Origin: a virus
Virus record (IMG/VR): IMGVR_UViG_3300010042_000001
Span: 1 to 63,118 of that record
Length of the DNA: 63,118 nt
Direction: 5' to 3' (one strand)
In this document: piece after piece, positions 1 to 63,118 of the stretch
How the letters are laid out: every line of letters starts with the position of its first letter
Numbering within the stretch: position 1 is the stretch's first letter
Notes under the pieces: generated by a model
Told to the model about the DNA's origin: nothing
The model's input: the letters and a program-made list of their open reading frames with translations, nothing else
Database searches by the model: none
Position numbers and translations under genes: made by a program

Positions 1-68
1 CGGCAGGATTTGAACCTGCGACCCTCTGCTCCCAAAGCAGTAGCGCTGCCAGACTGCGCCACATTCCG
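1..68 (-). tRNA. tRNA-Pro(UGG), 5' part only (end-repeat copy)
   Basis: This is the minus-strand 5' portion of the tRNA that is complete at 62987-63063. It includes the C1-G72 acceptor strand, the GCGC D-stem and the anticodon loop. It appears here only because the window ends overlap, so it is not a second gene. Confidence 0.85.
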
Positions 69-123
69 AAATCGCCGATGGGCACAGTCATCTGTTTCCA
101 GAGGCACAGGCCAGGTGCAAACA
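1..123. repeat. Terminal direct repeat, left copy
   Basis: Bases 1-123 are identical to 62996-63118. The repeat cuts through tRNA-Pro, and an RNA operon reads across the join. I therefore read it as the overlap of a closed circular assembly, not as a biological terminal repeat; a lambda-type terminase also argues for cos packaging. The unique genome is about 62,995 bp. Confidence 0.9.
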
Positions 124-230
124 GCCGTTGCTCGCGAACAAGCTAAGGGCCCACCGACTGGCAAGGTGTCACAGGCGCCAGCCGACTGACTTGTGTCGGT
201 GCGGGTCTGCGTACCCCTTGCTTGGAACCG
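69..230 (-). ncRNA. Structured 5' leader of the stable-RNA operon
   Basis: No convincing reading frame lies here. The inferred minus-strand transcript starts near 224 and folds into at least two hairpins. One has a 7-bp stem (CACCGAC 152-158 with GTCGGTG 195-201) enclosing TGGC/GCCA. The other has CTGTTT 92-97 with AAACAG 119-124 enclosing GCAC/GTGC. It is the 5' leader of tRNA-Pro; any separate function is unknown. Confidence 0.45.
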
Positions 231-258
231 AATATAGCACACGCTAAAAAGACGTCAA
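231..258 (-). promoter_or_regulatory. Sigma-70 promoter with operator, leftward (stable-RNA operon)
   Basis: On the minus strand TTGACG (258-253), a 16-bp spacer and TATATT (236-231) form a near-consensus promoter. The spacer and -10 hold a copy of the dispersed operator (TATAGCACACGCTAAA, 233-248). The promoter points away from terL towards tRNA-Pro, so it should drive the RNA genes independently of the late transcript. Confidence 0.75.
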
Positions 259-2429
259 CCCAAATTTGCCTGCGCGTGCCGTCTTTTTTTCCGTTGCGCC
301 GGCCGCAGAACGCGGACCTCGGTAGGTTCCTCGCGCGTGTTGGCCTGCAGCGCGCGGCGGTCGGCCCTGGAAACCACCAGGCTGTTGCAGTAGAGCGGCG
401 AGAGCTGCGGCGGCACCTTGTTCCAGTCCACAATCTTGTCCAGGCCCAGGTAGAGGTAGCCGGCGTGGGCCATGCGGCACAAGTCGAATGTCTCGTTGCG
501 CGAGCGCACCTTGCTCCAGATCCCGCTCGGGCTGCGCGTCTCGGCGTGCAGCTCGTCGAAAAACGCCACCGTGACCCAGCCGTTTGGCCACAGGGTCGGA
601 TGCTTCGCCTTGGGGAAGTGGATGTAGCCAGGGCCTGGCACATCGCGGCGTAGCCCGCTGTCCACGGCGTCCGAGAGCAGGTGCGGATTGCAGAGCTGCA
701 GCGGCACGTCGCCGGTCTTGTTGTTCTTGCCCCCCACCATGGTCTCTCGGACCACTGGCGCCTTGGGCTCGCTCCCGCCCTTGTACAGCATCACGCGGTT
801 GTGCAGCTTCTCGGCGCGCAGGCGACGATACCAGGCGTATGCGTTGTGCGATACGCCCTCGCCGCCGTTGGCCTTGCCCTCACCGCCGGTATCGACCACG
901 GTCATGAGTGGGTGCAGCTCGCGCTCGTCCTCGGGTGTGCGCCACGTGGCCCGAATCACCAGCTCGGTGATCTGGTCCCAGTCCTCGGCAAAACCGGCGG
1001 GGTCGATTGGTGCGAACTCCTGGCCAGAGCCAGGGCGCCGCGAGTCCTTGATCTCGAAGCGGTCGATGACCCAGCGCTCGCCGTAGGGCCCGACTGCCTG
1101 GATCTGCACCACGAACCGCGCATTGGACCCACCCTGCACGTCCACTGCCGCGATGATGCAGCGGGTTTCCGCCGGTGCGATGTACTGCGGGTATTCCTCC
1201 GCACGCTCGGCAGGGGTCTTTCCGTTGGTCTTGTTGTCGGCCAGGTGCCTTGGCATGTAGGGCATGCCTTGGTCGGTGTTGACCGTCTGCTTTAGCTTTT
1301 CTTCCGAGCCCGTCAGCGCGAATTCCTGGAGCCCGATCAGGTACTGCTCGATCAGCGATTGCCAGGACTGGTATGCAGCGGCCACGCCCCCGAGCCAGTA
1401 GCCCTGCATGGTCGATTGCCGGCTCTCCCCGTGCATGTTTCCTTCGTCGTCCACAGTGACGCCATCGGGCAACCAGACACCGCGCGAATTCATTTCCTTT
1501 TTGGCGCTCGGTTGGATGATGCAGCCGTGGACGGGGCACGTGATGCGCGCATAGTGCTTGGCCATCACCGGTGCGCTGATCGAGCGCGCGTCTCGCACCA
1601 GTTCCTCGAAGGACGGCATGCGGAACAGGTCCAGGCCAGGGGCCGCCTCGAAGTACGAGCCGCACTCGGGACAGCGCCAGTACCAGCGCTGGCGGTCGGT
1701 GCGGTTGTAGAGCGACAAGATCCCGCCGGTGGGTGGGGCCTCGTGCGCCGTGGCCGGCGTCCAGCCGAGCGAGATCAGCGGCTTGCCGGGGCTGGACTCG
1801 ACTAGGGTCATGCCGCGCGACATGAAGGTGGTTGTGCGCTTTTTGGCCAAGTCGAACAACGGGCCTTCGCCGTCCACGTTCTCCGCGTTGGCCATCCGGT
1901 CGATATCGGTGATGGCCACGTACCGGTAGGTCGAGCCGGAGACGTTGGAGACGGTCGGCCAGGCGATCCGCACCCACATGCCATGCCGGAACATTTTGTC
2001 GAACGTGTTGTCGTCCACGTCGCGCGCCGAGAGCATGGCCTTGACGTGCTCGCTGTGGCGCAGCGCGCTGTCGATATCGGTCTTGGAGAATTCCCGCGCC
2101 TTGTCCTTGTTCATCTGGATGAACAGCATGTTGCCGGGGTCGTTCACCACGTTGTGGCACATCCAGCCGACCAGCAGGCCGGCGGTCTTGCCTGTCCGTG
2201 CCGGCCCGACGAACACAGTGGCCTCGTGCAGCCGCGAGGCGAGCGAATTGAGGGGGGCGACCATGTAGGGCGTCGCGCTCGCGCTCCAGGCCGTGGCCGC
2301 ACCGCCGGTCTGCTTAATGATCAGGTTTTTGGCGGCCCCTTCGCTGATGGTCACTCGGTTGGGTGCCTTGAACGCTTCGTACCCGCTGCACACATCGCTC
2401 AGCGCGCGCCCGTAGTGCGACTGGTCCAT
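255..2429 (-). CDS. terL: Terminase large subunit, GpA family
   Basis: The ATPase-nuclease that cuts concatemeric DNA and drives it into the prohead through the portal. The protein has 724 residues, close to lambda gpA (641) and its relatives. Walker A is GPARTGKT at residues 75-82, and a Walker B-like segment ending ITDIDRM follows near 175. A CPEC...CPVHGC zinc-finger-like pair sits in the middle. The C-terminal nuclease half shows the AAVDVQGG and VVDTGG acidic motifs. It overlaps terS by one base (TAATG junction). The GpA family is associated with cos-type packaging; no cos site can be proven here. Confidence 0.93.
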   Translation of the reverse strand: MDQSHYGRALSDVCSGYEAFKAPNRVTISEGAAKNLIIKQTGGAATAWSASATPYMVAPLNSLASRLHEATVFVGPARTGKTAGLLVGWMCHNVVNDPGNMLFIQMNKDKAREFSKTDIDSALRHSEHVKAMLSARDVDDNTFDKMFRHGMWVRIAWPTVSNVSGSTYRYVAITDIDRMANAENVDGEGPLFDLAKKRTTTFMSRGMTLVESSPGKPLISLGWTPATAHEAPPTGGILSLYNRTDRQRWYWRCPECGSYFEAAPGLDLFRMPSFEELVRDARSISAPVMAKHYARITCPVHGCIIQPSAKKEMNSRGVWLPDGVTVDDEGNMHGESRQSTMQGYWLGGVAAAYQSWQSLIEQYLIGLQEFALTGSEEKLKQTVNTDQGMPYMPRHLADNKTNGKTPAERAEEYPQYIAPAETRCIIAAVDVQGGSNARFVVQIQAVGPYGERWVIDRFEIKDSRRPGSGQEFAPIDPAGFAEDWDQITELVIRATWRTPEDERELHPLMTVVDTGGEGKANGGEGVSHNAYAWYRRLRAEKLHNRVMLYKGGSEPKAPVVRETMVGGKNNKTGDVPLQLCNPHLLSDAVDSGLRRDVPGPGYIHFPKAKHPTLWPNGWVTVAFFDELHAETRSPSGIWSKVRSRNETFDLCRMAHAGYLYLGLDKIVDWNKVPPQLSPLYCNSLVVSRADRRALQANTREEPTEVRVLRPAQRKKRRHAQANLG

Positions 2430-2890
2430 TATTTGCCCTTGCCTTTTTCTGGCTCGTCGGTCACGAACATTTCTAGTTCGTTGGCCAAAGTGGTCAGCGC
2501 TTCGTTAATCGACTCTTCGATTTTCACCAAAACCGCCGGGTCCAGGCCAAACTCCTTTTCCAGAATATCCGGGATCTGGCGAATATGGCTGGCCACGCTC
2601 GCGAGCGCTTCGGCCGATGCCTCCCGGTACGCTGACCGAGAGAGGTATTCCCCGCTGTCGATCTGGAATCTCAGTTCGGCGTTTTTGGCGTCGGCCTGCG
2701 CCTTGGCCAGCTTCGCGTCCGACAGTTCAATGGCCCGCTTCGTGGCCTCGGATAGGTGGGGCGCATCTGGGCTATCGGCCTGGCTCCGATCCTTGGGCGA
2801 ATATCCCGGTTTGCGGCCAGCGCCCTCCCGCCGCCCGCCTTTATTCGGTCGCAAAGTGCCATCGGTCTGGAGTTCAAAGTCAGCATTCAT
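2429..2890 (-). CDS. terS: Terminase small subunit
   Basis: DNA-recognition subunit paired with the large terminase downstream. The N-terminus carries a basic RREGAGRKPG segment typical of small terminases, followed by a helical, alanine-rich domain and an acidic/lysine tail. I start at 2890 because a GAGG lies about 12 bases upstream. An earlier in-frame ATG at 2908 has no ribosome-binding site and overlaps the operator copy at 2908-2923. Family assignment rests on position and the N-terminal motif. Confidence 0.8.
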   Translation of the reverse strand: MNADFELQTDGTLRPNKGGRREGAGRKPGYSPKDRSQADSPDAPHLSEATKRAIELSDAKLAKAQADAKNAELRFQIDSGEYLSRSAYREASAEALASVASHIRQIPDILEKEFGLDPAVLVKIEESINEALTTLANELEMFVTDEPEKGKGK

Positions 2891-2907
2891 ACCTGCATTA
2901 TTCCTCA

Positions 2908-2923
2908 TTTAGCGATTGCTATG
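2908..2923 (-). promoter_or_regulatory. Operator copy upstream of terS
   Basis: TTTAGCGATTGCTATG on the plus strand matches the dispersed dyad found at promoters elsewhere. It sits just before the chosen terS start. I see no strong -35/-10 pair around it. A partial match to the late-promoter box (CGGACGATT, 2969-2977) lies upstream without the usual spacing. Confidence 0.5.
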
Positions 2924-3362
2924 TAAGACATAGGCATCTGTGACCTGGATGTAGGTAATCCGGTGTAACGGACGATTATCAATGACAAAAAAGTTCGGAA
3001 TAAGCGTTCACCGCGCTCATTGTCACCCGCACGTCTATGAACTCCACAGGGGCCCCCGGAATTAATTAAATCCCGCGCGTGAACAGGATTGCTGTGGCTT
3101 GAGCTGTAACGCAACACACAACACATACACACAACAGAGTCTGCGCTGTGACGCATGGCCGGCTGTTGTTAGTTGTGCATAGCGTTACAACACACCGTGC
3201 ATACGCTGGTCTGTGCATGGTGTGTTGCGTGTTCATGCTCATTAGACGCACTGTGTACATGCATGCGCTACACGCCAGGTAGAGGTGGCCATGACCTGCC
3301 CTGTAGTGTGTGTTGTTACATGTAGCGTTACAATTTATTTTCAGCATGGTGCATGAAACCTA
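2924..3362. promoter_or_regulatory. Non-coding control region with 9-bp repeats (possible cos or origin)
   Basis: About 440 bp with no believable gene. It contains TAGCGTTAC at 3180-3188 and 3323-3331; the inverted form GTAACGCTA is at 3378-3386 just beyond. It also holds long TG/CA-rich tracts (about 3111-3135, 3220-3240, 3305-3320) and a GC-rich stretch GGGGCCCCCGG followed by AATTAATTAA near 3050-3070. The position between terS and the early genes is where lambda-type phages keep cos. The repeats could instead be operators or iterons. Confidence 0.5.
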
Positions 3363-3390
3363 TTGACAGTGGATGCAGTAACGCTACAAT
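3363..3390 (+). promoter_or_regulatory. Strong early promoter, rightward
   Basis: TTGACA (3363-3368), a 16-bp spacer and TACAAT (3385-3390) make a near-perfect sigma-70 promoter. Its spacer and -10 contain the third 9-bp repeat, GTAACGCTA. The ribosome-binding site AGGAG of the first gene follows at 3413. It should fire immediately after infection using host polymerase alone. Confidence 0.85.
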
Positions 3391-3425
3391 CAACACATCG
3401 CAACAGACAAACAGGAGCTGACACC

Positions 3426-3584
3426 ATGTACCGCAACGAACACACTGCCAACGAAGCCCTTGCCACTATGGCCACAGAGCGGGCCCGTTGGGCTGCAGCA
3501 CTGGCCGCACCTGCCAGCCGCACGGCACGCACCGTGCACAAGAAAATGGGTTTTATCGCCCGCATCGTGGCTTTGTTCGCATAA
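3426..3584 (+). CDS. Small early protein, unknown
   Basis: First gene after the early promoter, 52 residues, with AGGAG placed 8 bases before the ATG. It has an alanine-rich helical middle and a hydrophobic end (FIARIVALFA) that might touch the membrane. An in-frame ATG at 3363 falls inside the promoter and is rejected. No family recognised. Confidence 0.65.
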   Translation: MYRNEHTANEALATMATERARWAAALAAPASRTARTVHKKMGFIARIVALFA

Positions 3585-3594
3585 GGGGCGAGTA

Positions 3595-3813
3595 ATGAAC
3601 ACAGCTCAAATTGAAGCGCTTGTAGTAGCAGATTCGCACCTCGCAAGTGTAGGTCTGTTGTCCTACGCCCAGTTACTTGAATTGTTGAATGACGCAGCCC
3701 GATTGGGTTTGACGTTCGATATTGGTAGCGCGTATATCCGCCGGTGCTATATCGACGAACAAACGGCCCTTTGCGCCCGCATAGCGGCTGCGAATGGCAA
3801 TGTGAAACCCTGA
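3595..3813 (+). CDS. Small early protein, unknown
   Basis: 72 residues. AGGGGCGAG lies directly before the ATG at 3595, 10 bases after the preceding stop. The predicted fold is mostly helical with a leucine-rich stretch (SYAQLLELLNDAARLGL) and two cysteines near the end. Same AT-richer base composition as its neighbours. Function unknown. Confidence 0.65.
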   Translation: MNTAQIEALVVADSHLASVGLLSYAQLLELLNDAARLGLTFDIGSAYIRRCYIDEQTALCARIAAANGNVKP

Positions 3814-3826
3814 GCAGGAATAAACC

Positions 3827-4021
3827 ATGCTTACCCTCTCTGCCCTGCTTTCCATCGTTCTGCAGTTCTATCCCTCTGCTCAAGTCGAATATGTGCCTGT
3901 TGGTAATATGGCCTATGCGTCTGATTGCATTATGCAATCCGCTACTGATGGTGTTTTGCTGTACTGCTTTGCAGACAACAAAGCCGTTGTTATGGCGACG
4001 AACGAAAAAGACTTTCTTTAA
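3827..4021 (+). CDS. Small early protein, possible signal or membrane N-terminus
   Basis: 64 residues, with AGGA 8 bases upstream of the ATG. The first 15 residues (MLTLSALLSIVLQFY) are hydrophobic, suggesting a signal anchor, and the rest is soluble with two cysteines. It is part of the early run 3426-6847. Function unknown. Confidence 0.6.
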   Translation: MLTLSALLSIVLQFYPSAQVEYVPVGNMAYASDCIMQSATDGVLLYCFADNKAVVMATNEKDFL

Positions 4022-4049
4022 TCCCTCTATTCTCGATAGGAGCTGAACC

Positions 4050-4475
4050 ATGCAAGCCATTCGCACAAAGTACATTGGCCCCTCGAATTTCAAGGGTTCA
4101 CGCATACAAGCCAAATGTGAAGCAAAAACGATTTACGTTTCTTATGACCATGCGCTGAACATCGACGAAAACCACAAAGCCGCGTGCACTGCGCTTTTGT
4201 CAGCCATGGGTTGGAATACTGATGGCTATGGCGATATGGTAGGGGGTGTTTTCGATAACTGCCATTATTGGGTTTTCGACGATAAGCGCCTTAAAGCCAT
4301 CGACGAATGGGTGAAACTGACCCGTAAAGCTACGCCTACCGGTAATCCATGGTGTAAACCGGAGTTTCGTGCATTGGTCGAATGCGTGGCCCGTTCACAG
4401 GGTTTTTATGGCACCGCTTTCGAGTGGTCAGATATTCGGGATGCTTCGCCTAAGTGGGGTACACCGAATGCCTAA
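4050..4475 (+). CDS. Conserved phage/plasmid-type protein of unknown function
   Basis: 141 residues; AGGAG precedes the ATG with normal spacing. The N-terminus (AIRTKYIGPSNFKGSRI...) with a basic patch, a central ALNIDENHKAACTALLSAMGW segment and a VGG...WVF stretch follow a pattern I associate with a small accessory-protein family of phages and plasmids. This is recall, not a search. No catalytic motif is visible. It overlaps the next gene by 8 bases. Confidence 0.7.
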   Translation: MQAIRTKYIGPSNFKGSRIQAKCEAKTIYVSYDHALNIDENHKAACTALLSAMGWNTDGYGDMVGGVFDNCHYWVFDDKRLKAIDEWVKLTRKATPTGNPWCKPEFRALVECVARSQGFYGTAFEWSDIRDASPKWGTPNA

Positions 4476-4695
4476 CCGAATTTATCCTGTTTCTTTCGGT
4501 TTTAATATCTCGGTAGAAATTATCCGAAACCTCGAAACCGACAATGCAAAGGTCGTTATCCATTCGCCTATGTACAGGAACAAACAAAGCGCAATGCCGC
4601 ATTCGTACAAAGCAAGCCAATATTCTGATTGTGAGATTTTGCGTGACTCGGATTTTATCCGGGTTATGGCTGGAAAATTTCCAGCGGTAAAGTAA
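4468..4695 (+). CDS. Small early protein, unknown
   Basis: 75 residues. The ATG at 4468 lies inside the end of the preceding gene, with GGGGT 7 bases upstream, so translation is probably coupled. The composition (PVSFGFNISVEII...KVVIHS) suggests a small beta-rich domain. No family recognised. Confidence 0.6.
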   Translation: MPNRIYPVSFGFNISVEIIRNLETDNAKVVIHSPMYRNKQSAMPHSYKASQYSDCEILRDSDFIRVMAGKFPAVK

Positions 4696-4765
4696 CCACT
4701 GATAGGCGTAGAACCCTGCGCCTATTGTTGGGAATTTTCCCTAGTTGAAACGAATGGAGTTGATT

Positions 4766-5083
4766 ATGAAAATTGTTCTTGAACGCCACCGCTTCGCCCC
4801 GGAATTGAACAAAGCCTATGTTGGCCCATCGCGTGTTTGCGTGCCTGCACCCGGTTGCACAACTATCCGCGCCGTGCGCGAAAAACTGTTTGCCCCGTTG
4901 AAATATCGCGGTCGATTTGTGACTCTCCGGGCGGAAAATACGCCGGGTAATAGGGGTTGCAACGAAACCCGCACCGGTTTTTGCAACAATATTCGCTCCC
5001 TGTCTGGCGCATTGGTGCTTTTCCGCAATCGCCACAATCTGCCCGGTTGCGTGCATACCGTTAACACTCGATTGATTGGGTAA
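4766..5083 (+). CDS. Small basic early protein, unknown
   Basis: 105 residues, basic, with five cysteines spread through it. I start at the ATG at 4766 with GGAG 7 bases upstream, instead of the in-frame ATG at 4745, which lacks a site. The charge suggests nucleic-acid contact, but no known fold is evident. Confidence 0.6.
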   Translation: MKIVLERHRFAPELNKAYVGPSRVCVPAPGCTTIRAVREKLFAPLKYRGRFVTLRAENTPGNRGCNETRTGFCNNIRSLSGALVLFRNRHNLPGCVHTVNTRLIG

Positions 5084-5086
5084 GCT

Positions 5087-5197
5087 GTGGCCCACCAACA
5101 AACCATTAGCCGCCGTGTTTTCTATGCCCTTGGGGGCCTTGAAAATCCTGCACTGTATCGCAAGGGCAACCGCTTTTATATTCGAGGTGTGGCATGA
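5087..5197 (+). CDS. 36-residue early protein
   Basis: GTG start with GGG a few bases upstream; the stop overlaps the next ATG (ATGA). The sequence carries RRVFYALGGL, NPALYRKGNR and FYIRGV, a compact aromatic/basic pattern I have seen in tiny phage proteins. The tight coupling on its downstream side supports it being real. Function unknown. Confidence 0.55.
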   Translation: MAHQQTISRRVFYALGGLENPALYRKGNRFYIRGVA

Positions 5198-5604
5198 AAA
5201 AGACCGATTTTGAGTGGCAACAAGAATGCAAGTTTATCGATTCGTTGGTTGATAAAAAAGGCGTGGTTCCGAATATGAACAACGACACACCTACTTTCAT
5301 TCGCTATTGCGAAATGCAACGTGATGCTGCGGGGCGTGACGGCCAATTTGATGCATCGACGTCAATTCAGCACGTTATCGACGATATGCAAGACTACGCG
5401 CAATCGGTCGATACCGGCTATCTGCACCATGGCAAAGGAACAGCGGGCCCGTTTCGCACTGAATCGGTGAAACTCCGGCACGAAGCGCCTGACAATTGGT
5501 TTGCCCGATTTGAAGGCAAATGGCGCAAGGTTAACGTACAGGTAAATCGTACGTTTATCGTGTTCCAAGGCGAAAAGATCGATATTCAAATTTGGGGAGT
5601 CTGA
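5194..5604 (+). CDS. Early protein, unknown
   Basis: 136 residues, starting in the ATGA overlap with the preceding mini-gene. Acidic N-terminal half and a C-terminal half rich in beta-formers (FEGKWRKVNVQVNRTFIVFQ). No enzyme motif seen. Part of the contiguous early transcript from 3363-3390. Confidence 0.65.
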   Translation: MKKTDFEWQQECKFIDSLVDKKGVVPNMNNDTPTFIRYCEMQRDAAGRDGQFDASTSIQHVIDDMQDYAQSVDTGYLHHGKGTAGPFRTESVKLRHEAPDNWFARFEGKWRKVNVQVNRTFIVFQGEKIDIQIWGV

Positions 5605-5606
5605 AA

Positions 5607-5945
5607 ATGGACCGTTTCGCAATTTGCCAAGCGTACGCACAACTTGAGTCTGATTACAACGTTGGCGGTATTCTACGGGAACGCCCTAGTAACCAAAGGC
5701 GCAGAGAATCTATCGGTTGCCAGTTGTCACGCATGAGCTTTTCAAACCCGCATGGTTGGATCGATATCGAGGCGGAACTAGATGAAAACGCTGATCACAG
5801 CGACGACGATATACGCGAAGTTTACATGCGTGCCGTACTGCGTTGGAATTTGCCAATCGATGCGGGTTTGTTGTCGGCCATGCGCCGTTTCTTTGCACCT
5901 GAATTTCTGGCAAAGTATCCGCAAACACAAGGTGTGTCGGCATGA
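5607..5945 (+). CDS. Early protein, unknown
   Basis: 112 residues; GGGGAGT lies 6 bases before the chosen ATG at 5607. Strongly acidic in the middle (DIEAELDENADHSDDD) and helical at the end. Overlaps the next gene by ATGA. No family recognised. Confidence 0.65.
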   Translation: MDRFAICQAYAQLESDYNVGGILRERPSNQRRRESIGCQLSRMSFSNPHGWIDIEAELDENADHSDDDIREVYMRAVLRWNLPIDAGLLSAMRRFFAPEFLAKYPQTQGVSA

Positions 5946-6133
5946 ACTACCGTCACCCAACATCAAAGCGCCGTGCTGTGGTTTATCACGTGTACGGGAC
6001 TAAATCGGCCCATGGGGTCCAATTTTTCAATTACCGCCAGCGCGTGCCCTACTTGGATTCGACATACGCAAGCAAAGCGGATGCGCTGGGCCATCTTGCT
6101 GCACTGGGTTATTCAATCGAGGGGAAAGCATGA
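5942..6133 (+). CDS. Small early protein, unknown
   Basis: 63 residues, basic N-terminus (HPTSKRRAVVYHVYG) and an alanine-rich end. It overlaps both neighbours by ATGA, so it is probably translated in a coupled series. Function unknown. Confidence 0.6.
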   Translation: MNYRHPTSKRRAVVYHVYGTKSAHGVQFFNYRQRVPYLDSTYASKADALGHLAALGYSIEGKA

Positions 6134-6273
6134 GAAAAGAATTCATCAAGTGCGCCAGTCGCACCACTGCGCGGCGCCGTGCTCCTTGGGCTGCGGCCAC
6201 TATCCAATGCGAAGACGGTTTTATGGTTTTCGAATGCGTCAACGAGGCGCGAATTTTCAGGGGGCAGAAATGA
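6130..6273 (+). CDS. 47-residue basic early protein
   Basis: A short frame with overlapping stop/start codons on both sides (ATGA at 6130 and at 6270). Sequence highlights: RTTARRRAPWAAATIQC and three cysteines. The double overlap within a coupled gene run is the main support. Confidence 0.55.
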   Translation: MRKEFIKCASRTTARRRAPWAAATIQCEDGFMVFECVNEARIFRGQK

Positions 6274-6638
6274 ACGCCGAAATCCATCCTATCGGTTCTA
6301 TCGTCCTGTCCGTTGCGGGTGAGCAGGATTGCGACGAACAAGACAACGAACGCAGCACGGGCCCGCGCGCATGGGGTTACATAGAGGATCATTTCCCGGA
6401 ATCCGGTTATTCGGTCGTTTTCCGTTTTGGTGTCGCGGTATTTATCACCCATGCGGAACTGGCCGATAGCCGCGCCTACGCGGTTGTTACCCCCGCTGTA
6501 ATGGCTGGCCGGTTGCGCGATATGCAATCCATCGAAAATGAAATTTGGGAAAAGGAGCGTTGCCCCACGGGCGACGATTACAACGATGTTGCCGGGATTT
6601 TTGGCGTCAATCCGGTAACTAGGGGAGTGCCAGCGTGA
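6270..6638 (+). CDS. Early protein, unknown
   Basis: 122 residues, acidic N-terminus (EQDCDEQDNERS) then a FRFGVAVFITHAELADSRAY segment. The ATG at 6270 is coupled to the gene before, and the stop overlaps the GTG start of the gene after. No recognised family. Confidence 0.65.
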   Translation: MNAEIHPIGSIVLSVAGEQDCDEQDNERSTGPRAWGYIEDHFPESGYSVVFRFGVAVFITHAELADSRAYAVVTPAVMAGRLRDMQSIENEIWEKERCPTGDDYNDVAGIFGVNPVTRGVPA

Positions 6639-6847
6639 GAAAAGCCGACTATGCAACCCTTGCCCAATTGATTCAGCAAGAACACGCCCACGCGCGTAAG
6701 TGTGTCGCCGAATCGTGGCGCCCACCTGAAACCCTTGCAAATTTCGAGGGTCAATCTCATGCGCTGGAATGGCTTGCAAAAGAATTCGCAAAATCGGCCA
6801 GCGTCAACCCTGCCGAATTCCTGAAAGCCTGCGGAATCGATCCGTAA
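6635..6847 (+). CDS. Small helical early protein
   Basis: 70 residues from a GTG start overlapping the preceding stop. Helical, with a QLIQQEHAHARKCVAESW stretch and a charged middle. Last gene before the strong terminator at 6891-6948. Function unknown. Confidence 0.6.
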   Translation: MRKADYATLAQLIQQEHAHARKCVAESWRPPETLANFEGQSHALEWLAKEFAKSASVNPAEFLKACGIDP

Positions 6848-6890
6848 AACCGTTTTCGCCACGTGCCACCGGCCGCACGATAAAAAGCCG

Positions 6891-6948
6891 AAAAGCCTAG
6901 GGGCTGCAAACCATCTTCACCGGTGGAATGCAGCCCCTAGGCTTTTTG
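6891..6948 (+). terminator. Perfect-stem Rho-independent terminator
   Basis: AAAAGCCTAGGGGCTGCA (6891-6908) pairs with its exact complement ending in a run of T at 6946: an 18-bp stem around a loop of about 20 bases. The A-run on the 5' side makes it able to act in both directions. It closes the early run, yet two more rightward genes follow. Confidence 0.9.
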
Positions 6949-6978
6949 CGTTTCCGATACACAAAGGAGGTCCACACC

Positions 6979-7275
6979 ATGCCCCGCTATGTCCTGTTTC
7001 CCGGCCCCGTGCGCAGCGCCTACGATGGCCAATCGCACAACGTCAACCCGGCAATGCTGCGCTTTCTGTACCGCGTGCCTATCGATGCGCCTTGGATCGA
7101 TGCATGCCGGCCACTGGGGCCGGGGCAAGCCCCCTATGTGCCGCATCCCGACGATATCGAATGCAGGCCGCGTGCGGATGGCCTGTACCCGCGAATGAGC
7201 ATCCACAGTGCGCAGCCTGCACAGGGTTTCGAGCGTTTCCGGGCGGCCTATCAAGGGGTGCACCATGGCCGATAA
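6979..7275 (+). CDS. Unknown protein after the terminator
   Basis: 98 residues, with a full AGGAGGT ribosome-binding site 8 bases before the ATG. Proline- and aromatic-rich (FLYRVPIDAPWIDACRPLGPG). It is GC-richer than the genes left of the terminator. No promoter is obvious between 6949 and 6978, so expression may need read-through. Function unknown. Confidence 0.6.
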   Translation: MPRYVLFPGPVRSAYDGQSHNVNPAMLRFLYRVPIDAPWIDACRPLGPGQAPYVPHPDDIECRPRADGLYPRMSIHSAQPAQGFERFRAAYQGVHHGR

Positions 7276-7528
7276 CCTGCCCCGCTTGCGCCGCGTTCAG
7301 GTGCATTGCAATCCGCCACTAGTCGGGCTCCATGCGGGCGCCTACCACGTGGTGTACAGCTACTGGGTGTGGGAGTGCATCACCACTGGGCCCGATGCGC
7401 AGCCATGGCAACGCGGCAGGGCCCAGACGCCAGAAAAAGCCTACCGGGTACTGCAAAAGAAACTGGCGATGGCTGCGCGGCAGGACGAACGGGCGCAGCG
7501 CCGTGCACGAGCTGGCCTTGAAAGCTAA
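7265..7528 (+). CDS. Small basic protein, unknown
   Basis: 87 residues; AGGGGTG precedes the ATG, which overlaps the preceding gene by 11 bases. The C-terminal half is helical and basic (KAYRVLQKKLAMAARQDERAQRRARAG), suggesting nucleic-acid or protein contact. Last rightward gene before the convergent gap 7529-7757, where I see only a weak GCACC/GGTGC hairpin near 7590-7606. Confidence 0.6.
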   Translation: MADNLPRLRRVQVHCNPPLVGLHAGAYHVVYSYWVWECITTGPDAQPWQRGRAQTPEKAYRVLQKKLAMAARQDERAQRRARAGLES

Positions 7529-7757
7529 TCCACCGATTGAGCGGAGCGCCACATTTTCGGCGGATGAAAAAACAGGGGCCTGGATTTTGGGAGCACCTGC
7601 GCCTGGTGCATAAAATTTACAGGTCCGTAAAAACGTCACGCACACCAAACGCGAATTCGCGCTCTGGCTGTGAAAAGACCCCGTGGGGTGGGAGGGGGCG
7701 CCCATCCAAAAATGAAATCGGCTGGCCCTGCCGACCCCACCCCCGCCCATCCGATTT

Positions 7758-8363
7758 TCAATTCCTGGGGCCTACTTGGTCCCAGCACCAGGCAGGCAGG
7801 CTGCTGCCGGCCGGCGCGGCGGCCACGGGGAGCGGCTGCGGGAACTTCTGGTCTCCCATGTGGTGCTCTGCGACGAATGCGATCCGACCCACCCAAAAGC
7901 TCAGATCCTCGGGCTCCGAATACTTCGGCAGGTGACCGCAGCGAACCAGTGGAACCCACAAACCAAAGCGAGCCTTCACGATGGCCTTGCACAGCGCCTC
8001 GGGCTGGTTGCGGCCGGTGGCCGTGGCCTCGGACAGCCGGAACTCCGGCCTGTTCACCGCGAGCTGCACACGAACGGCCCAGCGTGTGCCGTTACCACCA
8101 ACCGCCTCGACCAACTCGCATTGCTCGATCAGGTGTTGGAACCAGCGGCCTGGTCGAGACGGGCGATACCACTCCCACATCCGGCCTTCGCCTTCGGTGG
8201 TCTCTTCGTCGCAATAGTTCTCCGGGTCCCACTCGTGCTCGAAGGCCGGTTGACCGGTGATGGGGCGCAGCACCAGCCGACCTGAGCCGGGTATCGCGAC
8301 CGCTGCAGCCACCCAGAAATCCAGGGTTGGGCCGGCAAGAATACCATCTACGTAGACTTTCAC
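7758..8363 (-). CDS. DUF2591/NinX-like phage protein (tentative)
   Basis: 201 residues. The N-terminus (MKVYVDGILAGPTLDFWVA) and the closing SFWVGRIAFVAEHHMGDQ resemble the two ends of the DUF2591 (NinX-like) phage family, as I remember it. The middle is longer than usual for that family. Last gene of the leftward early operon, just downstream of the Mor-like regulator. Function unknown in any case. Confidence 0.55.
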   Translation of the reverse strand: MKVYVDGILAGPTLDFWVAAAVAIPGSGRLVLRPITGQPAFEHEWDPENYCDEETTEGEGRMWEWYRPSRPGRWFQHLIEQCELVEAVGGNGTRWAVRVQLAVNRPEFRLSEATATGRNQPEALCKAIVKARFGLWVPLVRCGHLPKYSEPEDLSFWVGRIAFVAEHHMGDQKFPQPLPVAAAPAGSSLPAWCWDQVGPRN

Positions 8364-8452
8364 GTTACATTCTCCGTTTTCAATAGGGGTTCAAGAAGGC
8401 CCCTGTCTTCGTTCAAGCTACCACCCCACTACCTTCGCCACAGACCCACCTT

Positions 8453-8932
8453 CTACCCCTGCGGTAATTCGTCTGGGACGGCATCCTCCACCAGAATGGA
8501 CCCCCCATTTTTGTGGGGCGTTTTTTCGGGGAGTTTTGGCCTACCCCTTTTTGTGGGGGCAATTGGTGGGATCAATCCGGCCACCTCCAATTCCCGGCAG
8601 ATTTGCTGGACCCGTCTTTCGCTCATGCGAACGTGGACCGAAATGTGCTGGGTGGGGAGGCCGGCCTGCAGCAGCTCGCCGATTTGCTGGCGCTGCGTCC
8701 AGACCTCGTACTGCTGCAGCCGAGGAATACTCAGGTGCTTCCCTCCCCATTCCTGGGTGAGCTTTTTCGCGGACGATTCGCCCAGTAGCGCGACCAGGTG
8801 GTGGCCGTCCTTGACCGTCTTCGGGATGTAGCACTTGTGGAGGTCGCCGTACCACGCGGCCAACCGGATCGTTGCGGAGAAGCCAATGAGGGCCGAAATG
8901 TCGTCGAGCGTTGTGTTCTTTAGCGTCATCAT
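8453..8932 (-). CDS. Mor-like transcriptional activator
   Basis: 159 residues. It shows the Mor/C-family layout: an N-terminal helical domain (DDISALIGFSATIRLAAWYG), the LVALLGESSAKKLTQEWGG core, SIPR, and a C-terminal helix-turn-helix (HISVHVRMSERRVQQICREL). Mor of phage Mu and its relatives activate middle or late promoters that lack a -35 by binding just upstream of the -10. AAAGGAAAG precedes the ATG; a second ATG at 8929 is equally possible. The paired promoters at 54900 and 59223 are the natural targets (inference). Confidence 0.75.
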   Translation of the reverse strand: MMTLKNTTLDDISALIGFSATIRLAAWYGDLHKCYIPKTVKDGHHLVALLGESSAKKLTQEWGGKHLSIPRLQQYEVWTQRQQIGELLQAGLPTQHISVHVRMSERRVQQICRELEVAGLIPPIAPTKRGRPKLPEKTPHKNGGSILVEDAVPDELPQG

Positions 8933-8948
8933 CTTTCCTTTGTTAGTC

Positions 8949-9067
8949 TTAGCGTTCCAGACGCATTCGACGCATTTGGGGCACTTTTCCTAAACTCTTT
9001 CTATGCATACAGGGAACAATAGTAAAAGTGGGTCAAATGCGTCGAATGCGTCGAAAACTAACGCTAA
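8949..9067. promoter_or_regulatory. Inverted iteron-like region between regulator and primase
   Basis: Two tandem 9-mers (GACGCATTC 8960, GACGCATTT 8969) are mirrored by AAATGCGTC 9035 and GAATGCGTC 9044. They lie within 29-bp arms (8960-8988, 9024-9052) that match at 26 of 29 positions. Outside these, TTAGCGTT (8949-8956) mirrors AACGCTAA (9060-9067). The centre contains TATGCATA. The right end overlaps the primase stop codon. P4-type initiators bind short repeats near their gene, so this could be an origin or an operator. Confidence 0.6.
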
Positions 9068-11652
9068 ACATCATCGAAATCGTCAGGTGTAACGCTACGC
9101 AGGGCAATTCCCCTCCGACACCGCACATCCTTCGCGTCCTTCATCGCCGGAAAACGCTGCTCCAATTTCCGACCAAGAGCCGTGCTCGACTTCACAAAAT
9201 GGAGGTTTCCACGGTTTTTTGCGAACAATTCCCAGCTCGCCCACAGGTCCACGGAGGGCGTCAACGCTGACTGATCCGTTACCACACAGCATTCGTCCAG
9301 CCACTCGGCCAGCAGATCCATCTGACCACGGTAAGCCTCGCGAGCCTCCTTGATCGCCGGAGGCGGGGCCAGGCCCTCCTTCTGGTATTTCAGTCCGGCA
9401 CGGACGAACCTGGCCAGGATGCCCGGCATTTCTGCACGCAGCTTTTCCACCCGTTTCTCGTCCTTGGCCACGGTCTTGTCGGCCTCAAAGTTGCGCTCGA
9501 AGGGCAGCAGCACCAGGCGGCGCCAGATACCGTTGTCGGTGCCGCGCACGATGGGCTTGTGGTTCGTTGGCATGAACACCGTCCAGGTCGGGATGATCTC
9601 CAGGGACTTTTTGGCATGCACGCCGCGCGCCGTGATGGCATCACCACCCGTCATGCTTTTAATCGCCCCTTCGCGCAGCTCGCCGTTTTCGTCCGGCTCG
9701 TTCACATACACGAACCGCGCGCCACGCAGCCTGACCAGATCCTCGCGGGGCCCGCCGGCATTACCGCCAATGGCATCGCGCACAAAGCTGCCGGCCTCCG
9801 CGCTCTTGGCATAGGCGCCGAAGACCTCGCGCGCTACACCGTAAAGCGTTGACTTGCCATTGCTCCCATTGCCAAACGGGATGATCAGCACGTCGGCAGT
9901 CGGGTTGCCTTGCAGAGCGTAGCCCAGCGTGCGCAGAAAGAAATTCGCCATGGGCCCGTCGCCGAAAAAGCAGTCGAGCACAGTGCTGTCGAACACAGGG
10001 CACTTCGCCAGGGGGTCGTACTCGCAACCGGCCACCATGGTGATCCGCAGCTCGGGGTCGGGATCGAGCAGTGCGCCGGACCGCAGATCCACAATGCCGT
10101 TCTTCACGCCGAGCAGATAGCTGTGCTTGTCCAGCTCGCGCGCCGGAGTGGCGACCCGTGGATCGCTACACGCCAGCTTGATCATGTTGCTCACCATCTT
10201 CGCCTGTTGGCTGATCGAGCAGAATAAGAAGAACTCGCTCGGGTCGTCGTGATCGGCGGCCTCGGCCGGCAGGTTGCGCACCGTCTCCTTTGCCAGGTGC
10301 TCGATCTCTACGTCTACGGCGGGCCGCCAGTACACCCCAGTCCACATGTACCAACTGCCCTCTTCGGGCACATACATCAGGCCGTCGCCGTAGCGGTCCA
10401 GCATGCGCTCCGCGTTCCCGAACTCGGTAAGCGGGCGGCGCGACTGGACAGTGCTTTGCCGGCGGCCCAGCACCAGCTCGCGCGCCTGGCCAATGGGCAG
10501 GTTGTGGCCAGTCAGGGCCTTGTACCGCTCCTGGAAAAGGGTGACCGCGTTGGAGCGCAAGAGCTGGTCGTCCGGCAACAAGCTGCGCAGGTGCTCCAGG
10601 AACTTCGTTCCCCCGAGGGTGGGGAGGTCTGCTACCTCGGCGATGGCCGCTTTGATGGCGTCCACGCTCTCCAGCTTGTGGGCGTGCTCGGCGTCGCGCT
10701 TCTCCTGGCCAGCGATCTTGATCAGCCAGCGCAGCGTGGTGCTCGCGCCGGAGTACCGGCCGAACGACTCCCATTTGTAGTCGTACTGGTTGGGCTTGTC
10801 CTTGTCGCTGCGCGCCCCATAGTCGCGCCACAAGTCCAGCGCGTCGTCTTCGTGCTCGGTGCCCGCGAACTCGTGGTGGAGGGCCGCGCCGACCTGGACC
10901 CACGTGTCGTAGGAATCACCGTCGTTGGCCATGTGCGCCATCAGCTCGCGCACGTCCTCAATCGACATGTCCGTCTTGTTGGAGAGCAGGGCCAGGTCGT
11001 CCACCTCGCCGACCACGGCCAGCGCAGTGCCCGACTTGCCGACGATCTCCACGCCACTCGTGCCGCGCGCCAGACGGGCTACCTCCGCGAGCAAGGCGTT
11101 CACCTGGTCCTCGGTGATCTCGGGCAGATCGGCGGCCGGCATGTTGACCATGCCATCCATGAGATCGACCCACTCGTAGTCGTTGCCCGTGTCGGGATGC
11201 TGATGGTAGGCCACGAACTGCTGCCCGAGGCCCAGGATCTCCACCTGCTGCTCGTTCTTTTTGCCTGATGGTTTCAGTGGGTCGGTCGGATCGTAGAACT
11301 GCACGCTGGCGCCCTTGGCCCAGCCGCTCGACGCAGCACGGTACACCAGCATTACGCGCGGCGCGGCCCCCACCCGTTGGATCGTGCTGCCCAGGTGCTG
11401 CTCGCACCAGTCGATGACCTTGGGGCCGATGGTGGGGTGGCTGATATCGACGTCCACGCCGACGATGGGCCACTGCCCTTGGCCACACAGCACACCCACT
11501 CCGTGGTCCCGCCACTGGGTGAGGTCGTGGGCCGTGAGGCGGGCATTTTGCCAGCCCTTTATCTGGGGGAATTTCTTGCCGCGTGGTAGCGGCAGGACGA
11601 GATAACCGTTGTCAATGAGTTGCTTGCCATAGGTCTTGAGGTGGTCGGTCAT
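9064..11652 (-). CDS. Primase-polymerase / D5-type helicase
   Basis: 862 residues: the replicative primase-helicase. The N-terminal part (to about 200) looks like the bifunctional primase/polymerase fold, with the VGVDVDISHPT acidic motif. A PriCT_2-like segment follows (DDVRELMAH-type region near 230-320). The C-terminal half is a D5/P4-type SF3 ATPase with Walker A GNGSNGKST at 594-602 and the downstream FMPTNHKP and GIWRRLVLLPF motifs. It is transcribed leftward while most other replication genes are rightward. The last residues (DDFDDV) are acidic. Confidence 0.9.
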   Translation of the reverse strand: MTDHLKTYGKQLIDNGYLVLPLPRGKKFPQIKGWQNARLTAHDLTQWRDHGVGVLCGQGQWPIVGVDVDISHPTIGPKVIDWCEQHLGSTIQRVGAAPRVMLVYRAASSGWAKGASVQFYDPTDPLKPSGKKNEQQVEILGLGQQFVAYHQHPDTGNDYEWVDLMDGMVNMPAADLPEITEDQVNALLAEVARLARGTSGVEIVGKSGTALAVVGEVDDLALLSNKTDMSIEDVRELMAHMANDGDSYDTWVQVGAALHHEFAGTEHEDDALDLWRDYGARSDKDKPNQYDYKWESFGRYSGASTTLRWLIKIAGQEKRDAEHAHKLESVDAIKAAIAEVADLPTLGGTKFLEHLRSLLPDDQLLRSNAVTLFQERYKALTGHNLPIGQARELVLGRRQSTVQSRRPLTEFGNAERMLDRYGDGLMYVPEEGSWYMWTGVYWRPAVDVEIEHLAKETVRNLPAEAADHDDPSEFFLFCSISQQAKMVSNMIKLACSDPRVATPARELDKHSYLLGVKNGIVDLRSGALLDPDPELRITMVAGCEYDPLAKCPVFDSTVLDCFFGDGPMANFFLRTLGYALQGNPTADVLIIPFGNGSNGKSTLYGVAREVFGAYAKSAEAGSFVRDAIGGNAGGPREDLVRLRGARFVYVNEPDENGELREGAIKSMTGGDAITARGVHAKKSLEIIPTWTVFMPTNHKPIVRGTDNGIWRRLVLLPFERNFEADKTVAKDEKRVEKLRAEMPGILARFVRAGLKYQKEGLAPPPAIKEAREAYRGQMDLLAEWLDECCVVTDQSALTPSVDLWASWELFAKNRGNLHFVKSSTALGRKLEQRFPAMKDAKDVRCRRGIALRSVTPDDFDDV

Positions 11653-11670
11653 TCGTTGCTCGGTATCGTT

Positions 11671-11889
11671 CTATCGCAAGGCCGCCGGGTCGTGGCCACA
11701 GTAATCGGAGGGAGCTGGATTCTCGTCGAAGTCCACGCCCATCGCGCCGCACCAGGGGCACCGTGTCGGTTCGGACTCGTCCATTTCGGCCTGTCGTGCG
11801 GCCACGTCGTGCCGTGGGCCAACCGGGTCGCGCGAGGGGAAACGCTGCTCGAATCTCAGGGCTCGGGTTAGGTGAATCAGCTTGATCAT
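11671..11889 (-). CDS. Small zinc-binding-type protein
   Basis: 72 residues. A CPWCGA motif followed later by C-G-H (DYCGHD) suggests a metal site. GGGGGA lies 6 bases before the ATG at 11889, which overlaps the preceding stop. Probably a small regulatory or adaptor protein; function unknown. Confidence 0.65.
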   Translation of the reverse strand: MIKLIHLTRALRFEQRFPSRDPVGPRHDVAARQAEMDESEPTRCPWCGAMGVDFDENPAPSDYCGHDPAALR

Positions 11890-12224
11890 GCTTCGTCCCC
11901 CGGCCGCCGGTCGTGCGCCCTCGCCAGATAGCCCTCTCGCAGCTTGGCGTGCAGGCCCACCGGCCACCACTGCACGAAGCCCCGCGACTTCTCGGCCGGT
12001 ATACGCACCGCAAGCCCCAGGTCCACCAGCTCCTGCAGCCGCTGACGGGCCAGGGCGTTCGCGCAGAACAGCGGCACGTGCCAGGTTCGCACGCCGTACC
12101 GCACACAGGCTTGCGTGTCATCGGCCAATGCGACCAGAGTGGCCAGGTTCTCGGTGCCACCGGAGAACTGCATGAGGCAAGCGCTGGTGAGCTTGTGCAG
12201 GTTGAGTTTTTGACGGTCGTTCAT
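11886..12224 (-). CDS. Unknown protein of the early operon
   Basis: 112 residues, starting MNDRQKLNLHKLTSACLMQF. The ATG overlaps the preceding stop (ATGA). A helical region is followed by a RIPAEKSRGFVQWWPVG stretch, which could be a small winged-helix-like domain, though I cannot assign it. No enzyme motif. Confidence 0.65.
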   Translation of the reverse strand: MNDRQKLNLHKLTSACLMQFSGGTENLATLVALADDTQACVRYGVRTWHVPLFCANALARQRLQELVDLGLAVRIPAEKSRGFVQWWPVGLHAKLREGYLARAHDRRPGDEA

Positions 12225-12373
12225 ACGTAGGGCCCCGCAGCGATAAGTGCGACCGCCCACGCGAAGAGGAACAGACTGCCCAACGGCGAGCGGTCGGAGA
12301 GGTGCGCGGCCATGAGCAGCAGGCCGGCGGCCCACAGGGCTAGGAGAATGTTGATCCAGTCGGTTGCGGTCAT
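12221..12373 (-). CDS. 50-residue membrane protein
   Basis: Two hydrophobic segments (WINILLALWAAGLLLMAA and LFLFAWAVALIAAG) separated by a short SDRSPLG loop: a hairpin membrane protein. Start and stop both overlap neighbours by ATGA. It forms a coupled pair with the membrane protein at 12370-12522. Function unknown. Confidence 0.65.
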   Translation of the reverse strand: MTATDWINILLALWAAGLLLMAAHLSDRSPLGSLFLFAWAVALIAAGPYV

Positions 12374-12522
12374 TTGGCTTGCTCCATCAGAAACAGAATC
12401 AACAGTACGCTCGCCGCGCCACATACTTTCGGCCATGGGCCTCTGTTTTTAGGGTCGATCAGGTCAAGCCAGCCAACCATAAAAAGCACCCAGGCGAGGC
12501 ACCACAACAGAGCGGTGCTCAC
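12370..12522 (-). CDS. 50-residue membrane protein, GTG start
   Basis: Starts at GTG 12522, which overlaps the preceding stop (GTGA). An N-terminal hydrophobic segment (LLWCLAWVLFMVGWLDL), a basic proline-containing loop and a second one (ASVLLILFLME) give the same two-segment layout as its neighbour at 12221. The two may form a heteromer. Confidence 0.6.
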   Translation of the reverse strand: MSTALLWCLAWVLFMVGWLDLIDPKNRGPWPKVCGAASVLLILFLMEQAK

Positions 12523-12773
12523 GCCGGACCCCCAATCTGCGGGGGCACCACAAACGCCACACCCTCCTGCTGGTGGATCTGCTCGGCCAGGCGGTCCTCC
12601 ACGAACTGCGATTCGGTAAAGGTCATCTGCTCAGTGGCCCCGTGGCACCACACGGTGATGGTGCGCGTTGCCGCTATCCAATCGCACCGGACTTCGATGG
12701 CGTCCACATGCTCGTTGCACACGGCGCAGCGGATGCGCAACAGGGGCTCGTTGGGGGCGAGGTTGAACATCAT
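12519..12773 (-). CDS. Small cysteine-containing protein
   Basis: 84 residues. CAVC near residue 18 and further C and H residues (IRCAVCNEHVD...VWCHG) may bind metal. The ATG at 12773 overlaps the preceding stop. Member of the tightly packed early operon; function unknown. Confidence 0.65.
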   Translation of the reverse strand: MMFNLAPNEPLLRIRCAVCNEHVDAIEVRCDWIAATRTITVWCHGATEQMTFTESQFVEDRLAEQIHQQEGVAFVVPPQIGGPA

Positions 12774-13027
12774 GCCGGCTCTCCGAACCGCGCCACAACC
12801 TTCGCCCACGAACTGCGCTTACAGTCCACGAACCAGCGCACCTGGCCGACCTGTTGTGGGCCATCGAGCGTGTTGCGCGTCACCCAGTTGCCCTCGGCCT
12901 GCACCGTGATGCCGTTGATCACTCGCGTGACCGTCACACCAAACACCATACGCACGCCGCTGCTCGGCAGCTCCAGCGCCTTGATCCGCATGTTGCGCAG
13001 CTCACCCGTCGCTTTCATTTTCGCCAT
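12770..13027 (-). CDS. Small basic protein, unknown
   Basis: 85 residues starting MAKMKATGELRN. Predicted beta-rich (VRMVFGVTVTRVINGITVQ). I use the ATG at 13027 because it sits close behind the preceding gene; the earlier in-frame ATG at 13042 lies deeper in that gene. No family seen. Confidence 0.6.
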   Translation of the reverse strand: MAKMKATGELRNMRIKALELPSSGVRMVFGVTVTRVINGITVQAEGNWVTRNTLDGPQQVGQVRWFVDCKRSSWAKVVARFGEPA

Positions 13028-13158
13028 ACATCCTCCAACCATGCGGTTTCGATTTCAACCTGTCGGCAGATCCACAGCCACAGGGCCTTGGTAAGCAGGC
13101 ACGCCAGCACCAGGATGGCCAGGAGCAGCGCGGTGAAGATCAGCAGGTGCTCGATCAT
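13015..13158 (-). CDS. 47-residue single-span membrane protein
   Basis: One hydrophobic segment (HLLIFTALLLAILVLACLL) followed by a short charged tail. GAGG lies 9 bases before the ATG, which overlaps the preceding stop. A tiny membrane protein of unknown role. Confidence 0.6.
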   Translation of the reverse strand: MIEHLLIFTALLLAILVLACLLTKALWLWICRQVEIETAWLEDVWRK

Positions 13159-13481
13159 CGTTCGTAACCTCGTGGGCCGGGGTCGGTCCACATGTCCCGC
13201 TCGGCTGACCGCACGTGGCCTTCGGGCTTTGGCAGAGGCTGCACATCCACACCCAGCGCCACCGGCGGCATCGTCTGGCCAACGACCGACAGTTGCACTG
13301 CATGGCCAGCGTTCAGTGCAGCCAGTTCCTCGGGTGTCGGCACCCAGTAGCTGACCACCGCCGGCACGCCGTCCCACAGTACACGGGTGACGGGCAGCGC
13401 GTCGCAAGGCAGCTTGCTCTGGTCCCAGCCGGCCGGAGCGCCGAGCATCAGGTTTGTCGTTGGGTGTTTGGTGTGGTTCAT
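13155..13481 (-). CDS. Unknown protein of the early operon
   Basis: 108 residues, with AGGA 6 bases before the ATG. Contains VVSYWVPTPEELAALNAGHAV, a segment seen in small phage proteins that often precede metabolic or regulatory genes, but I cannot assign a role. The C-terminus is polar. Confidence 0.65.
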   Translation of the reverse strand: MNHTKHPTTNLMLGAPAGWDQSKLPCDALPVTRVLWDGVPAVVSYWVPTPEELAALNAGHAVQLSVVGQTMPPVALGVDVQPLPKPEGHVRSAERDMWTDPGPRGYER

Positions 13482-13483
13482 AG

Positions 13484-13795
13484 CTATCCTTTCGGCACCC
13501 GCTCCACCACAGTGATGCAGCGAACGAGGTTGGGTTGAATACGGTACATGTGCAGGGCCTCGGCCTCTGTGGCGGGCCGCCATGCGTACTGGACGCGCGT
13601 GCGCTGCTGCCACTCGACCTCTACCGGCACCTGGGCCGTGCGCAGATGGGCCAGGGGTGCGCCTGGCTTCGTGGCGTCCTCCAGGCCGGCAATGGCCGCG
13701 TCGAAAACGGCGTTGTCGTCGGTCAGGTACTTGTTCCTTCGGAACCCGCACATGAACATGGCCAGCAGGCCACGGGTGTGTTCCCAGGAGGTCAT
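13484..13795 (-). CDS. Unknown protein of the early operon
   Basis: 103 residues from the ATG at 13795, which overlaps the preceding stop. Contains GFRRNKYLTDDNAVFDAAIAG and a YAWRPATEAEALHMYR segment. Mixed alpha/beta composition; no catalytic motif recognised. Confidence 0.6.
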   Translation of the reverse strand: MTSWEHTRGLLAMFMCGFRRNKYLTDDNAVFDAAIAGLEDATKPGAPLAHLRTAQVPVEVEWQQRTRVQYAWRPATEAEALHMYRIQPNLVRCITVVERVPKG

Positions 13796-14100
13796 GGCCG
13801 AAACCCCCGGCGCTCGTGCTTCCACTGCGCCTCGCGCCGCTTGGGCGCTGGTGGCACGATGGCAAAGAATTCCTCGGCCCGCAACCGGCCCTTGTCCATT
13901 GCGGCGCACATGGCCAACATCGCAGCGGTGCTGATGCCGAGACCATCCACCACGAGGGTCATGTCCCGGCCGCCGCCGATGATGCGCGCGCCGGCCTGCA
14001 GCGGCTGGGCCAACGTCACGGTGAGGCCCTTAACATCCAGCACCTCGGACAAGTTGCCATCGGCGTCGATCAGGACGACGGTTCCGTGGTTGCTGCTCAT
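13792..14100 (-). CDS. Unknown protein of the early operon
   Basis: 102 residues. The N-terminal half is beta-rich and glycine-containing (VVLIDADGNLSEVLDVKG, ARIIGGGRDMTLVV); the C-terminus is basic. The start overlaps the preceding stop (ATGA). Function unknown. Confidence 0.6.
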   Translation of the reverse strand: MSSNHGTVVLIDADGNLSEVLDVKGLTVTLAQPLQAGARIIGGGRDMTLVVDGLGISTAAMLAMCAAMDKGRLRAEEFFAIVPPAPKRREAQWKHERRGFRP

Positions 14101-14411
14101 GGCAATTCCCCAGTCGCGACGAAGTGCTGCAGCGCCGGCAGCAGCTCGGCCACCTGCTGACGCGACAGATGCATGCGGGTGGTCAAGAACACGGCGTCGG
14201 GGATAGGGTACGGCACCCAGCCCACGGTCTCTGCCGTCTGCACGCCGTGCTGCGCCGCCTGCGAGGCCAGGATCTGTGGATCAGCGCTGGTCACCCCGAG
14301 CCATACCTTGTTTTCCGTTGCTGCGCTGCTCTTTTGCAGGCTGCAACCGGCACCGTTGGCGTCCTTGAACGTGAACAGCCGGAAACCTCGGGCGGTAGTT
14401 GTGCGGTTCAT
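14097..14411 (-). CDS. Unknown protein of the early operon
   Basis: 104 residues beginning MNRTTTARGFRLFTFKD. The C-terminal part (LSRQQVAELLPALQHFVATGEL) is helical. Stop overlaps the next start; the start overlaps the stop of the gene before. No family recognised. Confidence 0.6.
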   Translation of the reverse strand: MNRTTTARGFRLFTFKDANGAGCSLQKSSAATENKVWLGVTSADPQILASQAAQHGVQTAETVGWVPYPIPDAVFLTTRMHLSRQQVAELLPALQHFVATGELP

Positions 14412-14656
14412 GGCTTCGCATCCCCATTGAACTTACCGCCGTTCCTGAGCCGGCCACGTGCCGCTTGTACCAGGTCAGCCGCGAACAACAGCGCCTCGTC
14501 CGGCGTCATTTCCATGCGCAGGGCGCCCACGTCGTTGATCGTGCGCTTGTCGAGGAACAACACGGAGATACCTGGGTCTCCGACCATGCGGACATGGGGC
14601 TGCTGGGTCTCGACCACCTGGGCCGATTTGAGGTTGAAATTCTTTTCGACTTGCAT
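14408..14656 (-). CDS. Small protein, unknown
   Basis: 82 residues. An N-terminal beta region is followed by MTPDEALLFAADLVQAARGRLR, a helix common in small phage proteins. Starts 3 bases after the neighbouring gene. Function unknown. Confidence 0.6.
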   Translation of the reverse strand: MQVEKNFNLKSAQVVETQQPHVRMVGDPGISVLFLDKRTINDVGALRMEMTPDEALLFAADLVQAARGRLRNGGKFNGDAKP

Positions 14657-14659
14657 GAG

Positions 14660-15163
14660 TCAGTCCTTGCAGTTTTCGGGCAGGCTGCTGAATGCAACCT
14701 TAAATGGGATCACCTTGGCATCCGCTGGCAGGCCCGTCTTGGGGTCGATGGGAATGGGCACAGCAGTCCAGCCCTCACCCCATCCGTCAACCGGCTTGAA
14801 ATAGGGGGCGCCCGTGAGTGGGTTGATCGGTGGGATACCGGCCTCTTCGTACTCACGCAGCTCGGCTAGGCGCTCGACAACACCTTGTACCAGGCTCTTG
14901 CCACGAACGTTCTGGTGGCGGCCGGTAGGTGTCGAGACGAGCACGGTACGCGCAGCAGGGAACGGTGTCGCACGCGCGCCGACTGATTTCATGCGCTCGA
15001 TCATTTCTTTCTGATACTGCTTCGGCTCCCAGTTGATGACGCCTGCCGTCGAGCCAGTGCCCAATGCTGCCAATTGCAGCAAGGCCGAGGTCGGTGCGTC
15101 GTAGGTCTCCAGGTCGAACCCGATGGTTCGGCGCTTCTGCAAGCGACGTTGATGTGCGTTCAT
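14660..15163 (-). CDS. Unknown protein of the early operon
   Basis: 167 residues. I use the ATG at 15163 in the ATGA overlap with the upstream gene. The middle is helical (YQKEMIERMKSVGA) and the C-terminus is proline-rich with several PIxPxTG-like turns. No assignment. Confidence 0.65.
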   Translation of the reverse strand: MNAHQRRLQKRRTIGFDLETYDAPTSALLQLAALGTGSTAGVINWEPKQYQKEMIERMKSVGARATPFPAARTVLVSTPTGRHQNVRGKSLVQGVVERLAELREYEEAGIPPINPLTGAPYFKPVDGWGEGWTAVPIPIDPKTGLPADAKVIPFKVAFSSLPENCKD

Positions 15164-15381
15164 AGCAGCTCGCTCCAGTCCTTGGCTTCCCACGCAGTCA
15201 TGCCCCGGCAAGCGCTGCACAGGCCGTCATAGGACGAGCCGTACCCCTGGCCACAGCCCTTGCACACCTGCTGGCCAGGATTGCGACGGCTGTACACGGG
15301 GCGGCGGTTGGCTACAGAGACCGCGTTGGCTCGGTTGCCTGCGCGGCCACGGCGGTTACCGGATTGGTTGTTGCGGCTCAT
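15160..15381 (-). CDS. Zinc-ribbon protein
   Basis: 73 residues: a very basic, arginine/asparagine-rich N-terminus, then CKGCGQGYGSSYDGLCSACRG, two CxxC knuckles that should bind one zinc. Small zinc ribbons like this usually act as nucleic-acid adaptors. The start at 15381 lies 4 bases after the stop of the preceding gene. Confidence 0.7.
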   Translation of the reverse strand: MSRNNQSGNRRGRAGNRANAVSVANRRPVYSRRNPGQQVCKGCGQGYGSSYDGLCSACRGMTAWEAKDWSELL

Positions 15382-15385
15382 GGCA

Positions 15386-15700
15386 TCACCGTGGTTCGGG
15401 TGGTGGAACAGCGGTCGGGTGAACGGACTTGTGCGCTTCGAGCTTTTTGCGCATGCGTTCAACGCGATAGCCGGCGGCCACGTAGCGGTCACGTGCTTTC
15501 TCGTACTTGGTTTGTAGCGCGTCTACGCCTTCCCGCCAAGTCTGAAACAACTCGTCCTCGCGGCGGTAGAACCCGGCTTCGTCGCGCAGGGTGCCGTACG
15601 ACGAGTTGATTTCTACGATGGATATCAACCGGACATTACCGGCGCTGGTGAGCAACCATGCGCGGCAGGGTAGCTGATTTTGTTTGAGGTTATTGAACAA
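15386..15700 (-). CDS. Coiled-coil protein, TTG start
   Basis: 104 residues, with a long charged helix in the C-terminal half (ALQTKYEKARDRYVAAGYRV). The start is TTG at 15700, with AGGAAAGG 8-15 bases upstream; no ATG or GTG fits better. First gene downstream of the operator-promoter at 15842-15869 and its structured leader. Confidence 0.65.
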   Translation of the reverse strand: MFNNLKQNQLPCRAWLLTSAGNVRLISIVEINSSYGTLRDEAGFYRREDELFQTWREGVDALQTKYEKARDRYVAAGYRVERMRKKLEAHKSVHPTAVPPPEPR

Positions 15701-15721
15701 GGCTGGCGACCTTTCCTGATC

Positions 15722-15804
15722 GCCGCGTGGTGGAGGCCCGAGAGTGGTGCGCCAGCGTTACCCCATCAATGCAGAAAGGGGCTCTCGGACCCCCGCCACG
15801 CGGC
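15722..15804 (-). ncRNA. Structured 5' leader with a long three-way-junction hairpin
   Basis: On the leftward transcript GCCGCGTGG and CCACGCGGC pair (9 bp), followed inward by a 10-bp helix (15735-15744 with 15782-15791, one G-U). The apical part holds two further hairpins: TGG/CCA (15745-15754) and CCCC/GGGG (15761-15764, 15778-15781). It lies between promoter and start codon of the 15700 gene. The fold is riboswitch-like, but no known class is recognised. Confidence 0.5.
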
Positions 15805-15841
15805 TCTGCAGACGTGATGGTTTAGGGATGCTGGCGAGGTC

Positions 15842-15869
15842 AGTATATCGCAATCGCTAAAAAAGTCAC
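15842..15869 (-). promoter_or_regulatory. Leftward promoter with operator
   Basis: On the minus strand GTGACT (15869-15864), a 16-bp spacer and TATACT (15847-15842). The spacer is the operator copy TATCGCAATCGCTAAA (15846-15861 on plus). Same architecture as the promoter at 231-258. Should drive 15700 leftward. Confidence 0.7.
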
Positions 15870-15883
15870 GCTCGTTTACAACT

Positions 15884-16027
15884 TCAAAACGGTAACTCGG
15901 GGTCGAACAGACGGCCCCACCGGCGCATGGCCCACGCGCGACGCAAGGCCACCCGAGTCGGCCGCCGCATGAGCCGAGACCGGATGACCAGCACCAGGGG
16001 CTTGTGGGGTCTCTTGCGGCAGCGCAC
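15884..16027 (-). CDS. 47-residue arginine-rich protein (tentative)
   Basis: GTG start one base after the preceding stop. It contains LVIRSRLMRRPTRVALRRAW then RLFDPELPF, highly basic with a tryptophan pair, like small DNA- or RNA-binding peptides. The ribosome-binding site is weak. Support is mainly position and composition; it could be non-coding. Confidence 0.4.
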   Translation of the reverse strand: MRCRKRPHKPLVLVIRSRLMRRPTRVALRRAWAMRRWGRLFDPELPF

Positions 16028-16028
16028 C

Positions 16029-16250
16029 CTAGTTCATCTTCGCCGCGCGCTGCGATGGCAGCTCGACACGCAGCATGCGTTGCACGCCATCCAGAATGAA
16101 CCGGATGGTTTCCTCCCTGTTGGCGCCTTGCCGCACCATGCCCTCCAGGGTGATGCGATGGCCGATGGACAGGGCGCCAACCACGTCTGCGCTCTCCGTG
16201 CCGTCTGGAACAAGGGTGAGCATCTGTTTTGCCAAATCTCCGGGTGTCAT
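16029..16250 (-). CDS. Small helical protein
   Basis: 73 residues; AAGGAAAAC precedes the ATG. Helical throughout (ETIRFILDGVQRMLRVELPSQ). Overlaps the preceding gene by ATGA. No family recognised. Confidence 0.65.
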   Translation of the reverse strand: MTPGDLAKQMLTLVPDGTESADVVGALSIGHRITLEGMVRQGANREETIRFILDGVQRMLRVELPSQRAAKMN

Positions 16251-16543
16251 ACCGTTTTCCTTTGCTGTTTAAATTCGTACTCTGCAATCGCCAGCTTGAC
16301 CTTGGCCACATCCACGGCCGAGACCAGACTGCTGCTCGGGCACGGTTCACCGGTCAGATAGAACCGCTTCCACGAGCCGGTGTAGAAACCCACCTCGCCG
16401 CACATGGTGCAGCGGAAAGTCCCGGTAACGAAATCCTCCTGGGCCGATTTCGTGCGCTGCACCCACTCAAGCTCGGTATCGCCCCACGGGGTGACCTCGA
16501 CCTCTTCGTAGCCGGCGGGGTAAGTCTCGTGGGGGCACGTCAT
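16247..16543 (-). CDS. Putative zinc-binding protein
   Basis: 98 residues, with CPHE at the start and CTMCGEVG in the middle, enough for a metal knuckle. The rest is polar, and the C-terminus is a lysine-containing helix. Function unknown. Confidence 0.6.
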   Translation of the reverse strand: MTCPHETYPAGYEEVEVTPWGDTELEWVQRTKSAQEDFVTGTFRCTMCGEVGFYTGSWKRFYLTGEPCPSSSLVSAVDVAKVKLAIAEYEFKQQRKTV

Positions 16544-16950
16544 CGTGCCTTTTCCTGGCTCAGTGCCGCAGCGCGTTCCGCTACCTCGGCCAGCGCCTCC
16601 TTGCGCCCAGCCTCTCGGCCGCTCGCTTCCCAGCGGGCGTACCGCGCGTTCAACTCGTCCTTGTTGACCACCACAGGATCACGCAGAGCGAAGGCTTGTT
16701 TGGCGACCTCTTCCCGGCGGATGATGGGTCCGAGGTCGCGCTGGATGGTGTCAAACAGCGACTCGATGCCGGCGGCGTGGGGCTGCAAGAACGACTTGCC
16801 CATCAGCTTGTAGAAGGCTTCGAGGAACGGCTGGGTGCCGTACTCCGTGAGCACGTGCAGGGCGCGGATCTCGACGCCGGTCAGCTCGATGGTCACGCTG
16901 CTGTTGACCTGTGCTTGCGAGCGCAGGCGGGTCTTTCGTTCGGCGGTCAT
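16540..16950 (-). CDS. Helical protein, unknown
   Basis: 136 residues, mostly helical; the end is a charged coiled coil (EASGREAGRKEALAEVAERA). Start and stop overlap neighbours by ATGA. No catalytic motif seen. Confidence 0.65.
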   Translation of the reverse strand: MTAERKTRLRSQAQVNSSVTIELTGVEIRALHVLTEYGTQPFLEAFYKLMGKSFLQPHAAGIESLFDTIQRDLGPIIRREEVAKQAFALRDPVVVNKDELNARYARWEASGREAGRKEALAEVAERAAALSQEKAR

Positions 16951-17402
16951 TGGGGTTCCTCCGGCAGCTCTGCGCCGCTCTGGGCGACGTTGATGTAGCC
17001 CTGCAGCCAGGTCTCCTTGTGTCCCGCCTTGTGCAGCTCCTGGCGGGCCTTGAGCAGGCCGGCGAGCACAAGGCCCCAGTTGCCCCGGTTGATCTGCTCA
17101 GGCCCGGCATGCGCCCAGTCCGCGAGGCAGGTGATCGGCACGTCCGGCTGGGCGCCGAGGGACAGGAGCACGTAGTTGTCCTCCACCACAGACACCACAT
17201 TGAGTGCGTCCAACGTGTGCAGTCCGATGATCGTCCGCACGACCTCCAGGCCCGTGTGTCGGTTGGTCGTTTGGTCCCACTCCATCAGCCGCAGCAGATC
17301 GCCCACCTGGTAGTTGCGGTCGTTCTTGCGCAGCTCCCAGGTCTTGGTGCCGGCGATCACCTCGCGGAAATACGCGGGCCAGATTTTCAGTTCGTGGATC
17401 AT
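16947..17402 (-). CDS. DUF3850/ASCH-domain protein
   Basis: 151 residues beginning MIHELKIWPAYFREVIAGTK then TWELRKNDRNYQVGD, the hallmark of the DUF3850 branch of ASCH/PUA-like domains. These fold like RNA- or nucleotide-binding beta barrels and are frequent in phages. The extra C-terminal part (after about 90) has no assignment. Start overlaps the preceding stop. Confidence 0.8.
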   Translation of the reverse strand: MIHELKIWPAYFREVIAGTKTWELRKNDRNYQVGDLLRLMEWDQTTNRHTGLEVVRTIIGLHTLDALNVVSVVEDNYVLLSLGAQPDVPITCLADWAHAGPEQINRGNWGLVLAGLLKARQELHKAGHKETWLQGYINVAQSGAELPEEPQ

Positions 17403-17854
17403 TGGGGTTCCTGCGGTGGGTTGGGTGCGGCGCAAGGCATGATGTGGGTGACCTCTCCCGCGTCGATGTACTGACCGGTGACGGACTGAAAGCAAGGCAG
17501 GCGGTCTGGCCAGCAGTAGACCTCTGGGATGTAGAAACCGATACGCGGCACCACAAACCCCAGTCCGAACATCCAGTACCTGGTATCGCGCGCGTCGATG
17601 TACTCCTTGGCCAGGCGCTCCACAACCTGTGGCGTCACCGTTTCCCACACCTCCGGCGGCCTCCAACCCAGCTTCTGCAGCGCCTCCCGCACGGCCTGGT
17701 CTTCGAGCGATACCAGCGTCTCTCGGTACTCGCGCACCTTGTCGTTGACCTTCTGCTGCAGAGTCACGACCACCTGGCCATCGACCACCGGGCCCACGGT
17801 GGTGTCGGCATGGAGCACAACGCCTTTTTGCAGGGGGTGATAGAAGTCCATCAC
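17399..17854 (-). CDS. Unknown protein of the early operon
   Basis: 151 residues. A long central helix (EYRETLVSLEDQAVREALQKL) is followed by an aromatic, beta-rich region (YWMFGLGFVVPRIGFYIPEVY). The start is either GTG 17854 or ATG 17851, both inside the preceding stop overlap. No family recognised. Confidence 0.6.
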   Translation of the reverse strand: MMDFYHPLQKGVVLHADTTVGPVVDGQVVVTLQQKVNDKVREYRETLVSLEDQAVREALQKLGWRPPEVWETVTPQVVERLAKEYIDARDTRYWMFGLGFVVPRIGFYIPEVYCWPDRLPCFQSVTGQYIDAGEVTHIMPCAAPNPPQEPQ

Positions 17855-18321
17855 CGCGTCCGCCCGATGATCTGTTCGAAGCGTCCGGCCACTTCCGCGT
17901 TCACCTCGGCCTTGGCGGTGCTTTCCTCCGTGCCCTTGGCCCGGTGGTACGTCTCGTACTTGCGCAGCAGCGTGGCGGCCTCCTGCAGCGCCGCACGCGC
18001 TGTTACCAGCTCGCCCTCCAGGTCTTCGTTCCGCAGCCCCATGGCGGACATCATTTCCACCACTGCGTTGACCGAATCAGCGTAGACCTCGTGCTCGTGG
18101 TCTTCACCTGGCACTACGTCGAGCAGCACATTGGTTACCGACAGGGCTTCCAGCTCGTCGATGCGATTGAGCATGCAATGCACGATCTTGCTGAACTGGA
18201 ACCCCTGCAGCCCCGCCGGCCAGTGGTCGCCGTGGCGCCGCGCGTCCGTGATCAGACCACTGTCTGTGTTGCGGCTCAGTTGGTACTTGCCGTCCTCGAA
18301 TGAGTAGGTTTTGATTGCCAT
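17851..18321 (-). CDS. Helical protein, unknown
   Basis: 156 residues from the ATG at 18321, which has CAGGAGAG well placed upstream (the in-frame ATG at 18393 does not). Acidic middle and a helical C-terminal half with an alanine-rich coil. Function unknown. Confidence 0.65.
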   Translation of the reverse strand: MAIKTYSFEDGKYQLSRNTDSGLITDARRHGDHWPAGLQGFQFSKIVHCMLNRIDELEALSVTNVLLDVVPGEDHEHEVYADSVNAVVEMMSAMGLRNEDLEGELVTARAALQEAATLLRKYETYHRAKGTEESTAKAEVNAEVAGRFEQIIGRTR

Positions 18322-18394
18322 CTTGCTCTCCTGTTGATTGGTAAAGCCACCGAGGGCAAGGGTGCCCAGGTAGCCGAGTTGCACGGTGTCCATG

Positions 18395-18628
18395 TCAGTC
18401 GTCAGAATTGGCGTACTGGATTTCCTTGAGTTCCGATACGAGAGCTTTTGTCTCGTCTTCTACTTGCTCTTTCAAAGCCGCGACACGGGCGAGGCGGCGG
18501 GCCAGGCGCTGGTCCTTCTCGTCGGTTGACTGGGCCAGCCGGCGGCTATCGGCCAGCAGCTCACCGTGGTAGTCCCGCTCCAGGTTGTGCCGGATATCGG
18601 AGATATCGCTATTGGTGAGCATGCTCAT
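18395..18628 (-). CDS. Small coiled-coil protein
   Basis: 77 residues with a continuous charged helix (RRLARVAALKEQVEDETKAL). AAGGAG lies 8 bases before the ATG, which overlaps the preceding stop. Possibly interacts with the membrane protein encoded just upstream; this is only a guess from coupling. Confidence 0.65.
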   Translation of the reverse strand: MSMLTNSDISDIRHNLERDYHGELLADSRRLAQSTDEKDQRLARRLARVAALKEQVEDETKALVSELKEIQYANSDD

Positions 18629-18990
18629 TCCGTCTTCTCCTTCAAACCAGCCGTCAGCCAGGTGCCGATGTTCAACACCGCCCGCATAGACGCGATCAGA
18701 TACCAACCCATGGCCGCGCAGAACACGACCCAGCCCCAGGTGATCCAGGTACTGGCCTTGCCCACAGCCGTGGCCTTCTGGTCGTGCCACTGTTGCGCTG
18801 TCGCATCCGCAAACGGTGACCGGCCAACCAGCACCCAGGTCAACCACGTGTAGAACAGCAGAAAGCCGATCAACAGGTACTGCAGGAACCAAGCGACGTT
18901 GTGCAGCCAAGGCCACGTGTCGTCGGTCATACAGAAGAACCACAGCGCATTCACAAGGAAATTGCTCACTAAAAACCAAGCACTTTTCAT
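18625..18990 (-). CDS. Polytopic membrane protein
   Basis: 121 residues with three hydrophobic segments: an N-terminal span, VAWFLQYLLIGFLLFYTWL, and TWGWVVFCAAMGWYLIASM. Tryptophan-rich at the interfaces. Nothing identifies it as a holin, and it lies in the early operon. Candidates include superinfection exclusion or membrane remodelling (inference). Confidence 0.65.
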   Translation of the reverse strand: MKSAWFLVSNFLVNALWFFCMTDDTWPWLHNVAWFLQYLLIGFLLFYTWLTWVLVGRSPFADATAQQWHDQKATAVGKASTWITWGWVVFCAAMGWYLIASMRAVLNIGTWLTAGLKEKTE

Positions 18991-19004
18991 TGACTACCTC
19001 CAGG

Positions 19005-19244
19005 TTAAAAAAGACCAGACTCCAACTCTTCCAGCGACAGAGGTATCTCTGCCACGTTGCGCTCCGGCTGGCCGCCAGTCGCCAACGAGATTGCATCCAG
19101 CATGGCCGCCCGAGGGGTGTATCCCTGGCCGAACACGTGGCCGTTGTTGACGCGCGCCGTCCAGCGCTTGAGGTTCGCGTCCCAGATGATCGTCCGCATG
19201 TACTCGATCAACTGCTCCGTGGGCAGCTCGTCGAACTTGATCAT
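19005..19244 (-). CDS. Small protein, unknown
   Basis: 79 residues. The segment KRWTARVNNGHVFGQGYTPRAAM... contains a W-x-A-x-V ... G-x-G-xTP-x-x-A-x-x-DA pattern seen in small phage proteins. Helical N-terminus. 65 bp of non-coding DNA separate it from the upstream gene. Confidence 0.65.
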   Translation of the reverse strand: MIKFDELPTEQLIEYMRTIIWDANLKRWTARVNNGHVFGQGYTPRAAMLDAISLATGGQPERNVAEIPLSLEELESGLF

Positions 19245-19309
19245 GGGTACTCTCCAAACAGTTCAAAATAATCAAACCGATACCGCCGCGCCGCCATCCA
19301 CATAGCAAG

Positions 19310-19645
19310 TCACGCGAAGCCTTCCACCTGCTGCGGCAAGGTTGTCACGTCCCGCACGCGGCCGGCGAGATCCAGCACCATCGGGTCCAAGCTCTGCGGC
19401 AGCACAGACAAGGACAGCAGCGTAAATTCGGCATAACGGGAGGGATACCGTTGTCCGAACAACATGCTGTACCGAGCCACCAGGGCGATGGCCACGTGCA
19501 ACGAGCACTCCACCGGCACGTAGAACGAAACCAGGGTCTCGTATCTGCTGCTGGGCTCTGTCCCGAGACGCATAGCCTCCGCTCGGCCAGCGCTACTCGC
19601 GCCACCGTTCTCGCGGTAGAGCAAAAGCATTGGGACGCCGCTCAT
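19310..19645 (-). CDS. Unknown protein of the early operon
   Basis: 111 residues from the ATG at 19645, within the overlap with the preceding gene. The middle is hydrophobic (ECSLHVAIALVARYSMLFG), but it does not look like a clear membrane span. No assignment. Confidence 0.55.
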   Translation of the reverse strand: MSGVPMLLLYRENGGASSAGRAEAMRLGTEPSSRYETLVSFYVPVECSLHVAIALVARYSMLFGQRYPSRYAEFTLLSLSVLPQSLDPMVLDLAGRVRDVTTLPQQVEGFA

Positions 19646-19857
19646 GCTGTGTCCCCCGGCACCAGGTGCCCATAGCCCTGCTTGCGCGCCTCGTCGTAGG
19701 ACACCCACAGGTAGTAGTGCTGTCCACGGCTGTTGACCACGTAGGCCCCGTTGTGCTTCTCGAAGATGCGGATCTGCTTACCGTGCTTGATCGTCTCGCG
19801 CAGGTCGCCGCACTTCGGACGTGGCCGCTGCCGGCCCGCCAGCACGTGGAGCCTCAT
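19642..19857 (-). CDS. Small basic protein
   Basis: 71 residues; GGGGGCG precedes the ATG, which overlaps the preceding stop. Basic N-terminal half, then a beta-rich YVVNSRGQHYYLWVSYDEAR segment. Function unknown. Confidence 0.6.
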   Translation of the reverse strand: MRLHVLAGRQRPRPKCGDLRETIKHGKQIRIFEKHNGAYVVNSRGQHYYLWVSYDEARKQGYGHLVPGDTA

Positions 19858-20204
19858 GGCTTCGCCCCCAGAGTGGCCAGGTGCGCTACCAGCAGCGCGT
19901 GAGACTCCGCACGCCCGTGGCGGTTCTCGCCGTTGACTCGGTTTTCTTCGGCCCATCGGCGCACGACCGAGTAGAGATCCCAGAGCTGCTTGTCGGACCA
20001 ATCGGCCGCCTGCACCGGCTCCTTTGGCTTCACCTGCTCGCGCACCTCGGCCAGCAGCGTCTCGATGGGGTTGGTGTAATCCCCGCCCATCGAGTGCAAG
20101 CCGCGTGTCACCTGCAGCTCGCGGATCTCGTGCCCGTGGCCATTGATCGCGTTGAGCAACTGGATCAGGGCGTTGCGGTCAACGGTAAGTTTTTCGGCGG
20201 CCAT
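19854..20204 (-). CDS. Helical protein, unknown
   Basis: 116 residues from the ATG at 20204, with AAGGG upstream. N-terminal helix (LIQLLNAINGHGHEIRELQV), C-terminal helix rich in charged residues. Nothing diagnostic. Confidence 0.6.
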   Translation of the reverse strand: MAAEKLTVDRNALIQLLNAINGHGHEIRELQVTRGLHSMGGDYTNPIETLLAEVREQVKPKEPVQAADWSDKQLWDLYSVVRRWAEENRVNGENRHGRAESHALLVAHLATLGAKP

Positions 20205-20206
20205 GG

Positions 20207-20827
20207 TCAACCCTTCCAATCGATGGCGTCGGCCACGGGCGCGTCGGCCGGCCACTGGACCTTGAACGCTTCGACCGTGGGCGGGGTGAGCGTCGCGTTG
20301 ATCGTGAAGGTGGTGCCTTGCTGATTGGTGCTCTCGACCTTCAACGAAGGCCGGTTGATCAACTCGACCAGCTTCTCGCTGATCTTGCCCCAGTCGCTCT
20401 TGAGCGGCAGGCCCAGCAGCACCATCGTGTCGCCCAGCACGGCGTCTTGCTTTGCCTTCGCATGCTCCAGGTCATGCACCATGGCTCTCACGTCGGACAA
20501 GCGCACCAACTGGTCAGCCTTGTCCGGCCCGGCGCCCATGACCGCTACGTGTCGCGCCTCTACCGGTGAGTCTTTATGGTATGGCACGTGGTCCAGGTGC
20601 GCCACCACGGGCAGTTTGTCTGCCTCCGGGTAGTTAGTGTTCTTCGGCCGGATAGTCACCCCGTTCTCGTCGCAGTGCTGTTGGGTCAAGCGCACCGCGA
20701 ATCCCACGATCTGCTCAGGGTTACCCTGGAGCATTATCACTTCGGTATCGGGCTTGGTTCGGTATCCATAAAGGACGCCCTTCACGCGCGCCAACCCACA
20801 GATGCTATCGAAACTCAGCATTGTCAT
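20207..20827 (-). CDS. Unknown protein of the early operon
   Basis: 206 residues; a full GGAGGT lies 7 bases before the ATG. Mixed composition; the middle (LVRLSDVRAMVHDLEHAKAK) looks like a helical hairpin and the end is beta-rich and threonine-containing. No recognised domain. Confidence 0.65.
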   Translation of the reverse strand: MTMLSFDSICGLARVKGVLYGYRTKPDTEVIMLQGNPEQIVGFAVRLTQQHCDENGVTIRPKNTNYPEADKLPVVAHLDHVPYHKDSPVEARHVAVMGAGPDKADQLVRLSDVRAMVHDLEHAKAKQDAVLGDTMVLLGLPLKSDWGKISEKLVELINRPSLKVESTNQQGTTFTINATLTPPTVEAFKVQWPADAPVADAIDWKG

Positions 20828-20853
20828 TTTTACCTCCAGGTAAAGAGTCTTTA

Positions 20854-20988
20854 CTATTCGCTGTCGTCGTCCGTCGTATGGAACAACCAGGCGAGCAAGG
20901 CCAGCAGTGCGACGAACGCCAGGCCGAGCCCGAGGATCGAGGCCATGGTGTACATGGCATCCCAGGCGTAGACGAGTTCAGCGGCCAC
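20854..20988 (-). CDS. 44-residue membrane protein
   Basis: GTG start with GAGGTGATCA just before it, overlapping the end of the preceding gene. One strong span (SILGLGLAFVALLALLAWLF) and an acidic tail (TTDDDSE). Single-span micro-protein of unknown role. Confidence 0.6.
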   Translation of the reverse strand: MAAELVYAWDAMYTMASILGLGLAFVALLALLAWLFHTTDDDSE

Positions 20989-21391
20989 TGATCACCTCGC
21001 GCAGCAAAGCGGTGAAGTAGATAGCCCGCTCCTGCGAGACGTTGGCCACGGCCAAGGCGGCGACCTCTTCGGCCGTCAAGAAACCGATGGGTTGATCTCG
21101 GAAACGGGTTTCCCACAACGCGAAGGCAGCAGCAAACTGCACATGGATCGACTTCTCGTTTTCCGGCACCACGTTCAGGCGGCCAGCTTCCGCCAACGCG
21201 ATCAGCAGAACCGACCGCACGTTGTGGATAGTCGGCTTTTTGTCGCCCATGTTCATGGTCTCTGCAGCTCGGTCGAGCGCCATCACGAATTTTGGGTCTT
21301 CGTCCGTCAGCGCCTGGAAAGTCGAGTGCATCAGCTCGCCGTCCATGGCCAGTTGCTCGATGCCGATGGTCCGGTAAATGTCGTTGCTCAT
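20978..21391 (-). CDS. Helical protein, unknown
   Basis: 137 residues, with GAGGT 6 bases before the ATG. Alpha-helical throughout (SVLLIALAEAGRLNVV; TAEEVAALAVANVSQERA). No family recognised. Directly downstream of the Cro-like gene. Confidence 0.65.
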   Translation of the reverse strand: MSNDIYRTIGIEQLAMDGELMHSTFQALTDEDPKFVMALDRAAETMNMGDKKPTIHNVRSVLLIALAEAGRLNVVPENEKSIHVQFAAAFALWETRFRDQPIGFLTAEEVAALAVANVSQERAIYFTALLREVISGR

Positions 21392-21407
21392 GGGTTACCT
21401 CGGTAGG

Positions 21408-21674
21408 TCAGGTGGGTGGAACATCGCACGCGCACATCGTGGCCAGCACCTCGACGGTGATGGCTGCTGTGCCGTGCTTTTTGGAAATCGTCGCCGACGC
21501 CGCTGCGATCTTGCTGGCCAGGTCGGCTCGGCAGGACCGGCGGTTACAGCCGGCCAGTTGGTAGAGGTAGGCAACCGTGGTGCCCGCCTCGGTAGCGAAC
21601 TCTTGTCGCTTGGCGTCAGTGCCCAGGTCTCGCAAGAGAGCCAGGAGCGGGGTGGTGGGTGGTGTATTGCGCAT
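21408..21674 (-). CDS. Cro-like helix-turn-helix regulator
   Basis: 88 residues. LLALLRDLGTDAKRQEFATE followed by AGTTVAYLYQLA and later SKIAAAS is a helix-turn-helix of the Cro/YdaS kind, with the recognition helix around TVAYLYQL. Its own promoter (21682-21710) carries an operator copy, which fits autoregulation, and the mRNA appears leaderless. I infer that it binds the dispersed 16-bp dyad; no other early protein is as good a candidate. Confidence 0.75.
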   Translation of the reverse strand: MRNTPPTTPLLALLRDLGTDAKRQEFATEAGTTVAYLYQLAGCNRRSCRADLASKIAAASATISKKHGTAAITVEVLATMCACDVPPT

Positions 21675-21681
21675 GGAAAGT

Positions 21682-21717
21682 ATTTTCGCATACGCTAAAA
21701 AACTTTGCAACGCTAAA
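21682..21717 (-). promoter_or_regulatory. Autoregulatory promoter-operator of the Cro-like gene
   Basis: On the minus strand TTGCAA (21710-21705), a 17-bp spacer and GAAAAT (21687-21682). The ATG lies 7 bases beyond the -10, so the transcript should start at or next to the AUG. A full operator (21684-21699) covers the spacer and -10; a shortened copy with a 2-bp smaller gap overlaps the -35 (21704-21717). Confidence 0.65.
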
Positions 21718-21832
21718 AATCGTTTTCTTCGCTCTCGCGCTGCACATACCCCATGTTGAACCCCACCCATGCCGCCTCGAATTGATGCACGCCATAGGCG
21801 CCAGACGGATCTCGCCAGAAGAGAGCGGCCAT
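21713..21832 (-). CDS. 39-residue protein (tentative)
   Basis: ATG at 21832 with AAGGCG upstream, ending at TAG inside the shortened operator half-site. Aromatic-rich: FWRDPSGAYGVHQFEAAWVG. The frame stays open upstream to just past the preceding gene's stop, without a usable start codon. It could be part of a longer ancestral gene. Confidence 0.45.
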   Translation of the reverse strand: MAALFWRDPSGAYGVHQFEAAWVGFNMGYVQRESEENDF

Positions 21833-21880
21833 GGTGGGGTCGCCTTCTGCACCTGGTTGCTGCCACCCTTGATCCTTGAG

Positions 21881-22258
21881 CTAGAGAAACCGGCGGAACA
21901 TTTCCCGCTCGAAGTCGGCACGCCGCGCCTCTGCCACCTGGGTGGGCTGCAGGCGTTTGGGGCCATGGTGCTCGATCAACGCCAGCAATCGGCACCGCAT
22001 CCCTTGCCGCAGCCCACGCAAGAGCTGGACATGTTGCGGCCGGTACTCCGTGTAACCCTGCGTCGGTATGAACAGACTTTCTTTGGCATACAAGGCCAGG
22101 GGCACCCAATCGTGCACACCATACCGGTGCAGATCCACCCGCACACGGGCCACGCGCGGCTCTGCCACGAGCGTCATGGTCCACAGCGTGCCGCCGGCCT
22201 GAACCTCGCGTTTGTTGTGGGGGTGCAGGCAGTAGAAGGGCTTGGGATCGAACTTCAT
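21881..22258 (-). CDS. Unknown protein of the early operon
   Basis: 125 residues. Beta-rich N-terminal half (GGTLWTMTLVAEPRVARVRV), and a basic helical C-terminal half containing LLRGLRQGMRCRLLALIEHH. Start overlaps the preceding stop. No domain recognised. Confidence 0.65.
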   Translation of the reverse strand: MKFDPKPFYCLHPHNKREVQAGGTLWTMTLVAEPRVARVRVDLHRYGVHDWVPLALYAKESLFIPTQGYTEYRPQHVQLLRGLRQGMRCRLLALIEHHGPKRLQPTQVAEARRADFEREMFRRFL

Positions 22259-22443
22259 GGGCGTTGCTCCGCAATAGGTGTGTTCAGGAACTCGGAGTGG
22301 TTGGCCTTCAGCGTGGCCAGGCGTTGCTGGTAGTCCTCGTGCCTTGCCGGGTCGTTCTCGTCCAGTTTGCGCTCGAAAAAGTCGATGCGCTCCAGCAAAG
22401 ATCGGTTGCGCTCAAGCACCCACAGCACGTCAGCGGGTGTCAT
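22255..22443 (-). CDS. Small coiled-coil protein
   Basis: 62 residues starting MTPADVLWVLERNRSLLERI, strongly helical and charged. The start lies in the ATGA overlap with the preceding gene. Function unknown. Confidence 0.6.
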   Translation of the reverse strand: MTPADVLWVLERNRSLLERIDFFERKLDENDPARHEDYQQRLATLKANHSEFLNTPIAEQRP

Positions 22444-22901
22444 CGCAACGCCACCTTGCCCAGGACCACCAGCACCAGCACGACCACGGAGCCCACGATC
22501 AGCCAGTCGTACCAGTTCACGCGGCCTCTTGTCTCCGGGTCGGGTTGCGGGTATGGGTTTCGGCTCAAACAACCGGGCTCGGTAGTGTTCTCGGAACCCC
22601 AGATATAGCTGCATCGGAGGCAGGCCGCTATCGTCCCGGTGGTGCCAACGCCAATCGCTTCGCAGTGCGTTGGTCTGCCGTCCGCTTTTCGGATTGCCGT
22701 GCGAGGATACCGACGCGGGGGAAACACCGGGTAGTGCGGGTCCATGTACGGGGCGCCCAGCTCCGGCACCATACCGACTTGCCGCGCTTGCCCCCTGGCC
22801 GCCTCTCTGGCGCCTTTCCAGCGTTCGTCTTCAACCCGCTGTTCGTTGACCAGTTGCACCGTGGTCATCAACTGCATCCGCTTTTTCGATACTGCTCTCA
22901 A
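22440..22901 (-). CDS. Membrane-anchored protein, TTG start
   Basis: 153 residues. I use TTG 22901, which overlaps the preceding stop (TTGA) and has AGGAG 7 bases upstream; ATG 22877 is the alternative. Charged helical N-terminus, a cysteine pair (CEAIG...CLRC) and a C-terminal hydrophobic span (WLIVGSVVVLVLVVLG). A tail-anchored topology is likely. Function unknown. Confidence 0.6.
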   Translation of the reverse strand: MRAVSKKRMQLMTTVQLVNEQRVEDERWKGAREAARGQARQVGMVPELGAPYMDPHYPVFPPRRYPRTAIRKADGRPTHCEAIGVGTTGTIAACLRCSYIWGSENTTEPGCLSRNPYPQPDPETRGRVNWYDWLIVGSVVVLVLVVLGKVALR

Positions 22902-23263
22902 AATAGTTCTCCTTGCGGCGCCCACATATCGGGCCACCAGAAATTGCCCTTGCGAGCGTTGGCCAACCAGTCGATCACCTGGAGGTTGGCAGGCACATGC
23001 AGGCCGCACACATACGGGCTGATCTTCGGCACGATGTGATCTACCACGTGCAGTCGGTCAGTGGCACGGGTGCGCGTCTTGGCCTCCCGGTAGAACGCCT
23101 TGATCGCGGCCATGTCTGCCCACGCTGGTGTAGCGCGCACCGTCTGGGCCCTATGCACGATCCCCTCCTTGCCCTTCGGCCGCAGCAGCGGGCGCCGGTG
23201 GTCCGGTGGGGCGAACAGAGGCCCCATGCAGAAGCCGTCGAGGTCGAGGGGCTGTTGGGTCAT
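22898..23263 (-). CDS. HNH endonuclease
   Basis: 121 residues with the compact HNH motif: HVVDHIVPK, then YVCGLHVPANLQVI, then NARKGN. This arrangement (D-H, a central N, a final N/K-G-N) is typical of free-standing phage HNH nucleases that nick or cut DNA. Many phages keep such a nuclease beside the terminase genes; this one is in the early operon, about 20 kb away. Confidence 0.8.
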   Translation of the reverse strand: MTQQPLDLDGFCMGPLFAPPDHRRPLLRPKGKEGIVHRAQTVRATPAWADMAAIKAFYREAKTRTRATDRLHVVDHIVPKISPYVCGLHVPANLQVIDWLANARKGNFWWPDMWAPQGELF

Positions 23264-23799
23264 TCGGTCCTTTTCCCTTGCCTCGCTGCGGTGGTGTTGA
23301 ACTCGTCGTTGGTGATCTTGCCACTGGCCAAGCCCATCAGTAAATTGCGCCCATTCTCGGCACCTTCCGAATAGGCGTGGTCCATACCCTTGGCTATGGC
23401 CGTGAACAGGTCCGCGAACTTCTTGGCCAGGAGCGGGTCCATGTGCCGGTAGGTCGCCCAACTGCTCTCTCGCTGTCCAGGCCACAGGTCTTTCACCTCG
23501 CTGCCGGGGTAGCCAAGCACCGGCGTGCTGACCGCGTTGGACAGAACGAGCAGCGCACCTCGGATCGTTTTGGTCTCGTCCTTTTCACGCGGTTCGTGCA
23601 TCAGGTATGGCAGGGCATACGCGACCTCGCGAGCGCGCACGACACCGGTGCCCCGCTCCGCAGCAGCCTTGCGTTCCTTGGCCATCTTCTGCGCCTCACT
23701 CAGCGCCGCCTGGCAGTCCTGGCACAGCCCATCCTTGGGCCGGCCGAACGTGCTTCCGCACCCATGGCACGGGGCCTTGGTGTAGCCGGCCCGTGTCAT
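23260..23799 (-). CDS. Zinc-finger protein, unknown
   Basis: 179 residues. An N-terminal knuckle CHGCGSTFGRPKDGLCQDC should bind zinc, followed by a charged helix. The C-terminal part (LAKKFADLFTAIAKGMDHA) is helical. Similar knuckle to the gene at 15160. Probably a nucleic-acid adaptor. Confidence 0.65.
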   Translation of the reverse strand: MTRAGYTKAPCHGCGSTFGRPKDGLCQDCQAALSEAQKMAKERKAAAERGTGVVRAREVAYALPYLMHEPREKDETKTIRGALLVLSNAVSTPVLGYPGSEVKDLWPGQRESSWATYRHMDPLLAKKFADLFTAIAKGMDHAYSEGAENGRNLLMGLASGKITNDEFNTTAARQGKRTE

Positions 23800-24659
23800 T
23801 GCGCCACGTCATTGAGCAACAACGCCTGTGCCAGGCTGCGCAGATCCGTGTGCTCGCCCAGCCCCTCGGGGAACACCAGGGTGGTCTCGCCCAGCATGCC
23901 CTCGTCCAGCTTGCAGTGCAGCACCATCACGCGGAACAAGGTGGCGTCCTCTTCGAGCTTCGCGAGCGCGGCTTTCTTTGCCGCCTTCTGGTCTTGCTGC
24001 AGCACGCCGGCCGTGACCTTGCCTTTTGGCGCCGTCTTGAGCGCGGCCTTGACCACCTGGCCGGCTTTCTCGCCATGCTTTTTCACCACCTTGACCGCCT
24101 CGGTGGCCGTGATCTTTTTGTCCTTGACCAGCTTTTTCAAGTCGCTGTTGGCGTCGCCCAGCTTCATGAGGTTGCGGATCTGCGGCGCCTTGATATCGGC
24201 AGCGACGGCGATCTGCTCAGGCGACCAGCCGAAGGCACGCAGGCGCTTGTAGCCCTCGGCCACCTCCAGCGGGTCGAGCGGCTTGCCCTTGGCGCTGGTG
24301 AGGATGCGCAAGGTGCGGTCGGCGTCACTGCCCTCGAAAGGGACGACGTGAATCCAGTTCTTGCCGTCCTTGGGGTTGGTGATCGGTGCGCCTTCCGACA
24401 GGGCCAGGAGCAGCGCACGGCGACGACGGTGGCCATCCACCACGAACACACCGCCCTCGTCCCGTGGCCGCACCTCCAGCGCCGGGTACTTGCCGCCGCG
24501 CTTGATGTGGTCGGCCAGGTCGCGGATCGAGGCGTCCAGGTCTTCACCTTCGGCCCGCAGGTTGAACCCTGGTTCCTCGTGGATGTTCTCCAGTTCGACC
24601 TGGTTCGCATCGGCGCGCTTGACCACGCCAGCGGCTTGCATTTGCTTGAAAGATGCCAT
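23796..24659 (-). CDS. ParB-like nuclease/partition-type protein
   Basis: 287 residues. The N-terminal ParB/Spo0J domain shows GKYPALEVRPRDEGGVFVVD followed by GHRRRRALLLA, the GxRRxRA-type box. A KorB/ParB-like helix-turn-helix follows (EQIAVAADIKAPQIRNLMKL). The C-terminus is lysine-rich. No ParA is encoded in this window and no parS repeats are obvious, so it may be a DNA-binding or nuclease regulator, not a partition protein. Confidence 0.8.
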   Translation of the reverse strand: MASFKQMQAAGVVKRADANQVELENIHEEPGFNLRAEGEDLDASIRDLADHIKRGGKYPALEVRPRDEGGVFVVDGHRRRRALLLALSEGAPITNPKDGKNWIHVVPFEGSDADRTLRILTSAKGKPLDPLEVAEGYKRLRAFGWSPEQIAVAADIKAPQIRNLMKLGDANSDLKKLVKDKKITATEAVKVVKKHGEKAGQVVKAALKTAPKGKVTAGVLQQDQKAAKKAALAKLEEDATLFRVMVLHCKLDEGMLGETTLVFPEGLGEHTDLRSLAQALLLNDVAQ

Positions 24660-24660
24660 T

Positions 24661-24975
24661 TCACTTACCTCGTTTCGTTGCTGTGAATTCCGTTACCACG
24701 GTTGTTTCGGGTGCGGGGTTGTTGGTGTAGGAAAATTTGCCCGTGGTGTAGTCCACAAAGCCGACCTCCTGGCCCGACTCGGTTACCAGGATGCCCTCGC
24801 CGTTGTCGGTGATCCTGCCCATTGCTGGGTCGTGGATCACCAGTCGGCCAACGGCATCAGTCTCGCCTTGCAGACCTTCACGCAGACGCATGCTGGCGTC
24901 CACCACGACAGGCTTTGGGCCCTTGTTCACCTGGCTCCAAAGCCCGCCCCGTGGCGGTCCGCTGCGGCGGCCCAT
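24661..24975 (-). CDS. Unknown protein of the early operon
   Basis: 104 residues. Basic N-terminus (MGRRSGPPRGG) then a beta-rich body (GILVTESGQEVGFVDYTTGK). The ATG at 24975 overlaps the preceding stop (TGATG). Function unknown. Confidence 0.6.
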   Translation of the reverse strand: MGRRSGPPRGGLWSQVNKGPKPVVVDASMRLREGLQGETDAVGRLVIHDPAMGRITDNGEGILVTESGQEVGFVDYTTGKFSYTNNPAPETTVVTEFTATKRGK

Positions 24976-25517
24976 CAACCTTCTCCTTCGGGAATGTCCA
25001 GATACACGCGCCACGGGATGAAACCGTGCTCTGTCTGGAAACCCCAGGTGTGCTGCCACTCGCCGGTAATGAACAAGGTCCACACACCACCAGGGCTCAC
25101 CCCCTCGATGCTGTGGAACGTGCTGGCTTCCAAGCCCACCACGTCGCCTGCGCTGCGTCGGTAGAGCTGGCCATCGGCACGGCGCTCGTCGTACCAACCG
25201 GCGAGGATGATCGACACGGCATCCCACGGATGGTTGTGCAAGTGCCGGTCGCTGTCGGGCCGCATGATGTGGTGTACACGCGCCGATGGGCGAGCCGGGT
25301 CAAACGGTATCCGACCCGGCACCGCGACCTTGGCAGGTTCTGGGTTGTAAAGCCACCAGCGTTCCATGTACACCTCGCCCGTCTTTGGGTCGGTGATGGG
25401 GAAATATGGCGTCTGCTGGGCCTTGCCGATGATGACGTTGCACAAGGCCGGCGACTTGGCTGCGGCCCCAACACAGGCCCACTGCAGTGGGGTCAAAAGC
25501 GTGAACGGGTTACGCAT
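24975..25517 (-). CDS. Cupin-fold protein
   Basis: 180 residues. Conserved cupin features: RHLHNHPWDAVSIILAGWY (two histidines for a metal) and later DVVGLEASTFHSIEG with a third histidine. The closing WGFQTEHGFIPW segment is typical of a phage-borne cupin family I recall. Substrate unknown; a sugar-phosphate or nucleotide role is conceivable. Confidence 0.75.
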   Translation of the reverse strand: MRNPFTLLTPLQWACVGAAAKSPALCNVIIGKAQQTPYFPITDPKTGEVYMERWWLYNPEPAKVAVPGRIPFDPARPSARVHHIMRPDSDRHLHNHPWDAVSIILAGWYDERRADGQLYRRSAGDVVGLEASTFHSIEGVSPGGVWTLFITGEWQHTWGFQTEHGFIPWRVYLDIPEGEG

Positions 25518-25725
25518 GCTCTGGCTCCCAGCAGTAGGTGATTTCGTCGGCCATCACTTCGGCGTGCAGGGCACCCGGTTTGGTGAACACGAAGCCAGGG
25601 GCATGGTCTACGACTACGGGGATACCACCTTCGACCATGAGCTGCTTGGTGTGCTTCGCCAGAGCACACCCGGTGCCCAGCGGCACCTCGGCCAACTGGC
25701 CGGCGGTAACTTGCACTCGGATCAT
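25510..25725 (-). CDS. Small protein, unknown
   Basis: 71 residues, beta-rich, with a polar C-terminus (DEITYCWEPEHA). Overlaps both neighbours. No family recognised. Confidence 0.6.
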   Translation of the reverse strand: MIRVQVTAGQLAEVPLGTGCALAKHTKQLMVEGGIPVVVDHAPGFVFTKPGALHAEVMADEITYCWEPEHA

Positions 25726-26042
25726 TGGGCCTCTCCGTTGTAGATGTACTCCGCGAAGATGCCGAACTCGCGCGGCTTGCCGGTCTTGGCGTTCTGCACG
25801 TGGATCGAGAGGTAGCCGTTCTTTGTGCCGATGCGGGTCACGCGGCCGGTGACGGGCTCGCGTTCACCCAAGGGATCTTCGACGGTCACGACCGAGCCCA
25901 CGGGGTACTCCAGCACGGCCTGGTTGTGGAGCATGGTCTGGATCGTGGCCACCTTCTCCAGCAGGGCGACCATGGTCGGTGATGCGTTGTGGCCCAGTTT
26001 GGTTTGCTGGTACTGCTTGACTGCACGGGTGTTGGTGCTCAT
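25722..26042 (-). CDS. Unknown protein of the early operon
   Basis: 106 residues. N-terminal helix (MVALLEKVATIQTMLHN) followed by a beta-barrel-like part (GSVVTVEDPLGEREPVTGRV). Possibly a small SH3-type domain, but not certain. GAACCACC precedes the ATG. Confidence 0.65.
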   Translation of the reverse strand: MSTNTRAVKQYQQTKLGHNASPTMVALLEKVATIQTMLHNQAVLEYPVGSVVTVEDPLGEREPVTGRVTRIGTKNGYLSIHVQNAKTGKPREFGIFAEYIYNGEAQ

Positions 26043-26068
26043 GGTGGTTCTCCTGGTCAGTGGGTTGG

Positions 26069-26593
26069 TTAAGTGGTGTATCCGGCGCGCTTGTTCATGC
26101 TCTGGGCAATCAACATCGCGTCTTCGAGATCGGAGGGTAGGTTGCCGTTGAAGGACACAACGATATCGCCATTGCGGTGGATGAACGTGCCGTCGTCGTT
26201 GCGGATGACATACGACCAGTTGCCTTGCTGCAGTGAGTAGCGGTTGGCCACGGCCGCCAGCAGCTCCCGCTCGGCGTCTTGCTCCACCGGTGTGTTGCCG
26301 CCGTAGTACAGCGTTTCCTTGCTGAGAAAGTCGATGACCAGTGGCACCTCGCGGAACAACTGCACGGGGCCTGTCGTCGGGGTGTCCAGCTCCACAATGC
26401 GGGCGAACAGAGCTTGCGCTAATTCGTCGTTCTCCCGCTGGTGGGCCTGCTGACCGTCTTTCTTCGCGCCGATCTTGCCATCAGCTTTCATACCGACGGT
26501 CCATTCGCCGAAACGCAGCTTTTGCACAGCGGGTCCGCTGGGTATCACCGCCAGTCCGTCATAGTGCGCTTCGTCGTCTTGTTGTGCAGTCAT
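26069..26593 (-). CDS. Unknown protein of the early operon
   Basis: 174 residues from the ATG at 26593 (GGAG 7 bases upstream; a TTG lies just before). The middle is acidic and helical, the end beta-rich (YVIRNDDGTFIHRNGDIVV). Overlaps the preceding stop. No assignment. Confidence 0.6.
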   Translation of the reverse strand: MTAQQDDEAHYDGLAVIPSGPAVQKLRFGEWTVGMKADGKIGAKKDGQQAHQRENDELAQALFARIVELDTPTTGPVQLFREVPLVIDFLSKETLYYGGNTPVEQDAERELLAAVANRYSLQQGNWSYVIRNDDGTFIHRNGDIVVSFNGNLPSDLEDAMLIAQSMNKRAGYTT

Positions 26594-26904
26594 CAAATGC
26601 TCCAGTTCAAAGTGAGATAAAAATTCGGATCAGTCGGCCGAGGCTTGCGCTTCGGGTGGGTCGTCGGTAACTCAGCGGCGATCTGCGCCGTGATCAACAT
26701 CACCTCGGCATCGGACACCCCTGCTCGGGATGCCTCCAGCGCGGGGCTGTAGGGGTTCTTGTGGCAGTACGGCGAATCCGGCCGGTGTGGGCCCCATGGG
26801 TAACCGCCGCAGTTGCAGACCTTATGGCCCGTGTCCAGCAGGTGCTTGGTAAACAGGCCATGGCTGCGTCTACGGGTCCGGCACTCGGGGCAGCGGAACA
26901 GCAT
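26593..26904 (-). CDS. Zinc-knuckle protein
   Basis: 103 residues. CPEC at residues 5-8 and a second group (HKVCNCGGYPWGPH) with further H and C residues indicate a C2H2- or C4-like metal site. The C-terminus is basic. Directly downstream of an HTH gene; may bind nucleic acid. Confidence 0.65.
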   Translation of the reverse strand: MLFRCPECRTRRRSHGLFTKHLLDTGHKVCNCGGYPWGPHRPDSPYCHKNPYSPALEASRAGVSDAEVMLITAQIAAELPTTHPKRKPRPTDPNFYLTLNWSI

Positions 26905-27207
26905 TCACAGGCCCAGCGAGCGCCGCTCACGCAGCCTGCGCACACGGTCAGCCGATGGGCGGGGGCCAGGCCGCGCGGCATCTTTCTTGTTGCCCCACGA
27001 GAACATGGCGATTACCGGCCGCTGGCGGTCGTCCTCTGCCCAGCCCGACACATGCACCGTCTTGATCGTCCGCATGGTCTTGATCCAGCGGGTCACGGTC
27101 GGCACGGCCAGGCCCGTCATCGCGGACAGATCCTTGTAGGTGTGCTTGCCGGCGCAGAGAGCAGTCTGCATGCGCAGGGTCAGCTCTGGTGTGTTTCTTA
27201 CAGCCAT
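26905..27207 (-). CDS. Winged-helix-like DNA-binding protein
   Basis: 100 residues. KHTYKDLSAMTGLAVPTVTR followed by WIKTM is a clear helix-turn-helix with the recognition helix around AVPTVTRWIK, like IclR/MarR-type wings. The C-terminus is arginine-rich. Could control a subset of early genes; its binding site is unknown. Confidence 0.7.
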   Translation of the reverse strand: MAVRNTPELTLRMQTALCAGKHTYKDLSAMTGLAVPTVTRWIKTMRTIKTVHVSGWAEDDRQRPVIAMFSWGNKKDAARPGPRPSADRVRRLRERRSLGL

Positions 27208-27278
27208 CGGTAAATTCCTCGGAGCGAGATTGCGATCAGGTACAGGCCGAGCCAGATGGCCAGGGTCAGGCGGGCCAT
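27198..27278 (-). CDS. 26-residue membrane peptide (tentative)
   Basis: A single hydrophobic segment (LTLAIWLGLYLIAISLRG) with basic ends. The ATG overlaps the preceding stop (TGATG) and the stop overlaps the next gene start. Very short; support is hydrophobicity and coupling only. Confidence 0.4.
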   Translation of the reverse strand: MARLTLAIWLGLYLIAISLRGIYRWL

Positions 27279-27511
27279 CAGCGCACCAGGCCCATGCCGT
27301 GGGGGTGCTTGAGCAGCATGGTGCCCGTGTAAGCCACGCTCACGCGGTCGATGCGCTGCGGGCTGTTGGCGGGGTGCAGCACGTGGCGGGTGCCCATGCG
27401 CTCCTTGACCTCTTGCAGGCGTTGCTCGTTGCGTGCGGCAACGTGGCCCAGGTGCTCTTTCTCGGCCGCCACGGCGTCGAGTTTCATTCGGTTGGCATTC
27501 ACAGCGCTCAT
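27278..27511 (-). CDS. First gene of the leftward early operon
   Basis: 77 residues; CAGGAG precedes the ATG with ideal spacing. Helical N-terminus (LDAVAAEKEHLGHVAARNEQ) and a polar end. Stands at the head of the unit that runs leftward from the divergent control region 27512-27690. Function unknown. Confidence 0.65.
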   Translation of the reverse strand: MSAVNANRMKLDAVAAEKEHLGHVAARNEQRLQEVKERMGTRHVLHPANSPQRIDRVSVAYTGTMLLKHPHGMGLVR

Positions 27512-27690
27512 GGTGATCTCCTGTTGATTTCGTGTTGCGATGAAACGTACTGTACATACATTTTCCCGTTACGACAAGTTTTTTAGCGATTGCGATGTTA
27601 GATAAATTTCTTTTCGCACTCGCTAAACGTGGTATGCTCCGCTCGCCTTTTACCCAGGTATCACTTTTCAACCTTTTTGGAGTCACATAC
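27512..27690. promoter_or_regulatory. Divergent control region with two operators
   Basis: Separates the leftward early operon from the rightward replication genes. Two operator copies face each other: TTTAGCGATTGCGATG (27582-27597) and TTTCGCACTCGCTAAA (27612-27627). Rightward, a TATGCT -10 sits at 27633-27638 with a poor -35. Leftward, TTGTCG and TACAGT separated by 17 bp (about 27574 to 27552) are possible. Likely the main early switch between the two arms. Confidence 0.65.
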
Positions 27691-28200
27691 ATGAGCATCG
27701 AACAAGCATTGGCCGACAACACCGCAGCCCTCAAGCACCTGGCCACCGTGATCGCATCTGCTGGTGCAGCAGGCGCCCTGGCCGCAGGCGGTGATGCGGG
27801 AAACGCGACGGGAGCGGAGGGCAAGAAGGGTCCGGGTCGCCCAGCGGGCAGTGGCAAGAAGGAAGAACCCACTGGCAAGAGTGCGGAAACCCCTGCCGGT
27901 TCCACCCAAGGTGCTGGGAATGCATCCGCAAAGGACTCCAAGCAAACGCAGACAGCTACCGCCGGCAAGGTGTGGAATGACGTGGTGGAGAAGGTCAAGG
28001 AACTGCTCAAGAGCAAGGAAGACGGCCACGGCAAGCCCGGCGTCGAAAAGGTCATCGCGCATTTCGGCCTCGCCGGCCAGAAGGTGCCGGCCCTCGAAGC
28101 TCTGGGCAAGCACGACGAAGTGTTCGCGGCCATCGAAAAGGTGCTCAAGAACGAAGCCCTGGACGGCGCCGAAGAATCGGACGACGATATCCTCGGTTAA
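27691..28200 (+). CDS. First rightward replication-module protein
   Basis: 169 residues from the ATG at 27691 (GGAG 8 bases before). Helical N-terminus, a long Gly/Ala/Pro/Lys-rich linker (residues about 40-85), then a helical domain (WNDVVEKVKELLKSKE) and an acidic end ESDDDILG that resembles the tail of single-strand binding proteins. Followed by a terminator, so it may be made in excess. Function unknown, probably in replication. Confidence 0.7.
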   Translation: MSIEQALADNTAALKHLATVIASAGAAGALAAGGDAGNATGAEGKKGPGRPAGSGKKEEPTGKSAETPAGSTQGAGNASAKDSKQTQTATAGKVWNDVVEKVKELLKSKEDGHGKPGVEKVIAHFGLAGQKVPALEALGKHDEVFAAIEKVLKNEALDGAEESDDDILG

Positions 28201-28217
28201 TTTCGACGTGTTCGGTT

Positions 28218-28257
28218 AAAAAGGCCACCGCCGGCTCTCCAGGTGGCGGCCTTTTTT
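28218..28257 (+). terminator. Rho-independent terminator after the first rightward gene
   Basis: AAAAAGGCC (28218-28226) pairs with GGCCTTTTT, extended by further imperfect pairs; six T follow. It lies between the 27691 and 28275 genes and probably lowers, but does not abolish, downstream expression. Confidence 0.75.
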
Positions 28258-28274
28258 GCAGAACAGACGAACCC

Positions 28275-29714
28275 ATGCCCTCCTACCACGCAGAACTCTC
28301 CCCCTCCGGCGCCGACCGCTGGACCGATTGCACCGCATCACCTGGTGCGCAGCGCGGTATCCCCAACAAGAACAGCCTCGCCAGCATGGACGGCACCTGC
28401 GGCCACCAGATCCTGGCCGAGTGCCTAGAGTGGGGCCACGAGCCGCAGGCGTACCTGGGCGCTGTGCTGGTGTTCTGGTATCACGACAACAGCGATTCGC
28501 ACGGGGAAGACTGGTACGAGCAGTTCGCTGAAATGGCCAACACCGAGGATATAGTGGACCTGGGCCGCGTCACGGTCACCCAAGAGCTGGTAGATGCGGT
28601 GTACTCCGTCATGGATTTCGTCCAGGAGTTGCACCTACTGCGCGGCGGCATGCTGGAGGTCGAGCAGGCTGTGCCCATTGGCCACATCACCGGCGAGCTG
28701 CGGGACGGCACGATCATCGATACCGACGACGCAGACGACTACCCAGACCACGTGCTCGCCAGTGGCACCTCGGACGTCACCATTGTGGGCGACGACTGGA
28801 TCATTGTGGTAGACGCCAAGTTCGGCCGCAAACCCGTGTTCGCGCGCACCATCATCCAGCAGGCTTGCCACGGTATCGTGGACGGGGACTATCAGGAGGA
28901 AATCGCGCGGGCCAACCTGCAGATGGCTTTCTACGCCCTCGGCGCCGCGCGCAAGTACGCCCAATTCGGCGATTTCAAAACGGTGACGGTGATCATCGCC
29001 CAGCCGTTCGCCGGGGCCAACATGAGCGAATACACCTGCAGCATGGACGAGCTGCGGGCCCTGGAGGTGTGGCTGCGGGCCAAGGCTGTGGAGACGCGCG
29101 AGAACCCGCAATACCGGCCCAGCCCAGAGAACTGTTTCTACTGCCGGGCCGCCGGCAACTGCAAGGCCCAGACAGACATGGTGCTGGAGCTGGCCCTGGA
29201 GGGCTTCGACGACGAGACCACGGTGCGGCCATTGGAGCGCAGCCGCCGCAGTCTCGGCACCTTGTACCAGTTGCTCCCGTTGGTGGCGCGCTGGATCGAA
29301 ATGGTCGAGGTCCAGGTCAAGACCAAGCTCCTGGCCGGGGCCCGTGTGACGCGCGACGACGGTGTGGGTTACAAGCTGATTGCCGGTAAGATGACACCCC
29401 GCCGTTGGATGAACGAGGCGCAGGCCGAAATGGTCATGCAGTTGCTCGGCGTGCCCGACGAACGGATGTACAAGGTCGAAATGATCAGCCCGTCAGAGGC
29501 AGAGAAGCTGGCCCGCCGCCCACGGGTGGCCAAGGGCGAGACGAAGATACCCCCGATCATCACGAAAGAGGATTGGGAAGAATTACAGGAACAGATCACC
29601 ACTCCCGTGCCTGGCGCGCCGGTGATCGTCCTCGAAACAGACCCGAGGCCGCCGGTGGAATCTCCCACCGATGGTTTCGAGGATGTGCCGCTAGACGACG
29701 ATTCGATTGTCTAG
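28275..29714 (+). CDS. DUF2800 Cas4-like nuclease
   Basis: 479 residues. The family motifs are readable: LSPSGADRWTDCTAS at the start, a TSDVTIVGDDWIIVVDAKFG segment that is the D-x-K of a PD-(D/E)xK fold (residues about 170-184), and a C-terminal cysteine group (CFYCRAAGNC, about 286-296) as in Cas4/AddB iron-sulfur nucleases. It normally travels with the Enc34-type SSB, as here. Probable recombination exonuclease. The tail PLDDDSIV is acidic. Confidence 0.85.
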   Translation: MPSYHAELSPSGADRWTDCTASPGAQRGIPNKNSLASMDGTCGHQILAECLEWGHEPQAYLGAVLVFWYHDNSDSHGEDWYEQFAEMANTEDIVDLGRVTVTQELVDAVYSVMDFVQELHLLRGGMLEVEQAVPIGHITGELRDGTIIDTDDADDYPDHVLASGTSDVTIVGDDWIIVVDAKFGRKPVFARTIIQQACHGIVDGDYQEEIARANLQMAFYALGAARKYAQFGDFKTVTVIIAQPFAGANMSEYTCSMDELRALEVWLRAKAVETRENPQYRPSPENCFYCRAAGNCKAQTDMVLELALEGFDDETTVRPLERSRRSLGTLYQLLPLVARWIEMVEVQVKTKLLAGARVTRDDGVGYKLIAGKMTPRRWMNEAQAEMVMQLLGVPDERMYKVEMISPSEAEKLARRPRVAKGETKIPPIITKEDWEELQEQITTPVPGAPVIVLETDPRPPVESPTDGFEDVPLDDDSIV

Positions 29715-29749
29715 GGTTGATTGTTGAACTTCAAAACTGGAAACACAAA

Positions 29750-30550
29750 ATGCCTGAATTCAAGAGTAGCAAAGAGGTCATCCTGAAAGGGCTCACGCTC
29801 GACTGGAACGACCTGTTCGTGCCCCAAGCCGGCCAAGATGGTGGCGCACCAAAGTTCAAGATCATCGGCCTGTTTGAAAAGGACAGCGACGCCTACAAGG
29901 TGGGGCTGGCCGCCATGCGCGAAGCAGCGACCTTGATGTGGGGCGCCAACGCCAACGACATGTTGAAGAACATGGCGGCCAACAGCAAGGCGATCCGCAA
30001 CGGCAACAGCAAGCGCGACGACGACGGCGCGGTGCGGCCCGAGTACGAAAACATGTTCTTTATCTCGGCCAGCAACAAGGGGAAACCCAAGGTCGTCGGT
30101 CCAACGCGCGTCGGCCGCACTGGGCCCGGCAAGTACAAGGTCGGCGCCCCTGGCGAGCAGTTCTTTGTGGAGATCCAGGAGGACGGTCGCTGCATGGTCA
30201 ACGGTGAATTCGTCGATCCACCGTACAAGATCACCGTGCCTTACCGTGGCTGCAAGGCCAACGCCAAGGTGCAATTCATTTCCGGCAAGTCGTTCAAGGG
30301 CAAGGACGAAAAAATCGTCCCCAACCAGGTGTATGCCAAGCTGATCGCCGTGCAGTTCGTTGGTGACGGCGTGCCGTTCGGCCCAGGTGCCACGAGCGCC
30401 GAAGGCTTCGACGACGAAGACATGCCCACGGGCAGCAACAGCGGCATGGACGACGAGGACGACGATATCCTCGGCGGTGCTGGCGGCTCGTCTTCCCCTC
30501 GCCGCGCCGCCAGCGGGTTTGACGATATGGATTCGGATATCCCATTTTGA
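29750..30550 (+). CDS. Enc34-type ssDNA-binding protein (DUF2815)
   Basis: 266 residues. PKFKIIGLFEKDSDAYKVGL and WGANANDMLKNM, then the GPGKYKVGAPGEQFFV and NGEFVDPPYKITVPY regions, match the family of the Enc34 phage single-strand DNA-binding protein (PF10991, formerly DUF2815), an OB-fold protein. The C-terminal 60 residues are acidic and end in DSDIPF, the classical peptide by which SSBs recruit partner enzymes. The only upstream site is a weak TGGA. Confidence 0.85.
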   Translation: MPEFKSSKEVILKGLTLDWNDLFVPQAGQDGGAPKFKIIGLFEKDSDAYKVGLAAMREAATLMWGANANDMLKNMAANSKAIRNGNSKRDDDGAVRPEYENMFFISASNKGKPKVVGPTRVGRTGPGKYKVGAPGEQFFVEIQEDGRCMVNGEFVDPPYKITVPYRGCKANAKVQFISGKSFKGKDEKIVPNQVYAKLIAVQFVGDGVPFGPGATSAEGFDDEDMPTGSNSGMDDEDDDILGGAGGSSSPRRAASGFDDMDSDIPF

Positions 30551-30561
30551 TGGGCTGAATC

Positions 30562-31221
30562 ATGCAATGCGGTCTGTGTTTGCAGGTCAAGCCTGCTACC
30601 GCGTTTTACGCGAGCAACAAAGCCAAGTGCAAGGAGTGCGTGAAAGCATCTGTGCGGGCGAATCGAGTCGCAAACATAGACCACTATCGCGCCTTTGATC
30701 GCAGACGCAGTAGCTTGCCGCACCGAGTCGAGGCACGGGCAAAGTACCAAGAAACACCAGAGTACGAAATCAGCCACAGTGCTGCGGCGCGGCGCTGGGC
30801 GGCAAACAACACGGTCCAACGGAAAGCGCAGATCAAACTCGGTAACGCAGTCCGCGACGGCAAGGTAACCCCCTGGCCCGGCTGCGCGGTCCCCTCCTGC
30901 TGTGAAGCACCAGAGGCCCACCACCCCGATTACAGCCGGCCACTCGATGTGGTATGGCTGTGCCCCAAGCATCACGCAGCGGCCCACTCACTGGTGAAGC
31001 CGCACAACATGAAGAAAGTGAGTAACGCAATGGCAACAGCATCGATCAAAGTAGGGCGCAAGGTGAGCATCACCAAGTCGCCCAGTCGGTTTACCGAGGG
31101 CAAGGTCACCGAGATCCTGGACACCCCCCGTGGCCAGTGGTATGTGGTGGACGTGAACACCGACCGCAAGAAACCGGCGAACCCTCAGAAGTACCGTCTG
31201 GGCGACCTCGCAGCCCGGTAA
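30562..31221 (+). CDS. HNH-type zinc protein with an extra C-terminal domain
   Basis: 219 residues. The N-terminal part has CGLC...CKEC knuckles; the middle has PGCAVPSCCEAPEAHHPDYS followed by CPKHHAAAH, an HNH/zinc-nuclease pattern of phages. After about residue 155 a separate beta-rich domain begins (ASIKVGRKVSITKSPSRF). An internal ATG at 31030 precedes it, so it might also be translated alone. Looks like a fusion of two neighbouring genes. Confidence 0.75.
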   Translation: MQCGLCLQVKPATAFYASNKAKCKECVKASVRANRVANIDHYRAFDRRRSSLPHRVEARAKYQETPEYEISHSAAARRWAANNTVQRKAQIKLGNAVRDGKVTPWPGCAVPSCCEAPEAHHPDYSRPLDVVWLCPKHHAAAHSLVKPHNMKKVSNAMATASIKVGRKVSITKSPSRFTEGKVTEILDTPRGQWYVVDVNTDRKKPANPQKYRLGDLAAR

Positions 31222-31238
31222 AACGACAAGCGAAAAAT

Positions 31239-31264
31239 AAACCGTCTTTCGAGGCGGTTTTCTT
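31239..31264 (+). terminator. Terminator before the membrane/TAXI cassette
   Basis: AAACCGTC (31239-31246) pairs with GGCGGTTT (31253-31260), with a TTTCGA loop and T-rich tail. It ends the replication transcript; the next promoter begins at 31265, so the following cassette is insulated. Confidence 0.8.
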
Positions 31265-31298
31265 TTGACAAGTTATTTCGCATTCGCTAAACTCTGTA
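31265..31298 (+). promoter_or_regulatory. Operator-controlled promoter of the membrane/TAXI cassette
   Basis: TTGACA (31265-31270), 17-bp spacer, TAAACT (31288-31293). The operator TTTCGCATTCGCTAAA (31276-31291) covers the spacer and part of the -10. Bases 31271-31298 are identical to 38875-38902, a 28-bp exact repeat in front of another operon. Confidence 0.85.
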
Positions 31299-31325
31299 TC
31301 TCAATCAACTGAACTGGAGGTTCGC

Positions 31326-32060
31326 ATGAACAGTGTCGATATCCGCCGCCCCAAGCTGGCTGCGGCTTTGAAGTGGGGCATTGGCCTGGTGGCGGTCTTC
31401 GTCGCCGGCCTGGCGGCCATCACCATCGTGAAGGGCATTCTCGCCCTGTCGTTGCTCGGGCTCGCGGCTGCAGCGGTCATCTATGGCTCCCCGTGGGCCG
31501 CGATGAAGCTGGCCAACATGTCCCTCTCGGCCCAGAAACACGAGGCGCGCGAAAACCCCATCGAGACGCGCCAGAACATGGCCGTGCAGATGCGGCAGCA
31601 ACTGGCCAGTGGCGAAGAGGCGTTGACCCTGTTCGCTGGCGCCGTGGCGGATTTTGCCGACCAGGTGAAGGCCCTCAAGCGCGACCAACCGGACGACGCG
31701 GCCGACTTCGACGAGCAGCTTGCCAAGATGCGTGAACTGCTCTCGTTCCGTGAGAAAGCCTGGCAGAACGCCAAGGCCACAGTGGTCGAATTCGAGAAGG
31801 CAACTGGCCGCGCAGCCAACAAATGGAAAGTCGCGCAGGTTGCAGCTCGGGTCAACAAACTCTCCGGTGCGGCTATCGGCACGGAAATGGACAAGCTCCT
31901 GGCCGCCGAGTCGCTGGACTCCGTGCAGTCGGCCATGAACCGCGCATTCGCTGACATGGACCGTGCTATCCGGGCCGAGAGCGTGCCGCAGCTCGCCGCC
32001 CAGCCCACCCACACCATCGACGTGAACGCCGTCGAGATCCGCGAAAAGGTGCGCCTGTGA
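31326..32060 (+). CDS. Membrane protein with a coiled-coil cytoplasmic domain
   Basis: 244 residues; GGAGG 5 bases before the ATG. Two hydrophobic segments near residues 15-60 (WGIGLVAVFVAGLAAITIV and ILALSLLGLAAAAVIYG) are followed by about 180 residues of charged helix. The layout recalls PspA-like or scaffold proteins at the membrane, but without sequence proof. First gene of a three-gene cassette with its own operator-promoter. Confidence 0.7.
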   Translation: MNSVDIRRPKLAAALKWGIGLVAVFVAGLAAITIVKGILALSLLGLAAAAVIYGSPWAAMKLANMSLSAQKHEARENPIETRQNMAVQMRQQLASGEEALTLFAGAVADFADQVKALKRDQPDDAADFDEQLAKMRELLSFREKAWQNAKATVVEFEKATGRAANKWKVAQVAARVNKLSGAAIGTEMDKLLAAESLDSVQSAMNRAFADMDRAIRAESVPQLAAQPTHTIDVNAVEIREKVRL

Positions 32061-32209
32061 TCTACAAAATCATCCTCTCCATTCTGCTGGTCATCGTGCT
32101 CGGTCTGGGCTTGCTCAAGACCATCGCCGACGACGGGCGGCCCACACCCTCTGTGTCGCCGGCCGGCAGCGCCGATGACGCATCCCGCAAGTCGCTGCGC
32201 ATCCCCTGA
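32057..32209 (+). CDS. 50-residue membrane protein
   Basis: GTG start overlapping the preceding stop (GTGA). One hydrophobic span (KIILSILLVIVLGLGLLK) and a polar Pro/Ser/Ala-rich tail. Translationally coupled middle gene of the cassette. Function unknown. Confidence 0.65.
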   Translation: MIYKIILSILLVIVLGLGLLKTIADDGRPTPSVSPAGSADDASRKSLRIP

Positions 32210-32236
32210 TCCCTCCACTCCTGAAAGGAAACCATC

Positions 32237-33163
32237 GTGAAAAAGTACCTCGTCGCATTCGCACTGGCCATCGGCGCCATGCTCTCCGCTTCTGCCCAAC
32301 AAGTCACGGTCTCGACCGGTGACGGCGCCGGCAGCACCTACGTGGCCATGCTCGGCAACATCGCGAAGTGGTGCGGAAACGCCGTCTCGCTCGTGCCCAT
32401 GCCGTCCAGCGGCTCCATCGAGAACCTGGACCGCCTGGTGGGCAACAAGGTCAACGCCGCTTTCGTCCAGTCGGACATGTTGTACATGCGTGCCCGCACC
32501 GAAGACCTGGGCGATATCAAAACGCTGCTGGCGTTGCACCCCGAGCAACTGCACTTCGTCGTGCCGCCCACCTCCGGGATTAAGACCGGCGGCGTGGTTG
32601 GCATCGGTGGCAAGGCTGTGGTCTTCTCGGACTTAGCCGACCTCCACGGCTACAGCATCGGCGCCTCGGGCGGTTCCGTTGAAACACTCAAGATCGTTCG
32701 CCTGCAGAGCGAAGTGAATTTCTCGGTGCTGGAGTACCCGGATGCCAAGGCCGTGAAGGAGGGCTTGGCCCGTGGTGAGGTCCAGGCCGCCCTGTTCGTC
32801 GGCGGCGCGCCCCTGCCCTCCGTGGAGTCCCTGCCGGCCGGCTATCGCATGCTGTCGGTCTCCGAAGCCCTGCAGAGCAAGATGAAGGGTGTGTACAAGC
32901 CGGCGCGCGGCAACTACCGCAACCTGGGCGCCACCGGCGTGCCCACGGTGTCCACCGACGCACTGCTCGTGACCCGCACGTACACGACGCCGAAGATGGT
33001 CCACGGTCTGGGCACGCTGCGCGCCTGCGTGATCGACAACCTGGCCGAGATCAAGGAGACCTCCGGCACACACCCCGCATGGCGTAACGTGAAGGCCGAC
33101 AACAAGGGCCCGTGGAGCTGGTACGAGCTGCCCGCCCCGCAACCTGGTACGGTGAAAAAGTAA
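32237..33163 (+). CDS. TAXI-family periplasmic solute-binding protein
   Basis: 308 residues. A typical signal peptide (MKKYLVAFALAIGAMLSASA, residues 1-20) precedes STGDGAGSTYVAMLGNIAKW, the TAXI-family signature of TRAP-type solute receptors. The later VPMPSSGSIENLDRLVGNKV and DLADLHGYSIGASGGSV follow the family order. Bacterial TAXI proteins bind small acids or amino acids for a TRAP permease; no permease is present here. AGGAAACC precedes the GTG/ATG region. Unusual cargo for a phage. Confidence 0.8.
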   Translation: MKKYLVAFALAIGAMLSASAQQVTVSTGDGAGSTYVAMLGNIAKWCGNAVSLVPMPSSGSIENLDRLVGNKVNAAFVQSDMLYMRARTEDLGDIKTLLALHPEQLHFVVPPTSGIKTGGVVGIGGKAVVFSDLADLHGYSIGASGGSVETLKIVRLQSEVNFSVLEYPDAKAVKEGLARGEVQAALFVGGAPLPSVESLPAGYRMLSVSEALQSKMKGVYKPARGNYRNLGATGVPTVSTDALLVTRTYTTPKMVHGLGTLRACVIDNLAEIKETSGTHPAWRNVKADNKGPWSWYELPAPQPGTVKK

Positions 33164-33166
33164 GCC

Positions 33167-33574
33167 ATGGCCGCGCACCCCCACGCGGCCTTTATGGCCG
33201 AATTCGCGAAGGACGCAGCTACCACCGAAAGGCCGTGGCTGCTCTGGCAAGCAAAAGGCGCACGAGGCATCTGGTACACACTGCGTGTTGCGCCGACCTG
33301 GATGCCTGACATGCAGTACCGTCGCAAGGTTGCCTGCGTCAAGATCAACGGGGAAGAGATCCCGATGCCCGAACGCCATGCCCCAACCATGGGTTCTCAC
33401 TACTACACACCCAACCTCTCGGGCGAAGGGACCAACCGCTGCACCGAGCTGCGTTGGCACGCCTCTGATTTGGACTGCTTGTTACTGCGGCGGGGCTTGG
33501 TTCATGCATCGCACCAGGCGGCCACGCAGCACGCAATGGCCCTCACGGCGGCCACCCGAATCGCACCAGACTGA
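33167..33574 (+). CDS. Unknown protein
   Basis: 135 residues. RRKVACVKINGEEIPMPERH and a polar body; no membrane segment. It starts 3 bases after the TAXI gene, so it belongs to the same transcript. The 223 bp after it are non-coding, with a weak repeat of TTGGCACCT. Function unknown. Confidence 0.6.
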   Translation: MAAHPHAAFMAEFAKDAATTERPWLLWQAKGARGIWYTLRVAPTWMPDMQYRRKVACVKINGEEIPMPERHAPTMGSHYYTPNLSGEGTNRCTELRWHASDLDCLLLRRGLVHASHQAATQHAMALTAATRIAPD

Positions 33575-33797
33575 CCAGCGGCGCGGTATCATTGGCACCT
33601 GGACTTAGGGCGTTGGCACCTCCAGTTTCGCACAGGCTTGCGCACCTCTCTCGGGCTGTCACGGGACGGCTGAGACAACAAGGCCATATGGATGCCTCGA
33701 TACGGGCCCTAGAGCACTTCCCCGGTCTTGGATAGTACGCCGCTGCCGATGGGCAACAATCAAGCGGCAATATGCGCAACGAGAGAAACAGCTACAT

Positions 33798-35915
33798 ATG
33801 AAACTTTGGCTTGATCGCGAGACCTTCGGCGAAGATGACTTGACCGAAGTCGGCGCCTACAAATACGCCGAGACAGCCGAGGATATCCTGGTCTCCTACG
33901 CCATCGACGATGGTCCGGTAAAAGACTGGGACGTTACCGCCGAACCGATACCGGCAGACCTCCGGCACGCGATGGAGCACGCCGAAGAGGTGTGGGCCCA
34001 CAACGCCACGTTCGACCGCGCCGTACAAGACGGCCCAAAGCAGAGCCACCTCCCACACATCGATCTTCGCCGCTGGCGCTGCAGCATGGCCATGGCGTTG
34101 TCGCACGCGCTGCCGGCCAGCCTCGCCGATCTGGGCATGGCCTTGAACCTGCCTGCCGAGCTGCAGAAGCTCGACACTGGCAAGAAACTGATCAACCTCT
34201 TTTGCAAGCCGCAGCCCAGCAACCGCAAGTTGCGCCGGTGCACTCGGCTGACACACCCCGTCGAATGGGAGAAGTTCCGCCAGTACGCGCGCAACGATAT
34301 CGCCGCCATGCGAGAGAGCGTTCGGCAGATGCCGGTCTTCAACTGGGACGCGGCCTGTATCGAGGAATACCACCACGACCAGGAGATCAACCAGCGCGGT
34401 TTCTACGCCGACCTGGAACTTACCGCCGCTGGACAGCGGGCCTCGGAGACGGAAAAGGTCCGCATCCATGCCCAGGTGGCGCAGATCCTCGGTTGCAGCA
34501 TCCGGGTGAGCCAGCGGGACAAGTTCCGTGACCTATTGAACGAGCGCTATGGGCTCGATCTGGAGGACACGAAAAAGGACACATTCCTCCACGTCCTCAA
34601 GAATTCCAACCTCCACCCAGAGTGCGCCGCGCTGCTCAATCTCGCGCTGCAGGCCAACAAGACCTCGACGGCCAAGTACGCCAAGCTGCACCCCGCCATC
34701 CAGCACGACCGCCGGTTCCGTGGGGGCCTGCAGTTCTGTGGCGCGAGCCGCACGCGGCGCCTGGCCGGCCGGATGTTCCAGGCCCAGAACCTGCCCAGCC
34801 GTGGCTTGCCCAAAGCGGACAAGGTGGAGCTGTACATCGACACGCTGAAAGAGGACGCGCACCACCTCTTTTTCGAGGACAAGGAACTGATGTGGTACGG
34901 GGCGGCTGCGCTGCGCGGCGTGATCATTGCGCCCCCTGGCAAAAAGCTCGTGGCCTGCGACTTGTCCAACATCGAAGGCCGCATGCTGGCATGGGTGTCC
35001 GGCGAGCAGTGGAAACTCGATGCGTTCCGCGCCTATGACGCCGGCACCGGGCCCGACCTCTACAACATCACCGCTGTGAACATCATCGGCGGCGACCCCT
35101 GGAAAGTCGAGAAGCACAACCGCAACGCCTTCGGCAAGGTGCCTGATCTGGCCTCGGGCTACATGGGCGGCGTGTCCGGCTACCAGACCTTCGCCAAGGC
35201 GTACAACACGCGCATGGCCGACCACTGGGGCACGATCCAAAAGCAGATCGCCCCGGCCCACATCAGCAAGGCGCGCGACAACCTGGAGAAGTTCGGCCGC
35301 CGGCAGATGGACGAAATGCAGATCAGCGAGATCGAGTGGCTGGCCAGTGAGACCTGCAAGGTCGCTTGGCGCGCCCGCCATCCGGCCACCGTGGCGTTCT
35401 GGTATGCGCTGCAGGACGCGGCGATGAACGCGATCAACGAGTGGGGCAAGACCTTCCGCGCCGGCAAGCTGGTCAAAGTGAAGTGCGTCACGGTCAATGG
35501 CCACCGCTGGCTGATCGTCCGCTTGCCCTCGGGTCGGTATCTCACCTACTACGACCCCAAGCTCTTGCCTGGCTCGTTCGGCCGCAAGCAGATCACCTAC
35601 ATGGGCGACGCAGCGGAAAAGGCCGGCGACAAGCGCGGTTGGATTCGGGTCTACACCCATGGCGGCAAGATGACCGGTAACGTGTGCCAGAGCACGGCGC
35701 GCGATATCCTGGTGCCTGCCCTGCAGAAAGCTGAAACGATGGGCTACCTGCCTGTGATCAGCGTCCACGACGAGGGTGTTTGCGAGGTGCCTGACCACCC
35801 CAGTTTCAGCGTCGAGGGCTTGTCGGCGCTGCTCACCGAGGAACGCGACTGGACCAAGGGCCTGCCCCTGGCGGCCAGCGGCTTCGAGGGCCCCCGGTAC
35901 AAGAAAGAGGACTGA
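33798..35915 (+). CDS. DNA polymerase, family A
   Basis: 705 residues. The N-terminus has a proofreading exonuclease DxE (WLDRETFG, D6 and E8). The polymerase domain follows: motif A CDLSNIEGRMLAW (near 386-398) and motif C VHDEGV (near 655-660). Length and layout fit phage Pol I-like enzymes that replicate the genome. GAGAGAAA is a weak start site; the ATG at 33798 is the first in frame. Confidence 0.92.
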   Translation: MKLWLDRETFGEDDLTEVGAYKYAETAEDILVSYAIDDGPVKDWDVTAEPIPADLRHAMEHAEEVWAHNATFDRAVQDGPKQSHLPHIDLRRWRCSMAMALSHALPASLADLGMALNLPAELQKLDTGKKLINLFCKPQPSNRKLRRCTRLTHPVEWEKFRQYARNDIAAMRESVRQMPVFNWDAACIEEYHHDQEINQRGFYADLELTAAGQRASETEKVRIHAQVAQILGCSIRVSQRDKFRDLLNERYGLDLEDTKKDTFLHVLKNSNLHPECAALLNLALQANKTSTAKYAKLHPAIQHDRRFRGGLQFCGASRTRRLAGRMFQAQNLPSRGLPKADKVELYIDTLKEDAHHLFFEDKELMWYGAAALRGVIIAPPGKKLVACDLSNIEGRMLAWVSGEQWKLDAFRAYDAGTGPDLYNITAVNIIGGDPWKVEKHNRNAFGKVPDLASGYMGGVSGYQTFAKAYNTRMADHWGTIQKQIAPAHISKARDNLEKFGRRQMDEMQISEIEWLASETCKVAWRARHPATVAFWYALQDAAMNAINEWGKTFRAGKLVKVKCVTVNGHRWLIVRLPSGRYLTYYDPKLLPGSFGRKQITYMGDAAEKAGDKRGWIRVYTHGGKMTGNVCQSTARDILVPALQKAETMGYLPVISVHDEGVCEVPDHPSFSVEGLSALLTEERDWTKGLPLAASGFEGPRYKKED

Positions 35916-35917
35916 CC

Positions 35918-36175
35918 ATGGGCGACGAAGCCGACCGACTGATCGATCTTTTCTGGAAAGGCATCGACGTGCGCGCCGGTCGTGGTTTTGCCCGCCGGCC
36001 AAGCTGGCAAGAGCACCCAGACCCTAAGTGCAGCTACTGCGGCCAGAGCGAGGGGCTGCGCTGGAAAGAAACCGAGAACGGCTGGCGGCTCCATGAAAAG
36101 GAGCACCCCGGCAATCGGTATGTACAACACGTCTGCCCGACGACGGCAGACGGCTTTGAGGATGAATCCCTGTGA
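35918..36175 (+). CDS. Small zinc-binding protein
   Basis: 85 residues. CSYCGQSEG near the middle and a CP at the end could form a metal site. It lies between the polymerase and an exonuclease in the replication unit. Overlaps the next gene by 4 bases (GTGA). Confidence 0.65.
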   Translation: MGDEADRLIDLFWKGIDVRAGRGFARRPSWQEHPDPKCSYCGQSEGLRWKETENGWRLHEKEHPGNRYVQHVCPTTADGFEDESL

Positions 36176-36732
36176 CTGAATTCCATGACCTGATGATCGA
36201 CGTCGAGAGCGCAGGCAAGGGCGCAACGGGCGCGCTCATGTCCATCGGCGCTGTCTTTTTCAACTACACCAACGAGTGCGTGCTGGGCCCCACCTTCAAC
36301 AAAGTGATCCACCTGGCCACGTCCGTTCGCGACGGCGGAACCATGGACCCGAGCACGTTCCTGTGGTGGATGCGGCAAAGCCAAGAGGCACGGTTTGCCG
36401 TGGCCTTCGGCGGCGGTGAGGTCCGCGAGGTGCTGGCTGAGTTCACCAAATTCATCGAAGAGACCAGTACGGTCAAGGACGTCCGGCCATGGGGCAACTC
36501 CCCGAAGTTCGACATGCAGAAGATCGAACACGCCTACAAAGGCGCGCGCTTGCCGGTCCCCTGGCACTTTACCAACGAGCGGTGTTTCCGCACCGTGCGA
36601 TGCCTGCATGCCCATGTCGTTTACGACCCAAAGGAGAAGGGCACAGGCAATCACAACGCCCTGGACGATGCTATCTTTCAGGCGAAACACCTGTTCAAAA
36701 TCCGCAACTACCGAAAGGCACCCAATGCGTGA
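36172..36732 (+). CDS. DEDD-family 3'-5' exonuclease
   Basis: 186 residues. MIDVES (D10, E12) begins the exonuclease fold, WGNSPKFDMQ is the second motif, and HNALDDAIFQAKHL the third (DEDDh). This is the Rv2179c-like branch often found in phages. GTG start overlaps the preceding stop. Role: trimming of nucleic-acid ends in replication or repair. Confidence 0.8.
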   Translation: MTEFHDLMIDVESAGKGATGALMSIGAVFFNYTNECVLGPTFNKVIHLATSVRDGGTMDPSTFLWWMRQSQEARFAVAFGGGEVREVLAEFTKFIEETSTVKDVRPWGNSPKFDMQKIEHAYKGARLPVPWHFTNERCFRTVRCLHAHVVYDPKEKGTGNHNALDDAIFQAKHLFKIRNYRKAPNA

Positions 36733-36994
36733 AAGCGATATCGAGAAGTACCTGCACGACCGCGTGCGCGAGCTGGGCGGCGATTACCGTCGCTGCCAAT
36801 GGATCGGCGCCAACAATGCGCAGGACGATTTCATTCGGCTCCCCGGCCGGCACCTGTGGGTCGAGTGCAAGCGCCCCGGTAAGCGGGTCACACCGGCGCA
36901 AGCGCGCGAGCGCGACCGCATGCGAGCCGCTGGCTGCGAAGTCCACGAAGTCAACAGCACTGCTGAAATCGACGCCATCCTGCCCAAGCCGTGA
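36725..36994 (+). CDS. VRR-NUC domain nuclease
   Basis: 89 residues. NNAQDDFIRLPGRHLWVECK and PGKRVTPAQARERDRMRAAG form the stand-alone VRR-NUC: D, E-x-K catalytic triad in a PD-(D/E)xK fold. Such phage enzymes are resolvase-like structure-specific nucleases. Overlaps the preceding gene. Confidence 0.85.
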   Translation: MRESDIEKYLHDRVRELGGDYRRCQWIGANNAQDDFIRLPGRHLWVECKRPGKRVTPAQARERDRMRAAGCEVHEVNSTAEIDAILPKP

Positions 36995-37425
36995 GCACAG
37001 AGCAGGCACTGGCTGTCCTGCGCGCACGCACGGCGGCAAAGGAAAACGAGCTGGTGGCGCACATGCGCAAGCAGCCGAACGGTATGACCGTGCGGGAGAT
37101 CGCGGACCACATGCACCTGGGCATCGAGCGCGCGAAAAAGTACGGGCGACAACTGCTGGCCCAGAAGCGGATCTACATCGCCGAGTGGCGACCGTGTGAT
37201 GGCACGCTCGGCCAGCGAGCCCAGGTCTTCCGGGTCGGCAACCTGCCCAGCGTGAAGCGGCCCAAGGCAAAGCCAAGGGTTGTTGTCCAGCGGCAAAGCC
37301 GAGCCCGCCGTCGCAAAGCGGACCCGGATCAACACGCAGCGCGTCTTGACCGCGCAAACACCAGACGTCGTAAACCACCCAAGCCGGACATGCTCCTGGC
37401 TGCTTTCTTTGGACCCACCGCATGA
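36991..37425 (+). CDS. Winged-helix DNA-binding protein
   Basis: 144 residues from a GTG start. MTVREIADHMHLGIERAKKY is a helix-turn-helix with a wing-like tail, and the C-terminus is arginine- and lysine-rich. It sits between VRR-NUC and SNF2 helicase genes; it may load them or regulate this unit. Confidence 0.65.
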   Translation: MSTEQALAVLRARTAAKENELVAHMRKQPNGMTVREIADHMHLGIERAKKYGRQLLAQKRIYIAEWRPCDGTLGQRAQVFRVGNLPSVKRPKAKPRVVVQRQSRARRRKADPDQHAARLDRANTRRRKPPKPDMLLAAFFGPTA

Positions 37426-38876
37426 GCCGCATTTTCGTCCCGCGCGAGTACCAGCACCTGATGCTGGATTTCGGCATGGAGCACGAGCGCTGCAACTGGT
37501 TTGTAGGCATGGGCTTGGGCAAGACCAGTAGCGGCGTGGAGCTGTTCGACCGCCTACGCCTGCTGGGTGAAGTCCAGCGGCTGCTGGTGCTGGCGCCCAA
37601 GCGCGTGGCCGAGTCATCCTGGCCAGGGGAGGTCACGAAGTGGGGTGAGTCGTTCGGCCACCTCAAGGTCGCCGCAGCCATCGGCACGCCAGAAAAGCGC
37701 CTGGCCGCGCTGCGCAGCACACCGGACATTCTCACAATCAACTACGACAACATCGAGTGGCTGATGGAGCAGTACGGCGAGCACTGGCCATTCGACATGG
37801 TGATAGCGGACGAGAGCACGCGATTGAAGGGCTTGCGGATCAGCTACCAACAGCGCAGGAAAAAGGACGGCACGCTCGGCAAGGAATTCATGCAGGGTCA
37901 AGGTGCCTCGCGCGCCAAGGCCCTTGCCGGCATAGCGCACAAGAAAGTCCGCCGGTGGGTCAACCTGACCGGTAGCCCAGCGCCGAACGGCCTGGTGGAC
38001 CTGTGGGGCCAGCAGTGGTTTATCGACCGAGGCGAGGGCCTCGGCAACTCGTTCGACCACTTCAAGAAACGCTGGTTCACGCAGAAGATCGGCAGCAGCC
38101 GCGAGCAGGAGCGCCTGGAGCCCAAGGCGCACGCGCTGCGCGAGATCCGGCGCGAAGTGAAGAAACACAGCATTGTGGTGGATGCGCGCGACTGGTTCGA
38201 TATCAAGGCGCCCATCGTCTCCCACCAGATGATCACGCTGCCGCCGGCCGCCCGCAGGCAGTACCGGGAAATGGAAAAGGAATTTTTCACCTGGGTGGGC
38301 GAGCACCCGCTGGAGGTCTTCGCCGCCGGCCCCAAGATGAATAAGTGCCTGCAGTTGGCCAGTGGCTCTGTGCTCTACAACCACGAGGGTGATTGGGCCC
38401 CTGTCCACAAAGAGAAGCTGGAGGCCCTGCGCAGCATCGTCGAGGAAACGAACGGCGAGCCGCTGCTGGTTGCCTACCAGTACCGCGCTGATCTGGAGCG
38501 AATCTTGAAAGAGTTCCCGCAGGCCCGCAGCCTGCAGAAGAACAGCGACCGCACGATCAAGGCATTCCAGGCCGGCGAGATCCCCATGCTCGTCGTCCAT
38601 CCAGCCAGCGCTGGCCACGGGTTGGATCTGCAGCATAGCTGCCACATCATGGTGGACTACTCCAGCGGCTGGAACCTAGAGCTGGACGAGCAGGTGATCG
38701 AGCGCATCGGGCCCACCCGGCAAGCGCAGATCGGCCGCAACGTGGCGGTGTTCCGTTACCGCATCGTGGCTCAGGACACACTCGAAGAGACGTTCATCCT
38801 GCCGCTGCTGGAGCAGAAGGCCGGATTCCAAGAGGCCCTGAAAAATGCAATGAAACGCCAACGAGCCCTTGCGTAG
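37422..38876 (+). CDS. SNF2-type helicase
   Basis: 484 residues. Walker A GMGLGKTS (about 29-36), DEAH-box-like VIADESTRLKG, the VNLTGSPAPNG motif III, and the C-terminal helicase motifs (HPASAGHGLDLQ, IERIGPTRQ). Short phage SNF2 proteins of this kind remodel DNA-protein complexes or replication forks. Ends at TAG 38876, inside the next promoter. Confidence 0.9.
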   Translation: MSRIFVPREYQHLMLDFGMEHERCNWFVGMGLGKTSSGVELFDRLRLLGEVQRLLVLAPKRVAESSWPGEVTKWGESFGHLKVAAAIGTPEKRLAALRSTPDILTINYDNIEWLMEQYGEHWPFDMVIADESTRLKGLRISYQQRRKKDGTLGKEFMQGQGASRAKALAGIAHKKVRRWVNLTGSPAPNGLVDLWGQQWFIDRGEGLGNSFDHFKKRWFTQKIGSSREQERLEPKAHALREIRREVKKHSIVVDARDWFDIKAPIVSHQMITLPPAARRQYREMEKEFFTWVGEHPLEVFAAGPKMNKCLQLASGSVLYNHEGDWAPVHKEKLEALRSIVEETNGEPLLVAYQYRADLERILKEFPQARSLQKNSDRTIKAFQAGEIPMLVVHPASAGHGLDLQHSCHIMVDYSSGWNLELDEQVIERIGPTRQAQIGRNVAVFRYRIVAQDTLEETFILPLLEQKAGFQEALKNAMKRQRALA

Positions 38877-38902
38877 TTATTTCGCATTCGCTAAACTCTG
38901 TA
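38869..38902 (+). promoter_or_regulatory. Operator-controlled promoter, second copy
   Basis: TTGCGT (38869-38874), 17-bp spacer, TAAACT (38892-38897), with the operator TTTCGCATTCGCTAAA at 38880-38895. The 28 bp 38875-38902 are identical to the block at 31271-31298. The -35 lies in the last codons of the helicase gene. Confidence 0.8.
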
Positions 38903-38935
38903 CTCCTTTTCCCAACCACCTGAAAGACCGTGACT

Positions 38936-39886
38936 ATGCACACCAAATACACCCTCGGCTCAACCTGGATCACCAGCGAAGGCCACGAGGTCTACATCGC
39001 GGGCCATATCGCATCCCGCGATCTGCTGCGCGGTGTTTCTTTCACCGCCGACGAAAAAGGGCAAGACGCATTCGGCTTCTGGGGCGCGACTACCGGCACC
39101 GCTTTCGATCTCACCGCTACCAACATCGGGCACCTGGAACGTCGGGTCGGTCAATCCTCGGCGCACGGCAGTACCGCACACATCGACCGTGGCGACGGCA
39201 GCAATCAAATCTTCCGCGATATCAGCGAACTGGCTCGCCAAAACGACGCTGTTTCGATTCGCCATCTGCATGTTGACGCAGATCCAGCCGCCGTGGAAAA
39301 AGTGCTCGCCAACATGGGCATCAAGGTGATCAAGGTCGATGTGAAAAACCTGCGGTCAAGCCCCTTCAATCACCGAGTTGAGCCGGCCAGTGCGACAACC
39401 CAAGCATGCCGGGACATGTTCGTGAGCGGGGTACAGGACCGCATGGCTGCGGACAGCGGCCCTGACGCCGATGGACTGGCCTCTGAAACGCTCTCGGCCT
39501 TGGGCTGGGTGTTCAACGGCCAGGCGTGGGAGGAACCCGAACCAGGTGAACTCGCCAACATGGCCGGCTGGCCAGCGCCTGTCGAGGGCTACGCGGTCTT
39601 GCAAGCGGCCCTCGGTGCTGCCTACGACCAGTCGGCACGCGGCAAAGGCAAGGAACGCCACGCGACCGCCGGCACCGCCTTCGAGAACCAACCGCTGATC
39701 AGCATCAACGAAATGCTCGGTTCTGTGGACGGCGCCCTCTACCAGGTCATGAAAAAGACCCAGGAGTCGAGTCGCCTGCCCGTGGAGCGCGCTCGTGCCG
39801 AGCTGTTGGGCGCCATGGTCTACGCCGCTGCCGCCTGGCACATGCTGGGCGAAAAGCAGATCCAACAGAACCTGGACCAATTCTGA
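38936..39886 (+). CDS. Unknown protein under operator control
   Basis: 316 residues from the ATG at 38936 (a GTG start at 38930 is equally possible). N-terminal beta-rich region (YTLGSTWITSEGHEVYIAG), a DPAAVEKVLANMGIKVIKVD module, and a helical C-terminal domain (ARAELLGAMVYAAAAWHMLG). No family recognised. Confidence 0.65.
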   Translation: MHTKYTLGSTWITSEGHEVYIAGHIASRDLLRGVSFTADEKGQDAFGFWGATTGTAFDLTATNIGHLERRVGQSSAHGSTAHIDRGDGSNQIFRDISELARQNDAVSIRHLHVDADPAAVEKVLANMGIKVIKVDVKNLRSSPFNHRVEPASATTQACRDMFVSGVQDRMAADSGPDADGLASETLSALGWVFNGQAWEEPEPGELANMAGWPAPVEGYAVLQAALGAAYDQSARGKGKERHATAGTAFENQPLISINEMLGSVDGALYQVMKKTQESSRLPVERARAELLGAMVYAAAAWHMLGEKQIQQNLDQF

Positions 39887-40182
39887 TGACCGACACACTT
39901 TGGATCATGCTCGCCCTGGTCTTGGTGGTGCTCCTGGTGCTGCTGGTGGGCATCTGGGCCTTCCGAAAGGGGGTGGTCGAGGGGTCGGCCCCGTTCACTG
40001 ACCAAGGGGCCTTGCTGGAGATCCTGGCAGCGGGCCCCTACATGCTGATGCCGAACTCACGTGGCCAGTGGTGCGTGGCCACGGCCGAGGGCAAGCTGGT
40101 GCTGGCGGGTCACGACCCTCTCGACGCGCTGAAAGGCTTGCGCGAGCACTACCACCACATGCCGGACCCCGAGCAGTCATGA
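39886..40182 (+). CDS. Single-span membrane protein
   Basis: 98 residues. Hydrophobic N-terminal segment (WIMLALVLVVLLVLLVGIWA) then a soluble domain. Its start overlaps the preceding stop by one base. Same transcript as the unknown protein before it. Confidence 0.65.
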   Translation: MTDTLWIMLALVLVVLLVLLVGIWAFRKGVVEGSAPFTDQGALLEILAAGPYMLMPNSRGQWCVATAEGKLVLAGHDPLDALKGLREHYHHMPDPEQS

Positions 40183-40481
40183 GAGTCATCGTTTCCGGCC
40201 CCGTCGAGTACGAGGACATTCAAGACGCCGAGTTGCTGGCCGGGATTGTGACCACGCAGCTCGTGAGCAACGGTGTGGAGCACCTGCCCGACCTTGAGCT
40301 GTTCATCGATCTCAAGCCAGCACTGGTCTTTCCACTGGACCCAAAAATCCTCGGCCTGTTCGGTGTGCTCTCTCGGGATTACACCCTGGTGCAGAACGCG
40401 GATGCCCTGATCGTTAAAGGCAAGAACAAGCACCTGGTGAAGGTGGCGACCCAGTACAAGCTGCTGATCTACGAAGCATAA
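40179..40481 (+). CDS. Unknown protein, end of the rightward unit
   Basis: 100 residues. ATG overlaps the preceding stop. Acidic and hydrophobic mix (DLELFIDLKPALVFPLDPKI), with a basic end. Closes the rightward unit, directly before the terminator. Confidence 0.6.
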   Translation: MRVIVSGPVEYEDIQDAELLAGIVTTQLVSNGVEHLPDLELFIDLKPALVFPLDPKILGLFGVLSRDYTLVQNADALIVKGKNKHLVKVATQYKLLIYEA

Positions 40482-40510
40482 AAAAGGGCCCCTCGGGGCC
40501 CTTCTCTTTT
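40481..40510. terminator. Bidirectional terminator between convergent units
   Basis: AAGGGCCC pairs with GGGCCCTT around a CTCG loop, with A-rich and T-rich flanks on both sides. It separates the rightward early unit from the leftward late genes and can serve both. Confidence 0.85.
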
Positions 40511-40709
40511 ACGACGGTGGGGGCAAGCCCTGTCGCTTGCTTCCCGCCGGCACTTCGCTGATCTGGATGCCCTGTGTGCTGTGCACCAGCAAATCCACCG
40601 ACTCACCTGGTTCCAGGATCTGCGCCTGGCCATTCTGCCCGCCAACACGCACCAGGGCCTCGTAGGGTCCGTTTTCTTTTGGCACCGTGATCTTTACCGT
40701 CAAGGTCAT
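40509..40709 (-). CDS. Small beta-rich protein, end of the late operon
   Basis: 66 residues from the ATG at 40709 (GGGAGAG upstream). Beta-rich: VKITVPKENGPYEALVRVGG. Last gene before the terminator, just after the spanin genes. Possible small virion or lysis accessory protein. Confidence 0.6.
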   Translation of the reverse strand: MTLTVKITVPKENGPYEALVRVGGQNGQAQILEPGESVDLLVHSTQGIQISEVPAGSKRQGLPPPS

Positions 40710-40754
40710 TTTTCTCTCCCAAAGCAAATTGCCGGCATCCGGCCGGCGCGGGGT

Positions 40755-41288
40755 TCAGTTGGCCAGGAGTGCTCGGTCCGCGTCCAGTTGCCGGCGCAGC
40801 AAGACTACTTCTGCGTCCCGCCGCCCAAGATCCGCTCGGAGTCCTGCGACCACTTCAACCCCTTCGACAATGTGCCGGTCGAAGGTTTCAAGTCGATCTG
40901 CGAGACCTCGGCAGGCAGCTTCGTTGGCTTGGGCCGTGGCACGGTAAGTGGCGGCTCTGCGGTCGGCTTCGACGCGCAGCCGCTCACTGCGGCCAAGCTC
41001 GCTGCGCAAAGCATCATCACGAGCAGGTTTCGACTGTTGGAATTCATGTACGGCTCCTTGGGTTGATTCGGCGTGTGCGACTTGCTTCTCCGAATTCTGG
41101 GTGACGGCCGAGGCATACGCGATGGCCGCCTTGGCTCGGTTGGCTTCGACCTCGGCGATCAAGGTGCGCCTGGCCAGTTGCTCGGTGTGCAGGCGCCAGG
41201 TCTGGGTGAGCACAGCGGCCAGCAGCACGAGCGCGAGGATCTGGAAACCATAGGCTTTGATTTTATCGAACAGCATGTCATACCTCAA
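40755..41288 (-). CDS. Rz: i-spanin (Rz-type, DUF2514-like)
   Basis: 177 residues. One N-terminal signal-anchor (IKAYGFQILALVLLAAVLTQ) followed by a periplasmic charged coiled coil that fits the DUF2514 type of inner-membrane spanin. It spans the periplasm together with the lipoprotein encoded inside it to fuse the membranes at lysis. About 18 kb from holin and lysozyme. Confidence 0.8.
   Translation of the reverse strand: MRYDMLFDKIKAYGFQILALVLLAAVLTQTWRLHTEQLARRTLIAEVEANRAKAAIAYASAVTQNSEKQVAHAESTQGAVHEFQQSKPARDDALRSELGRSERLRVEADRRAATYRATAQANEAACRGLADRLETFDRHIVEGVEVVAGLRADLGRRDAEVVLLRRQLDADRALLAN
40805..41047 (-). CDS. Rz1: o-spanin (Rz1-type lipoprotein), nested in Rz
   Basis: 80 residues in another frame within the Rz gene; AAGGAG lies 6 bases before the ATG at 41047. 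Lipobox LAAVSGC with the acylated cysteine at 24, then a proline-rich TVPRPKPTKLP stretch, as in Rz1. Fully embedded Rz/Rz1 is the lambda arrangement. Confidence 0.85.
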   Translation of the reverse strand: MNSNSRNLLVMMLCAASLAAVSGCASKPTAEPPLTVPRPKPTKLPAEVSQIDLKPSTGTLSKGLKWSQDSERILGGGTQK

Positions 41289-41502
41289 TGATTACATCGG
41301 TTAGCGCCGGGGCCTGCGCCTGAATAACCCCTGCTTGGAAATACACCTGGTCGTCCACGGCGGCATCGCCTCGTGCGGTATGCCGGCCGCCCTCCGGTGT
41401 CTCAATAGTGGCAACGCCACCGCTGTATTCCACCACGACCCCGACCAGCAGTGGCTCGTTCGGCAAGAGCTTGCGGAAACGGGTGAAAAAGTTGTTACTC
41501 AT
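41278..41502 (-). CDS. Small virion-region protein, unknown
   Basis: 74 residues. NEPLLVGVVVEYSGGVATIE, beta-rich, similar in type to small proteins that follow tail-tip genes. It overlaps the tail-tip gene by 8 bases and the spanin by 11. Function unknown. Confidence 0.6.
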   Translation of the reverse strand: MSNNFFTRFRKLLPNEPLLVGVVVEYSGGVATIETPEGGRHTARGDAAVDDQVYFQAGVIQAQAPALTDVIIEV

Positions 41503-43381
41503 GGACCTCTACCTCCAGGGTTTGCGTGATCACGTTGGCATCAGCGGCCACCGCCACGGAGCGAGAGAGCCCGATGCGGGTCACACCCTCGTCCACGTAG
41601 CGCACGAACCGGCCTGGCTTGATCACCCCTGTGCTTTCCAGGACCGGCAGTTTCAGGCCGACCGTCGCAATGCTACCCGTGTTTGCCAGTACCGGGATGC
41701 CGCGCTGCCGGGCTGCGATCTCGTGGGTCATGAGTGCGTCCACCACCATCTGGGCCGCCAGGTCGCCAGCGGTCCCGGCGCGCGTCACACGGCCCCGCAC
41801 ACCCACGCTCATGCCTTGCACGAACACGCGGTTGTAGCGCGGCCGGTAGGCCCAACGGATGCTCTCGCGCGAGGCCACGGCCGATGGCAGCTCGAAGTCC
41901 GGCACCACGTCGCCCCAATTCCACGGCGCCTCGGGGTAGTGGAGGTGAACCTGCAGCTCGTCGTCGGTGTTGTGGGGCTGCAGGTAGCCGCCTGCGCTGG
42001 CGGCCAGCGACTGCAGGGCCGTGATGTACGTCCCCTGGTGATTCCACACGCCGGCCGGCACGAGCCAGTCGTTGGGGTTCCACTGCAGATCCCAGCCGAT
42101 GCCCACGCCGTTGTCGGTCAGGATCTCGTTGCCGATCTGCTGCGCGTTGCGGTCGCCTGTGTTGAAAAAGCTCTTGATCGGCGAATAGGGGTCGGCCAGC
42201 AACGCGGACTTGCCCGTGCCGGTTATGGCCAGGGTGCCCTTCGCGAACTCACGGTCGCTGTCCACGAGCTGGATCAGCAGATTGAACTCTTCCCCGTTGA
42301 TCGTGGCGATGGCTTCGATGGGCTCCCCGAACGTGTTCCGGCGGACCAGAGGCAGTGCAGCGATGGGCGCCGTAGCCCTGAAATTCCAGGTGTACGAATC
42401 CCGGTCCAGGGTCAGGCCCATGCTGGTGCAAGGGATGTTGGCGCCGTTATCCGCGCGCACGAGGGACGAGGAATTGATCACGATATAGCTCTCCAGAACC
42501 GGAACGATGATGGTCTCGCCAGGTGGCGTGACGTGGCGTTCGCAGAAAAACACGAGGTCGGTGCTGCCCGTCCAGGGGTCTTTGAACACCAGGTTGGCGG
42601 GCACTACCGGCAGATAGCATGGGTCGACCTCGGGCGGCTGCACCCCGCCGATAACCGAACGACCTGGTGGCGGCGGGCGACCCTCTTCGTAGCGCAACCG
42701 CAGATATGTGTTCAGTTGTCGAGCCGAACCAGCGCGGTCACGGAAACTCTGCTGCAGAGGCACTGTCTCTTGAAACCGCTGGCGGCCGGCGGCCTGCACA
42801 AAACGGCCTTCCTGGAACCGCTGCACCACGGTGTGCATCAGGCGCTCGGCCTCTTGGAACCGTTGGCGATTCGCAGCCTGTACAGACCGACCCTCTTGGA
42901 ACGTCTGCCGGGTATACACCTGCAAGCCCTTGGCCTCTTGCCAGCTCTGGCCAGCGGTTGCGTGCAAACCACGGGTATCCTGCCAACGGGACGTGACCGC
43001 GCGCTGCAAAGGCGCGGCCTCCTGATATCGGTCGGCCACGGGCGCCCGCAGAAACGGCGCGTCTTCCCAGTGCTGCCCTACCGTCACCTGCAGCGGTTTT
43101 GCATCCTGCCAGCGCTGACGCACCTCGCCGACGAGAGAACGGTCCACGTTCACATCGTAGGCCGCGCGCACAGACCCCCGTAGGCCCGTCAGACGGCCCG
43201 TGGAGGTAAGGATCACCGCCAGCTTGACCCGAGCGGTGCCGCGCAGCCCTGTAAGCCGCCCTGACGCCGTTAGCGTGACGTCGGGGATAGCCGGCGGGCC
43301 GGACTCTTCGCCGAACACCAACGGTACGGGGTTGCCGGTTGTGTGCGGCGGTAGCCCAAAAACGAGATCGACTGACGCCAC
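41495..43381 (-). CDS. Tail-tip/hub protein with tandem 14-residue repeats
   Basis: 628 residues. A pair of 20-residue repeats (GRLTGLRG at 41-48 and 62-69) is followed by ten tandem 14-residue repeats, residues 89-228, pattern QR(W/F)QExxxLQxxxR. The C-terminal 380 residues resemble a tail hub (IEAIATINGEEFNLLIQ, RYNRVFVQGMSVGVRGRV). The repeats probably form a fibrous shaft; the assignment as a tail-tip protein rests on position. Confidence 0.65.
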   Translation of the reverse strand: MASVDLVFGLPPHTTGNPVPLVFGEESGPPAIPDVTLTASGRLTGLRGTARVKLAVILTSTGRLTGLRGSVRAAYDVNVDRSLVGEVRQRWQDAKPLQVTVGQHWEDAPFLRAPVADRYQEAAPLQRAVTSRWQDTRGLHATAGQSWQEAKGLQVYTRQTFQEGRSVQAANRQRFQEAERLMHTVVQRFQEGRFVQAAGRQRFQETVPLQQSFRDRAGSARQLNTYLRLRYEEGRPPPPGRSVIGGVQPPEVDPCYLPVVPANLVFKDPWTGSTDLVFFCERHVTPPGETIIVPVLESYIVINSSSLVRADNGANIPCTSMGLTLDRDSYTWNFRATAPIAALPLVRRNTFGEPIEAIATINGEEFNLLIQLVDSDREFAKGTLAITGTGKSALLADPYSPIKSFFNTGDRNAQQIGNEILTDNGVGIGWDLQWNPNDWLVPAGVWNHQGTYITALQSLAASAGGYLQPHNTDDELQVHLHYPEAPWNWGDVVPDFELPSAVASRESIRWAYRPRYNRVFVQGMSVGVRGRVTRAGTAGDLAAQMVVDALMTHEIAARQRGIPVLANTGSIATVGLKLPVLESTGVIKPGRFVRYVDEGVTRIGLSRSVAVAADANVITQTLEVEVHE

Positions 43382-43390
43382 GTGGGCCCC

Positions 43391-43801
43391 TTAGAAGAAT
43401 TGCAGCGGGCCGAGGATGATCAGGCCGCCAGCCTGCAGCGTGGGACTGGTCTCCCCTGGCTCAGTAGTGCCGCCTTCGATCTTCCAAGGGGCTGTGCCGA
43501 GGTCGTCGCTGACAATGCCGCTCGCCACGAGTTTGTCATCCGAACGTGACCAAACCGCGATCAGGGGTATGCCGTCCGTGAGAACCATGGGTACCGCGCT
43601 CGGGTCGGGATTCAAGAACGCCTCATAGCCGACGATGGTGGCACAGGGTTTATCCAGGGGGATCTCGACTTGCGGCGAGCCAGAAGGTGGGTCCGTGGTA
43701 TAGAAGCGGACCACCGAGGGCCCCGACGCTGCATCCGCGAAGGCGATGGTGGCGGCCATCTGCGCCACTGCCAAGTCGGCACCAATTGTGAAGTCGCTCA
43801 T
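43391..43801 (-). CDS. Tail-tip protein
   Basis: 136 residues, alanine- and proline-rich with beta character (VVRFYTTDPPSGSPQVEIPL). Sits between two tail-region genes, overlapping one by ATGA. Probably structural, but no direct family evidence. Confidence 0.6.
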   Translation of the reverse strand: MSDFTIGADLAVAQMAATIAFADAASGPSVVRFYTTDPPSGSPQVEIPLDKPCATIVGYEAFLNPDPSAVPMVLTDGIPLIAVWSRSDDKLVASGIVSDDLGTAPWKIEGGTTEPGETSPTLQAGGLIILGPLQFF

Positions 43802-44583
43802 GGCATCAGTTCCGCAGTGAGATTGTCAGAGGCCACCGCGCGTTTGTCGTGCGTGGGGTCGTAGGCGAGGACGGTGTATTTGTACGCCGGGTTCAGGTCT
43901 CGGAACTCGTAATAGCCCGCCCCGTTGGACCAAGTTTCTCGGATAGCCAAACCGTCTACGTCGCGCATGAGTCGAACTCGACGGTTAGCGACTGTCGTAT
44001 CCGGCGACCCATCCAAGTACGTGATTCCAGAAATGTAGCCTCCGCCGCCGTGAATGAAATCGGGGGACAGCACGGGGGTGTGATTTAGCGCCGATAGCGG
44101 CAAGAACACCGTAGGAGCAAAAAGCTCGCCCGACCCCGCGAGCCCGTGCACCAAAGCCGCCTGAGGCCCCGGTAAAACATCGTAGACACGTGTGACTGCA
44201 GACAGAGGATTAGCGCCCGCCAAAGGGAATGTTGTCCAGGGGCCAGATCCGCTATTAGCTGCCTCCAAGCGCAGAGCGCTGGGCGTGTACGACGATGAGG
44301 CTGAAAACCGAACACTTAGCTTGGCTACGTCCACGGCCGAACCAAGGGCGTACTGAATCCAGGGGTCTGGGTCTCCGTTGGTCGTGGCCCATTCCGTCGT
44401 GTCGTTTTTGTCGAAGGCAGCACTAGCGGGAAAGCCGACACTGAACACCGAGCTGGCCGAGGCAGTGCCTCCTACGGACAAGTCCGTCCCACCAGAGCTT
44501 AGGAGAGTTACCTCCCCCAGTTGTACGTAGTTGTTGCCTGCGCCAAGCCAGCAGCGCAACCGCCAATGCGTGTAAGCCGCCAT
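43798..44583 (-). CDS. Tail fibre protein with discoidin-like domain
   Basis: 261 residues from the ATG at 44583 (GGAGGT 4 bases upstream). ASSVFSVGFPASAAFDKNDT, then W and a VDVAKLSVRFS stretch, read as an F5/8 type C (discoidin) beta-sandwich that binds carbohydrate. The C-terminal part (RRVRLMRDVDGLAIRE, NGAGYYEFRDLNP) resembles a carboxypeptidase regulatory-like domain. Probable receptor-binding role. Confidence 0.7.
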   Translation of the reverse strand: MAAYTHWRLRCWLGAGNNYVQLGEVTLLSSGGTDLSVGGTASASSVFSVGFPASAAFDKNDTTEWATTNGDPDPWIQYALGSAVDVAKLSVRFSASSSYTPSALRLEAANSGSGPWTTFPLAGANPLSAVTRVYDVLPGPQAALVHGLAGSGELFAPTVFLPLSALNHTPVLSPDFIHGGGGYISGITYLDGSPDTTVANRRVRLMRDVDGLAIRETWSNGAGYYEFRDLNPAYKYTVLAYDPTHDKRAVASDNLTAELMP

Positions 44584-44585
44584 GC

Positions 44586-45779
44586 TTACCTCCAAGGGCC
44601 GGTGATATCCATCCAGCAGTGCCCGGATACCGAAGGGGCTTCGTTAAGTGCAATAGCCTGCCGCACAGACACCAAAACCCTGCCGTCAACCGTCATGCGC
44701 GTGCCGCGAGGAAAGCTGGCCCCGCCACCAGACAACGGCACGTAGAAAATGCCAGGGAACGAACCGCGCAGCAACGTGTTCACGGTCTGGATCGCCACGC
44801 CTTCGGTGGCGTGGATTCGGGACAGGCGCAACTTACCGTCGATAGTTGGAAACGCGCCCCAGTAGGTGTCTACCCCTGAGATCGCGCCCTGAGAACCAGA
44901 CAGAGGAATACCCCAAGACTGGATAGCGACGCCAAGACCCGTGTACGAGCGCAACAGCCTCGCTCCAGCTTGGCTGTTACCACCTTGCTGCCCCAGTCCC
45001 ACGCTACCGTAGGACTGGGCTGCGTTGTTGGTGGCCGCAATCCACACCGCATAGGGGTCGATGCTGCGATAGGAGATCAAGTCACCGAAGTAGTAGGTGG
45101 GCTGGGCCTGCACCGTGTTCGCGGCCCCGTATCCTGGAGTTGGGCAAAAGTACAAGCCCCGCGTGTCCCCGAACAAATCCCAGGTGTTGGCGGTGCTGTT
45201 GGCTACCGTGGACTTGACCCAGAAAGGGGTAGCCATGTCTGCCACCGTGGGAGCCGGATTGGTGCCCGTGCCAAAGGCCGACATTGTTTCGTACATTCGC
45301 ACCGTGGCGGTGGTGGTGCCGGTGTCTGTCACCTGCAGGAACGCGCCCACCGTGGCGGGGTCCGTGCTGCGGTAGCACGCGATGTTGGTGCTGCTGTAGG
45401 TCTTTTCCCAGTACGGGATGGGGGCCTGCTTGATCGTGATCGTGCCGGCCGCCGTGCCATCCGCAAGGGCCGTCGCCCAAGAGATCGTAGTGGCAGTGGC
45501 CGCCGTGATCTTCTGCTCTCCGTTCAGGTTCACATAGCCGCCTGTGACGCCGGCCACGAGTTGCACCGAACTGACCAGGTTCAGGTTCTTGACGTCCGAG
45601 GCCACAGTGGCGGTGGCGACACCACCGGCCACAACGATGGTACACGAGCGAGACCCAAAGCCGTTGATCAAACAGGCGTCAAACAGTGCAATGCACGCAC
45701 CCGCAACACCATTCAGAACCGGCGCACCGGGCATGTCGTCGCGGAAAATTTTTACCGAGGTATCTACTGGGGAAACCAT
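44586..45779 (-). CDS. Tail fibre/tip structural protein
   Basis: 397 residues, threonine- and glycine-rich, beta-rich throughout (TATVASDVKNLNLVSSVQLV; TTISWATALADGTAAGTITI). Adjacent to the discoidin-like protein. No enzyme motif. Probable host-recognition component. Confidence 0.65.
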   Translation of the reverse strand: MVSPVDTSVKIFRDDMPGAPVLNGVAGACIALFDACLINGFGSRSCTIVVAGGVATATVASDVKNLNLVSSVQLVAGVTGGYVNLNGEQKITAATATTISWATALADGTAAGTITIKQAPIPYWEKTYSSTNIACYRSTDPATVGAFLQVTDTGTTTATVRMYETMSAFGTGTNPAPTVADMATPFWVKSTVANSTANTWDLFGDTRGLYFCPTPGYGAANTVQAQPTYYFGDLISYRSIDPYAVWIAATNNAAQSYGSVGLGQQGGNSQAGARLLRSYTGLGVAIQSWGIPLSGSQGAISGVDTYWGAFPTIDGKLRLSRIHATEGVAIQTVNTLLRGSFPGIFYVPLSGGGASFPRGTRMTVDGRVLVSVRQAIALNEAPSVSGHCWMDITGPWR

Positions 45780-45796
45780 GATGCTGTCCTTTCTGT

Positions 45797-47695
45797 TTAT
45801 GGGGTGGTTGGCTCGCGGTCCACGCTGCCGCGACCGATAACCTCGTAGTCGTAATCAATGCCGCCGGGGGGCCCCATCTGCACCGTGCGGATCTGTGCGA
45901 ACGCGGCCATGGCGCCCTCGAAGTGGATGAACTGCACGTTGCCCGGAATCCAGCCAGCGCCCCAGCCGTTCTCGCGGATCGTGAAGTATGGGGTAGTTCC
46001 GCCTGGCACCAGGGGGTTGATCGGCGAGAAATCCGCGTTGATCGTACCCGAACCGATGTTGCCCACGAACTCGCCGATGCAGTCGAACGAGCTGCTGCTG
46101 GTAAAGCGCAAGGCAAACCGCTGGGTCAGCGTGCCTGCGTTGTTGACCTCAATGGGGTACAGGGCCGCGTTGTAGTTCGCCAGGGCGGGGTCTCCAACGA
46201 TGCCGTTGGCCCACTGGAGGTTCCAGGTCTGCTGATCCCACATGGCCGACACGCGCGCTTTCATGTCGCCGATCAGGAGCGCGCTGCTGACCACAGAGCC
46301 GATTGGGAAGTCGTGCGCAAGCTGGCCGACGATCTTGATCGTGCCGTCGATTTGCACGTCAGCAATGCGGACCATCTGCTCTTTGCGGAACTCGATGCGC
46401 GCCGGCTGATCCCAGCCCGTCACGTCCACGATGGTGACAAAGCCGGTATCCAGGTTGACCGTGTAGCCGCTGGTGATTACCACGTCGTCGTCGCCGAAGA
46501 TCCGCACGCGCGAAAGGCGGTCCGTGCCGGTGTCGATGGTCTGCCCGTTGGAGTACGTGGCTTCGGACATGGTGGTCACGTTACCGAGTACCATCTGGCC
46601 GCCATTGCGAAATATCGGCACTCGGCCATCGGCAGGCAAACGCACCGGGTCCAGGCCCAGGATCTCAGCCTCCACGGGGAGGTAGAAGTAGGACACGCTG
46701 TTGTAGCGCAGCGTGGTAGGGTCCACCGGCCAGGGGCGCCAGATTTTCAGCGCCTCGACCGCACCGACGTCGGCCGCGTTGTACCACCATTCCAGTTTCT
46801 GCGCGGCAGTGAGCGACGAGTCGAGCACGAAATCCCCGAACTGCAAGTTGACCACGCCGGTGAGAAAATCCACCTTGCCCAGCAGGTGCGTGCCCACGAG
46901 GTCTCCATCGTTGTCGGCCGTGGCTGTGAGCGCGTTGCCTTGGGTGTCGGTGAGCACCATCACGAAGCCGCCAGGGGCCAGAGGGGCGCTCTGCGTACGC
47001 ATCATGATGGTGGCCGTCTTCCACTTCTGGCGCGTGGTCCACAGGCTGTCCAGGGTGAACGAGTCAGGGCTACCGGAAACAACCCAGTCGTACATTTGCG
47101 CGATGCCGGATGCGTAGTCAATGTTCCCCGAGGCGATACCGGCCACCGAGTCCGTGCGGTCGCGGTAGATGACGCCCTCGAAGTCGCGGTAGACATGACC
47201 CATCCAGGTGAATTGCACGCTGCCAGGGACGATGTAATCCGAGGTCAGAGGGCACAGGTCGATGCTGAGAATGTCGGGTGTGAAGGTCTGTGTGTGCGCC
47301 GTCTCCGGTTCGACACCCGTGTTGTAGAAAACGTAAATGCTGCCACCGGCCAGAGTCTCGCTCTCGATCTTGGCCGAGCTGTAAACCCCACCTTTTTGGC
47401 TGTCGCTGCCGCCACCGCCAGAGCTGCCGCCCCCTGTGAGTTCCGCGAAGATCGCGGCGTCCTCGTAGTCGCTGTTGTAGCTGTCCGTTTTCGCGTCGTT
47501 CTGCACCACGCGCACAGAGAGCGTCTTGGCGACGTAGTTCACCACACCCATCCAGGGGCCGAAGGTGCCGGCCCCGTTGTCCAGCAGCTCGTGGCCCACC
47601 AGGTCTTGTGTGCGGCTTTCCGTGCTCATGGCCGTGTTGTGGCGGGCGATGTTACCGAGCGTGCTGTACGCCTGGTTTGTGATCGTGTATGGCAT
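45797..47695 (-). CDS. Tail structural protein
   Basis: 632 residues, beta-rich and acidic, with a Gly/Ser-rich linker near residue 90 (GGGSSGGGGSD). No membrane segment or enzyme motif. Located after the distal-tail genes, so probably a tail-tip or fibre-associated protein. Confidence 0.65.
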   Translation of the reverse strand: MPYTITNQAYSTLGNIARHNTAMSTESRTQDLVGHELLDNGAGTFGPWMGVVNYVAKTLSVRVVQNDAKTDSYNSDYEDAAIFAELTGGGSSGGGGSDSQKGGVYSSAKIESETLAGGSIYVFYNTGVEPETAHTQTFTPDILSIDLCPLTSDYIVPGSVQFTWMGHVYRDFEGVIYRDRTDSVAGIASGNIDYASGIAQMYDWVVSGSPDSFTLDSLWTTRQKWKTATIMMRTQSAPLAPGGFVMVLTDTQGNALTATADNDGDLVGTHLLGKVDFLTGVVNLQFGDFVLDSSLTAAQKLEWWYNAADVGAVEALKIWRPWPVDPTTLRYNSVSYFYLPVEAEILGLDPVRLPADGRVPIFRNGGQMVLGNVTTMSEATYSNGQTIDTGTDRLSRVRIFGDDDVVITSGYTVNLDTGFVTIVDVTGWDQPARIEFRKEQMVRIADVQIDGTIKIVGQLAHDFPIGSVVSSALLIGDMKARVSAMWDQQTWNLQWANGIVGDPALANYNAALYPIEVNNAGTLTQRFALRFTSSSSFDCIGEFVGNIGSGTINADFSPINPLVPGGTTPYFTIRENGWGAGWIPGNVQFIHFEGAMAAFAQIRTVQMGPPGGIDYDYEVIGRGSVDREPTTP

Positions 47696-47711
47696 CGTTG
47701 GTCCTTTTCAA

Positions 47712-49448
47712 TCAGTAATCGGCGTGCAGGGCCGTGCCGCCAGGGAAAGTGTTGCTCAGGAAATTCCAACCACTGTTGGTTGTCGTAGCGGGCGGTGGTT
47801 CAGAAACAGTAGACGTTGTGATCTCGTCCGGCGTAAAGACCCCCGACGATCCGTGGTAAGCCGGGTTTTTCTGGTTGTTCGTGCCCGCTGTGCTGCCTGC
47901 TGTGTTGTTCGTGAACCGGGACGTGACCCAACGGACGGCCACTGTGCCAGGGGTCGCTTGCTCAGCGAGGCTGACGCTCACAAAGCCCCCGCTGTCGGGC
48001 GTGAGGCCCGAGAAGGTTTCGATCTCTGCCTCGGCCCAGTCGAACTCAATGTTGAACTCCGCACCTGGGTCGGGGAAAGCCGTGGGCCGAATGCGGAACC
48101 GGCCCGAGTGGTAGATGATCGTGCCCGTGGCATCGCCGGTAAAACCCCCCGTGCCGTTGTCCGTCGCGGTCTTGGTAACACCACCCGACAACCAGGTAAC
48201 GACCAGGGAGCCGATGATCACAAAATCGTGATCGAGAACGATCTCAAACTCCGGCTTGCGGAAACCAGATACCGAGCCCGAGCGGTTGGTGTACGCCACC
48301 TTTTCACCCCACTGCAGAATGATTTCACTGCCGACGTCCGGCATTTCCTGGAGCGTGATCGAGACGCTACCGGTGGTGTAGACCACTTGGCCCGCGCCTG
48401 CGCCAGTGAACGCGCCGTTGCCATCGTCCCAAACGGTGTACCAGTTGCCCAGTGCCATGTAGCTGATCGCCACCGTGCCGGGGGCCGGGAAGGGACGCAG
48501 CATGTCGGTATACGAGCTACGGCGGTTCTCCTGTCCGATCTTGATGCGATGGGTGTGGGGCGACTGGCCCACCTCGACTTGACGCGGCGCCGTGGCGAGC
48601 ACCAGATTACGTACCGAGGCAGGCCGTTGGTCCAGTGCTACCGACTCCGTGCGTGCACTGGGCACGAGTTGGCTGTACACCGATTCGACTTTGATAGCCG
48701 CCTCGCCAATCTCACCGGCCACGGTCAACCGCGTGGCACCAAAATACTGTGCTGCGTCGGCCACGGTTGTGTCCCGCACGATGGTCTTGGTTACGTCCCG
48801 CGTGTAGATTCTGCTCGGTGGGCTACCGGGGAAATTCTGCGTCAAGCGGTCGCTCAGGTCACACACGATCACATCGGCTTGATAGTCCACAAAGCCGCCA
48901 CTCACGGACATGGTGAACGTGCGGGTCTCGGTCACTGCGCGTGTGATGCGGACGTACTGCCTGCGTTCTGTGCCGGTCCCCTCTTGGTAGATCAGGCACA
49001 ACGTGCGACCGATAGCCGGTGCAGCAGACCCGACCCGCTGGAACAACTGGATTTGCGCCATGCCCACGACGTGATTTTCCAGCAGGTAACCGCTCCATTC
49101 CGACGCCTGGATCAGGTAGCTTTCGATGGCGTTCGCGATCTCCGTGCGCCTCGCAAAATCGCTGACCTTGGCAAGTGTGATCGCCACGTTGTCGTCGTTT
49201 GGCGGCTTGGACACGATGATGTTCGCGCCCATGAAAGTGGCTGTGTTGTTCGTGCGAACAGCGAGGAAAGTCTGGCGGATCGACACGTCACCGTTGGATC
49301 GGTCCAGCTCGCTGATATCGTTGAAAACACCGTTGCTGCCGCCATCCGGGATGATGTTGCCCGAGGGCCCGCCACCGCCATTGTCCTCGTCGTCCATGAC
49401 CACGGACGCCAGCAGGATCACATCACCTTGCAAGATTGGGTCTGCCAT
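47712..49448 (-). CDS. Tail structural protein
   Basis: 578 residues, beta-rich with repeated VSISLQEM and VVYTTGSVSITLQ-like segments and an N-terminal helix. Shares style with the 45797 protein, possibly after duplication. Placed in the tail-tip cluster by position. Confidence 0.65.
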   Translation of the reverse strand: MADPILQGDVILLASVVMDDEDNGGGGPSGNIIPDGGSNGVFNDISELDRSNGDVSIRQTFLAVRTNNTATFMGANIIVSKPPNDDNVAITLAKVSDFARRTEIANAIESYLIQASEWSGYLLENHVVGMAQIQLFQRVGSAAPAIGRTLCLIYQEGTGTERRQYVRITRAVTETRTFTMSVSGGFVDYQADVIVCDLSDRLTQNFPGSPPSRIYTRDVTKTIVRDTTVADAAQYFGATRLTVAGEIGEAAIKVESVYSQLVPSARTESVALDQRPASVRNLVLATAPRQVEVGQSPHTHRIKIGQENRRSSYTDMLRPFPAPGTVAISYMALGNWYTVWDDGNGAFTGAGAGQVVYTTGSVSITLQEMPDVGSEIILQWGEKVAYTNRSGSVSGFRKPEFEIVLDHDFVIIGSLVVTWLSGGVTKTATDNGTGGFTGDATGTIIYHSGRFRIRPTAFPDPGAEFNIEFDWAEAEIETFSGLTPDSGGFVSVSLAEQATPGTVAVRWVTSRFTNNTAGSTAGTNNQKNPAYHGSSGVFTPDEITTSTVSEPPPATTTNSGWNFLSNTFPGGTALHADY

Positions 49449-49451
49449 TTT

Positions 49452-49859
49452 TTATACCTCAAGAAAACGAAACACACACAAGAAAAAATCGGTATCCACA
49501 ACATCGTTGAAGTGGACCACGGGCGTCGCCTCGAAACCTCCACCGTCGCCGCTGTGGCGAAAAATCACCTGGTAGTCCTCGCCGTGGATATTGAGGGTCA
49601 TGAGCTTGCCTGGCACTGCGGCCCAGAGCTTGACTGCTTCAACCAGGTCACTGGTCATCCACGTGTCCTCGTTCTCTGGCTGCAGTGTTATCTCACGGCC
49701 CTTGATCTTGGCGCCGATATGTACGATGGGCGCACCGGTCAAGCCAAACTCCACCGTCTGCCGTACAGGACTCCAGTTGTTCCGGTCTACCCACATCAGG
49801 TCTCGGTGCAGACTGATCGTGTCCGTTCCATCGGTAAGTGTGATCGTTGGCGTGGGCAT
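49452..49859 (-). CDS. Minor tail protein, tape-measure neighbour
   Basis: 135 residues, beta-rich (TVEFGLTGAPIVHIGAKIKG; GEDYQVIFRHSGDGGGFEAT). Starts one base after the tape measure stop, in the place where many siphophages have a small distal tail or connector protein. Exact family unassigned. Confidence 0.65.
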   Translation of the reverse strand: MPTPTITLTDGTDTISLHRDLMWVDRNNWSPVRQTVEFGLTGAPIVHIGAKIKGREITLQPENEDTWMTSDLVEAVKLWAAVPGKLMTLNIHGEDYQVIFRHSGDGGGFEATPVVHFNDVVDTDFFLCVFRFLEV

Positions 49860-52800
49860 TTATCGAACCGCCGTCAGTGCGGCGGCCTCCAGGGATTGCA
49901 GCAAGTTATTGGCACCGGCCTCGTCGCTGCCGATGTTCACACGGCGGCCGTCAGGCAGCACAACCGTCGTATTGTGCGTGATGCCGGCGCCGGTAGACAG
50001 ACCGCGTGAACCGCCCTTTTTCGTCGTTTCCTTTTCCGTGGTGCTAGCCGTTGGCGTGGTGGTTGATTGTTCCGTGGTAGGCGCAGCCGTGTTCAACAGC
50101 TCTTGCTCCAGTTGCTGCAGCTCACGGCGCTCGTCCGCGCTCATGGTGTCGTTCGGCGTCACGAGCCCGTTGCCCTGGCTACGGAGGCGAGCCAACGCAC
50201 GCAGTTGACGTGCGCGGCGAGCCTTCTCGTTGTCCCGGTTCGCTTCCCCGTAGAGGTTGGCCACGTCGTCGGAAACATCCTGCTCGGTCTCCCCGGCCAT
50301 CACCCGTTCGCCCGCCGTGTTCAAGGAGTAGTGCTCCTTGTCCATGTTCCACTTTTTCTCGTAGGCGCGTTGCAGGCGTTCAACCGCCGCAGCCTCTTCG
50401 TCGAGGATCTTGATCTGCCGCTCCGAGAGATCCTTGGTCATGGTGTAGGGCATGAGCAGCTTGGCCATCGCGTCCGACACATCAGCCAGTTTGGTGATCT
50501 GCTGGCCACGGGCCGCCGTCTCACCTTGCACCGCCGTCGTGAGCTGCTGTGTGAGGCTCAGGTCGCTCTGGCGAATGCGCAACAGCTCGCGCTGGGCGCC
50601 GAGGCTCTTGGTCTGGGTATCGATCAACTGAATGCGCAATTGCAGCTCCTTTTGCTTGATCAGGTTCAAAGGCTCGTCCACCTTGAGCTGATCGAGCTTG
50701 GCCTGCAGCTCGTCTTTCTGCAGTTGCAGCTCGATGGCCTTGATCTCGATGCTGATCCGATCCACCTCGATTTTCTTCTGCTTGGCATCACGCTCTGCCA
50801 TGGTGGCCAGAGTTAGTTGACCGCTCATGCGATAGCTGTTGGCCTTGGCTTCCGCCAGTTGCACCTCCCCATCCAACGACGCCTGCGTGGCCTGCAGCGC
50901 CACTGTCTTGGCCTGCGCCTCGACCTGCAGATTCTTCACCAGGTCCGCCACCGAGTCGCGGTAACGGAAAGTCGCCTCGGCCAGTTGCTGCCTGATAGCT
51001 GCCACCTCCGCGTCCGTCTTTTTGCCCTCCAGTTGCAGTCGTTCGTACTCCTGCAACGTGGCGGTAAGGCGCTCCATTTCCGCACGGAACAAGCCCATTT
51101 GCTTGGACTGGTCACCATAGGACTGGGCCACCAAACGGCGGGCTTGCACCTCTTGCTGCGCCGCGCGCGATGCCGCCTCGCTCTGTGCGACCTCTGCCTT
51201 ACTCGTGTTGATCTTTTTGTCCAGCTCCAGGGTCTGCTGGGCAATGGCCTCGGTGGTAGCGCCTTGCTCTGTGCGCGTCTTGATCAGCAGCACTCGTTGC
51301 TGGTCCAGCAGCTCCAGCTCGACCCGTTGCGACGCGGCCACCGACGCCAAGGCCGCCGCGTGGTCTTCGGCCGCCTGCGCGCTAATGCGCAGCGTTTCCG
51401 CCTCGTTGCCCCGGAGCTTCGCGACCTCGACCATGGTGTCGCCGATCTCCTTCACTGCCTTGGCCTGCTTGCCCAGCGCCTCGGTCTCTTTGGTCTGTGC
51501 GGCCAGACGCTCTTGGGACACCGCTGTGATGGCCACGAGCTGGGCGCTCAGGTCGCCCTGGCGAGCTTTCACCAGTTCGGTCGCGATGGCATTGGCCTGC
51601 TGGGCACGGGTCATGGTGTCCCATTGCGCGCCGGCTTGTTGGACCGCTGCCGTGGTGGCTTGTGTCGTGTTGCGCAGGTTGACCGCACTCACCGCTGCGG
51701 CATCACCACCGATGATGGCTCGGTCAAATGCTTCGGTCAGCGAAGCCTGCCGCTGGGCCGCACCACCCCAGATTTCACTGAGCGCTTCCCACGGGGCCGT
51801 CCAGGTGAAGGCTGCTGCCGCCAGCGTACCGCCGGAGCGAAGGAGTCCGCCGATGATCTCAAACAGTGCGTTCAAGGGCAGGAGCACAGAGCCTGCCGCG
51901 ACACCGAGTGCCCGCAACGAAACACCCAGCACTTCTGTCCAGCCTGCGTCACCCGCGTTCTGCGCCGACTCGGTGAATGCGTTGGTCAAACGGGCCCAGG
52001 TGTTGGCCAGGCTGTTGGTCTCACCTTGCAACTCCCGCAGACCCTTCGCAAACGCAGGGAAAAAGTCCCGCGCAGCGAGCTGGCCGCCCTCTACCAACTT
52101 GATCAACTGGGCTTCTGTAACACCAAGACCGTTAGCGGCTGCACTCAGCGCGCCCGGCATACGATCTCCGAGTTGTTGCCTCAATTCTTCGAGGCTCACT
52201 ACACCTTTGCTAGCAATCTGGCCAAGCGCATCAAGGGTTCCAGCGGTGGCGTCTGCTGAAAGGCCCAGTGTACCGGCCGTCTGCGCAACCGACTGAAAGA
52301 GGTCGTTGGTAACGGCAAGCGGTATGTTAGACGCTTTGGTAGCGGCACTGAATCGAGTAAAGGACGCCTGGATGCCGCCCACTGAGACACCGGCCTGGTT
52401 CGCTGCCGTGCGCAGAAACTGGAACTGGCTCGCCGCAATCGAGGTGTCCTTGTACACCGCGTTCAGGGCCTTGCGAAAGGTCTCCGTCTCGACGATGGTG
52501 ATCACGAACTCACGGCCGAGATCCTTGACCTTCTGCACCAGGAAACCGACACCATCTGCGATCAGGTTACCGGCCGCGATCTGGCCGAGCGAGTTGGCAA
52601 ACAGCTTCGTGAGGCGATCAGCCGTGGTGAGCTGGCCATTCAGCCCACGGATCTCGCGCTCGATGGCCTTGATCCTGGCCTCGCCAGCCGTGAATGCACC
52701 GGTCATGACCTGGCCAGTGCGAGCAGCCTCGGCCGCCACGGTGGCCATGGACGCACGGGTGCTGGTCAGCTCAAGCTGCAGTTGCTCGACCGAGCGCACA

Positions 52801-54005
52801 CCCAGCGTGCCAAAGGCGGTCTCGATCCGGCGGGCGGCCTGTTCCGCAGCCGTGGCGGCATCGCGTGCATCGGTCTCGGCCTTTTGCAGGGTCTCGCTCC
52901 AGAACCGCACATACCCCGCCGCTTCGACCAAGCTGCGTGCATCGGCCGCTTGCTTCTCGAATGCGGCCTGCGCAGCCAGCTCGCTCGCTGCCGCCTCCGC
53001 GATCCGGGTTTGACGGGCGAGCTGCGCTGCCGCCTCCGCAGTCCGCACGATCTCGTCGGCCTCCCGCTGCCACCGGCCTTCGTCGGCCAGGGCCTGCGCC
53101 TTGGCAGCGGCATAGGCGACCGCACCGGCCGCAGCACGGTTCTGGGCCGCCGTCATGTCGATCAGCTCGGCCGTGGCGCGGCGCTGCAGCTCGATCAAGG
53201 TGCGTTCTTCGATGGCCAGCAGGCGGTCTGCCTCCACCAGGTCGATGGTCTCTTGCCGGCGGCGCACTGCCGCTGCGCTGACCCCATTCAGAGCCGAGAG
53301 CAACGCCGCCTCTGCAGCGGCCACGTCCGTCGTGGACACCCCAAGGGCCTCGGCCGCGTCCGCAGCCCCCCGCATGGCCGTCTCCTGGGCCTCCAGGGCC
53401 CGATCTGCGGCTTGGAGGGTGCCGATGGCGGCTCGTTGCTGGTTCTCCAGCGTGGTGATGCCGCGTGCGGCCTCTGCAACGGCCTGGTTCGCCTCCCGCG
53501 TGGCCGAAGCCAACCCCACCTGCGCCTGGCGCAGTTGACCTTGGGTTTCGAGCAGGGCCCGCTCACGGCCGGCGAAGTCGGTGACGGCAGTACCGTTCTC
53601 GCGGTACTCCTGGCGCAGCAGCCGCAACGCGGTGGTGGTCTCGACCATCGCACGGCGGTTTTCGTCGAGCGCGGTTGATGCCTGCGCCTGTGCGGCACGC
53701 GAGCCCTCGACCTGGGTGCGCTGGTTCTGCAGCGCCGTGGTCAGTGTCGCGGCTGCGGCTGCAGCGGCCTGCTGCCGGTCGCCCAGGAGCTGCGCGTCGT
53801 CGGCCAGGGTGCGGAACGCATCCAGGGCCTGTGTCTGCTCGCCAATGCGGCCGATCTGGTTTGCCAGTTCCTGGAACTCCGGTGCTGCTGCACCACCCTC
53901 GTCGGCCAGTCGCTGCACCGCCTGCTGGAGCTGCAAGACCTCCGACTCCCCGAGCGTGTTCACGCGCAGGGTCATTGTCACATCACGTTGGTTCCGAGTC
54001 GCCAT
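49860..54005 (-). CDS. Tape measure protein
   Basis: 1381 residues. Long alanine- and glutamine-rich coiled coils at both ends surround a TIGR02675-like tape-measure domain (QFLRTAANQAGVSVGGIQAS; LEELRQQLGDRMPGALSAA) and a hydrophobic patch (SVLLPLNALFEIIGGLL). In siphophages length sets tail length: roughly 0.15 nm per residue gives about 200 nm. Confidence 0.93.
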   Translation of the reverse strand: MATRNQRDVTMTLRVNTLGESEVLQLQQAVQRLADEGGAAAPEFQELANQIGRIGEQTQALDAFRTLADDAQLLGDRQQAAAAAAATLTTALQNQRTQVEGSRAAQAQASTALDENRRAMVETTTALRLLRQEYRENGTAVTDFAGRERALLETQGQLRQAQVGLASATREANQAVAEAARGITTLENQQRAAIGTLQAADRALEAQETAMRGAADAAEALGVSTTDVAAAEAALLSALNGVSAAAVRRRQETIDLVEADRLLAIEERTLIELQRRATAELIDMTAAQNRAAAGAVAYAAAKAQALADEGRWQREADEIVRTAEAAAQLARQTRIAEAAASELAAQAAFEKQAADARSLVEAAGYVRFWSETLQKAETDARDAATAAEQAARRIETAFGTLGVRSVEQLQLELTSTRASMATVAAEAARTGQVMTGAFTAGEARIKAIEREIRGLNGQLTTADRLTKLFANSLGQIAAGNLIADGVGFLVQKVKDLGREFVITIVETETFRKALNAVYKDTSIAASQFQFLRTAANQAGVSVGGIQASFTRFSAATKASNIPLAVTNDLFQSVAQTAGTLGLSADATAGTLDALGQIASKGVVSLEELRQQLGDRMPGALSAAANGLGVTEAQLIKLVEGGQLAARDFFPAFAKGLRELQGETNSLANTWARLTNAFTESAQNAGDAGWTEVLGVSLRALGVAAGSVLLPLNALFEIIGGLLRSGGTLAAAAFTWTAPWEALSEIWGGAAQRQASLTEAFDRAIIGGDAAAVSAVNLRNTTQATTAAVQQAGAQWDTMTRAQQANAIATELVKARQGDLSAQLVAITAVSQERLAAQTKETEALGKQAKAVKEIGDTMVEVAKLRGNEAETLRISAQAAEDHAAALASVAASQRVELELLDQQRVLLIKTRTEQGATTEAIAQQTLELDKKINTSKAEVAQSEAASRAAQQEVQARRLVAQSYGDQSKQMGLFRAEMERLTATLQEYERLQLEGKKTDAEVAAIRQQLAEATFRYRDSVADLVKNLQVEAQAKTVALQATQASLDGEVQLAEAKANSYRMSGQLTLATMAERDAKQKKIEVDRISIEIKAIELQLQKDELQAKLDQLKVDEPLNLIKQKELQLRIQLIDTQTKSLGAQRELLRIRQSDLSLTQQLTTAVQGETAARGQQITKLADVSDAMAKLLMPYTMTKDLSERQIKILDEEAAAVERLQRAYEKKWNMDKEHYSLNTAGERVMAGETEQDVSDDVANLYGEANRDNEKARRARQLRALARLRSQGNGLVTPNDTMSADERRELQQLEQELLNTAAPTTEQSTTTPTASTTEKETTKKGGSRGLSTGAGITHNTTVVLPDGRRVNIGSDEAGANNLLQSLEAAALTAVR

Positions 54006-54017
54006 CTGTCATTCCTC

Positions 54018-54056
54018 AAAAAGAAAGCCCACCGCTGCCGAGGCATACGGTGGGCT
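54018..54056 (-). terminator. Terminator between tail tube and tape measure
   Basis: On the minus strand AGCCCACCG and CGGTGGGCT form a 9-bp perfect stem followed by TTTCTTTTT. It lies between the abundant tail-tube gene and the tape measure, so it probably lowers downstream output. Confidence 0.85.
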
Positions 54057-54090
54057 CGGGCTGCGGGCAAGCCCCGCCACCTAGCGACCC

Positions 54091-54846
54091 TTAGACGACG
54101 GGATCTTGCATCACGACGATAAACGGAGCGTTCTTGCCGACAGGCGTTTTGAGCTTGCCGGTCATGGACACGTTGTTGAAGTCGTCGGCCAGAAAGTCGA
54201 ACGCGGAGTCAGCGGCCACGACAGCCTCCCACACCGTGACCGTGACCTGTTGACCGTCAGCCAGGTTGATGCCGTCGAAAATTATTTCGGCGCGAACGTC
54301 AACCTTGGTGGCGCCGGAAATGACCACGCCCGTGGCGGCCTTGTACGCACCGGAGACGTTCAAGCTGGCCGCGTCAGCGATGGCGCTGGCCTCCAGAACC
54401 ATGAGCAGGCCCAGTGGTTTGTTCAGCTTGTAGTCCGTGCCTTCGACATAGGTCGTGCTGCCGGCAGTGTTTTCCACGACGATAACGCCGTCCAGGTTCT
54501 TTTTGCCGATATCGACCCACGAGCCTTTTTTGATGGTTACCGGTGCGTCAACCAGCGTGCCAGAAACCTGGTTCAACGCTTCGGAGGTGCCCAGGAGCGC
54601 CATCAGCAGCACGTCGCCCACGATTTCCTTGAGGTCCATCGTGAAGTCGGCAGGCTGGTTCAGTTGCACGGTTTCGAGCACCTGGCCGTAGTCTTCGCGG
54701 CCCTTGCTGGTCGATTCCTTGGTCTCGACGTTGGGCTTGATCTCGAATTTGTCGGCCTTGTACGGGCCCTTGAGACCCTGCTTGACACCGGCCACGGTGC
54801 GGTTGATGAAAATATCGCCAGCGCCCAAAAAGCTACGTGCTGCCAT
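54091..54846 (-). CDS. Major tail (tube) protein
   Basis: 251 residues from the ATG at 54846 (GGAGAATC upstream; the earlier ATG at 54873 lacks a site). Contains GDIFINRTVAGVKQGLKGPY, an ADFTMDLKEIVGDVLLMALL segment and beta-rich domains typical of tail tubes. Position, own late promoter and following terminator fit a highly expressed structural protein. Confidence 0.8.
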   Translation of the reverse strand: MAARSFLGAGDIFINRTVAGVKQGLKGPYKADKFEIKPNVETKESTSKGREDYGQVLETVQLNQPADFTMDLKEIVGDVLLMALLGTSEALNQVSGTLVDAPVTIKKGSWVDIGKKNLDGVIVVENTAGSTTYVEGTDYKLNKPLGLLMVLEASAIADAASLNVSGAYKAATGVVISGATKVDVRAEIIFDGINLADGQQVTVTVWEAVVAADSAFDFLADDFNNVSMTGKLKTPVGKNAPFIVVMQDPVV

Positions 54847-54899
54847 TTCGATTCTCCAAAGGTTGGCCGCCATAGGGGCAGCGAGATAAAACAGTCGCG

Positions 54900-54943
54900 A
54901 GTATAGGTGGGATGCTTTCCCGATTGCCGACCGGACAATTTCG
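54900..54943 (-). promoter_or_regulatory. Putative late promoter P54
   Basis: On the minus strand a -10 TATACT (54905-54900) with no -35; the box CGAAATTGTCCGGTCGG lies at 54943-54927, with 27 bp between TTGTCC and the -10. The same box and spacing occur at 59223-59266. Suggests an activator-dependent promoter for tail genes. Confidence 0.75.
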
Positions 54944-54945
54944 TA

Positions 54946-55404
54946 TTATTGACCTCCTGGTAGTGTTTCCGCGATATCAACGGTGAAGTGCAAAACGGCC
55001 ATCACGAACGGCTGACCATCGGAACGCGCACCAATGTCGCGGCCACGGTAGTCCAGGGCGCCCACCCGGAAACCCAAACGGGTCTTCTCGAAAATGACTT
55101 TTTTCAAATCGCGCAGCGCCTGGTGGGCCGCTGTATTGGGTCGATCTGGGTCACACCGGAGGTACGCCACCAGGGCGTAATCCACACCGGTTTTTATCTC
55201 GGTGCGGTTGCGTGTATCACCGGGGTGGTCTAAGCCTTCGATAATCGAAATACACGGTATCTCGTCGTCGTCCACGGCCCGTTTCCCTTGAAACACCCGC
55301 AGGCCGATATCGGTTTCAAAACCATCGGCGATTTTGATCGTGCTGACCAGGGACTCGATATGCAGCGATACCGCCTCGGTCGTCTTGAGAATAATGTCAG
55401 CCAT
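54946..55404 (-). CDS. Tail completion/terminator-like protein
   Basis: 152 residues, mixed alpha/beta with a VRVFQG-like start region (GFETDIGLRVFQGKRAVDDD) and HFTVDIAETLPGG at the end. Occupies the slot of the gpU-like tail terminator upstream of the tube gene. Placement by synteny. Confidence 0.7.
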   Translation of the reverse strand: MADIILKTTEAVSLHIESLVSTIKIADGFETDIGLRVFQGKRAVDDDEIPCISIIEGLDHPGDTRNRTEIKTGVDYALVAYLRCDPDRPNTAAHQALRDLKKVIFEKTRLGFRVGALDYRGRDIGARSDGQPFVMAVLHFTVDIAETLPGGQ

Positions 55405-56083
55405 TCAGGACTTTCTGGAGTTCGATTTGTGCATTGTCGATCAGCTCGCGCTCCAGGTCCGCTGCCACCTCGTCCTCAATCAGCGGGATCTGATAGCGGA
55501 ACAGTTGGTACACGCTGGGCCCGAGCAGGCTGTTCACCTTGCCGTTGGCATCCCGCCGAAAAACGAGGTAGTTGCCTTCCGTATCTTTGCGGCCGGGGAG
55601 CGCGAACGCAGATCGCAATGACTTGCGCGAGCCCTTGTTGACTTCGGCGCCACGGCCGGCGGCCTTCTCATTGGGCTGGATGCCGAGTGTGGGGCGGCCA
55701 ATGCGCTCCGTCCACCCTGGCCACCGGCCGAATTTCTTGCCCATGCCGAGGATCAGCGCGTTGTTCCACGTTACCGGCTTGACCTCCTGCGTGGCGTCGT
55801 AGTGCGAGAGCTGGGTCTGGAACCCCTTACCGCCGGGGGACGTGATCGATGCCTCGGGCTTGCTGTTGGTGGCCCGCTCGACCGTCATCCGCCGGCGCAG
55901 GTAGTCGTCTGTGATGTTGATCCCGGCGCTGATGCGACGACGGGAGAGATCGTAGGTGCGCTCCACAACCGCATTCAACGCAGTCACCACCACGCGGCCT
56001 GTGACAGCCTCTGGGATCTGCCCGATGGTGGCGGCCAGGCGCTCCACCTGGCGTGTGTCTGCGGTGAAAATGAACGAGGTCAT
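55397..56083 (-). CDS. Minor tail protein Z-like
   Basis: 228 residues. N-terminal helix (VERLAATIGQIPEAVTGRVV) and the middle LSRRRISAGINITDDYLRRR match the prophage tail protein Z (PF06763) pattern. Sits between FII-like and U-like genes, as in lambda. Acts in tail completion. Confidence 0.8.
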   Translation of the reverse strand: MTSFIFTADTRQVERLAATIGQIPEAVTGRVVVTALNAVVERTYDLSRRRISAGINITDDYLRRRMTVERATNSKPEASITSPGGKGFQTQLSHYDATQEVKPVTWNNALILGMGKKFGRWPGWTERIGRPTLGIQPNEKAAGRGAEVNKGSRKSLRSAFALPGRKDTEGNYLVFRRDANGKVNSLLGPSVYQLFRYQIPLIEDEVAADLERELIDNAQIELQKVLNG

Positions 56084-56406
56084 GGCAGTGCGATCACGAT
56101 AAATCGGGGGTTCATGCCCGAGTCCTCGATCCGCTTTTCCAAGCGGTACACGGGCCCTGTCGGCAGGCCCGCCGCGTCCACGAATTGGAACGTCTCTTTG
56201 CCCTTGGGTGCCAGCTCAAACGGCACCGTGGCCACGTCCCTGCGGACGGTTGCATAGCCCCGGTTTCCTGCGCCTTCTCCGTCCACGCCGTCGAATTCAA
56301 CGTCTTTTTCAAGGTTGATTTTTACGACAGCACCACGGAAAAGAGCCCCCTCGCCCAGGAGGGAAAGGAGGCTCTGGGCTGCGCGCTGAAACAGCGCCAG
56401 GGTCAT
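56080..56406 (-). CDS. Head-tail connector, FII-like
   Basis: 108 residues. Sits next to the capsid gene, overlapping both neighbours by ATGA, and contains PFELAPKGKETFQFVDAAG and a polar N-terminus. In lambda the FII protein joins the tail to the head here. Sequence support is modest; synteny is strong. Confidence 0.7.
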   Translation of the reverse strand: MTLALFQRAAQSLLSLLGEGALFRGAVVKINLEKDVEFDGVDGEGAGNRGYATVRRDVATVPFELAPKGKETFQFVDAAGLPTGPVYRLEKRIEDSGMNPRFIVIALP

Positions 56407-57416
56407 GGTGCCGAGCTGTCCAGCTCGATCACTGCCTCGGGCAGCGTGTTCAGGTACAGCGGGCAGGAGACGGCCAGGCCGTCAATCGCCGAACCCCAGT
56501 CGTTCTGCTTCTGCTTGGCGTAGTAGGGCAGACCCATGGAACCCACCGTTTCGATGAACGGCGCAGGCGCAAACAGCGTCTGGAACATGTTCGGCACACC
56601 GGTGGGGAAGGCATAGCCCTTACCAGCCGGGATGAAGTCGCCCGCATCGGTGCCGCCTTCGTACACGGTGTACCGCACGCCAGCGAACTCGAAGTCGTCT
56701 TCGTTCTGTTGCTGGCGCAGGTAGGCGCCGTTGTTCCACAGCTCCCAAGCCTTTTTCATCTTGTCGTGGCCCACCAGCTTGTCGAAGTAGTCGGCCGCCA
56801 CGTAGGCTTTCACGCCCGTGAACGAACGACCGCCCAGCTTCGCCTTGATCATGCGCTTGATCGTCAGGCTGGTGGCCTTCGGATCGGTCGTGCTCGCTGG
56901 GTTGTCGATGTTGGTCTTGAGCGTCTGCTTGGTCATGCCGAACAGGTCGTACATGTCGTACAGCACAGAGGTGCCATCCGCGTCCAGCACCTGGCCCTTG
57001 ATACCGCCCACGCGGTGGTACTCGTGGGTCAGGTCCATCTGGTTTTTGGCCAGTGCCATGCGCTCGCGCACCAGTTGCAGGATCGGCACCGTTTCGTCTT
57101 CCGAGCCGAAGGCACGAACGCCCAGAATCTCGTCCGCTTGGACGTTCCAGGATTCGGCCATGTGCACGGCGGCTACAGGGATCAGCTTGCGGCCCTTCGT
57201 GTGCACCGGCTCAGGCACGCCACCGCGAGGCGACGTAGGCACCAGCTTCAGCTCGGAGCCCTTGCGTTCGATCATCATCACGACGCCGGTCATACCGGCG
57301 GACGAGTACAGGCCGCTGTCGCCGATCTGGGTCGGGACGCGCGGAATGTCGATGATGGTCTGCGTGAGTGCCGACAGGCGGAACGCATCGTTGTTGAAAA
57401 TGTCAAGAGTTGCCAT
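56403..57416 (-). CDS. Major capsid protein, lambda gpE family
   Basis: 337 residues. Starts MATLDIFNNDAFRLSALTQT followed by TQIGDSGLYSSAGMTGVVMM, the gpE-family (PF03864) N-terminus; the middle carries GGIKGQVLDADGTSVLYDMY and LFGMTK. Builds the icosahedral shell with the decoration protein encoded just upstream. Confidence 0.92.
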   Translation of the reverse strand: MATLDIFNNDAFRLSALTQTIIDIPRVPTQIGDSGLYSSAGMTGVVMMIERKGSELKLVPTSPRGGVPEPVHTKGRKLIPVAAVHMAESWNVQADEILGVRAFGSEDETVPILQLVRERMALAKNQMDLTHEYHRVGGIKGQVLDADGTSVLYDMYDLFGMTKQTLKTNIDNPASTTDPKATSLTIKRMIKAKLGGRSFTGVKAYVAADYFDKLVGHDKMKKAWELWNNGAYLRQQQNEDDFEFAGVRYTVYEGGTDAGDFIPAGKGYAFPTGVPNMFQTLFAPAPFIETVGSMGLPYYAKQKQNDWGSAIDGLAVSCPLYLNTLPEAVIELDSSAP

Positions 57417-57460
57417 TTTGTTTTCTCTCCAGGTGAGTCAAGCTCGTTGTGGTACTTGGC

Positions 57461-58120
57461 TCACAGAGCCGGGGTGGCGACCTTGGGCAGGCCGGCCGTG
57501 CCACGGACCTTGATACCCTTGGTCAGCAACTGCGCTTCCGCCGTTGCGTCGAGGCCCGTCAGTTGCACGCGCGAGACTTCCGCGTCGCCCGTGATACCAA
57601 CCGCTTTCGCGTCGCCGGTGATCGCCGGCAGGCCGTTGTACAGGATCGCATCGGCCGAGCCGGCAGCGCCAGCAGCGGTGTACGGGATGTACTTGCCCGA
57701 GCCAGCGGCCACGGTGATGATCCACTCGTCGCCAGCCGCAGCGGGGGTGCCGCCAGCCGTCAACGTGAAACCAATGCCCGCCTTGCTGAATGCGACGCCG
57801 GTGGTTCCGGTGCCGATCTTCACGCCGTTGGGATCTTCCACGTCGAACTTGGTCGGCGCGGTGAAGGTCAGTTTATAGGCGCCAGGGATGCCAGCCGCAC
57901 CGACCGTGATCGTGCCGAACGTCGGGTTACCCACGTTGCCGGCAGTAGCCGCAGCGGAGCCCGTGGTCGCGGTATCGACCTTGGTCAGAATGGTGCCCGA
58001 CTTCACCGCCGTGCCCGTCTGGGTCACGATGATGTTGTCACGGCTGCGGTGGTTATTGGCTTCGCTAACGAGGAAGTCAATGACCGGCAGCAGGCCAGGG
58101 TAGAGGTGAACGGTTGCCAT
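57461..58120 (-). CDS. Head decoration protein, gpD-like
   Basis: 219 residues, longer than lambda gpD (110). The SRDNIIVTQTGTAVKSGTIL region and the Ala/Gly/Thr-rich, proline-containing beta structure fit the decoration family (PF02924); the extra central part seems inserted. Lies between protease and capsid genes as expected. Confidence 0.8.
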   Translation of the reverse strand: MATVHLYPGLLPVIDFLVSEANNHRSRDNIIVTQTGTAVKSGTILTKVDTATTGSAAATAGNVGNPTFGTITVGAAGIPGAYKLTFTAPTKFDVEDPNGVKIGTGTTGVAFSKAGIGFTLTAGGTPAAAGDEWIITVAAGSGKYIPYTAAGAAGSADAILYNGLPAITGDAKAVGITGDAEVSRVQLTGLDATAEAQLLTKGIKVRGTAGLPKVATPAL

Positions 58121-58143
58121 GTTGAAAGTCCTTTCGTACTTGC

Positions 58144-59196
58144 TTACTTGCTTGCTGCGGCCGACTTCTCGGCTTTGCTCTTTTCAGCAGCCCAATAGCC
58201 GGTGGCGGAAAAATCGCCTGCCTTGCTCTTGTTCTGCGGAGGCACGTTGTTCACGTGCTCGTCCTTGTCAGCCATCTTGTCCAGGAGCTGCGCGCGCAGC
58301 GTGGCGAGGGACATGCCAGCTTTGATCGCCTTGCCGGCCATGTCGGGCTGGTCGGCCAGCTTGCACAGCGTCACGGCCTCCTTGGCGTGGGCCAGGGCGG
58401 CGGTCAGGTCGCCTTGTGTGGCGCAACGCACCGAGAGCACCTTGGCATGTGCATCCAGGCCGGCGGTCTTGGCTTGCGCAGTCACCTGCTCAGCCGTCAC
58501 AGGCGCCTTGGCGGCCTCGTCCTCTTCAACGACTGGCGGGACCACGGGCGGCTCGACGGGTGGTGTGTTCTCGGCCTTCGGAGCGGGCTTGGCCTTGGCG
58601 TAAACCTTGGCCACGTTCGCGGGCAGATCGGCACGGGCCAGATCGAAAGACGCCTGCGCCTCGATAGCGTCGGAAACGTCGGTGGCCAGGCCGTTGGTCT
58701 TGGCTTCGGAGGCCGTAAACCAGGTGTCCTTTTTCATGAGCGGCGTGAGGTCTTCCGATTTCATGCCGCTGCGCGAGGTGTACGTGGCCAGGAGCGACGT
58801 ACCGATCTTGTCCAGGGTGTCCGCTGTGTCCCGCAGTTCGTCGGCATTGCCGGCGACGATGGTCCAGGGGTTGTGGAGCATCAGAAACGAGTTCGCAGGC
58901 ATCGAACGCTTCGAGCCCGCCATGAAAACCACGCTGGCGGCCGAGGCGGCAACGCCCATGGCGACCGTTTCGATTTTCTTGCCGGAGGCCACCAGGATGT
59001 TGTACATCGCGATACCGGCCATCACGTCGCCGCCGGGGGAATTGATTTCCACCCGCACGTCGTCGCCTTCGATGGCTTTGATTTGGTCGGCGAAGTCCTT
59101 GGCCTGCACGCCCCAGAATCCGATCTCTTCGTAGAGTTCGATTACTGCGGGCTTGTTGGCACCGACACTAGCTTTGATTTTGAAGCAGGGGCGCAT
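58144..59196 (-). CDS. ClpP-like head maturation protease
   Basis: 350 residues. INSPGGDVMAGIAMYNIL and GVAASAASVVFMAG (nucleophile S85), MLHNP (H108) and a NGLATDVSDAI region form the ClpP catalytic triad. After about residue 200 a Pro/Val/Ala-rich, charged extension probably acts as the scaffold, as in lambda gpC/Nu3. Cleaves portal and scaffold during head maturation. Confidence 0.9.
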   Translation of the reverse strand: MRPCFKIKASVGANKPAVIELYEEIGFWGVQAKDFADQIKAIEGDDVRVEINSPGGDVMAGIAMYNILVASGKKIETVAMGVAASAASVVFMAGSKRSMPANSFLMLHNPWTIVAGNADELRDTADTLDKIGTSLLATYTSRSGMKSEDLTPLMKKDTWFTASEAKTNGLATDVSDAIEAQASFDLARADLPANVAKVYAKAKPAPKAENTPPVEPPVVPPVVEEDEAAKAPVTAEQVTAQAKTAGLDAHAKVLSVRCATQGDLTAALAHAKEAVTLCKLADQPDMAGKAIKAGMSLATLRAQLLDKMADKDEHVNNVPPQNKSKAGDFSATGYWAAEKSKAEKSAAASK

Positions 59197-59222
59197 GGGT
59201 TGGTCCTTTTCAGAATGGCCGG

Positions 59223-59266
59223 AGTCTAAGCCATATCCTGAAAAGGGAACCGACCGGACAATTTCG
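59223..59266 (-). promoter_or_regulatory. Putative late promoter P59
   Basis: On the minus strand a -10 TAGACT (59228-59223) and the box CGAAATTGTCCGGTCGG (59266-59250), with 27 bp between TTGTCC and the -10, exactly as in P54. The start codon of the protease lies about 20 bases beyond the expected start site. Confidence 0.75.
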
Positions 59267-59268
59267 CG

Positions 59269-59589
59269 TTATTTCGGTGGGTATTGCCAAATAACCGGGC
59301 CGGCTCCAAAAAGCCAACCGAACTCCGCGACCTTCTCACCATCGGCACGGATCTGGATCTCCAGAGTGGCCATATCTGCAAGGGAAAGCTCCCCGCGCAA
59401 GAGCTGGACGGGCTCACCTGGGAACGTCTGGCACTGGCTGAAGCACAGGTATTCCGGCACCCAGCCATCAAAACGACGATAACCGAGGACGGTATTACCG
59501 GAGATAGCCGTGTACTTTACCGGAGCTGCCGAGGCAGGTGCGGTAATAAAAACGGCGGCCGAAACCAGCTCAATAAGCAGCGATGACAT
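59269..59589 (-). CDS. Secreted protein, unknown
   Basis: 106 residues with a signal peptide (LLIELVSAAVFITAPASA), then a polar domain with two cysteines (YLCFSQCQ). Overlaps the lysozyme gene by 20 bases. Could be a periplasmic lysis accessory; no motif proves this. Confidence 0.6.
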   Translation of the reverse strand: MSSLLIELVSAAVFITAPASAAPVKYTAISGNTVLGYRRFDGWVPEYLCFSQCQTFPGEPVQLLRGELSLADMATLEIQIRADGEKVAEFGWLFGAGPVIWQYPPK

Positions 59590-60193
59590 AGCTTTGCACC
59601 AGGTTTACCTGCTTGTAGGCCAGGCAGTTTTTCGTTTCCGCATCCCGGCGATTGGCCAGGCCCTGCACGAATTTATATTCCGGTTTTCCGTCCGGCAGCT
59701 TGCGGCCCGTTTTGACATAGGACCAGACGTATTTTCCCGCGTCCGAGCGGCTGATGCGGCGGCAACCGAGATCCCATTGGCCGTTGTTCCAGGCCGCCAT
59801 GGCGAGGCTGGTGCACGTGTTGGCAACCCCGTTGTTCCAGGCGTGGCTGGTGGCCATGTCGAAGACCTCTTGCGGAGGCAGTTTGGTGAAGCACTGCACC
59901 AGGCGCTCCTGCAGTCGCACAATGGCCGCTGCCTCTTCCCGCGCGCACTTCTCAGGTGCCCAGCGCTCCCCTACCACCACGGGCAAAACGGTCACGTGCT
60001 TGGTGATGCCGTTGCATACGGTCGGTAGGTCGCCGGCCAGCTTGTCCGCATAGACCAGGCCGGGGTCTTTCTTGTCCGGTTCCCAGACGTTCAGGAACGC
60101 AAAAACGGCCCCACTGGCAAGGACCAGGGAGCCGCCGAGGCGAGGGATGTAGCGCACTACATTGCGCAGGTTCTGCTGGGTGGTCGGGTTCAT
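59570..60193 (-). CDS. SAR-type lysozyme (endolysin)
   Basis: 207 residues. An N-terminal hydrophobic, small-residue-rich anchor (LGGSLVLASGAVFAFL, residues 19-34), weak enough to release, followed by a lysozyme domain related to phage GH24-like enzymes (DLPTVCNGITKHV; VFDMATSHAWNNGVANTC). I cannot see an unmistakable E-D-T triad. Lies between holin and protease genes, an unusual place for lysis genes. Confidence 0.75.
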   Translation of the reverse strand: MNPTTQQNLRNVVRYIPRLGGSLVLASGAVFAFLNVWEPDKKDPGLVYADKLAGDLPTVCNGITKHVTVLPVVVGERWAPEKCAREEAAAIVRLQERLVQCFTKLPPQEVFDMATSHAWNNGVANTCTSLAMAAWNNGQWDLGCRRISRSDAGKYVWSYVKTGRKLPDGKPEYKFVQGLANRRDAETKNCLAYKQVNLVQSYVIAAY

Positions 60194-60564
60194 AGCGGCG
60201 CCCTGTCCGTGTCATCGATCCGGTCCCCGCGACTGCGCACAAAAGCCTCGTACTCCTGAACCGTCATGATCCGAGGTTGTTTCGGCTTGAGCCAGCCTTG
60301 TCGCTCGGCCAGGGGGCGCCACAACTTTTTCCAGAACCACTCGGTGATCAGCAAGGTGGTGTAGACCGCAGCCACAATGGATGCGATGGTTCCCCATGGA
60401 ATCGCGTTGATCGCGGCCCAGGTGGTGTACCTCGTGCCGGCCGTGGCGGCTTGCACCACCTGGTCGGCTACGTCAGCCTTGGCGGCTGCAGCGACAGTTA
60501 TGGCGCTGGATGCCTTGGCAAAAGGCATGCTAATTTCAGAGGCGGTAGAAGCGGCACGATCCAT
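60190..60564 (-). CDS. Putative holin
   Basis: 124 residues from the ATG at 60564 (GTG 60567 also possible; GGAG upstream). One strong span (IPWGTIASIVAAVYTTLLIT) plus a semi-hydrophobic N-terminal stretch, then a basic C-terminal tail. Gene overlaps the lysozyme start, which fits a holin-endolysin pair. Confidence 0.7.
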   Translation of the reverse strand: MDRAASTASEISMPFAKASSAITVAAAAKADVADQVVQAATAGTRYTTWAAINAIPWGTIASIVAAVYTTLLITEWFWKKLWRPLAERQGWLKPKQPRIMTVQEYEAFVRSRGDRIDDTDRAPL

Positions 60565-60642
60565 CACAGGTGTCTCCGTTGGCAGTGAGGTTGGGGGAAA
60601 GTAATCGCGGGCCCCAGGTCTTGCGGGCTCCGCGATTATCGT

Positions 60643-62259
60643 TCACTGTCCCTCGGGACCAGGCGGTGGTTCTGCCGGATCTGCACCGCCCGATTGCGCC
60701 GGAGCCTGACCAGTGGCTCCCGGTGGGGGCAGAATCCCCAGCTTTTTCTCCCGCTTCTGCTCTGCTGCTCGCTCGTCGTCCACCTGGTCGGGGTCGTCGC
60801 CGCGCTCGGAAATGACACTGGAGCGGCTGCGGAAACCTGCCTCGACTTCGATCTTTTTGCCTTCTGGATCTTGCGTCGGGTGGATGTGGGCCCATCCATG
60901 CGGGAAGTGGCCAGCGAGCTTGATCAGCTCGGCCTCTTCCAATGTTGCATCGTTTTGCAACACCAGCGTGTCAGCGAACCACTCGATTACACGTTGGCAG
61001 TACATCGGGATGACCATCTGCCACTGGCGGCGCTCGGCCAGACGGCGGAACTCGTTCATGACCACGCGCAGGGTGCGGTCGCTGATATCCTTGATATCGC
61101 CGCTCATGAGTTCGTAGGGCATGCCGGCGCCGGCCGCCGTGCCGAGCTGTTCCGTGCGGATGTAATCGCTGTACGTGGTGCCCGCCTCGGGCGGGTTGGC
61201 AAAGGTCACATCCTGGCCGTCCTCCAGCTCCTGGATCAGACCCGGCGCCAGCGGCACAAGCGGCTGGCCAGTGGCTTCGTCGATCTCGTCGGCCAGGCCC
61301 GTCATCTGGTTGAATGGGTTGGCCGGGTCCAGCAAAGGCAGTTTCTTTGTGACAAACATCACAAACAGGTTCGCAATTTGCTGGCGCAGCAGCACCGCAT
61401 CCTGGTAGTCACCGATGCCGCGAAGGCGCGTGAGCACCGGCGCCAGCAGCGAGACACCACGGAGCTGGCCAGGGCGCGTCGGCTCATACATGTGCGAGAC
61501 CTGGCTGGCCGCCACGCGCACGAGCGACTTACTGGTGTAGTTCACGTTGGCCTCGTCGCCGGGGTGGTCCTTGTAGAACCAATACGCCACGCGCTTACCG
61601 CGATAGTTCAACTCGATACCGTTTTGGATGCGGTTACCGACAGGCAGACCCTCGTAGGTGTCCGTGGTCAGATCCATCGGGCACATTTCCGATTCCAGGA
61701 GCTGTACCTGGAGCGAGACCCGCAGGCCGTCCTCGTCGGGCTTGCGCGGGCGGCGGCGGACGAACACCTCTCCACCGTCTGCCCACGACAGCACCGCCAG
61801 GGTCTGCTGGCCGAAGTAGTCGAGCACCCCGTCCGCGTCGATGGTCTTGAAAAAGGCAATGGCCAGGTCGTTGATCTCCTGGCGACGGGTCTTGTTCGCG
61901 ATCCGCAGAAAGCGTGGCGTGATACCGATGCCGATCAGCGTGGTGGCCCACTTCTGGGATACCGATTCGCCCGACCAGTCGTTGCGGCGCACGTCCCGCG
62001 CACGGCTGCGCAGCTTGGGCACCGTGTCGAGCACGCGGTTCGGGCCCGCTGCTGGCGGTTGCCAACCAGACATACGCTTGCCGCTGCCGCCGCCGTCGTA
62101 CTTGTTGCTGAATTTGCGGATGGCCTTGCGGATCTCCGCGTCCTTGGTGAGCTGCACAGGTGGGCGCGCCACTGGCACAACCGCAGTGCTAGGTGCAACT
62201 GCTTTCGGAGGACGGCCGAGGCGCTTACCGGCGGGCGAGAGGCGAGGTGGGTTGGCCAT
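60643..62259 (-). CDS. Portal protein, lambda-like
   Basis: 538 residues. RSRARDVRRNDWSGESVSQK, then WATTLIGIGITP near the start and long helical central regions, with QKREKKLGILPPPGA at the end, are typical of the lambda-type portal (PF05136). Acts as the DNA channel at one vertex, bound by terminase and gpW. Follows gpW by 2 bases. Confidence 0.9.
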   Translation of the reverse strand: MANPPRLSPAGKRLGRPPKAVAPSTAVVPVARPPVQLTKDAEIRKAIRKFSNKYDGGGSGKRMSGWQPPAAGPNRVLDTVPKLRSRARDVRRNDWSGESVSQKWATTLIGIGITPRFLRIANKTRRQEINDLAIAFFKTIDADGVLDYFGQQTLAVLSWADGGEVFVRRRPRKPDEDGLRVSLQVQLLESEMCPMDLTTDTYEGLPVGNRIQNGIELNYRGKRVAYWFYKDHPGDEANVNYTSKSLVRVAASQVSHMYEPTRPGQLRGVSLLAPVLTRLRGIGDYQDAVLLRQQIANLFVMFVTKKLPLLDPANPFNQMTGLADEIDEATGQPLVPLAPGLIQELEDGQDVTFANPPEAGTTYSDYIRTEQLGTAAGAGMPYELMSGDIKDISDRTLRVVMNEFRRLAERRQWQMVIPMYCQRVIEWFADTLVLQNDATLEEAELIKLAGHFPHGWAHIHPTQDPEGKKIEVEAGFRSRSSVISERGDDPDQVDDERAAEQKREKKLGILPPPGATGQAPAQSGGADPAEPPPGPEGQ

Positions 62260-62261
62260 GC

Positions 62262-62492
62262 TCAGTACCCCCGGCCAGCGTAGACGGCTTGGTGCTGCCG
62301 TGCCCGAGGCCCGATAACCGCCTCGTTCAACTGACCCTGCAAGTCGTTGCGCGCGGCAATCAACGAGTCGGTCGTGTTGTAGGTCACCGTCTGGCCGCCC
62401 AGTGTGACCGAGCGCACGCCGGCCGCAATCGCGTCGTTCAGTGCCTGGATCTGGGTCTGCAGTTTCGCAATCGCTTCGGGGGTCAATGCCAT
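62262..62492 (-). CDS. gpW-like head-tail joining protein
   Basis: 76 residues. ALNDAIAAGVRSVTLGGQTV followed by TYNTTDSLIAARNDLQGQLN match the gpW family: helix-hairpin-helix, completing the portal. It lies directly upstream of the portal as in lambda. A weak AT-rich promoter may precede it (GATAAT, about 62516-62521). Confidence 0.85.
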   Translation of the reverse strand: MALTPEAIAKLQTQIQALNDAIAAGVRSVTLGGQTVTYNTTDSLIAARNDLQGQLNEAVIGPRARQHQAVYAGRGY

Positions 62493-62556
62493 GGTCGCCT
62501 CGCTTTCAGTTGCCGCATTATCATTTATTTTTAAAAAGTAAAAGAAAATGAATTCG

Positions 62557-62586
62557 GAAAAAGAAAAACCCAGCCGAAGCTGGGTT
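62557..62586 (-). terminator. Terminator of the stable-RNA operon
   Basis: On the minus strand AACCCAGC/GCTGGGTT with a TTCG loop, followed by TTTTTCTTTTT. Lies between the tRNA-like RNA and gpW, ending the RNA operon and any read-through from terL. Confidence 0.9.
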
Positions 62587-62625
62587 GTAAAGGGCTGCGA
62601 TCAGCCGAGAGGGAGACAATTTTGA

Positions 62626-62713
62626 GCCCGCGTTGTGGAATCGAACCACCGACCTCCGTCTATGCAACGGTGCTCTACCTCGGACTGGCCAGGTCCACTG
62701 AGCTACCGCAGGC
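62626..62713 (-). ncRNA. tRNA-like RNA with enlarged D-loop
   Basis: An 88-nt minus-strand RNA in tRNA layout: acceptor GCCTGCG/CGCGGGC, D-stem GCTC/GAGC, anticodon arm CCGT-TGCATAG-ACGG, T-arm GGTGG-TTCGATT-CCACA. The D-loop carries about 17 extra bases (62679-62695) that can form a small hairpin; the T-stem closing pair is mismatched. The anticodon loop lacks U33 and is shortened; CAT is a possible anticodon. No CCA is encoded. Could be a degenerate tRNA or a mimic. Confidence 0.6.
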
Positions 62714-62756
62714 GTAAAACAAGGCTAGGACAACGGTATCGGCTCAGGTGATGCAT

Positions 62757-62973
62757 CATTCCCTTCCGGGAGTGTCAAGCGCCGAATCCCGTCGTCTTCG
62801 CACAAAAATGCAGACTGGGGATACCCCTAGTCCGTCGTCGCGCTTACCGGCAGATCCGGTAACTATCAAGCTGCAGCAGGGCGACGACTTTGCAAACCAA
62901 GGCTCGGGTGGACCGCCGTATCTCCGTTGTGTGACTACACACGAGCCCCACGCTGGTCCTCTAACGGTCCACC
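62757..62973 (-). ncRNA. Structured RNA region between the two tRNA-like units
   Basis: No gene. Nested inverted repeats: GGTGGACCG (62907-62915) with CGGTCCACC (62965-62973) around GTGTG-ACTA-CACAC; GTCGTCGC (62834-62841) with GCGACGAC (62881-62888) around TACCGG/CCGGTA; a GGGG-TAT-CCCC stem near 62815-62830 followed by TTTTT on the transcript; and a hairpin at 62757-62774. CTTCGCACAAAAA occurs twice (62796, 62973) at unit borders. Confidence 0.5.
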
Positions 62974-62986
62974 TTCGCACAAAAAC

Positions 62987-63063
62987 TGGTCGGAACGGCA
63001 GGATTTGAACCTGCGACCCTCTGCTCCCAAAGCAGTAGCGCTGCCAGACTGCGCCACATTCCG
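62987..63063 (-). tRNA. tRNA-Pro(UGG)
   Basis: 77 nt on the minus strand with encoded CCA. Acceptor CGGAATG/CGTTCCG with the C1-G72 pair typical of proline tRNAs, D-stem GCGC/GCGC, anticodon loop TTTGGGA (anticodon TGG), T-arm GCAGG-TTCAAAT-CCTGC. The pair 27-43 is A-A. Reads CCA (and by wobble CCG) codons; may supplement host decoding. Confidence 0.95.
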
Positions 63064-63118
63064 AAATCGCCGATGGGCACAGTCATCTGTTTCCAGAGGC
63101 ACAGGCCAGGTGCAAACA
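62996..63118. repeat. Terminal direct repeat, right copy
   Basis: Identical to bases 1-123 (see the left copy). Contains most of tRNA-Pro and part of its leader. Confidence 0.9.

What the first reader, a model, noticed from the sequence alone, without database searches (positions are those of the whole stretch)
31265..33574. Operator-controlled membrane/TAXI cassette in a phage
A two-span coiled-coil membrane protein, a tiny membrane protein and a secreted TAXI solute-binding protein (plus one soluble gene) sit between a terminator and the polymerase gene, with their own promoter. TAXI receptors normally serve a TRAP permease, which is absent. The set may block superinfection, sense a nutrient, or modify host transport.
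Basis: partly seen in the sequence, partly recalled or inferred. Interest (0 to 1): 0.8.

Follow-up and report, generated by a model that had tools for sequence, protein, structure and literature searches.

The report
Mobile-element periplasmic TAXI sensor cassette
A three-gene set (a membrane protein with a long coiled tail, a tiny membrane anchor and a secreted nutrient-binding protein) recurs in the same order in many unrelated bacterial viruses and in two large plasmids, without the transporter such binding proteins normally serve, so it looks like an undescribed sensor of the space outside the inner membrane rather than a nutrient pump.

Summary
The trio is real and reaches far beyond this phage. 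Genes A (31326-32060), B (32057-32209) and C (32237-33163) recur as A-B-C in 14 distinct lineages: Vibrio and Achromobacter phages, IMG/VR contigs and two large plasmids. Gene D and an 'operator' are not part of it. C has the TAXI fold, keeps the glutamate-contacting residues of known TAXI proteins, and carries a Cys pair found only in cassette members. No permease-like ORF is encoded in the window or around any cassette examined; ordinary TAXI loci show one. In one contig B+C are replaced by a single anchored SBP_bac_3-LysM protein; in two others C is replaced by an unrelated secreted protein. The nearest cellular TAXI relatives found sit next to single-pass kinases or AAA ATPases that end, after a Pro-rich tail, in a conserved peptide; B has the same TM-linker-peptide plan. 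Best reading: C is a periplasmic amino-acid-type receptor docked on B, and A is the cytoplasmic output. Shown: conservation, swap, absent permease, retained ligand residues. Inferred: docking, signalling, and the final effect (exclusion or envelope control). No description was found in the papers searched.

The parts
31239..31260 (+). terminator-like hairpin upstream of the cassette (9 bp stem, TTCG loop, T-rich tail)
   Evidence: also the only inverted repeat there
31265..31293 (+). sigma-70-like promoter TTGACA-N17-TAAACT of the cassette
   Evidence: 10 of 12, best in 27-44 kb. Consensus match only
31326..32060 (+). gene A, 244 aa: TM hairpin (about residues 18-55), juxtamembrane motif N64...EA.ENPIETRQ, cytoplasmic helical hairpin (78-120 / 122-180)
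   Evidence: phrog_27316 5.6e-24
32057..32209 (+). gene B, 50 aa: single TM, N-in/C-out by charge, Ser/Pro linker, conserved C-terminal peptide DDASRKSLRIP
32237..33163 (+). gene C, 308 aa: secreted TAXI-type solute-binding protein; ligand residues Y35, S60, Q78, H101, E103; Cys46/Cys264; C-terminal HPAW...W extension
33167..33574 (+). gene D, 135 aa, phage hypothetical: NOT part of the cassette

Best explanation
A-B-C is a periplasmic solute-sensing module carried by phages and large plasmids. C is exported, binds a small ligand (most likely an amino acid of the glutamate kind) between its two lobes, and docks on the short conserved peptide at the end of B's periplasmic tail. B tethers C to the inner membrane beside A. 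Ligand occupancy is passed to A, a TM-hairpin protein whose cytoplasmic helical hairpin is the output, perhaps by assembling on the inner face of the membrane. In the infected or plasmid-bearing cell this would adjust the inner membrane or envelope, for instance to resist a second invader or keep the cell fit. Shown: conservation of the set, TAXI fold, retained ligand residues, absent permease, exchange of the binding domain. Inferred: docking, direction of signal, ligand identity, output.
For: Same three genes in order in 14 lineages incl. two plasmids. Contigs found by A alone: 3 of 6 have B and TAXI C, one has a TM-SBP_bac_3-LysM fusion in place of B+C (Pfam 3.6e-9 and 3.5e-10), two have B and another secreted protein. 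C fold best matches glutamate TAXI proteins; residues equivalent to VcGluP Y45, S75, Q93, H123, E125 (PMC11574862) kept. No permease-like ORF in window or 14 other cassette loci, found in all TRAP-linked controls. Cellular C relatives are next to kinase-TM-tail or AAA-TM-tail proteins ending in DPxxVIDWLLK, pattern seen again in a newly opened genome. B's last 11 residues 54% identical against 16% in its linker, 0 of 20000 shuffles. Precedent for SBP to membrane protein to cytoplasm signalling: GlnH-GlnX-PknG (PMC6069109).
Against: No complex, ligand or phenotype was measured. The B end peptide is conserved only in one subgroup and is not alike in sequence to the cellular peptide. A has no known signalling domain. 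The SBP_bac_3 swap is a single case, and in two contigs the secreted protein is of unknown kind. pAZI09 C has lost H and E of the site, L043 C the H. The cellular relatives are only about 25% identical.
Confidence: 0.5

Rival explanations
1. Accessory uptake: C captures glutamate-like nutrients and hands them to a host permease (TAXI-TRAP QM protein or GltS), with B as tether, boosting supply during infection.
For: C keeps the TAXI ligand residues; a TAXI protein working with GltS instead of TRAP is known from Bordetella (PMC12344293); some cassettes lie beside metabolic genes.
Against: No permease in the cassette; A and B are the constant parts and resemble no transporter subunit; the same set works across different hosts; exchange of the SBP type with A kept.
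Confidence: 0.15
2. Exclusion device in which A and B seal the inner membrane against incoming DNA and C acts as a periplasmic plug or decoy, without a ligand role.
For: Found in both phages and conjugative or large plasmids, which share the need to exclude competitors; small membrane plus periplasmic parts are usual in exclusion systems (general knowledge).
Against: Ligand-contacting residues are kept, which a mere plug would not need; no match to defence models beyond noise.
Confidence: 0.15
3. Membrane guard: A is a TM-anchored ESCRT-III/PspA-like protein that polymerises to repair or protect the inner membrane; C and B report envelope state.
For: Fold searches rank CdvB2/CdvB first in PDB, and Snf7 first after A's own family in the viral library, VIPP1 also listed.
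Against: PDB E-values 0.1 or worse, viral 0.035, model pLDDT 67.8; profile comparison with PspA no better than the reversed control; coiled coils match many things.
Confidence: 0.12
4. Ligand-gated channel or lysis timer: A oligomers form a pore controlled by C.
For: Conserved Pro/Gly in the A hairpin; weak matches of a few members to Phage_holin_3_6, E 0.016-0.1.
Against: Present on plasmids without Terminase_6N, sits in the replication cluster, holin match far below cut-off.
Confidence: 0.08

Closest known systems
TAXI-family TRAP solute-binding proteins (VcGluP 8s4j/9ibo, TtGluBP 1us4/8u79, 4ddd)
   Same: Fold, export signal, ligand-contacting residues
   Different: No TRAP permease, Cys46/Cys264 pair, HPxW...W C-terminal extension, fixed partners A and B
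GlnH-GlnX-PknG amino-acid sensing (Mycobacterium, Corynebacterium)
   Same: A periplasmic binding protein whose occupancy is proposed to be passed through a membrane protein to the cytoplasm (PMC6069109)
   Different: Other SBP family, no kinase, tiny B, helical-hairpin A; chromosomal there, mobile here
Orphan TAXI plus kinase-TM-tail or AAA-TM-tail pairs in Rokubacteria and Desulfobacterota (seen in this work)
   Same: TAXI with HPxW...W extension next to a single-pass protein with Pro-rich tail ending in a conserved peptide
   Different: Cytoplasmic domain is a kinase or AAA ATPase on the same chain; peptide DPxxVIDWLLK differs from B's DDxxMKSLKIE
TAXI-GltS system of Bordetella pertussis
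   Same: TAXI protein without a TRAP permease (PMC12344293)
   Different: There a GltS transporter is encoded beside it; none here
PspA/VIPP1/ESCRT-III proteins
   Same: Helical-hairpin shape of A's soluble part in fold searches
   Different: No sequence relation detected; TM hairpin added

Membership tests
TAXI-type solute-binding protein (C) | Profile match above curated cut-off | tested here: inconclusive
   Pfam NMT1_3 43.8 bits, cut-off 27: met. NCBIfam TRAP_TAXI 57.2 bits, cut-off 84.35: not met
TAXI-type solute-binding protein (C) | Two-lobed TAXI fold | tested here: met
   Seven best PDB matches are TAXI proteins, E 6e-15 to 2e-13, TM 0.63-0.68
TAXI-type solute-binding protein (C) | Ligand-contacting residues of VcGluP | tested here: met
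   Y35, S60, Q78, H101, E103 (PMC11574862)
TAXI-TRAP transporter | Fused multi-TM permease encoded with the binding protein | tested here: not met
   None in window or 14 other cassette loci; present in controls
PspA/IM30 (A) | Sequence-profile match | tested here: not met
   No Pfam match; hhalign score 15.7 against 17.0 for reversed control
ESCRT-III superfamily (A) | ESCRT-III fold | tested here: inconclusive
   Top-ranked but E 0.1 (PDB) and 0.035 (viral); model pLDDT 67.8
GlnH-GlnX-PknG type sensor system | Cytoplasmic Ser/Thr kinase PknG in the set | tested here: not met
   No kinase among A-D
GlnH-GlnX-PknG type sensor system | Ligand-dependent signalling across the membrane | not testable with these tools
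   needs biochemistry
Phage holin (A) | Holin profile above cut-off | tested here: not met
   Phage_holin_3_6 E 0.016-0.1 in a few members only, below cut-off
Known anti-phage defence system | PADLOC model match | tested here: not met
   Only coiled-coil noise, E 0.003 or worse

The most novel reading that the evidence does not exclude
A previously undescribed class of transmembrane sensor carried by phages and plasmids: an exchangeable periplasmic binding protein, docked on a minimal single-pass tail, controls a TM-anchored helical-hairpin effector (possibly ESCRT-III/PspA-like) that remodels or guards the host inner membrane in response to a periplasmic amino-acid or cell-wall-derived signal.
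Probability: 0.3. Interest if true: 0.9.

Novelty: new variant of a known kind. Interest (0 to 1): 0.72.

Why it matters
A dedicated ligand-binding receptor facing the periplasm would mean that phages and plasmids read small molecules there. It would recast phage TAXI genes, now annotated as transport genes, as sensors, and the cellular relatives beside single-pass kinases and AAA proteins suggest an overlooked group of TAXI-based sensors in bacteria. Isolated phages with known hosts carry the set (Achromobacter phage Motura, Vibrio phages RYC and Va1), so ligand, docking and phenotype are directly testable.

Tried and rejected
Nucleotide search of the window against phages: no match. C alone, and two Vibrio-type C queries, against viral contigs: nothing; mixed profiles worked. 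A further A profile gave only contigs already held. Gene D as fourth member: rejected. Operator: none. PspA membership of A: rejected on sequence. XpaC (PF10112), the usual TelA companion, as relative or neighbour: not found. The plasmids as hidden phages: no Terminase_6N in either; other terminase families were not tested. Defence models: none. Ralstonia phage RP12, whose protein is the closest structural relative of A, could not be fetched under the accession tried, so its context is unknown. MT835818 (L019), labelled a phage, looks like an ordinary bacterial TAXI-TRAP locus and served only as a control. Chromosomes were searched for C only through one short pattern, so chromosomal copies of the full trio cannot be excluded. 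The AAA-linked type was found in 2 of 148 genomes of one phylum, one of them the query's own. Paper searches gave no description of the trio, but those searches were narrow and subscription papers are mostly not held.

Full report
1. What is there. The window is a 63,118-base virus record. The minus strand carries large terminase (258-2429), small terminase (2432-2908), primase (9067-11652), a tail protein, tape measure, major tail protein, head protease and portal (60646-62259). The plus strand carries a replication cluster: DUF2800 exonuclease (28275-29714), Enc34-type ssDNA-binding protein, endonuclease (30562-31221), the cassette, PolA (33798-35915), exonuclease (36172-36732) and a helicase (37422-38876). 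The cassette follows a terminator-like hairpin and a good promoter-like site. A and B overlap by four bases; C starts 27 bases after B.

2. The set recurs. tblastn with C found seven phage records, all under 40% identity. In Achromobacter phage Motura (gp278-277-276), Vibrio phage RYC (VCPH_00047-46-45) and Vibrio phage Va1, C is preceded by a small single-TM gene and a 250-residue A; the small gene of Va1 is unannotated but present. RYC A as query found the same Vibrio phages plus K354, K406 and K408, which also have C; K354 shows the three genes in a row. The C profile in IMG/VR gave L005 to L008 (and Motura again as L009), each with A and B upstream; L005 and L006 have small extra ORFs between B and C. 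A plasmid search gave Vibrio coralliilyticus p380 and Azospira sp. I09 pAZI09 with the same three genes. With L040, L043 and L044 below this makes 14 distinct lineages: window, L005, L006, L007, L008, Motura, Va1 group, RYC, K354 group, p380, pAZI09, L040, L043, L044. L008 is cut inside C. Flanking genes differ, so the trio is the unit.

3. The unbiased test. A scan by A alone brought in six contigs that C had not found. L040, L043 and L044 carry B and TAXI C (hmmsearch E 4.5e-92, 3.6e-55, 9.3e-97). L041 has after A one 372-residue protein: an N-terminal TM like B, an SBP_bac_3 domain and a LysM domain. L039 and L042 have A, a 39-43-residue TM protein and related 348-residue secreted proteins of no known family. 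So A and the anchor stay while the secreted part can change; where it changes to a recognisable family it is again a solute-binding protein, now covalently tethered. That fusion supports both the N-in/C-out topology of B and a physical B-C link. It is one case.

4. C is a binding protein with its site kept. The C model (mean pLDDT 77.6) has known TAXI proteins as its seven best PDB matches. By the printed profile alignment to 8s4j, VcGluP residues Y45, S75, Q93, H123 and E125, which contact glutamate directly or through water (PMC11574862), correspond to Y35, S60, Q78, H101 and E103. Across 13 cassette C proteins Y and Q never vary; S is G in two, H differs in two and E in one. These residues are also common in TAXI proteins at large, so they show a kept site, not a special ligand. 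A Cys pair, 46 and 264, is in 13 of 13 cassette proteins and 0 of 14 other TAXI proteins. The cassette proteins form one group in 97% of bootstrap trees, with modest branch support (85/58); p380 C lies with Va1 C (98/99), which points to exchange between phage and plasmid.

5. No transporter. Of five annotated plasmid TAXI loci outside the cassette, four have a TRAP permease next door (not). ORFs with at least eight hydrophobic segments: none in the whole window or in 14 other cassette loci, present in every TRAP-linked control.

6. Cellular relatives point to sensing. The best chromosomal matches found for the C profile (about 25% identity) are TAXI proteins of Rokubacteria and Desulfobacterota. 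They share an HPxW...W C-terminal extension with most cassette members. In L010 and L014 the next, overlapping gene is a Ser/Thr kinase (Pkinase 1.6e-32 and 1e-33), then one TM, a Pro-rich tail and DPxxVIDWLLK; L011 shows the start of the same kinase. In L012, L015 and L016 the next gene is an AAA protein (AAA_22) with a tail and a similar final peptide; in L012 the TM falls below my hydropathy threshold. In a newly opened genome, G112, the same was found: AAA protein, TM, long Pro-rich tail, PDPSKVIDWLLKKKGE. B repeats this plan in 50 residues: TM, Ser/Pro linker, conserved last 11 residues (mean identity 54% among six members against 16% in the preceding 11; 0 of 20000 shuffles). In the other members the tail ends differently. 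The step from 'same plan' to 'docking site for C' is inference.

7. Gene A. Its most conserved part is the TM hairpin and a motif just inside the membrane (N...EA..NPIETLQ). The soluble part is modelled as a long helical hairpin plus short helices (moderate confidence, six-sequence alignment). Fold searches put ESCRT-III proteins first (CdvB2 and CdvB; Snf7 in the viral library after A's own family), with VIPP1 lower, all with weak E-values, and sequence profiles do not support PspA. It is a lead only.

8. Mechanism and rivals. I commit to a sensor: ligand closes C, C sits on B, A answers in the cytoplasm (0.5). The output is open; presence on phages and plasmids favours competition with other invaders or protection of the host envelope over lysis or virion functions. 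Rivals: accessory transport (0.15), ligand-free exclusion (0.15), membrane guard (0.12), gated channel or lysis timer (0.08).

9. Known or new. C is a divergent TAXI-type protein; the system is not a TAXI-TRAP transporter. It would work like SBP-based signalling such as GlnH-GlnX-PknG (PMC6069109) but is not a member: other SBP family, no kinase. No account of the trio was found in the library; two recent TAXI papers contain no word starting 'phage'. I rate it a new variant of a known kind, with a fair chance of being more.

Noticed in passing
L010 5968-8455, L014 5938-8287, L012 5995-8715, L015 1376-3656, L060: Orphan TAXI proteins beside single-pass Ser/Thr kinases (Rokubacteria) or AAA ATPases (Desulfobacterota) that end in a conserved periplasmic peptide DPxxVIDWLLK: possibly an undescribed cellular sensor family.
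   Followed up: partly
L041 6764-7882: B and C replaced by one TM-anchored SBP_bac_3 plus LysM protein directly after A.
   Followed up: partly
L039 6963-8009 and L042 6841-7887: A and B followed by a 348-residue secreted protein of no known family, then a second secreted protein (195 and 184 aa).
   Followed up: no
L018 5001-5837 (Pseudaeromonas phage KLEP7): A phage TAXI-like gene without A, B or a permease; very divergent, lacks the C-terminal extension and the Cys pair.
   Followed up: no
L035 21831-23782 (plasmid pAZI09): Two toxic-anion-resistance (TelA) genes about 4 kb upstream of the cassette.
   Followed up: partly
L002 6980-9805; L004 7413-10390; L044 8548-9321: Polyamine genes (Motura) and PRPP/NAD salvage genes (RYC; a PRPP-synthase-like ORF in L044, judged by eye) directly or closely downstream of the cassette.
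   Followed up: no
L019 (MT835818.1): Record labelled bacteriophage carries a TAXI gene beside an 18-segment membrane protein; it looks like bacterial rather than phage DNA.
   Followed up: no
window 45797-47695 and 47712-49448: Two neighbouring minus-strand genes match the C-terminal and N-terminal parts of one 1200-position phage family (phrog_6128), as if one long gene were split.
   Followed up: no

What the first reader, a model, noticed from the sequence alone, without database searches (positions are those of the whole stretch)
54900..59266. Paired late promoters with a fixed 27-bp box-to--10 distance
CCGACCGGACAATTTCG occurs exactly at 54927-54943 and 59250-59266; in both, 27 bp separate GGACAA from a minus-strand -10 (TATACT, TAGACT). 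There is no -35 at the normal distance. This is what an activator-dependent promoter looks like, and the genome encodes a Mor-like activator at 8453-8932.
Basis: partly seen in the sequence, partly recalled or inferred. Interest (0 to 1): 0.75.

Follow-up and report, generated by a model that had tools for sequence, protein, structure and literature searches.

The report
Mor-type activator-dependent phage late promoters
Two matching DNA boxes in this bacteriophage look like switches that turn on its capsid and tail genes late in infection; many related phages carry the same switch, each in its own private spelling, probably read by an unusual relative of phage Mu's Mor activator protein.

Summary
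On the minus strand, CGAAATTGTCCGGTCGG occurs exactly twice, each time just after a stop codon and 21 bp before a -10 (TAGACT before the head-protease gene, TATACT before the major-tail gene), with no -35 at 16-18 bp.

It is not chance. The same two genes carry a box plus -10 in all 19 related genomes I counted, at a 21-22 bp gap. The consensus is CGAAAT-N4-CCGNNN, with box 'dialects' CCGCAG, CCGTTA/G, AGCGTTA, CCACAG, and CGGTCG in this window. Within a genome the two boxes differ at 1.1 of 16 positions, against 4.8 after shuffling (0 of 20,000 permutations reach it), while the spacers are nearly unrelated. That indicates one trans-acting, co-evolving DNA-binding protein. A blind DNA-only scan of IMG/VR placed 39 of 51 matches in front of four late genes (random control 9 of 153).

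The box lies at about -50 to -34, where Mu Mor binds (-51 to -36). The window's Mor-like gene is the best candidate activator. Two differences from Mu: the box has no convincing dyad, and the protein has a tandem-duplicated Mor core with one helix-turn-helix. Binding and start sites are untested. I found no description of this system.

The parts
59250..59266 (-). Activator box CGAAATTGTCCGGTCGG of the head-protease promoter (about -50 to -34)
   Evidence: exact match; kept in L017; same place in relatives
59223..59228 (-). -10 hexamer TAGACT of the head-protease promoter
   Evidence: 22 bp after the 16-bp box core; identical in L017
54927..54943 (-). Activator box CGAAATTGTCCGGTCGG of the major-tail promoter
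   Evidence: exact match; kept in L018
54900..54905 (-). -10 hexamer TATACT of the major-tail promoter
   Evidence: 22 bp after the 16-bp box core; identical in L018
58144..59196 (-). Head maturation protease gene (Clp-type), first gene of one late unit; ATG about 26 nt after the -10
   Evidence: PHROG 94/133, Pfam PF00574
54091..54846 (-). Major tail protein gene; start taken at 54846 (MAARSF..., as in relatives), 53 nt after the -10; an in-frame upstream ATG lies at 54873
   Evidence: PHROG 807 5.6e-43; alignment
8453..8932 (-). Mor-like activator gene (159 aa), proposed reader of the boxes; two Mor-core repeats and one HTH
   Evidence: PHROG 836 'late transcriptional activator' 1.3e-16; Pfam Mor 26.4 bits vs cut-off 24.9; hhalign to Mu Mor/C 99.7%; repeat 95.9%; AF2
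54946..55404 (-). Tail terminator gene upstream of the tail box (its stop is 2 bp before the box)
   Evidence: PHROG 5078
59269..59589 (-). 106-aa ORF at the end of the lysis cassette, upstream of the protease box (its stop is 2 bp before the box)
   Evidence: no PHROG or Pfam match

Best explanation
The two sites are sigma70-type late promoters that lack a -35 element. A phage-encoded Mor-like protein binds the 16-17 bp box (about -50 to -34), recruits or isomerises host RNA polymerase at the weak -10, and so switches on the head unit (from the protease gene) and the tail unit (from the major tail protein) late in infection. The box sequence is private to each phage lineage because it co-evolves with its protein. 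Shown here: box, spacing, -10, placement, conservation in relatives, within-genome co-variation, and co-occurrence with the Mor-like gene. Inferred: that the Mor-like protein is the binder, that sigma70 RNA polymerase is used, late timing, and the start sites (about 59216 and 54893).
For: Same box plus -10 with a 21-22 bp gap in front of protease and tail genes in 19 of 19 genomes where I counted both sites. Within-genome box mismatches 1.11/16 against 4.80 permuted, 0 of 20,000; spacers 13.89 against 14.96 of 20. A DNA-only scan of IMG/VR gave 51 matches, 39 in front of adaptor/portal, protease, tail or post-tape-measure genes, against 9 of 153 random positions. Close relatives L017 and L018 keep the box, spacing and -10 while the spacer changes. 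Four homologous tail genes without a box: three lie in genomes with no PHROG 836 match (G028, G030, G031), the fourth (G029) is ambiguous. Mor-like gene found in window, ACF1, PCA1, G012, G023, G024-G027, G033 and G035, all with boxes. Box position matches the Mu Mor site at -51 to -36 (passages of PMC4287176). Two other candidate regulators track the box less well: 88-aa protein r=0.36 and 100-aa HTH protein r=0.04, against Mor 0.62 and 0.78 on the same genomes.
Against: No binding, footprint or RNA data. The box lacks a convincing dyad, unlike Mu Mor/C sites. The Mor distance-box distance correlation (r=0.70) is matched or exceeded by several structural and replication genes, so shared ancestry cannot be excluded. 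The window's recognition helix (SERRVQQICRELEV) is the same as that of G013, whose only box-like site is of another dialect. The PDB fold search found no significant match, only short HTH-sized ones with low scores. Many box-bearing contigs show no Mor-like gene, though those are fragments. The top PWM hit in the window is a different, antisense site at 37473.
Confidence: 0.8

Rival explanations
1. The promoters are real and activator-dependent, but another phage protein reads the box, for example the Cro-like 88-aa protein at 21408-21674 or the 100-aa HTH protein at 26905-27207.
For: Both have orthologues in many of the box-bearing phages; the 100-aa protein has weak HTH matches.
Against: Their divergence tracks the box less than Mor's does (r=0.36 and 0.04 against 0.62 and 0.78 on the same genomes). 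A separate palindrome family (TTTAGCGAATGCGAAA type) lies just upstream of the 88-aa gene and in front of plus-strand units, a likelier target for it. Neither has a Pfam or PHROG assignment as an activator.
Confidence: 0.12
2. The box acts as RNA (antitermination, processing or translation signal at gene ends) rather than as a DNA site upstream of a promoter.
For: In the window and several relatives it starts right after a stop codon and would be transcribed by read-through.
Against: A fixed 21-22 bp distance to a -10-like hexamer although the spacer sequence is free; it also occurs inside a coding gene downstream of the tape-measure gene in relatives, and 7-12 nt separate the -10 from the ATG at most adaptor sites, which suits a transcription start.
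Confidence: 0.04
3. The 17-bp repeat is a chance or recently duplicated sequence with no function.
For: By length alone a 17-bp repeat is not extreme: 3 of 100 shuffles gave at least 2 matches within 3 mismatches; shuffles hold about one repeated 17-mer each.
Against: Conserved place, spacing and -10 in 19 genomes with unrelated spacers.
Confidence: 0.02

Closest known systems
Phage Mu middle promoter Pm and its activator Mor
   Same: A -10 without a -35; activator site of about 16 bp at -51 to -36 (here about -50 to -34); activator of the Mor family (Pfam PF08765).
   Different: Mu's site is a dyad (two 5-bp inverted repeats, GC-rich 6-bp spacer) bound by a dimer and drives the middle operon; the box here shows no convincing dyad, and the protein carries two Mor-core repeats and one HTH per chain. 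The target genes are capsid and tail genes of a siphovirus-type module, not a Mu-like transposable phage.
Phage Mu late promoters (lys, I, P, mom) and activator C
   Same: Several late promoters in one genome switched on by one Mor-family activator. Mu Plys also contains TAGACT (read; that this is its -10 is my reading), the -10 of the window's protease promoter.
   Different: C sites are dyad elements according to PMC4287176; a direct read of Plys shows no CGAAAT-N4-CCGCAG box at this spacing.
P2-type late promoters with Ogr/Delta (recalled)
   Same: Activator site upstream of a -10 replaces the -35; several promoters in one phage.
   Different: The recalled TGT-N12-ACA element centred near -55 is not present at either site.

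Membership tests
Mor-activated promoter (Mu Pm type) | -10 hexamer present, -35 absent | tested here: met
   at most 2 of 6 -35 matches at 16-18 bp spacing
Mor-activated promoter (Mu Pm type) | activator site centred near -43.5 | tested here: met
   16-bp box centred at about -42.5, taking the -10 as -12 to -7; Mu position from PMC4390567 abstract and PMC4287176 passages
Mor-activated promoter (Mu Pm type) | dyad-symmetric element with 5-bp inverted repeats | tested here: not met
   PWM dyad test over 15 centres: the box centre (8.5) scores as shuffled columns; the lowest fraction, 0.003, is for 4 pairs off-centre at 12.0, with 15 centres tried
Mor-activated promoter (Mu Pm type) | transcription requires the Mor protein | not testable with these tools
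   needs reporter or in vitro transcription
Mor-activated promoter (Mu Pm type) | proximal UP element at -57 to -52 | not tested
   -
Mor family protein (PF08765) | score above the curated cut-off | tested here: met
   window 26.4 vs 24.9 bits; of the 8 relatives scanned, 5 lie above (38.3, 39.3, 26.4, 27.9, 27.3) and 3 below (17.3, 17.5, 15.6)
Mor family protein (PF08765) | profile similarity to Mu Mor and C | tested here: met
   hhalign probability 99.7%, 110 columns (the A4 side of that comparison itself contained Mor and C, so it is not independent); PHROG 836 also hits Mu Mor (1.2e-10) and C (2.1e-11)
Mor family protein (PF08765) | one Mor core plus one HTH per chain, as in Mu Mor | tested here: not met
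   tandem core repeat, hhalign 95.9%, E 6e-9; AF2 shows helix-helix-strand twice, then the HTH
Mor family protein (PF08765) | fold match to a solved Mor structure | tested here: inconclusive
   no PDB match with E <= 0.001, pTM 0.46; no Mor chain in the PDB sequence search
P2 Ogr/Delta late promoter (definition recalled) | TGT-N12-ACA element | tested here: not met
   TGT is followed after 12 bases by CGG (tail) or CTT (protease)

The most novel reading that the evidence does not exclude
A Mor-derived activator with two duplicated core repeats and a single HTH in one chain works as a built-in pseudo-dimer and therefore reads an asymmetric, two-part box (constant CGAAAT, variable CCGNNN). Each phage lineage has its own box dialect, spread over up to about six late promoters, giving a natural set of mutually orthogonal late-transcription systems.
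Probability: 0.45. Interest if true: 0.75.

Novelty: new variant of a known kind. Interest (0 to 1): 0.62.

Why it matters
How tailed phages with this lambda-like structural module outside the model phages turn on late genes is mostly unknown. This gives a testable regulon for a broad group of phages (named members: Acidovorax phage ACF1, Curvibacter phage PCA1; prophage-like contigs in Vreelandella and Hydrogenophaga records). It assigns a function to a Mor-like gene that is annotated only as a hypothetical protein or late activator, and it offers protein-DNA pairs whose specificity has changed several times. If the pseudo-dimer idea holds, it shows how a symmetric activator became an asymmetric one.

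Tried and rejected
Chance repeat: rejected on relatives, not on repeat length.

Dyad or direct repeat in the box: no convincing case. 15 dyad centres tried, lowest fraction 0.003 for 4 pairs off-centre; 7 direct-repeat shifts, lowest 0.041.

Further copies in the window: none convincing; adaptor, holin, TerS and post-tape-measure regions read by eye. The top PWM hit at 37473 minus lies antisense in the 37422-38876 plus gene, so I treat it as chance.

Mor-box co-divergence as proof: rejected. Mor r=0.70, but the protease gives 0.66, the capsid 0.65, and four genes (62262, 45797, 36172, 47712) score above 0.70 on their own genome sets.

Solved-structure match for the Mor-like protein: none.

Distant Mor-like loci scanned in 40-kb or shorter stretches: no confident box (best 17.1 bits). 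They carry no homologue of the protease, and only one has a weak tail homologue, so they are no test.

Genome contigs via Mor: nothing.

Dropped before the 19-genome count: ACPWH (near-copy of ACF1), L029 (near G015), L059, L060, L047 (same dialect and lineage or same contig as G024 or G023), G018 (weak), and loci with one site only (L003, L017, L018, L032, L036, L072). L055 was kept although its boxes score low (9.4 and 8.2 bits). Box picks upstream of each gene were the best PWM hit within about 170 bp, with a PWM that includes many of these boxes; this bias is not genome-specific.
Full report
WHAT WAS CHECKED. The window is an IMG/VR virus record with a 123-bp terminal repeat, so a circular assembly of about 62,995 bp. 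Late genes lie on the minus strand. In transcription order they are TerS, TerL, (record ends), adaptor, portal, holin, endolysin, 106-aa ORF, head protease, decoration, capsid, neck genes, tail terminator, major tail protein and a 1381-aa gene in the tape-measure place (the tape measure by its homologues in ACF1 and PCA1). Read on the minus strand the box is CGAAATTGTCCGGTCGG. It starts 2 bp after the stop of the 106-aa ORF and 2 bp after the stop of the tail terminator gene. In both places the -10 (TAGACT, TATACT) follows after exactly 21 bp, and then the protease ATG (26 nt on) or the major-tail ATG (53 nt on). Within 3 mismatches there is no third copy. No -35 lies at 16-18 bp.

NOT CHANCE. 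A 17-bp repeat is in itself weak evidence. The relatives decide. Two contigs of another metagenome (L017, L018) keep box, spacing and -10 to the base while the spacer has changed. Acidovorax phages ACF1 and ACPWH and Curvibacter phage PCA1 have, at the same two places, a matching pair of boxes of their own: CGAAATCGTGCCGCAG in ACF1; CGAAATTCGACCGTTG and CGAAATATGGCCGTTG in PCA1. Protein searches brought more relatives, and the sites appear again.

A REGULON WITH DIALECTS. A weight matrix made from 22 boxes, leaving out the genome under test, finds several sites per phage, nearly all on the late strand: in ACF1 the protease, tail, upstream-of-adaptor, lysis-side and an in-gene site after the tape measure, and comparable sets in PCA1, G012, G022, G023, G015, G024, L053 and L059. 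For the window this matrix ranks the two sites 2nd and 3rd, behind an antisense hit at 37473; among the hits listed their box part scores highest (12.2 bits). I then picked the best box within about 170 bp upstream of the protease and tail genes of every relative. In 19 genomes with both sites, the two boxes of one genome differ at 1.11 of 16 positions on average, against 4.80 when tail boxes are dealt out at random (0 of 20,000 permutations as low). Positions 14-16 are identical within the genome in 19 of 19 but vary between genomes. The last 20 bp of the spacers differ at 13.9 of 20, near the permuted 15.0 (215 of 20,000 as low). The gap length (21 or 22) also goes with the genome. Copying of whole promoters would carry the spacer along; selection by one DNA-binding protein would not. 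The second fits.

BLIND TEST. The pattern CGAAAT-N4-CCGCAG-N21/22-[CG]ACA[AC]T, searched as DNA in 2.9 million viral contigs, gave 41 stretches, in which I counted 51 matches, 44 distinct. 39 of 51 lie in front of a tail (19), adaptor/portal (10), protease (7) or post-tape-measure (3) gene. Of the 12 others, 3 have 148 bases or less of sequence behind them. Random positions on the same strands gave 9 of 153. The adaptor/portal class was not used to make the pattern. Some of these loci are relatives fetched before, so the test is independent in method, not wholly in data.

WHO READS THE BOX. With the -10 at -12 to -7 the box covers about -50 to -34. Mu Mor binds -51 to -36 (centre -43.5), replacing the -35, and Pm has a -10 but no -35 (PMC4390567: abstract and passages; PMC4287176: passages). 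Mu C is required at four late promoters (PMC4461284: first of four parts read). The window gene 8453-8932 is a Mor-family protein: PHROG 836, 1.3e-16; Pfam Mor 26.4 bits, cut-off 24.9; hhalign to Mu Mor plus C 99.7% (the query alignment contained Mor and C too, so this adds little of its own). Mor-like matches were found in window, ACF1, PCA1, G012, G023, G024, G025, G026, G027, G033 and G035, each with boxes in that record or in its genome's late region (G024-G026 carry nearly the same phage). G028, G030 and G031 have a homologous tail gene, no PHROG 836 match and no box; G029 has PHROG 836 matches but no box before its tail gene. Contigs with boxes and no Mor-like match are fragments; G015, G017 and G022 stop close to the terminase small subunit, the side on which Mor lies in the complete relatives. 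G013 and G014 have Mor but hold no tail or protease homologue. Two other small regulators are shared by many of these phages; their divergence follows the boxes less well than Mor's, but several structural and replication genes follow as well as or better than Mor, so this correlation does not prove the link.

THE DIFFERENCE FROM MU. The aligned box shows no convincing dyad or direct repeat. The proteins carry a tandem repeat, roughly IG-x-x-A-x-x-R-L-x(4)-G-x-x-x-L-Y-V-P, at about residues 12-39 and 46-72, supported by hhalign (95.9%, E 6e-9) and by the predicted order helix-helix-strand, helix-helix-strand, long helix, HTH (AF2 mean pLDDT 70, pTM 0.46, four sequences). Pfam's Mor model also matches the first repeat of one member (residues 3-38 of L148) and two stretches of PCA1's protein. 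Mu Mor and C lack the first repeat by eye. One HTH on an internal pseudo-dimer would suit an asymmetric box; this is inference. A PDB fold search gave no significant match.

NOVELTY. No listing described this box or regulon; I read listings and, for five papers, passages or parts. The word promoter occurs 0 times in the main texts of the PCA1 and ACF1 papers (term counts). The library lacks most subscription journals. I file it as a new variant of Mor-type activation: it works like a Mor promoter, fails the dyad criterion, and the protein has a changed architecture.

Noticed in passing
31271-31298, 38875-38902, 27607-27634, 21679-21706: A separate intergenic repeat family with the palindrome TTTAGCGAATGCGAAA. 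At 31271 it fills the spacer of a sigma70-like TTGACA-17-TAAACT, as a repressor operator would. One copy lies just upstream of the Cro-like 88-aa gene 21408-21674.
   Followed up: partly
8960-9052: Long inverted repeat (33-nt arms, 88% complementary, 27-nt loop) just upstream of the Mor-like gene; possible operator or attenuator of the activator.
   Followed up: no
L201:2753, L207:3808, and the adaptor sites of L211, L217, L228, L229: At these six adaptor/portal sites the -10 is followed by ATG after only 7-12 nt, so the adaptor mRNA would be leaderless or nearly so.
   Followed up: partly
49452-49859 and homologues (ACF1 39400, G022 25758, PCA1 13624): Relatives have a box inside the gene after the tape measure, in their own dialect, where it must satisfy both protein code and promoter; the window reads AAGCTCTGGGCCGCAG there and seems to have lost it.
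   Followed up: partly
L213, L215, L230: Three IMG/VR contigs carry CGAAATTGGACCGCAG-21-GACACT in front of short genes with a ribosome site, outside the four known late-gene classes.
   Followed up: no
1-123 and 62996-63118: A 123-bp terminal repeat; the tRNA-Pro gene lies across the join, between TerL and the adaptor gene.
   Followed up: no
1-270 (minus strand): Sigma70-like TTGACG-16-TATATT ahead of the tRNA region and adaptor gene; may drive the portal unit, which has no box in this phage.
   Followed up: no
L050, L051: Two MAGs filed as Clostridia and Aeriscardovia hold nearly the same 48.9-kb phage contig, related to that of Vreelandella rituensis; likely binning contamination.
   Followed up: no
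L147 (G027:C103:5406-5846): The Mor-like gene of the Hydrogenophaga MAG has a TGA inside the aligned stretch, near its end.
   Followed up: no
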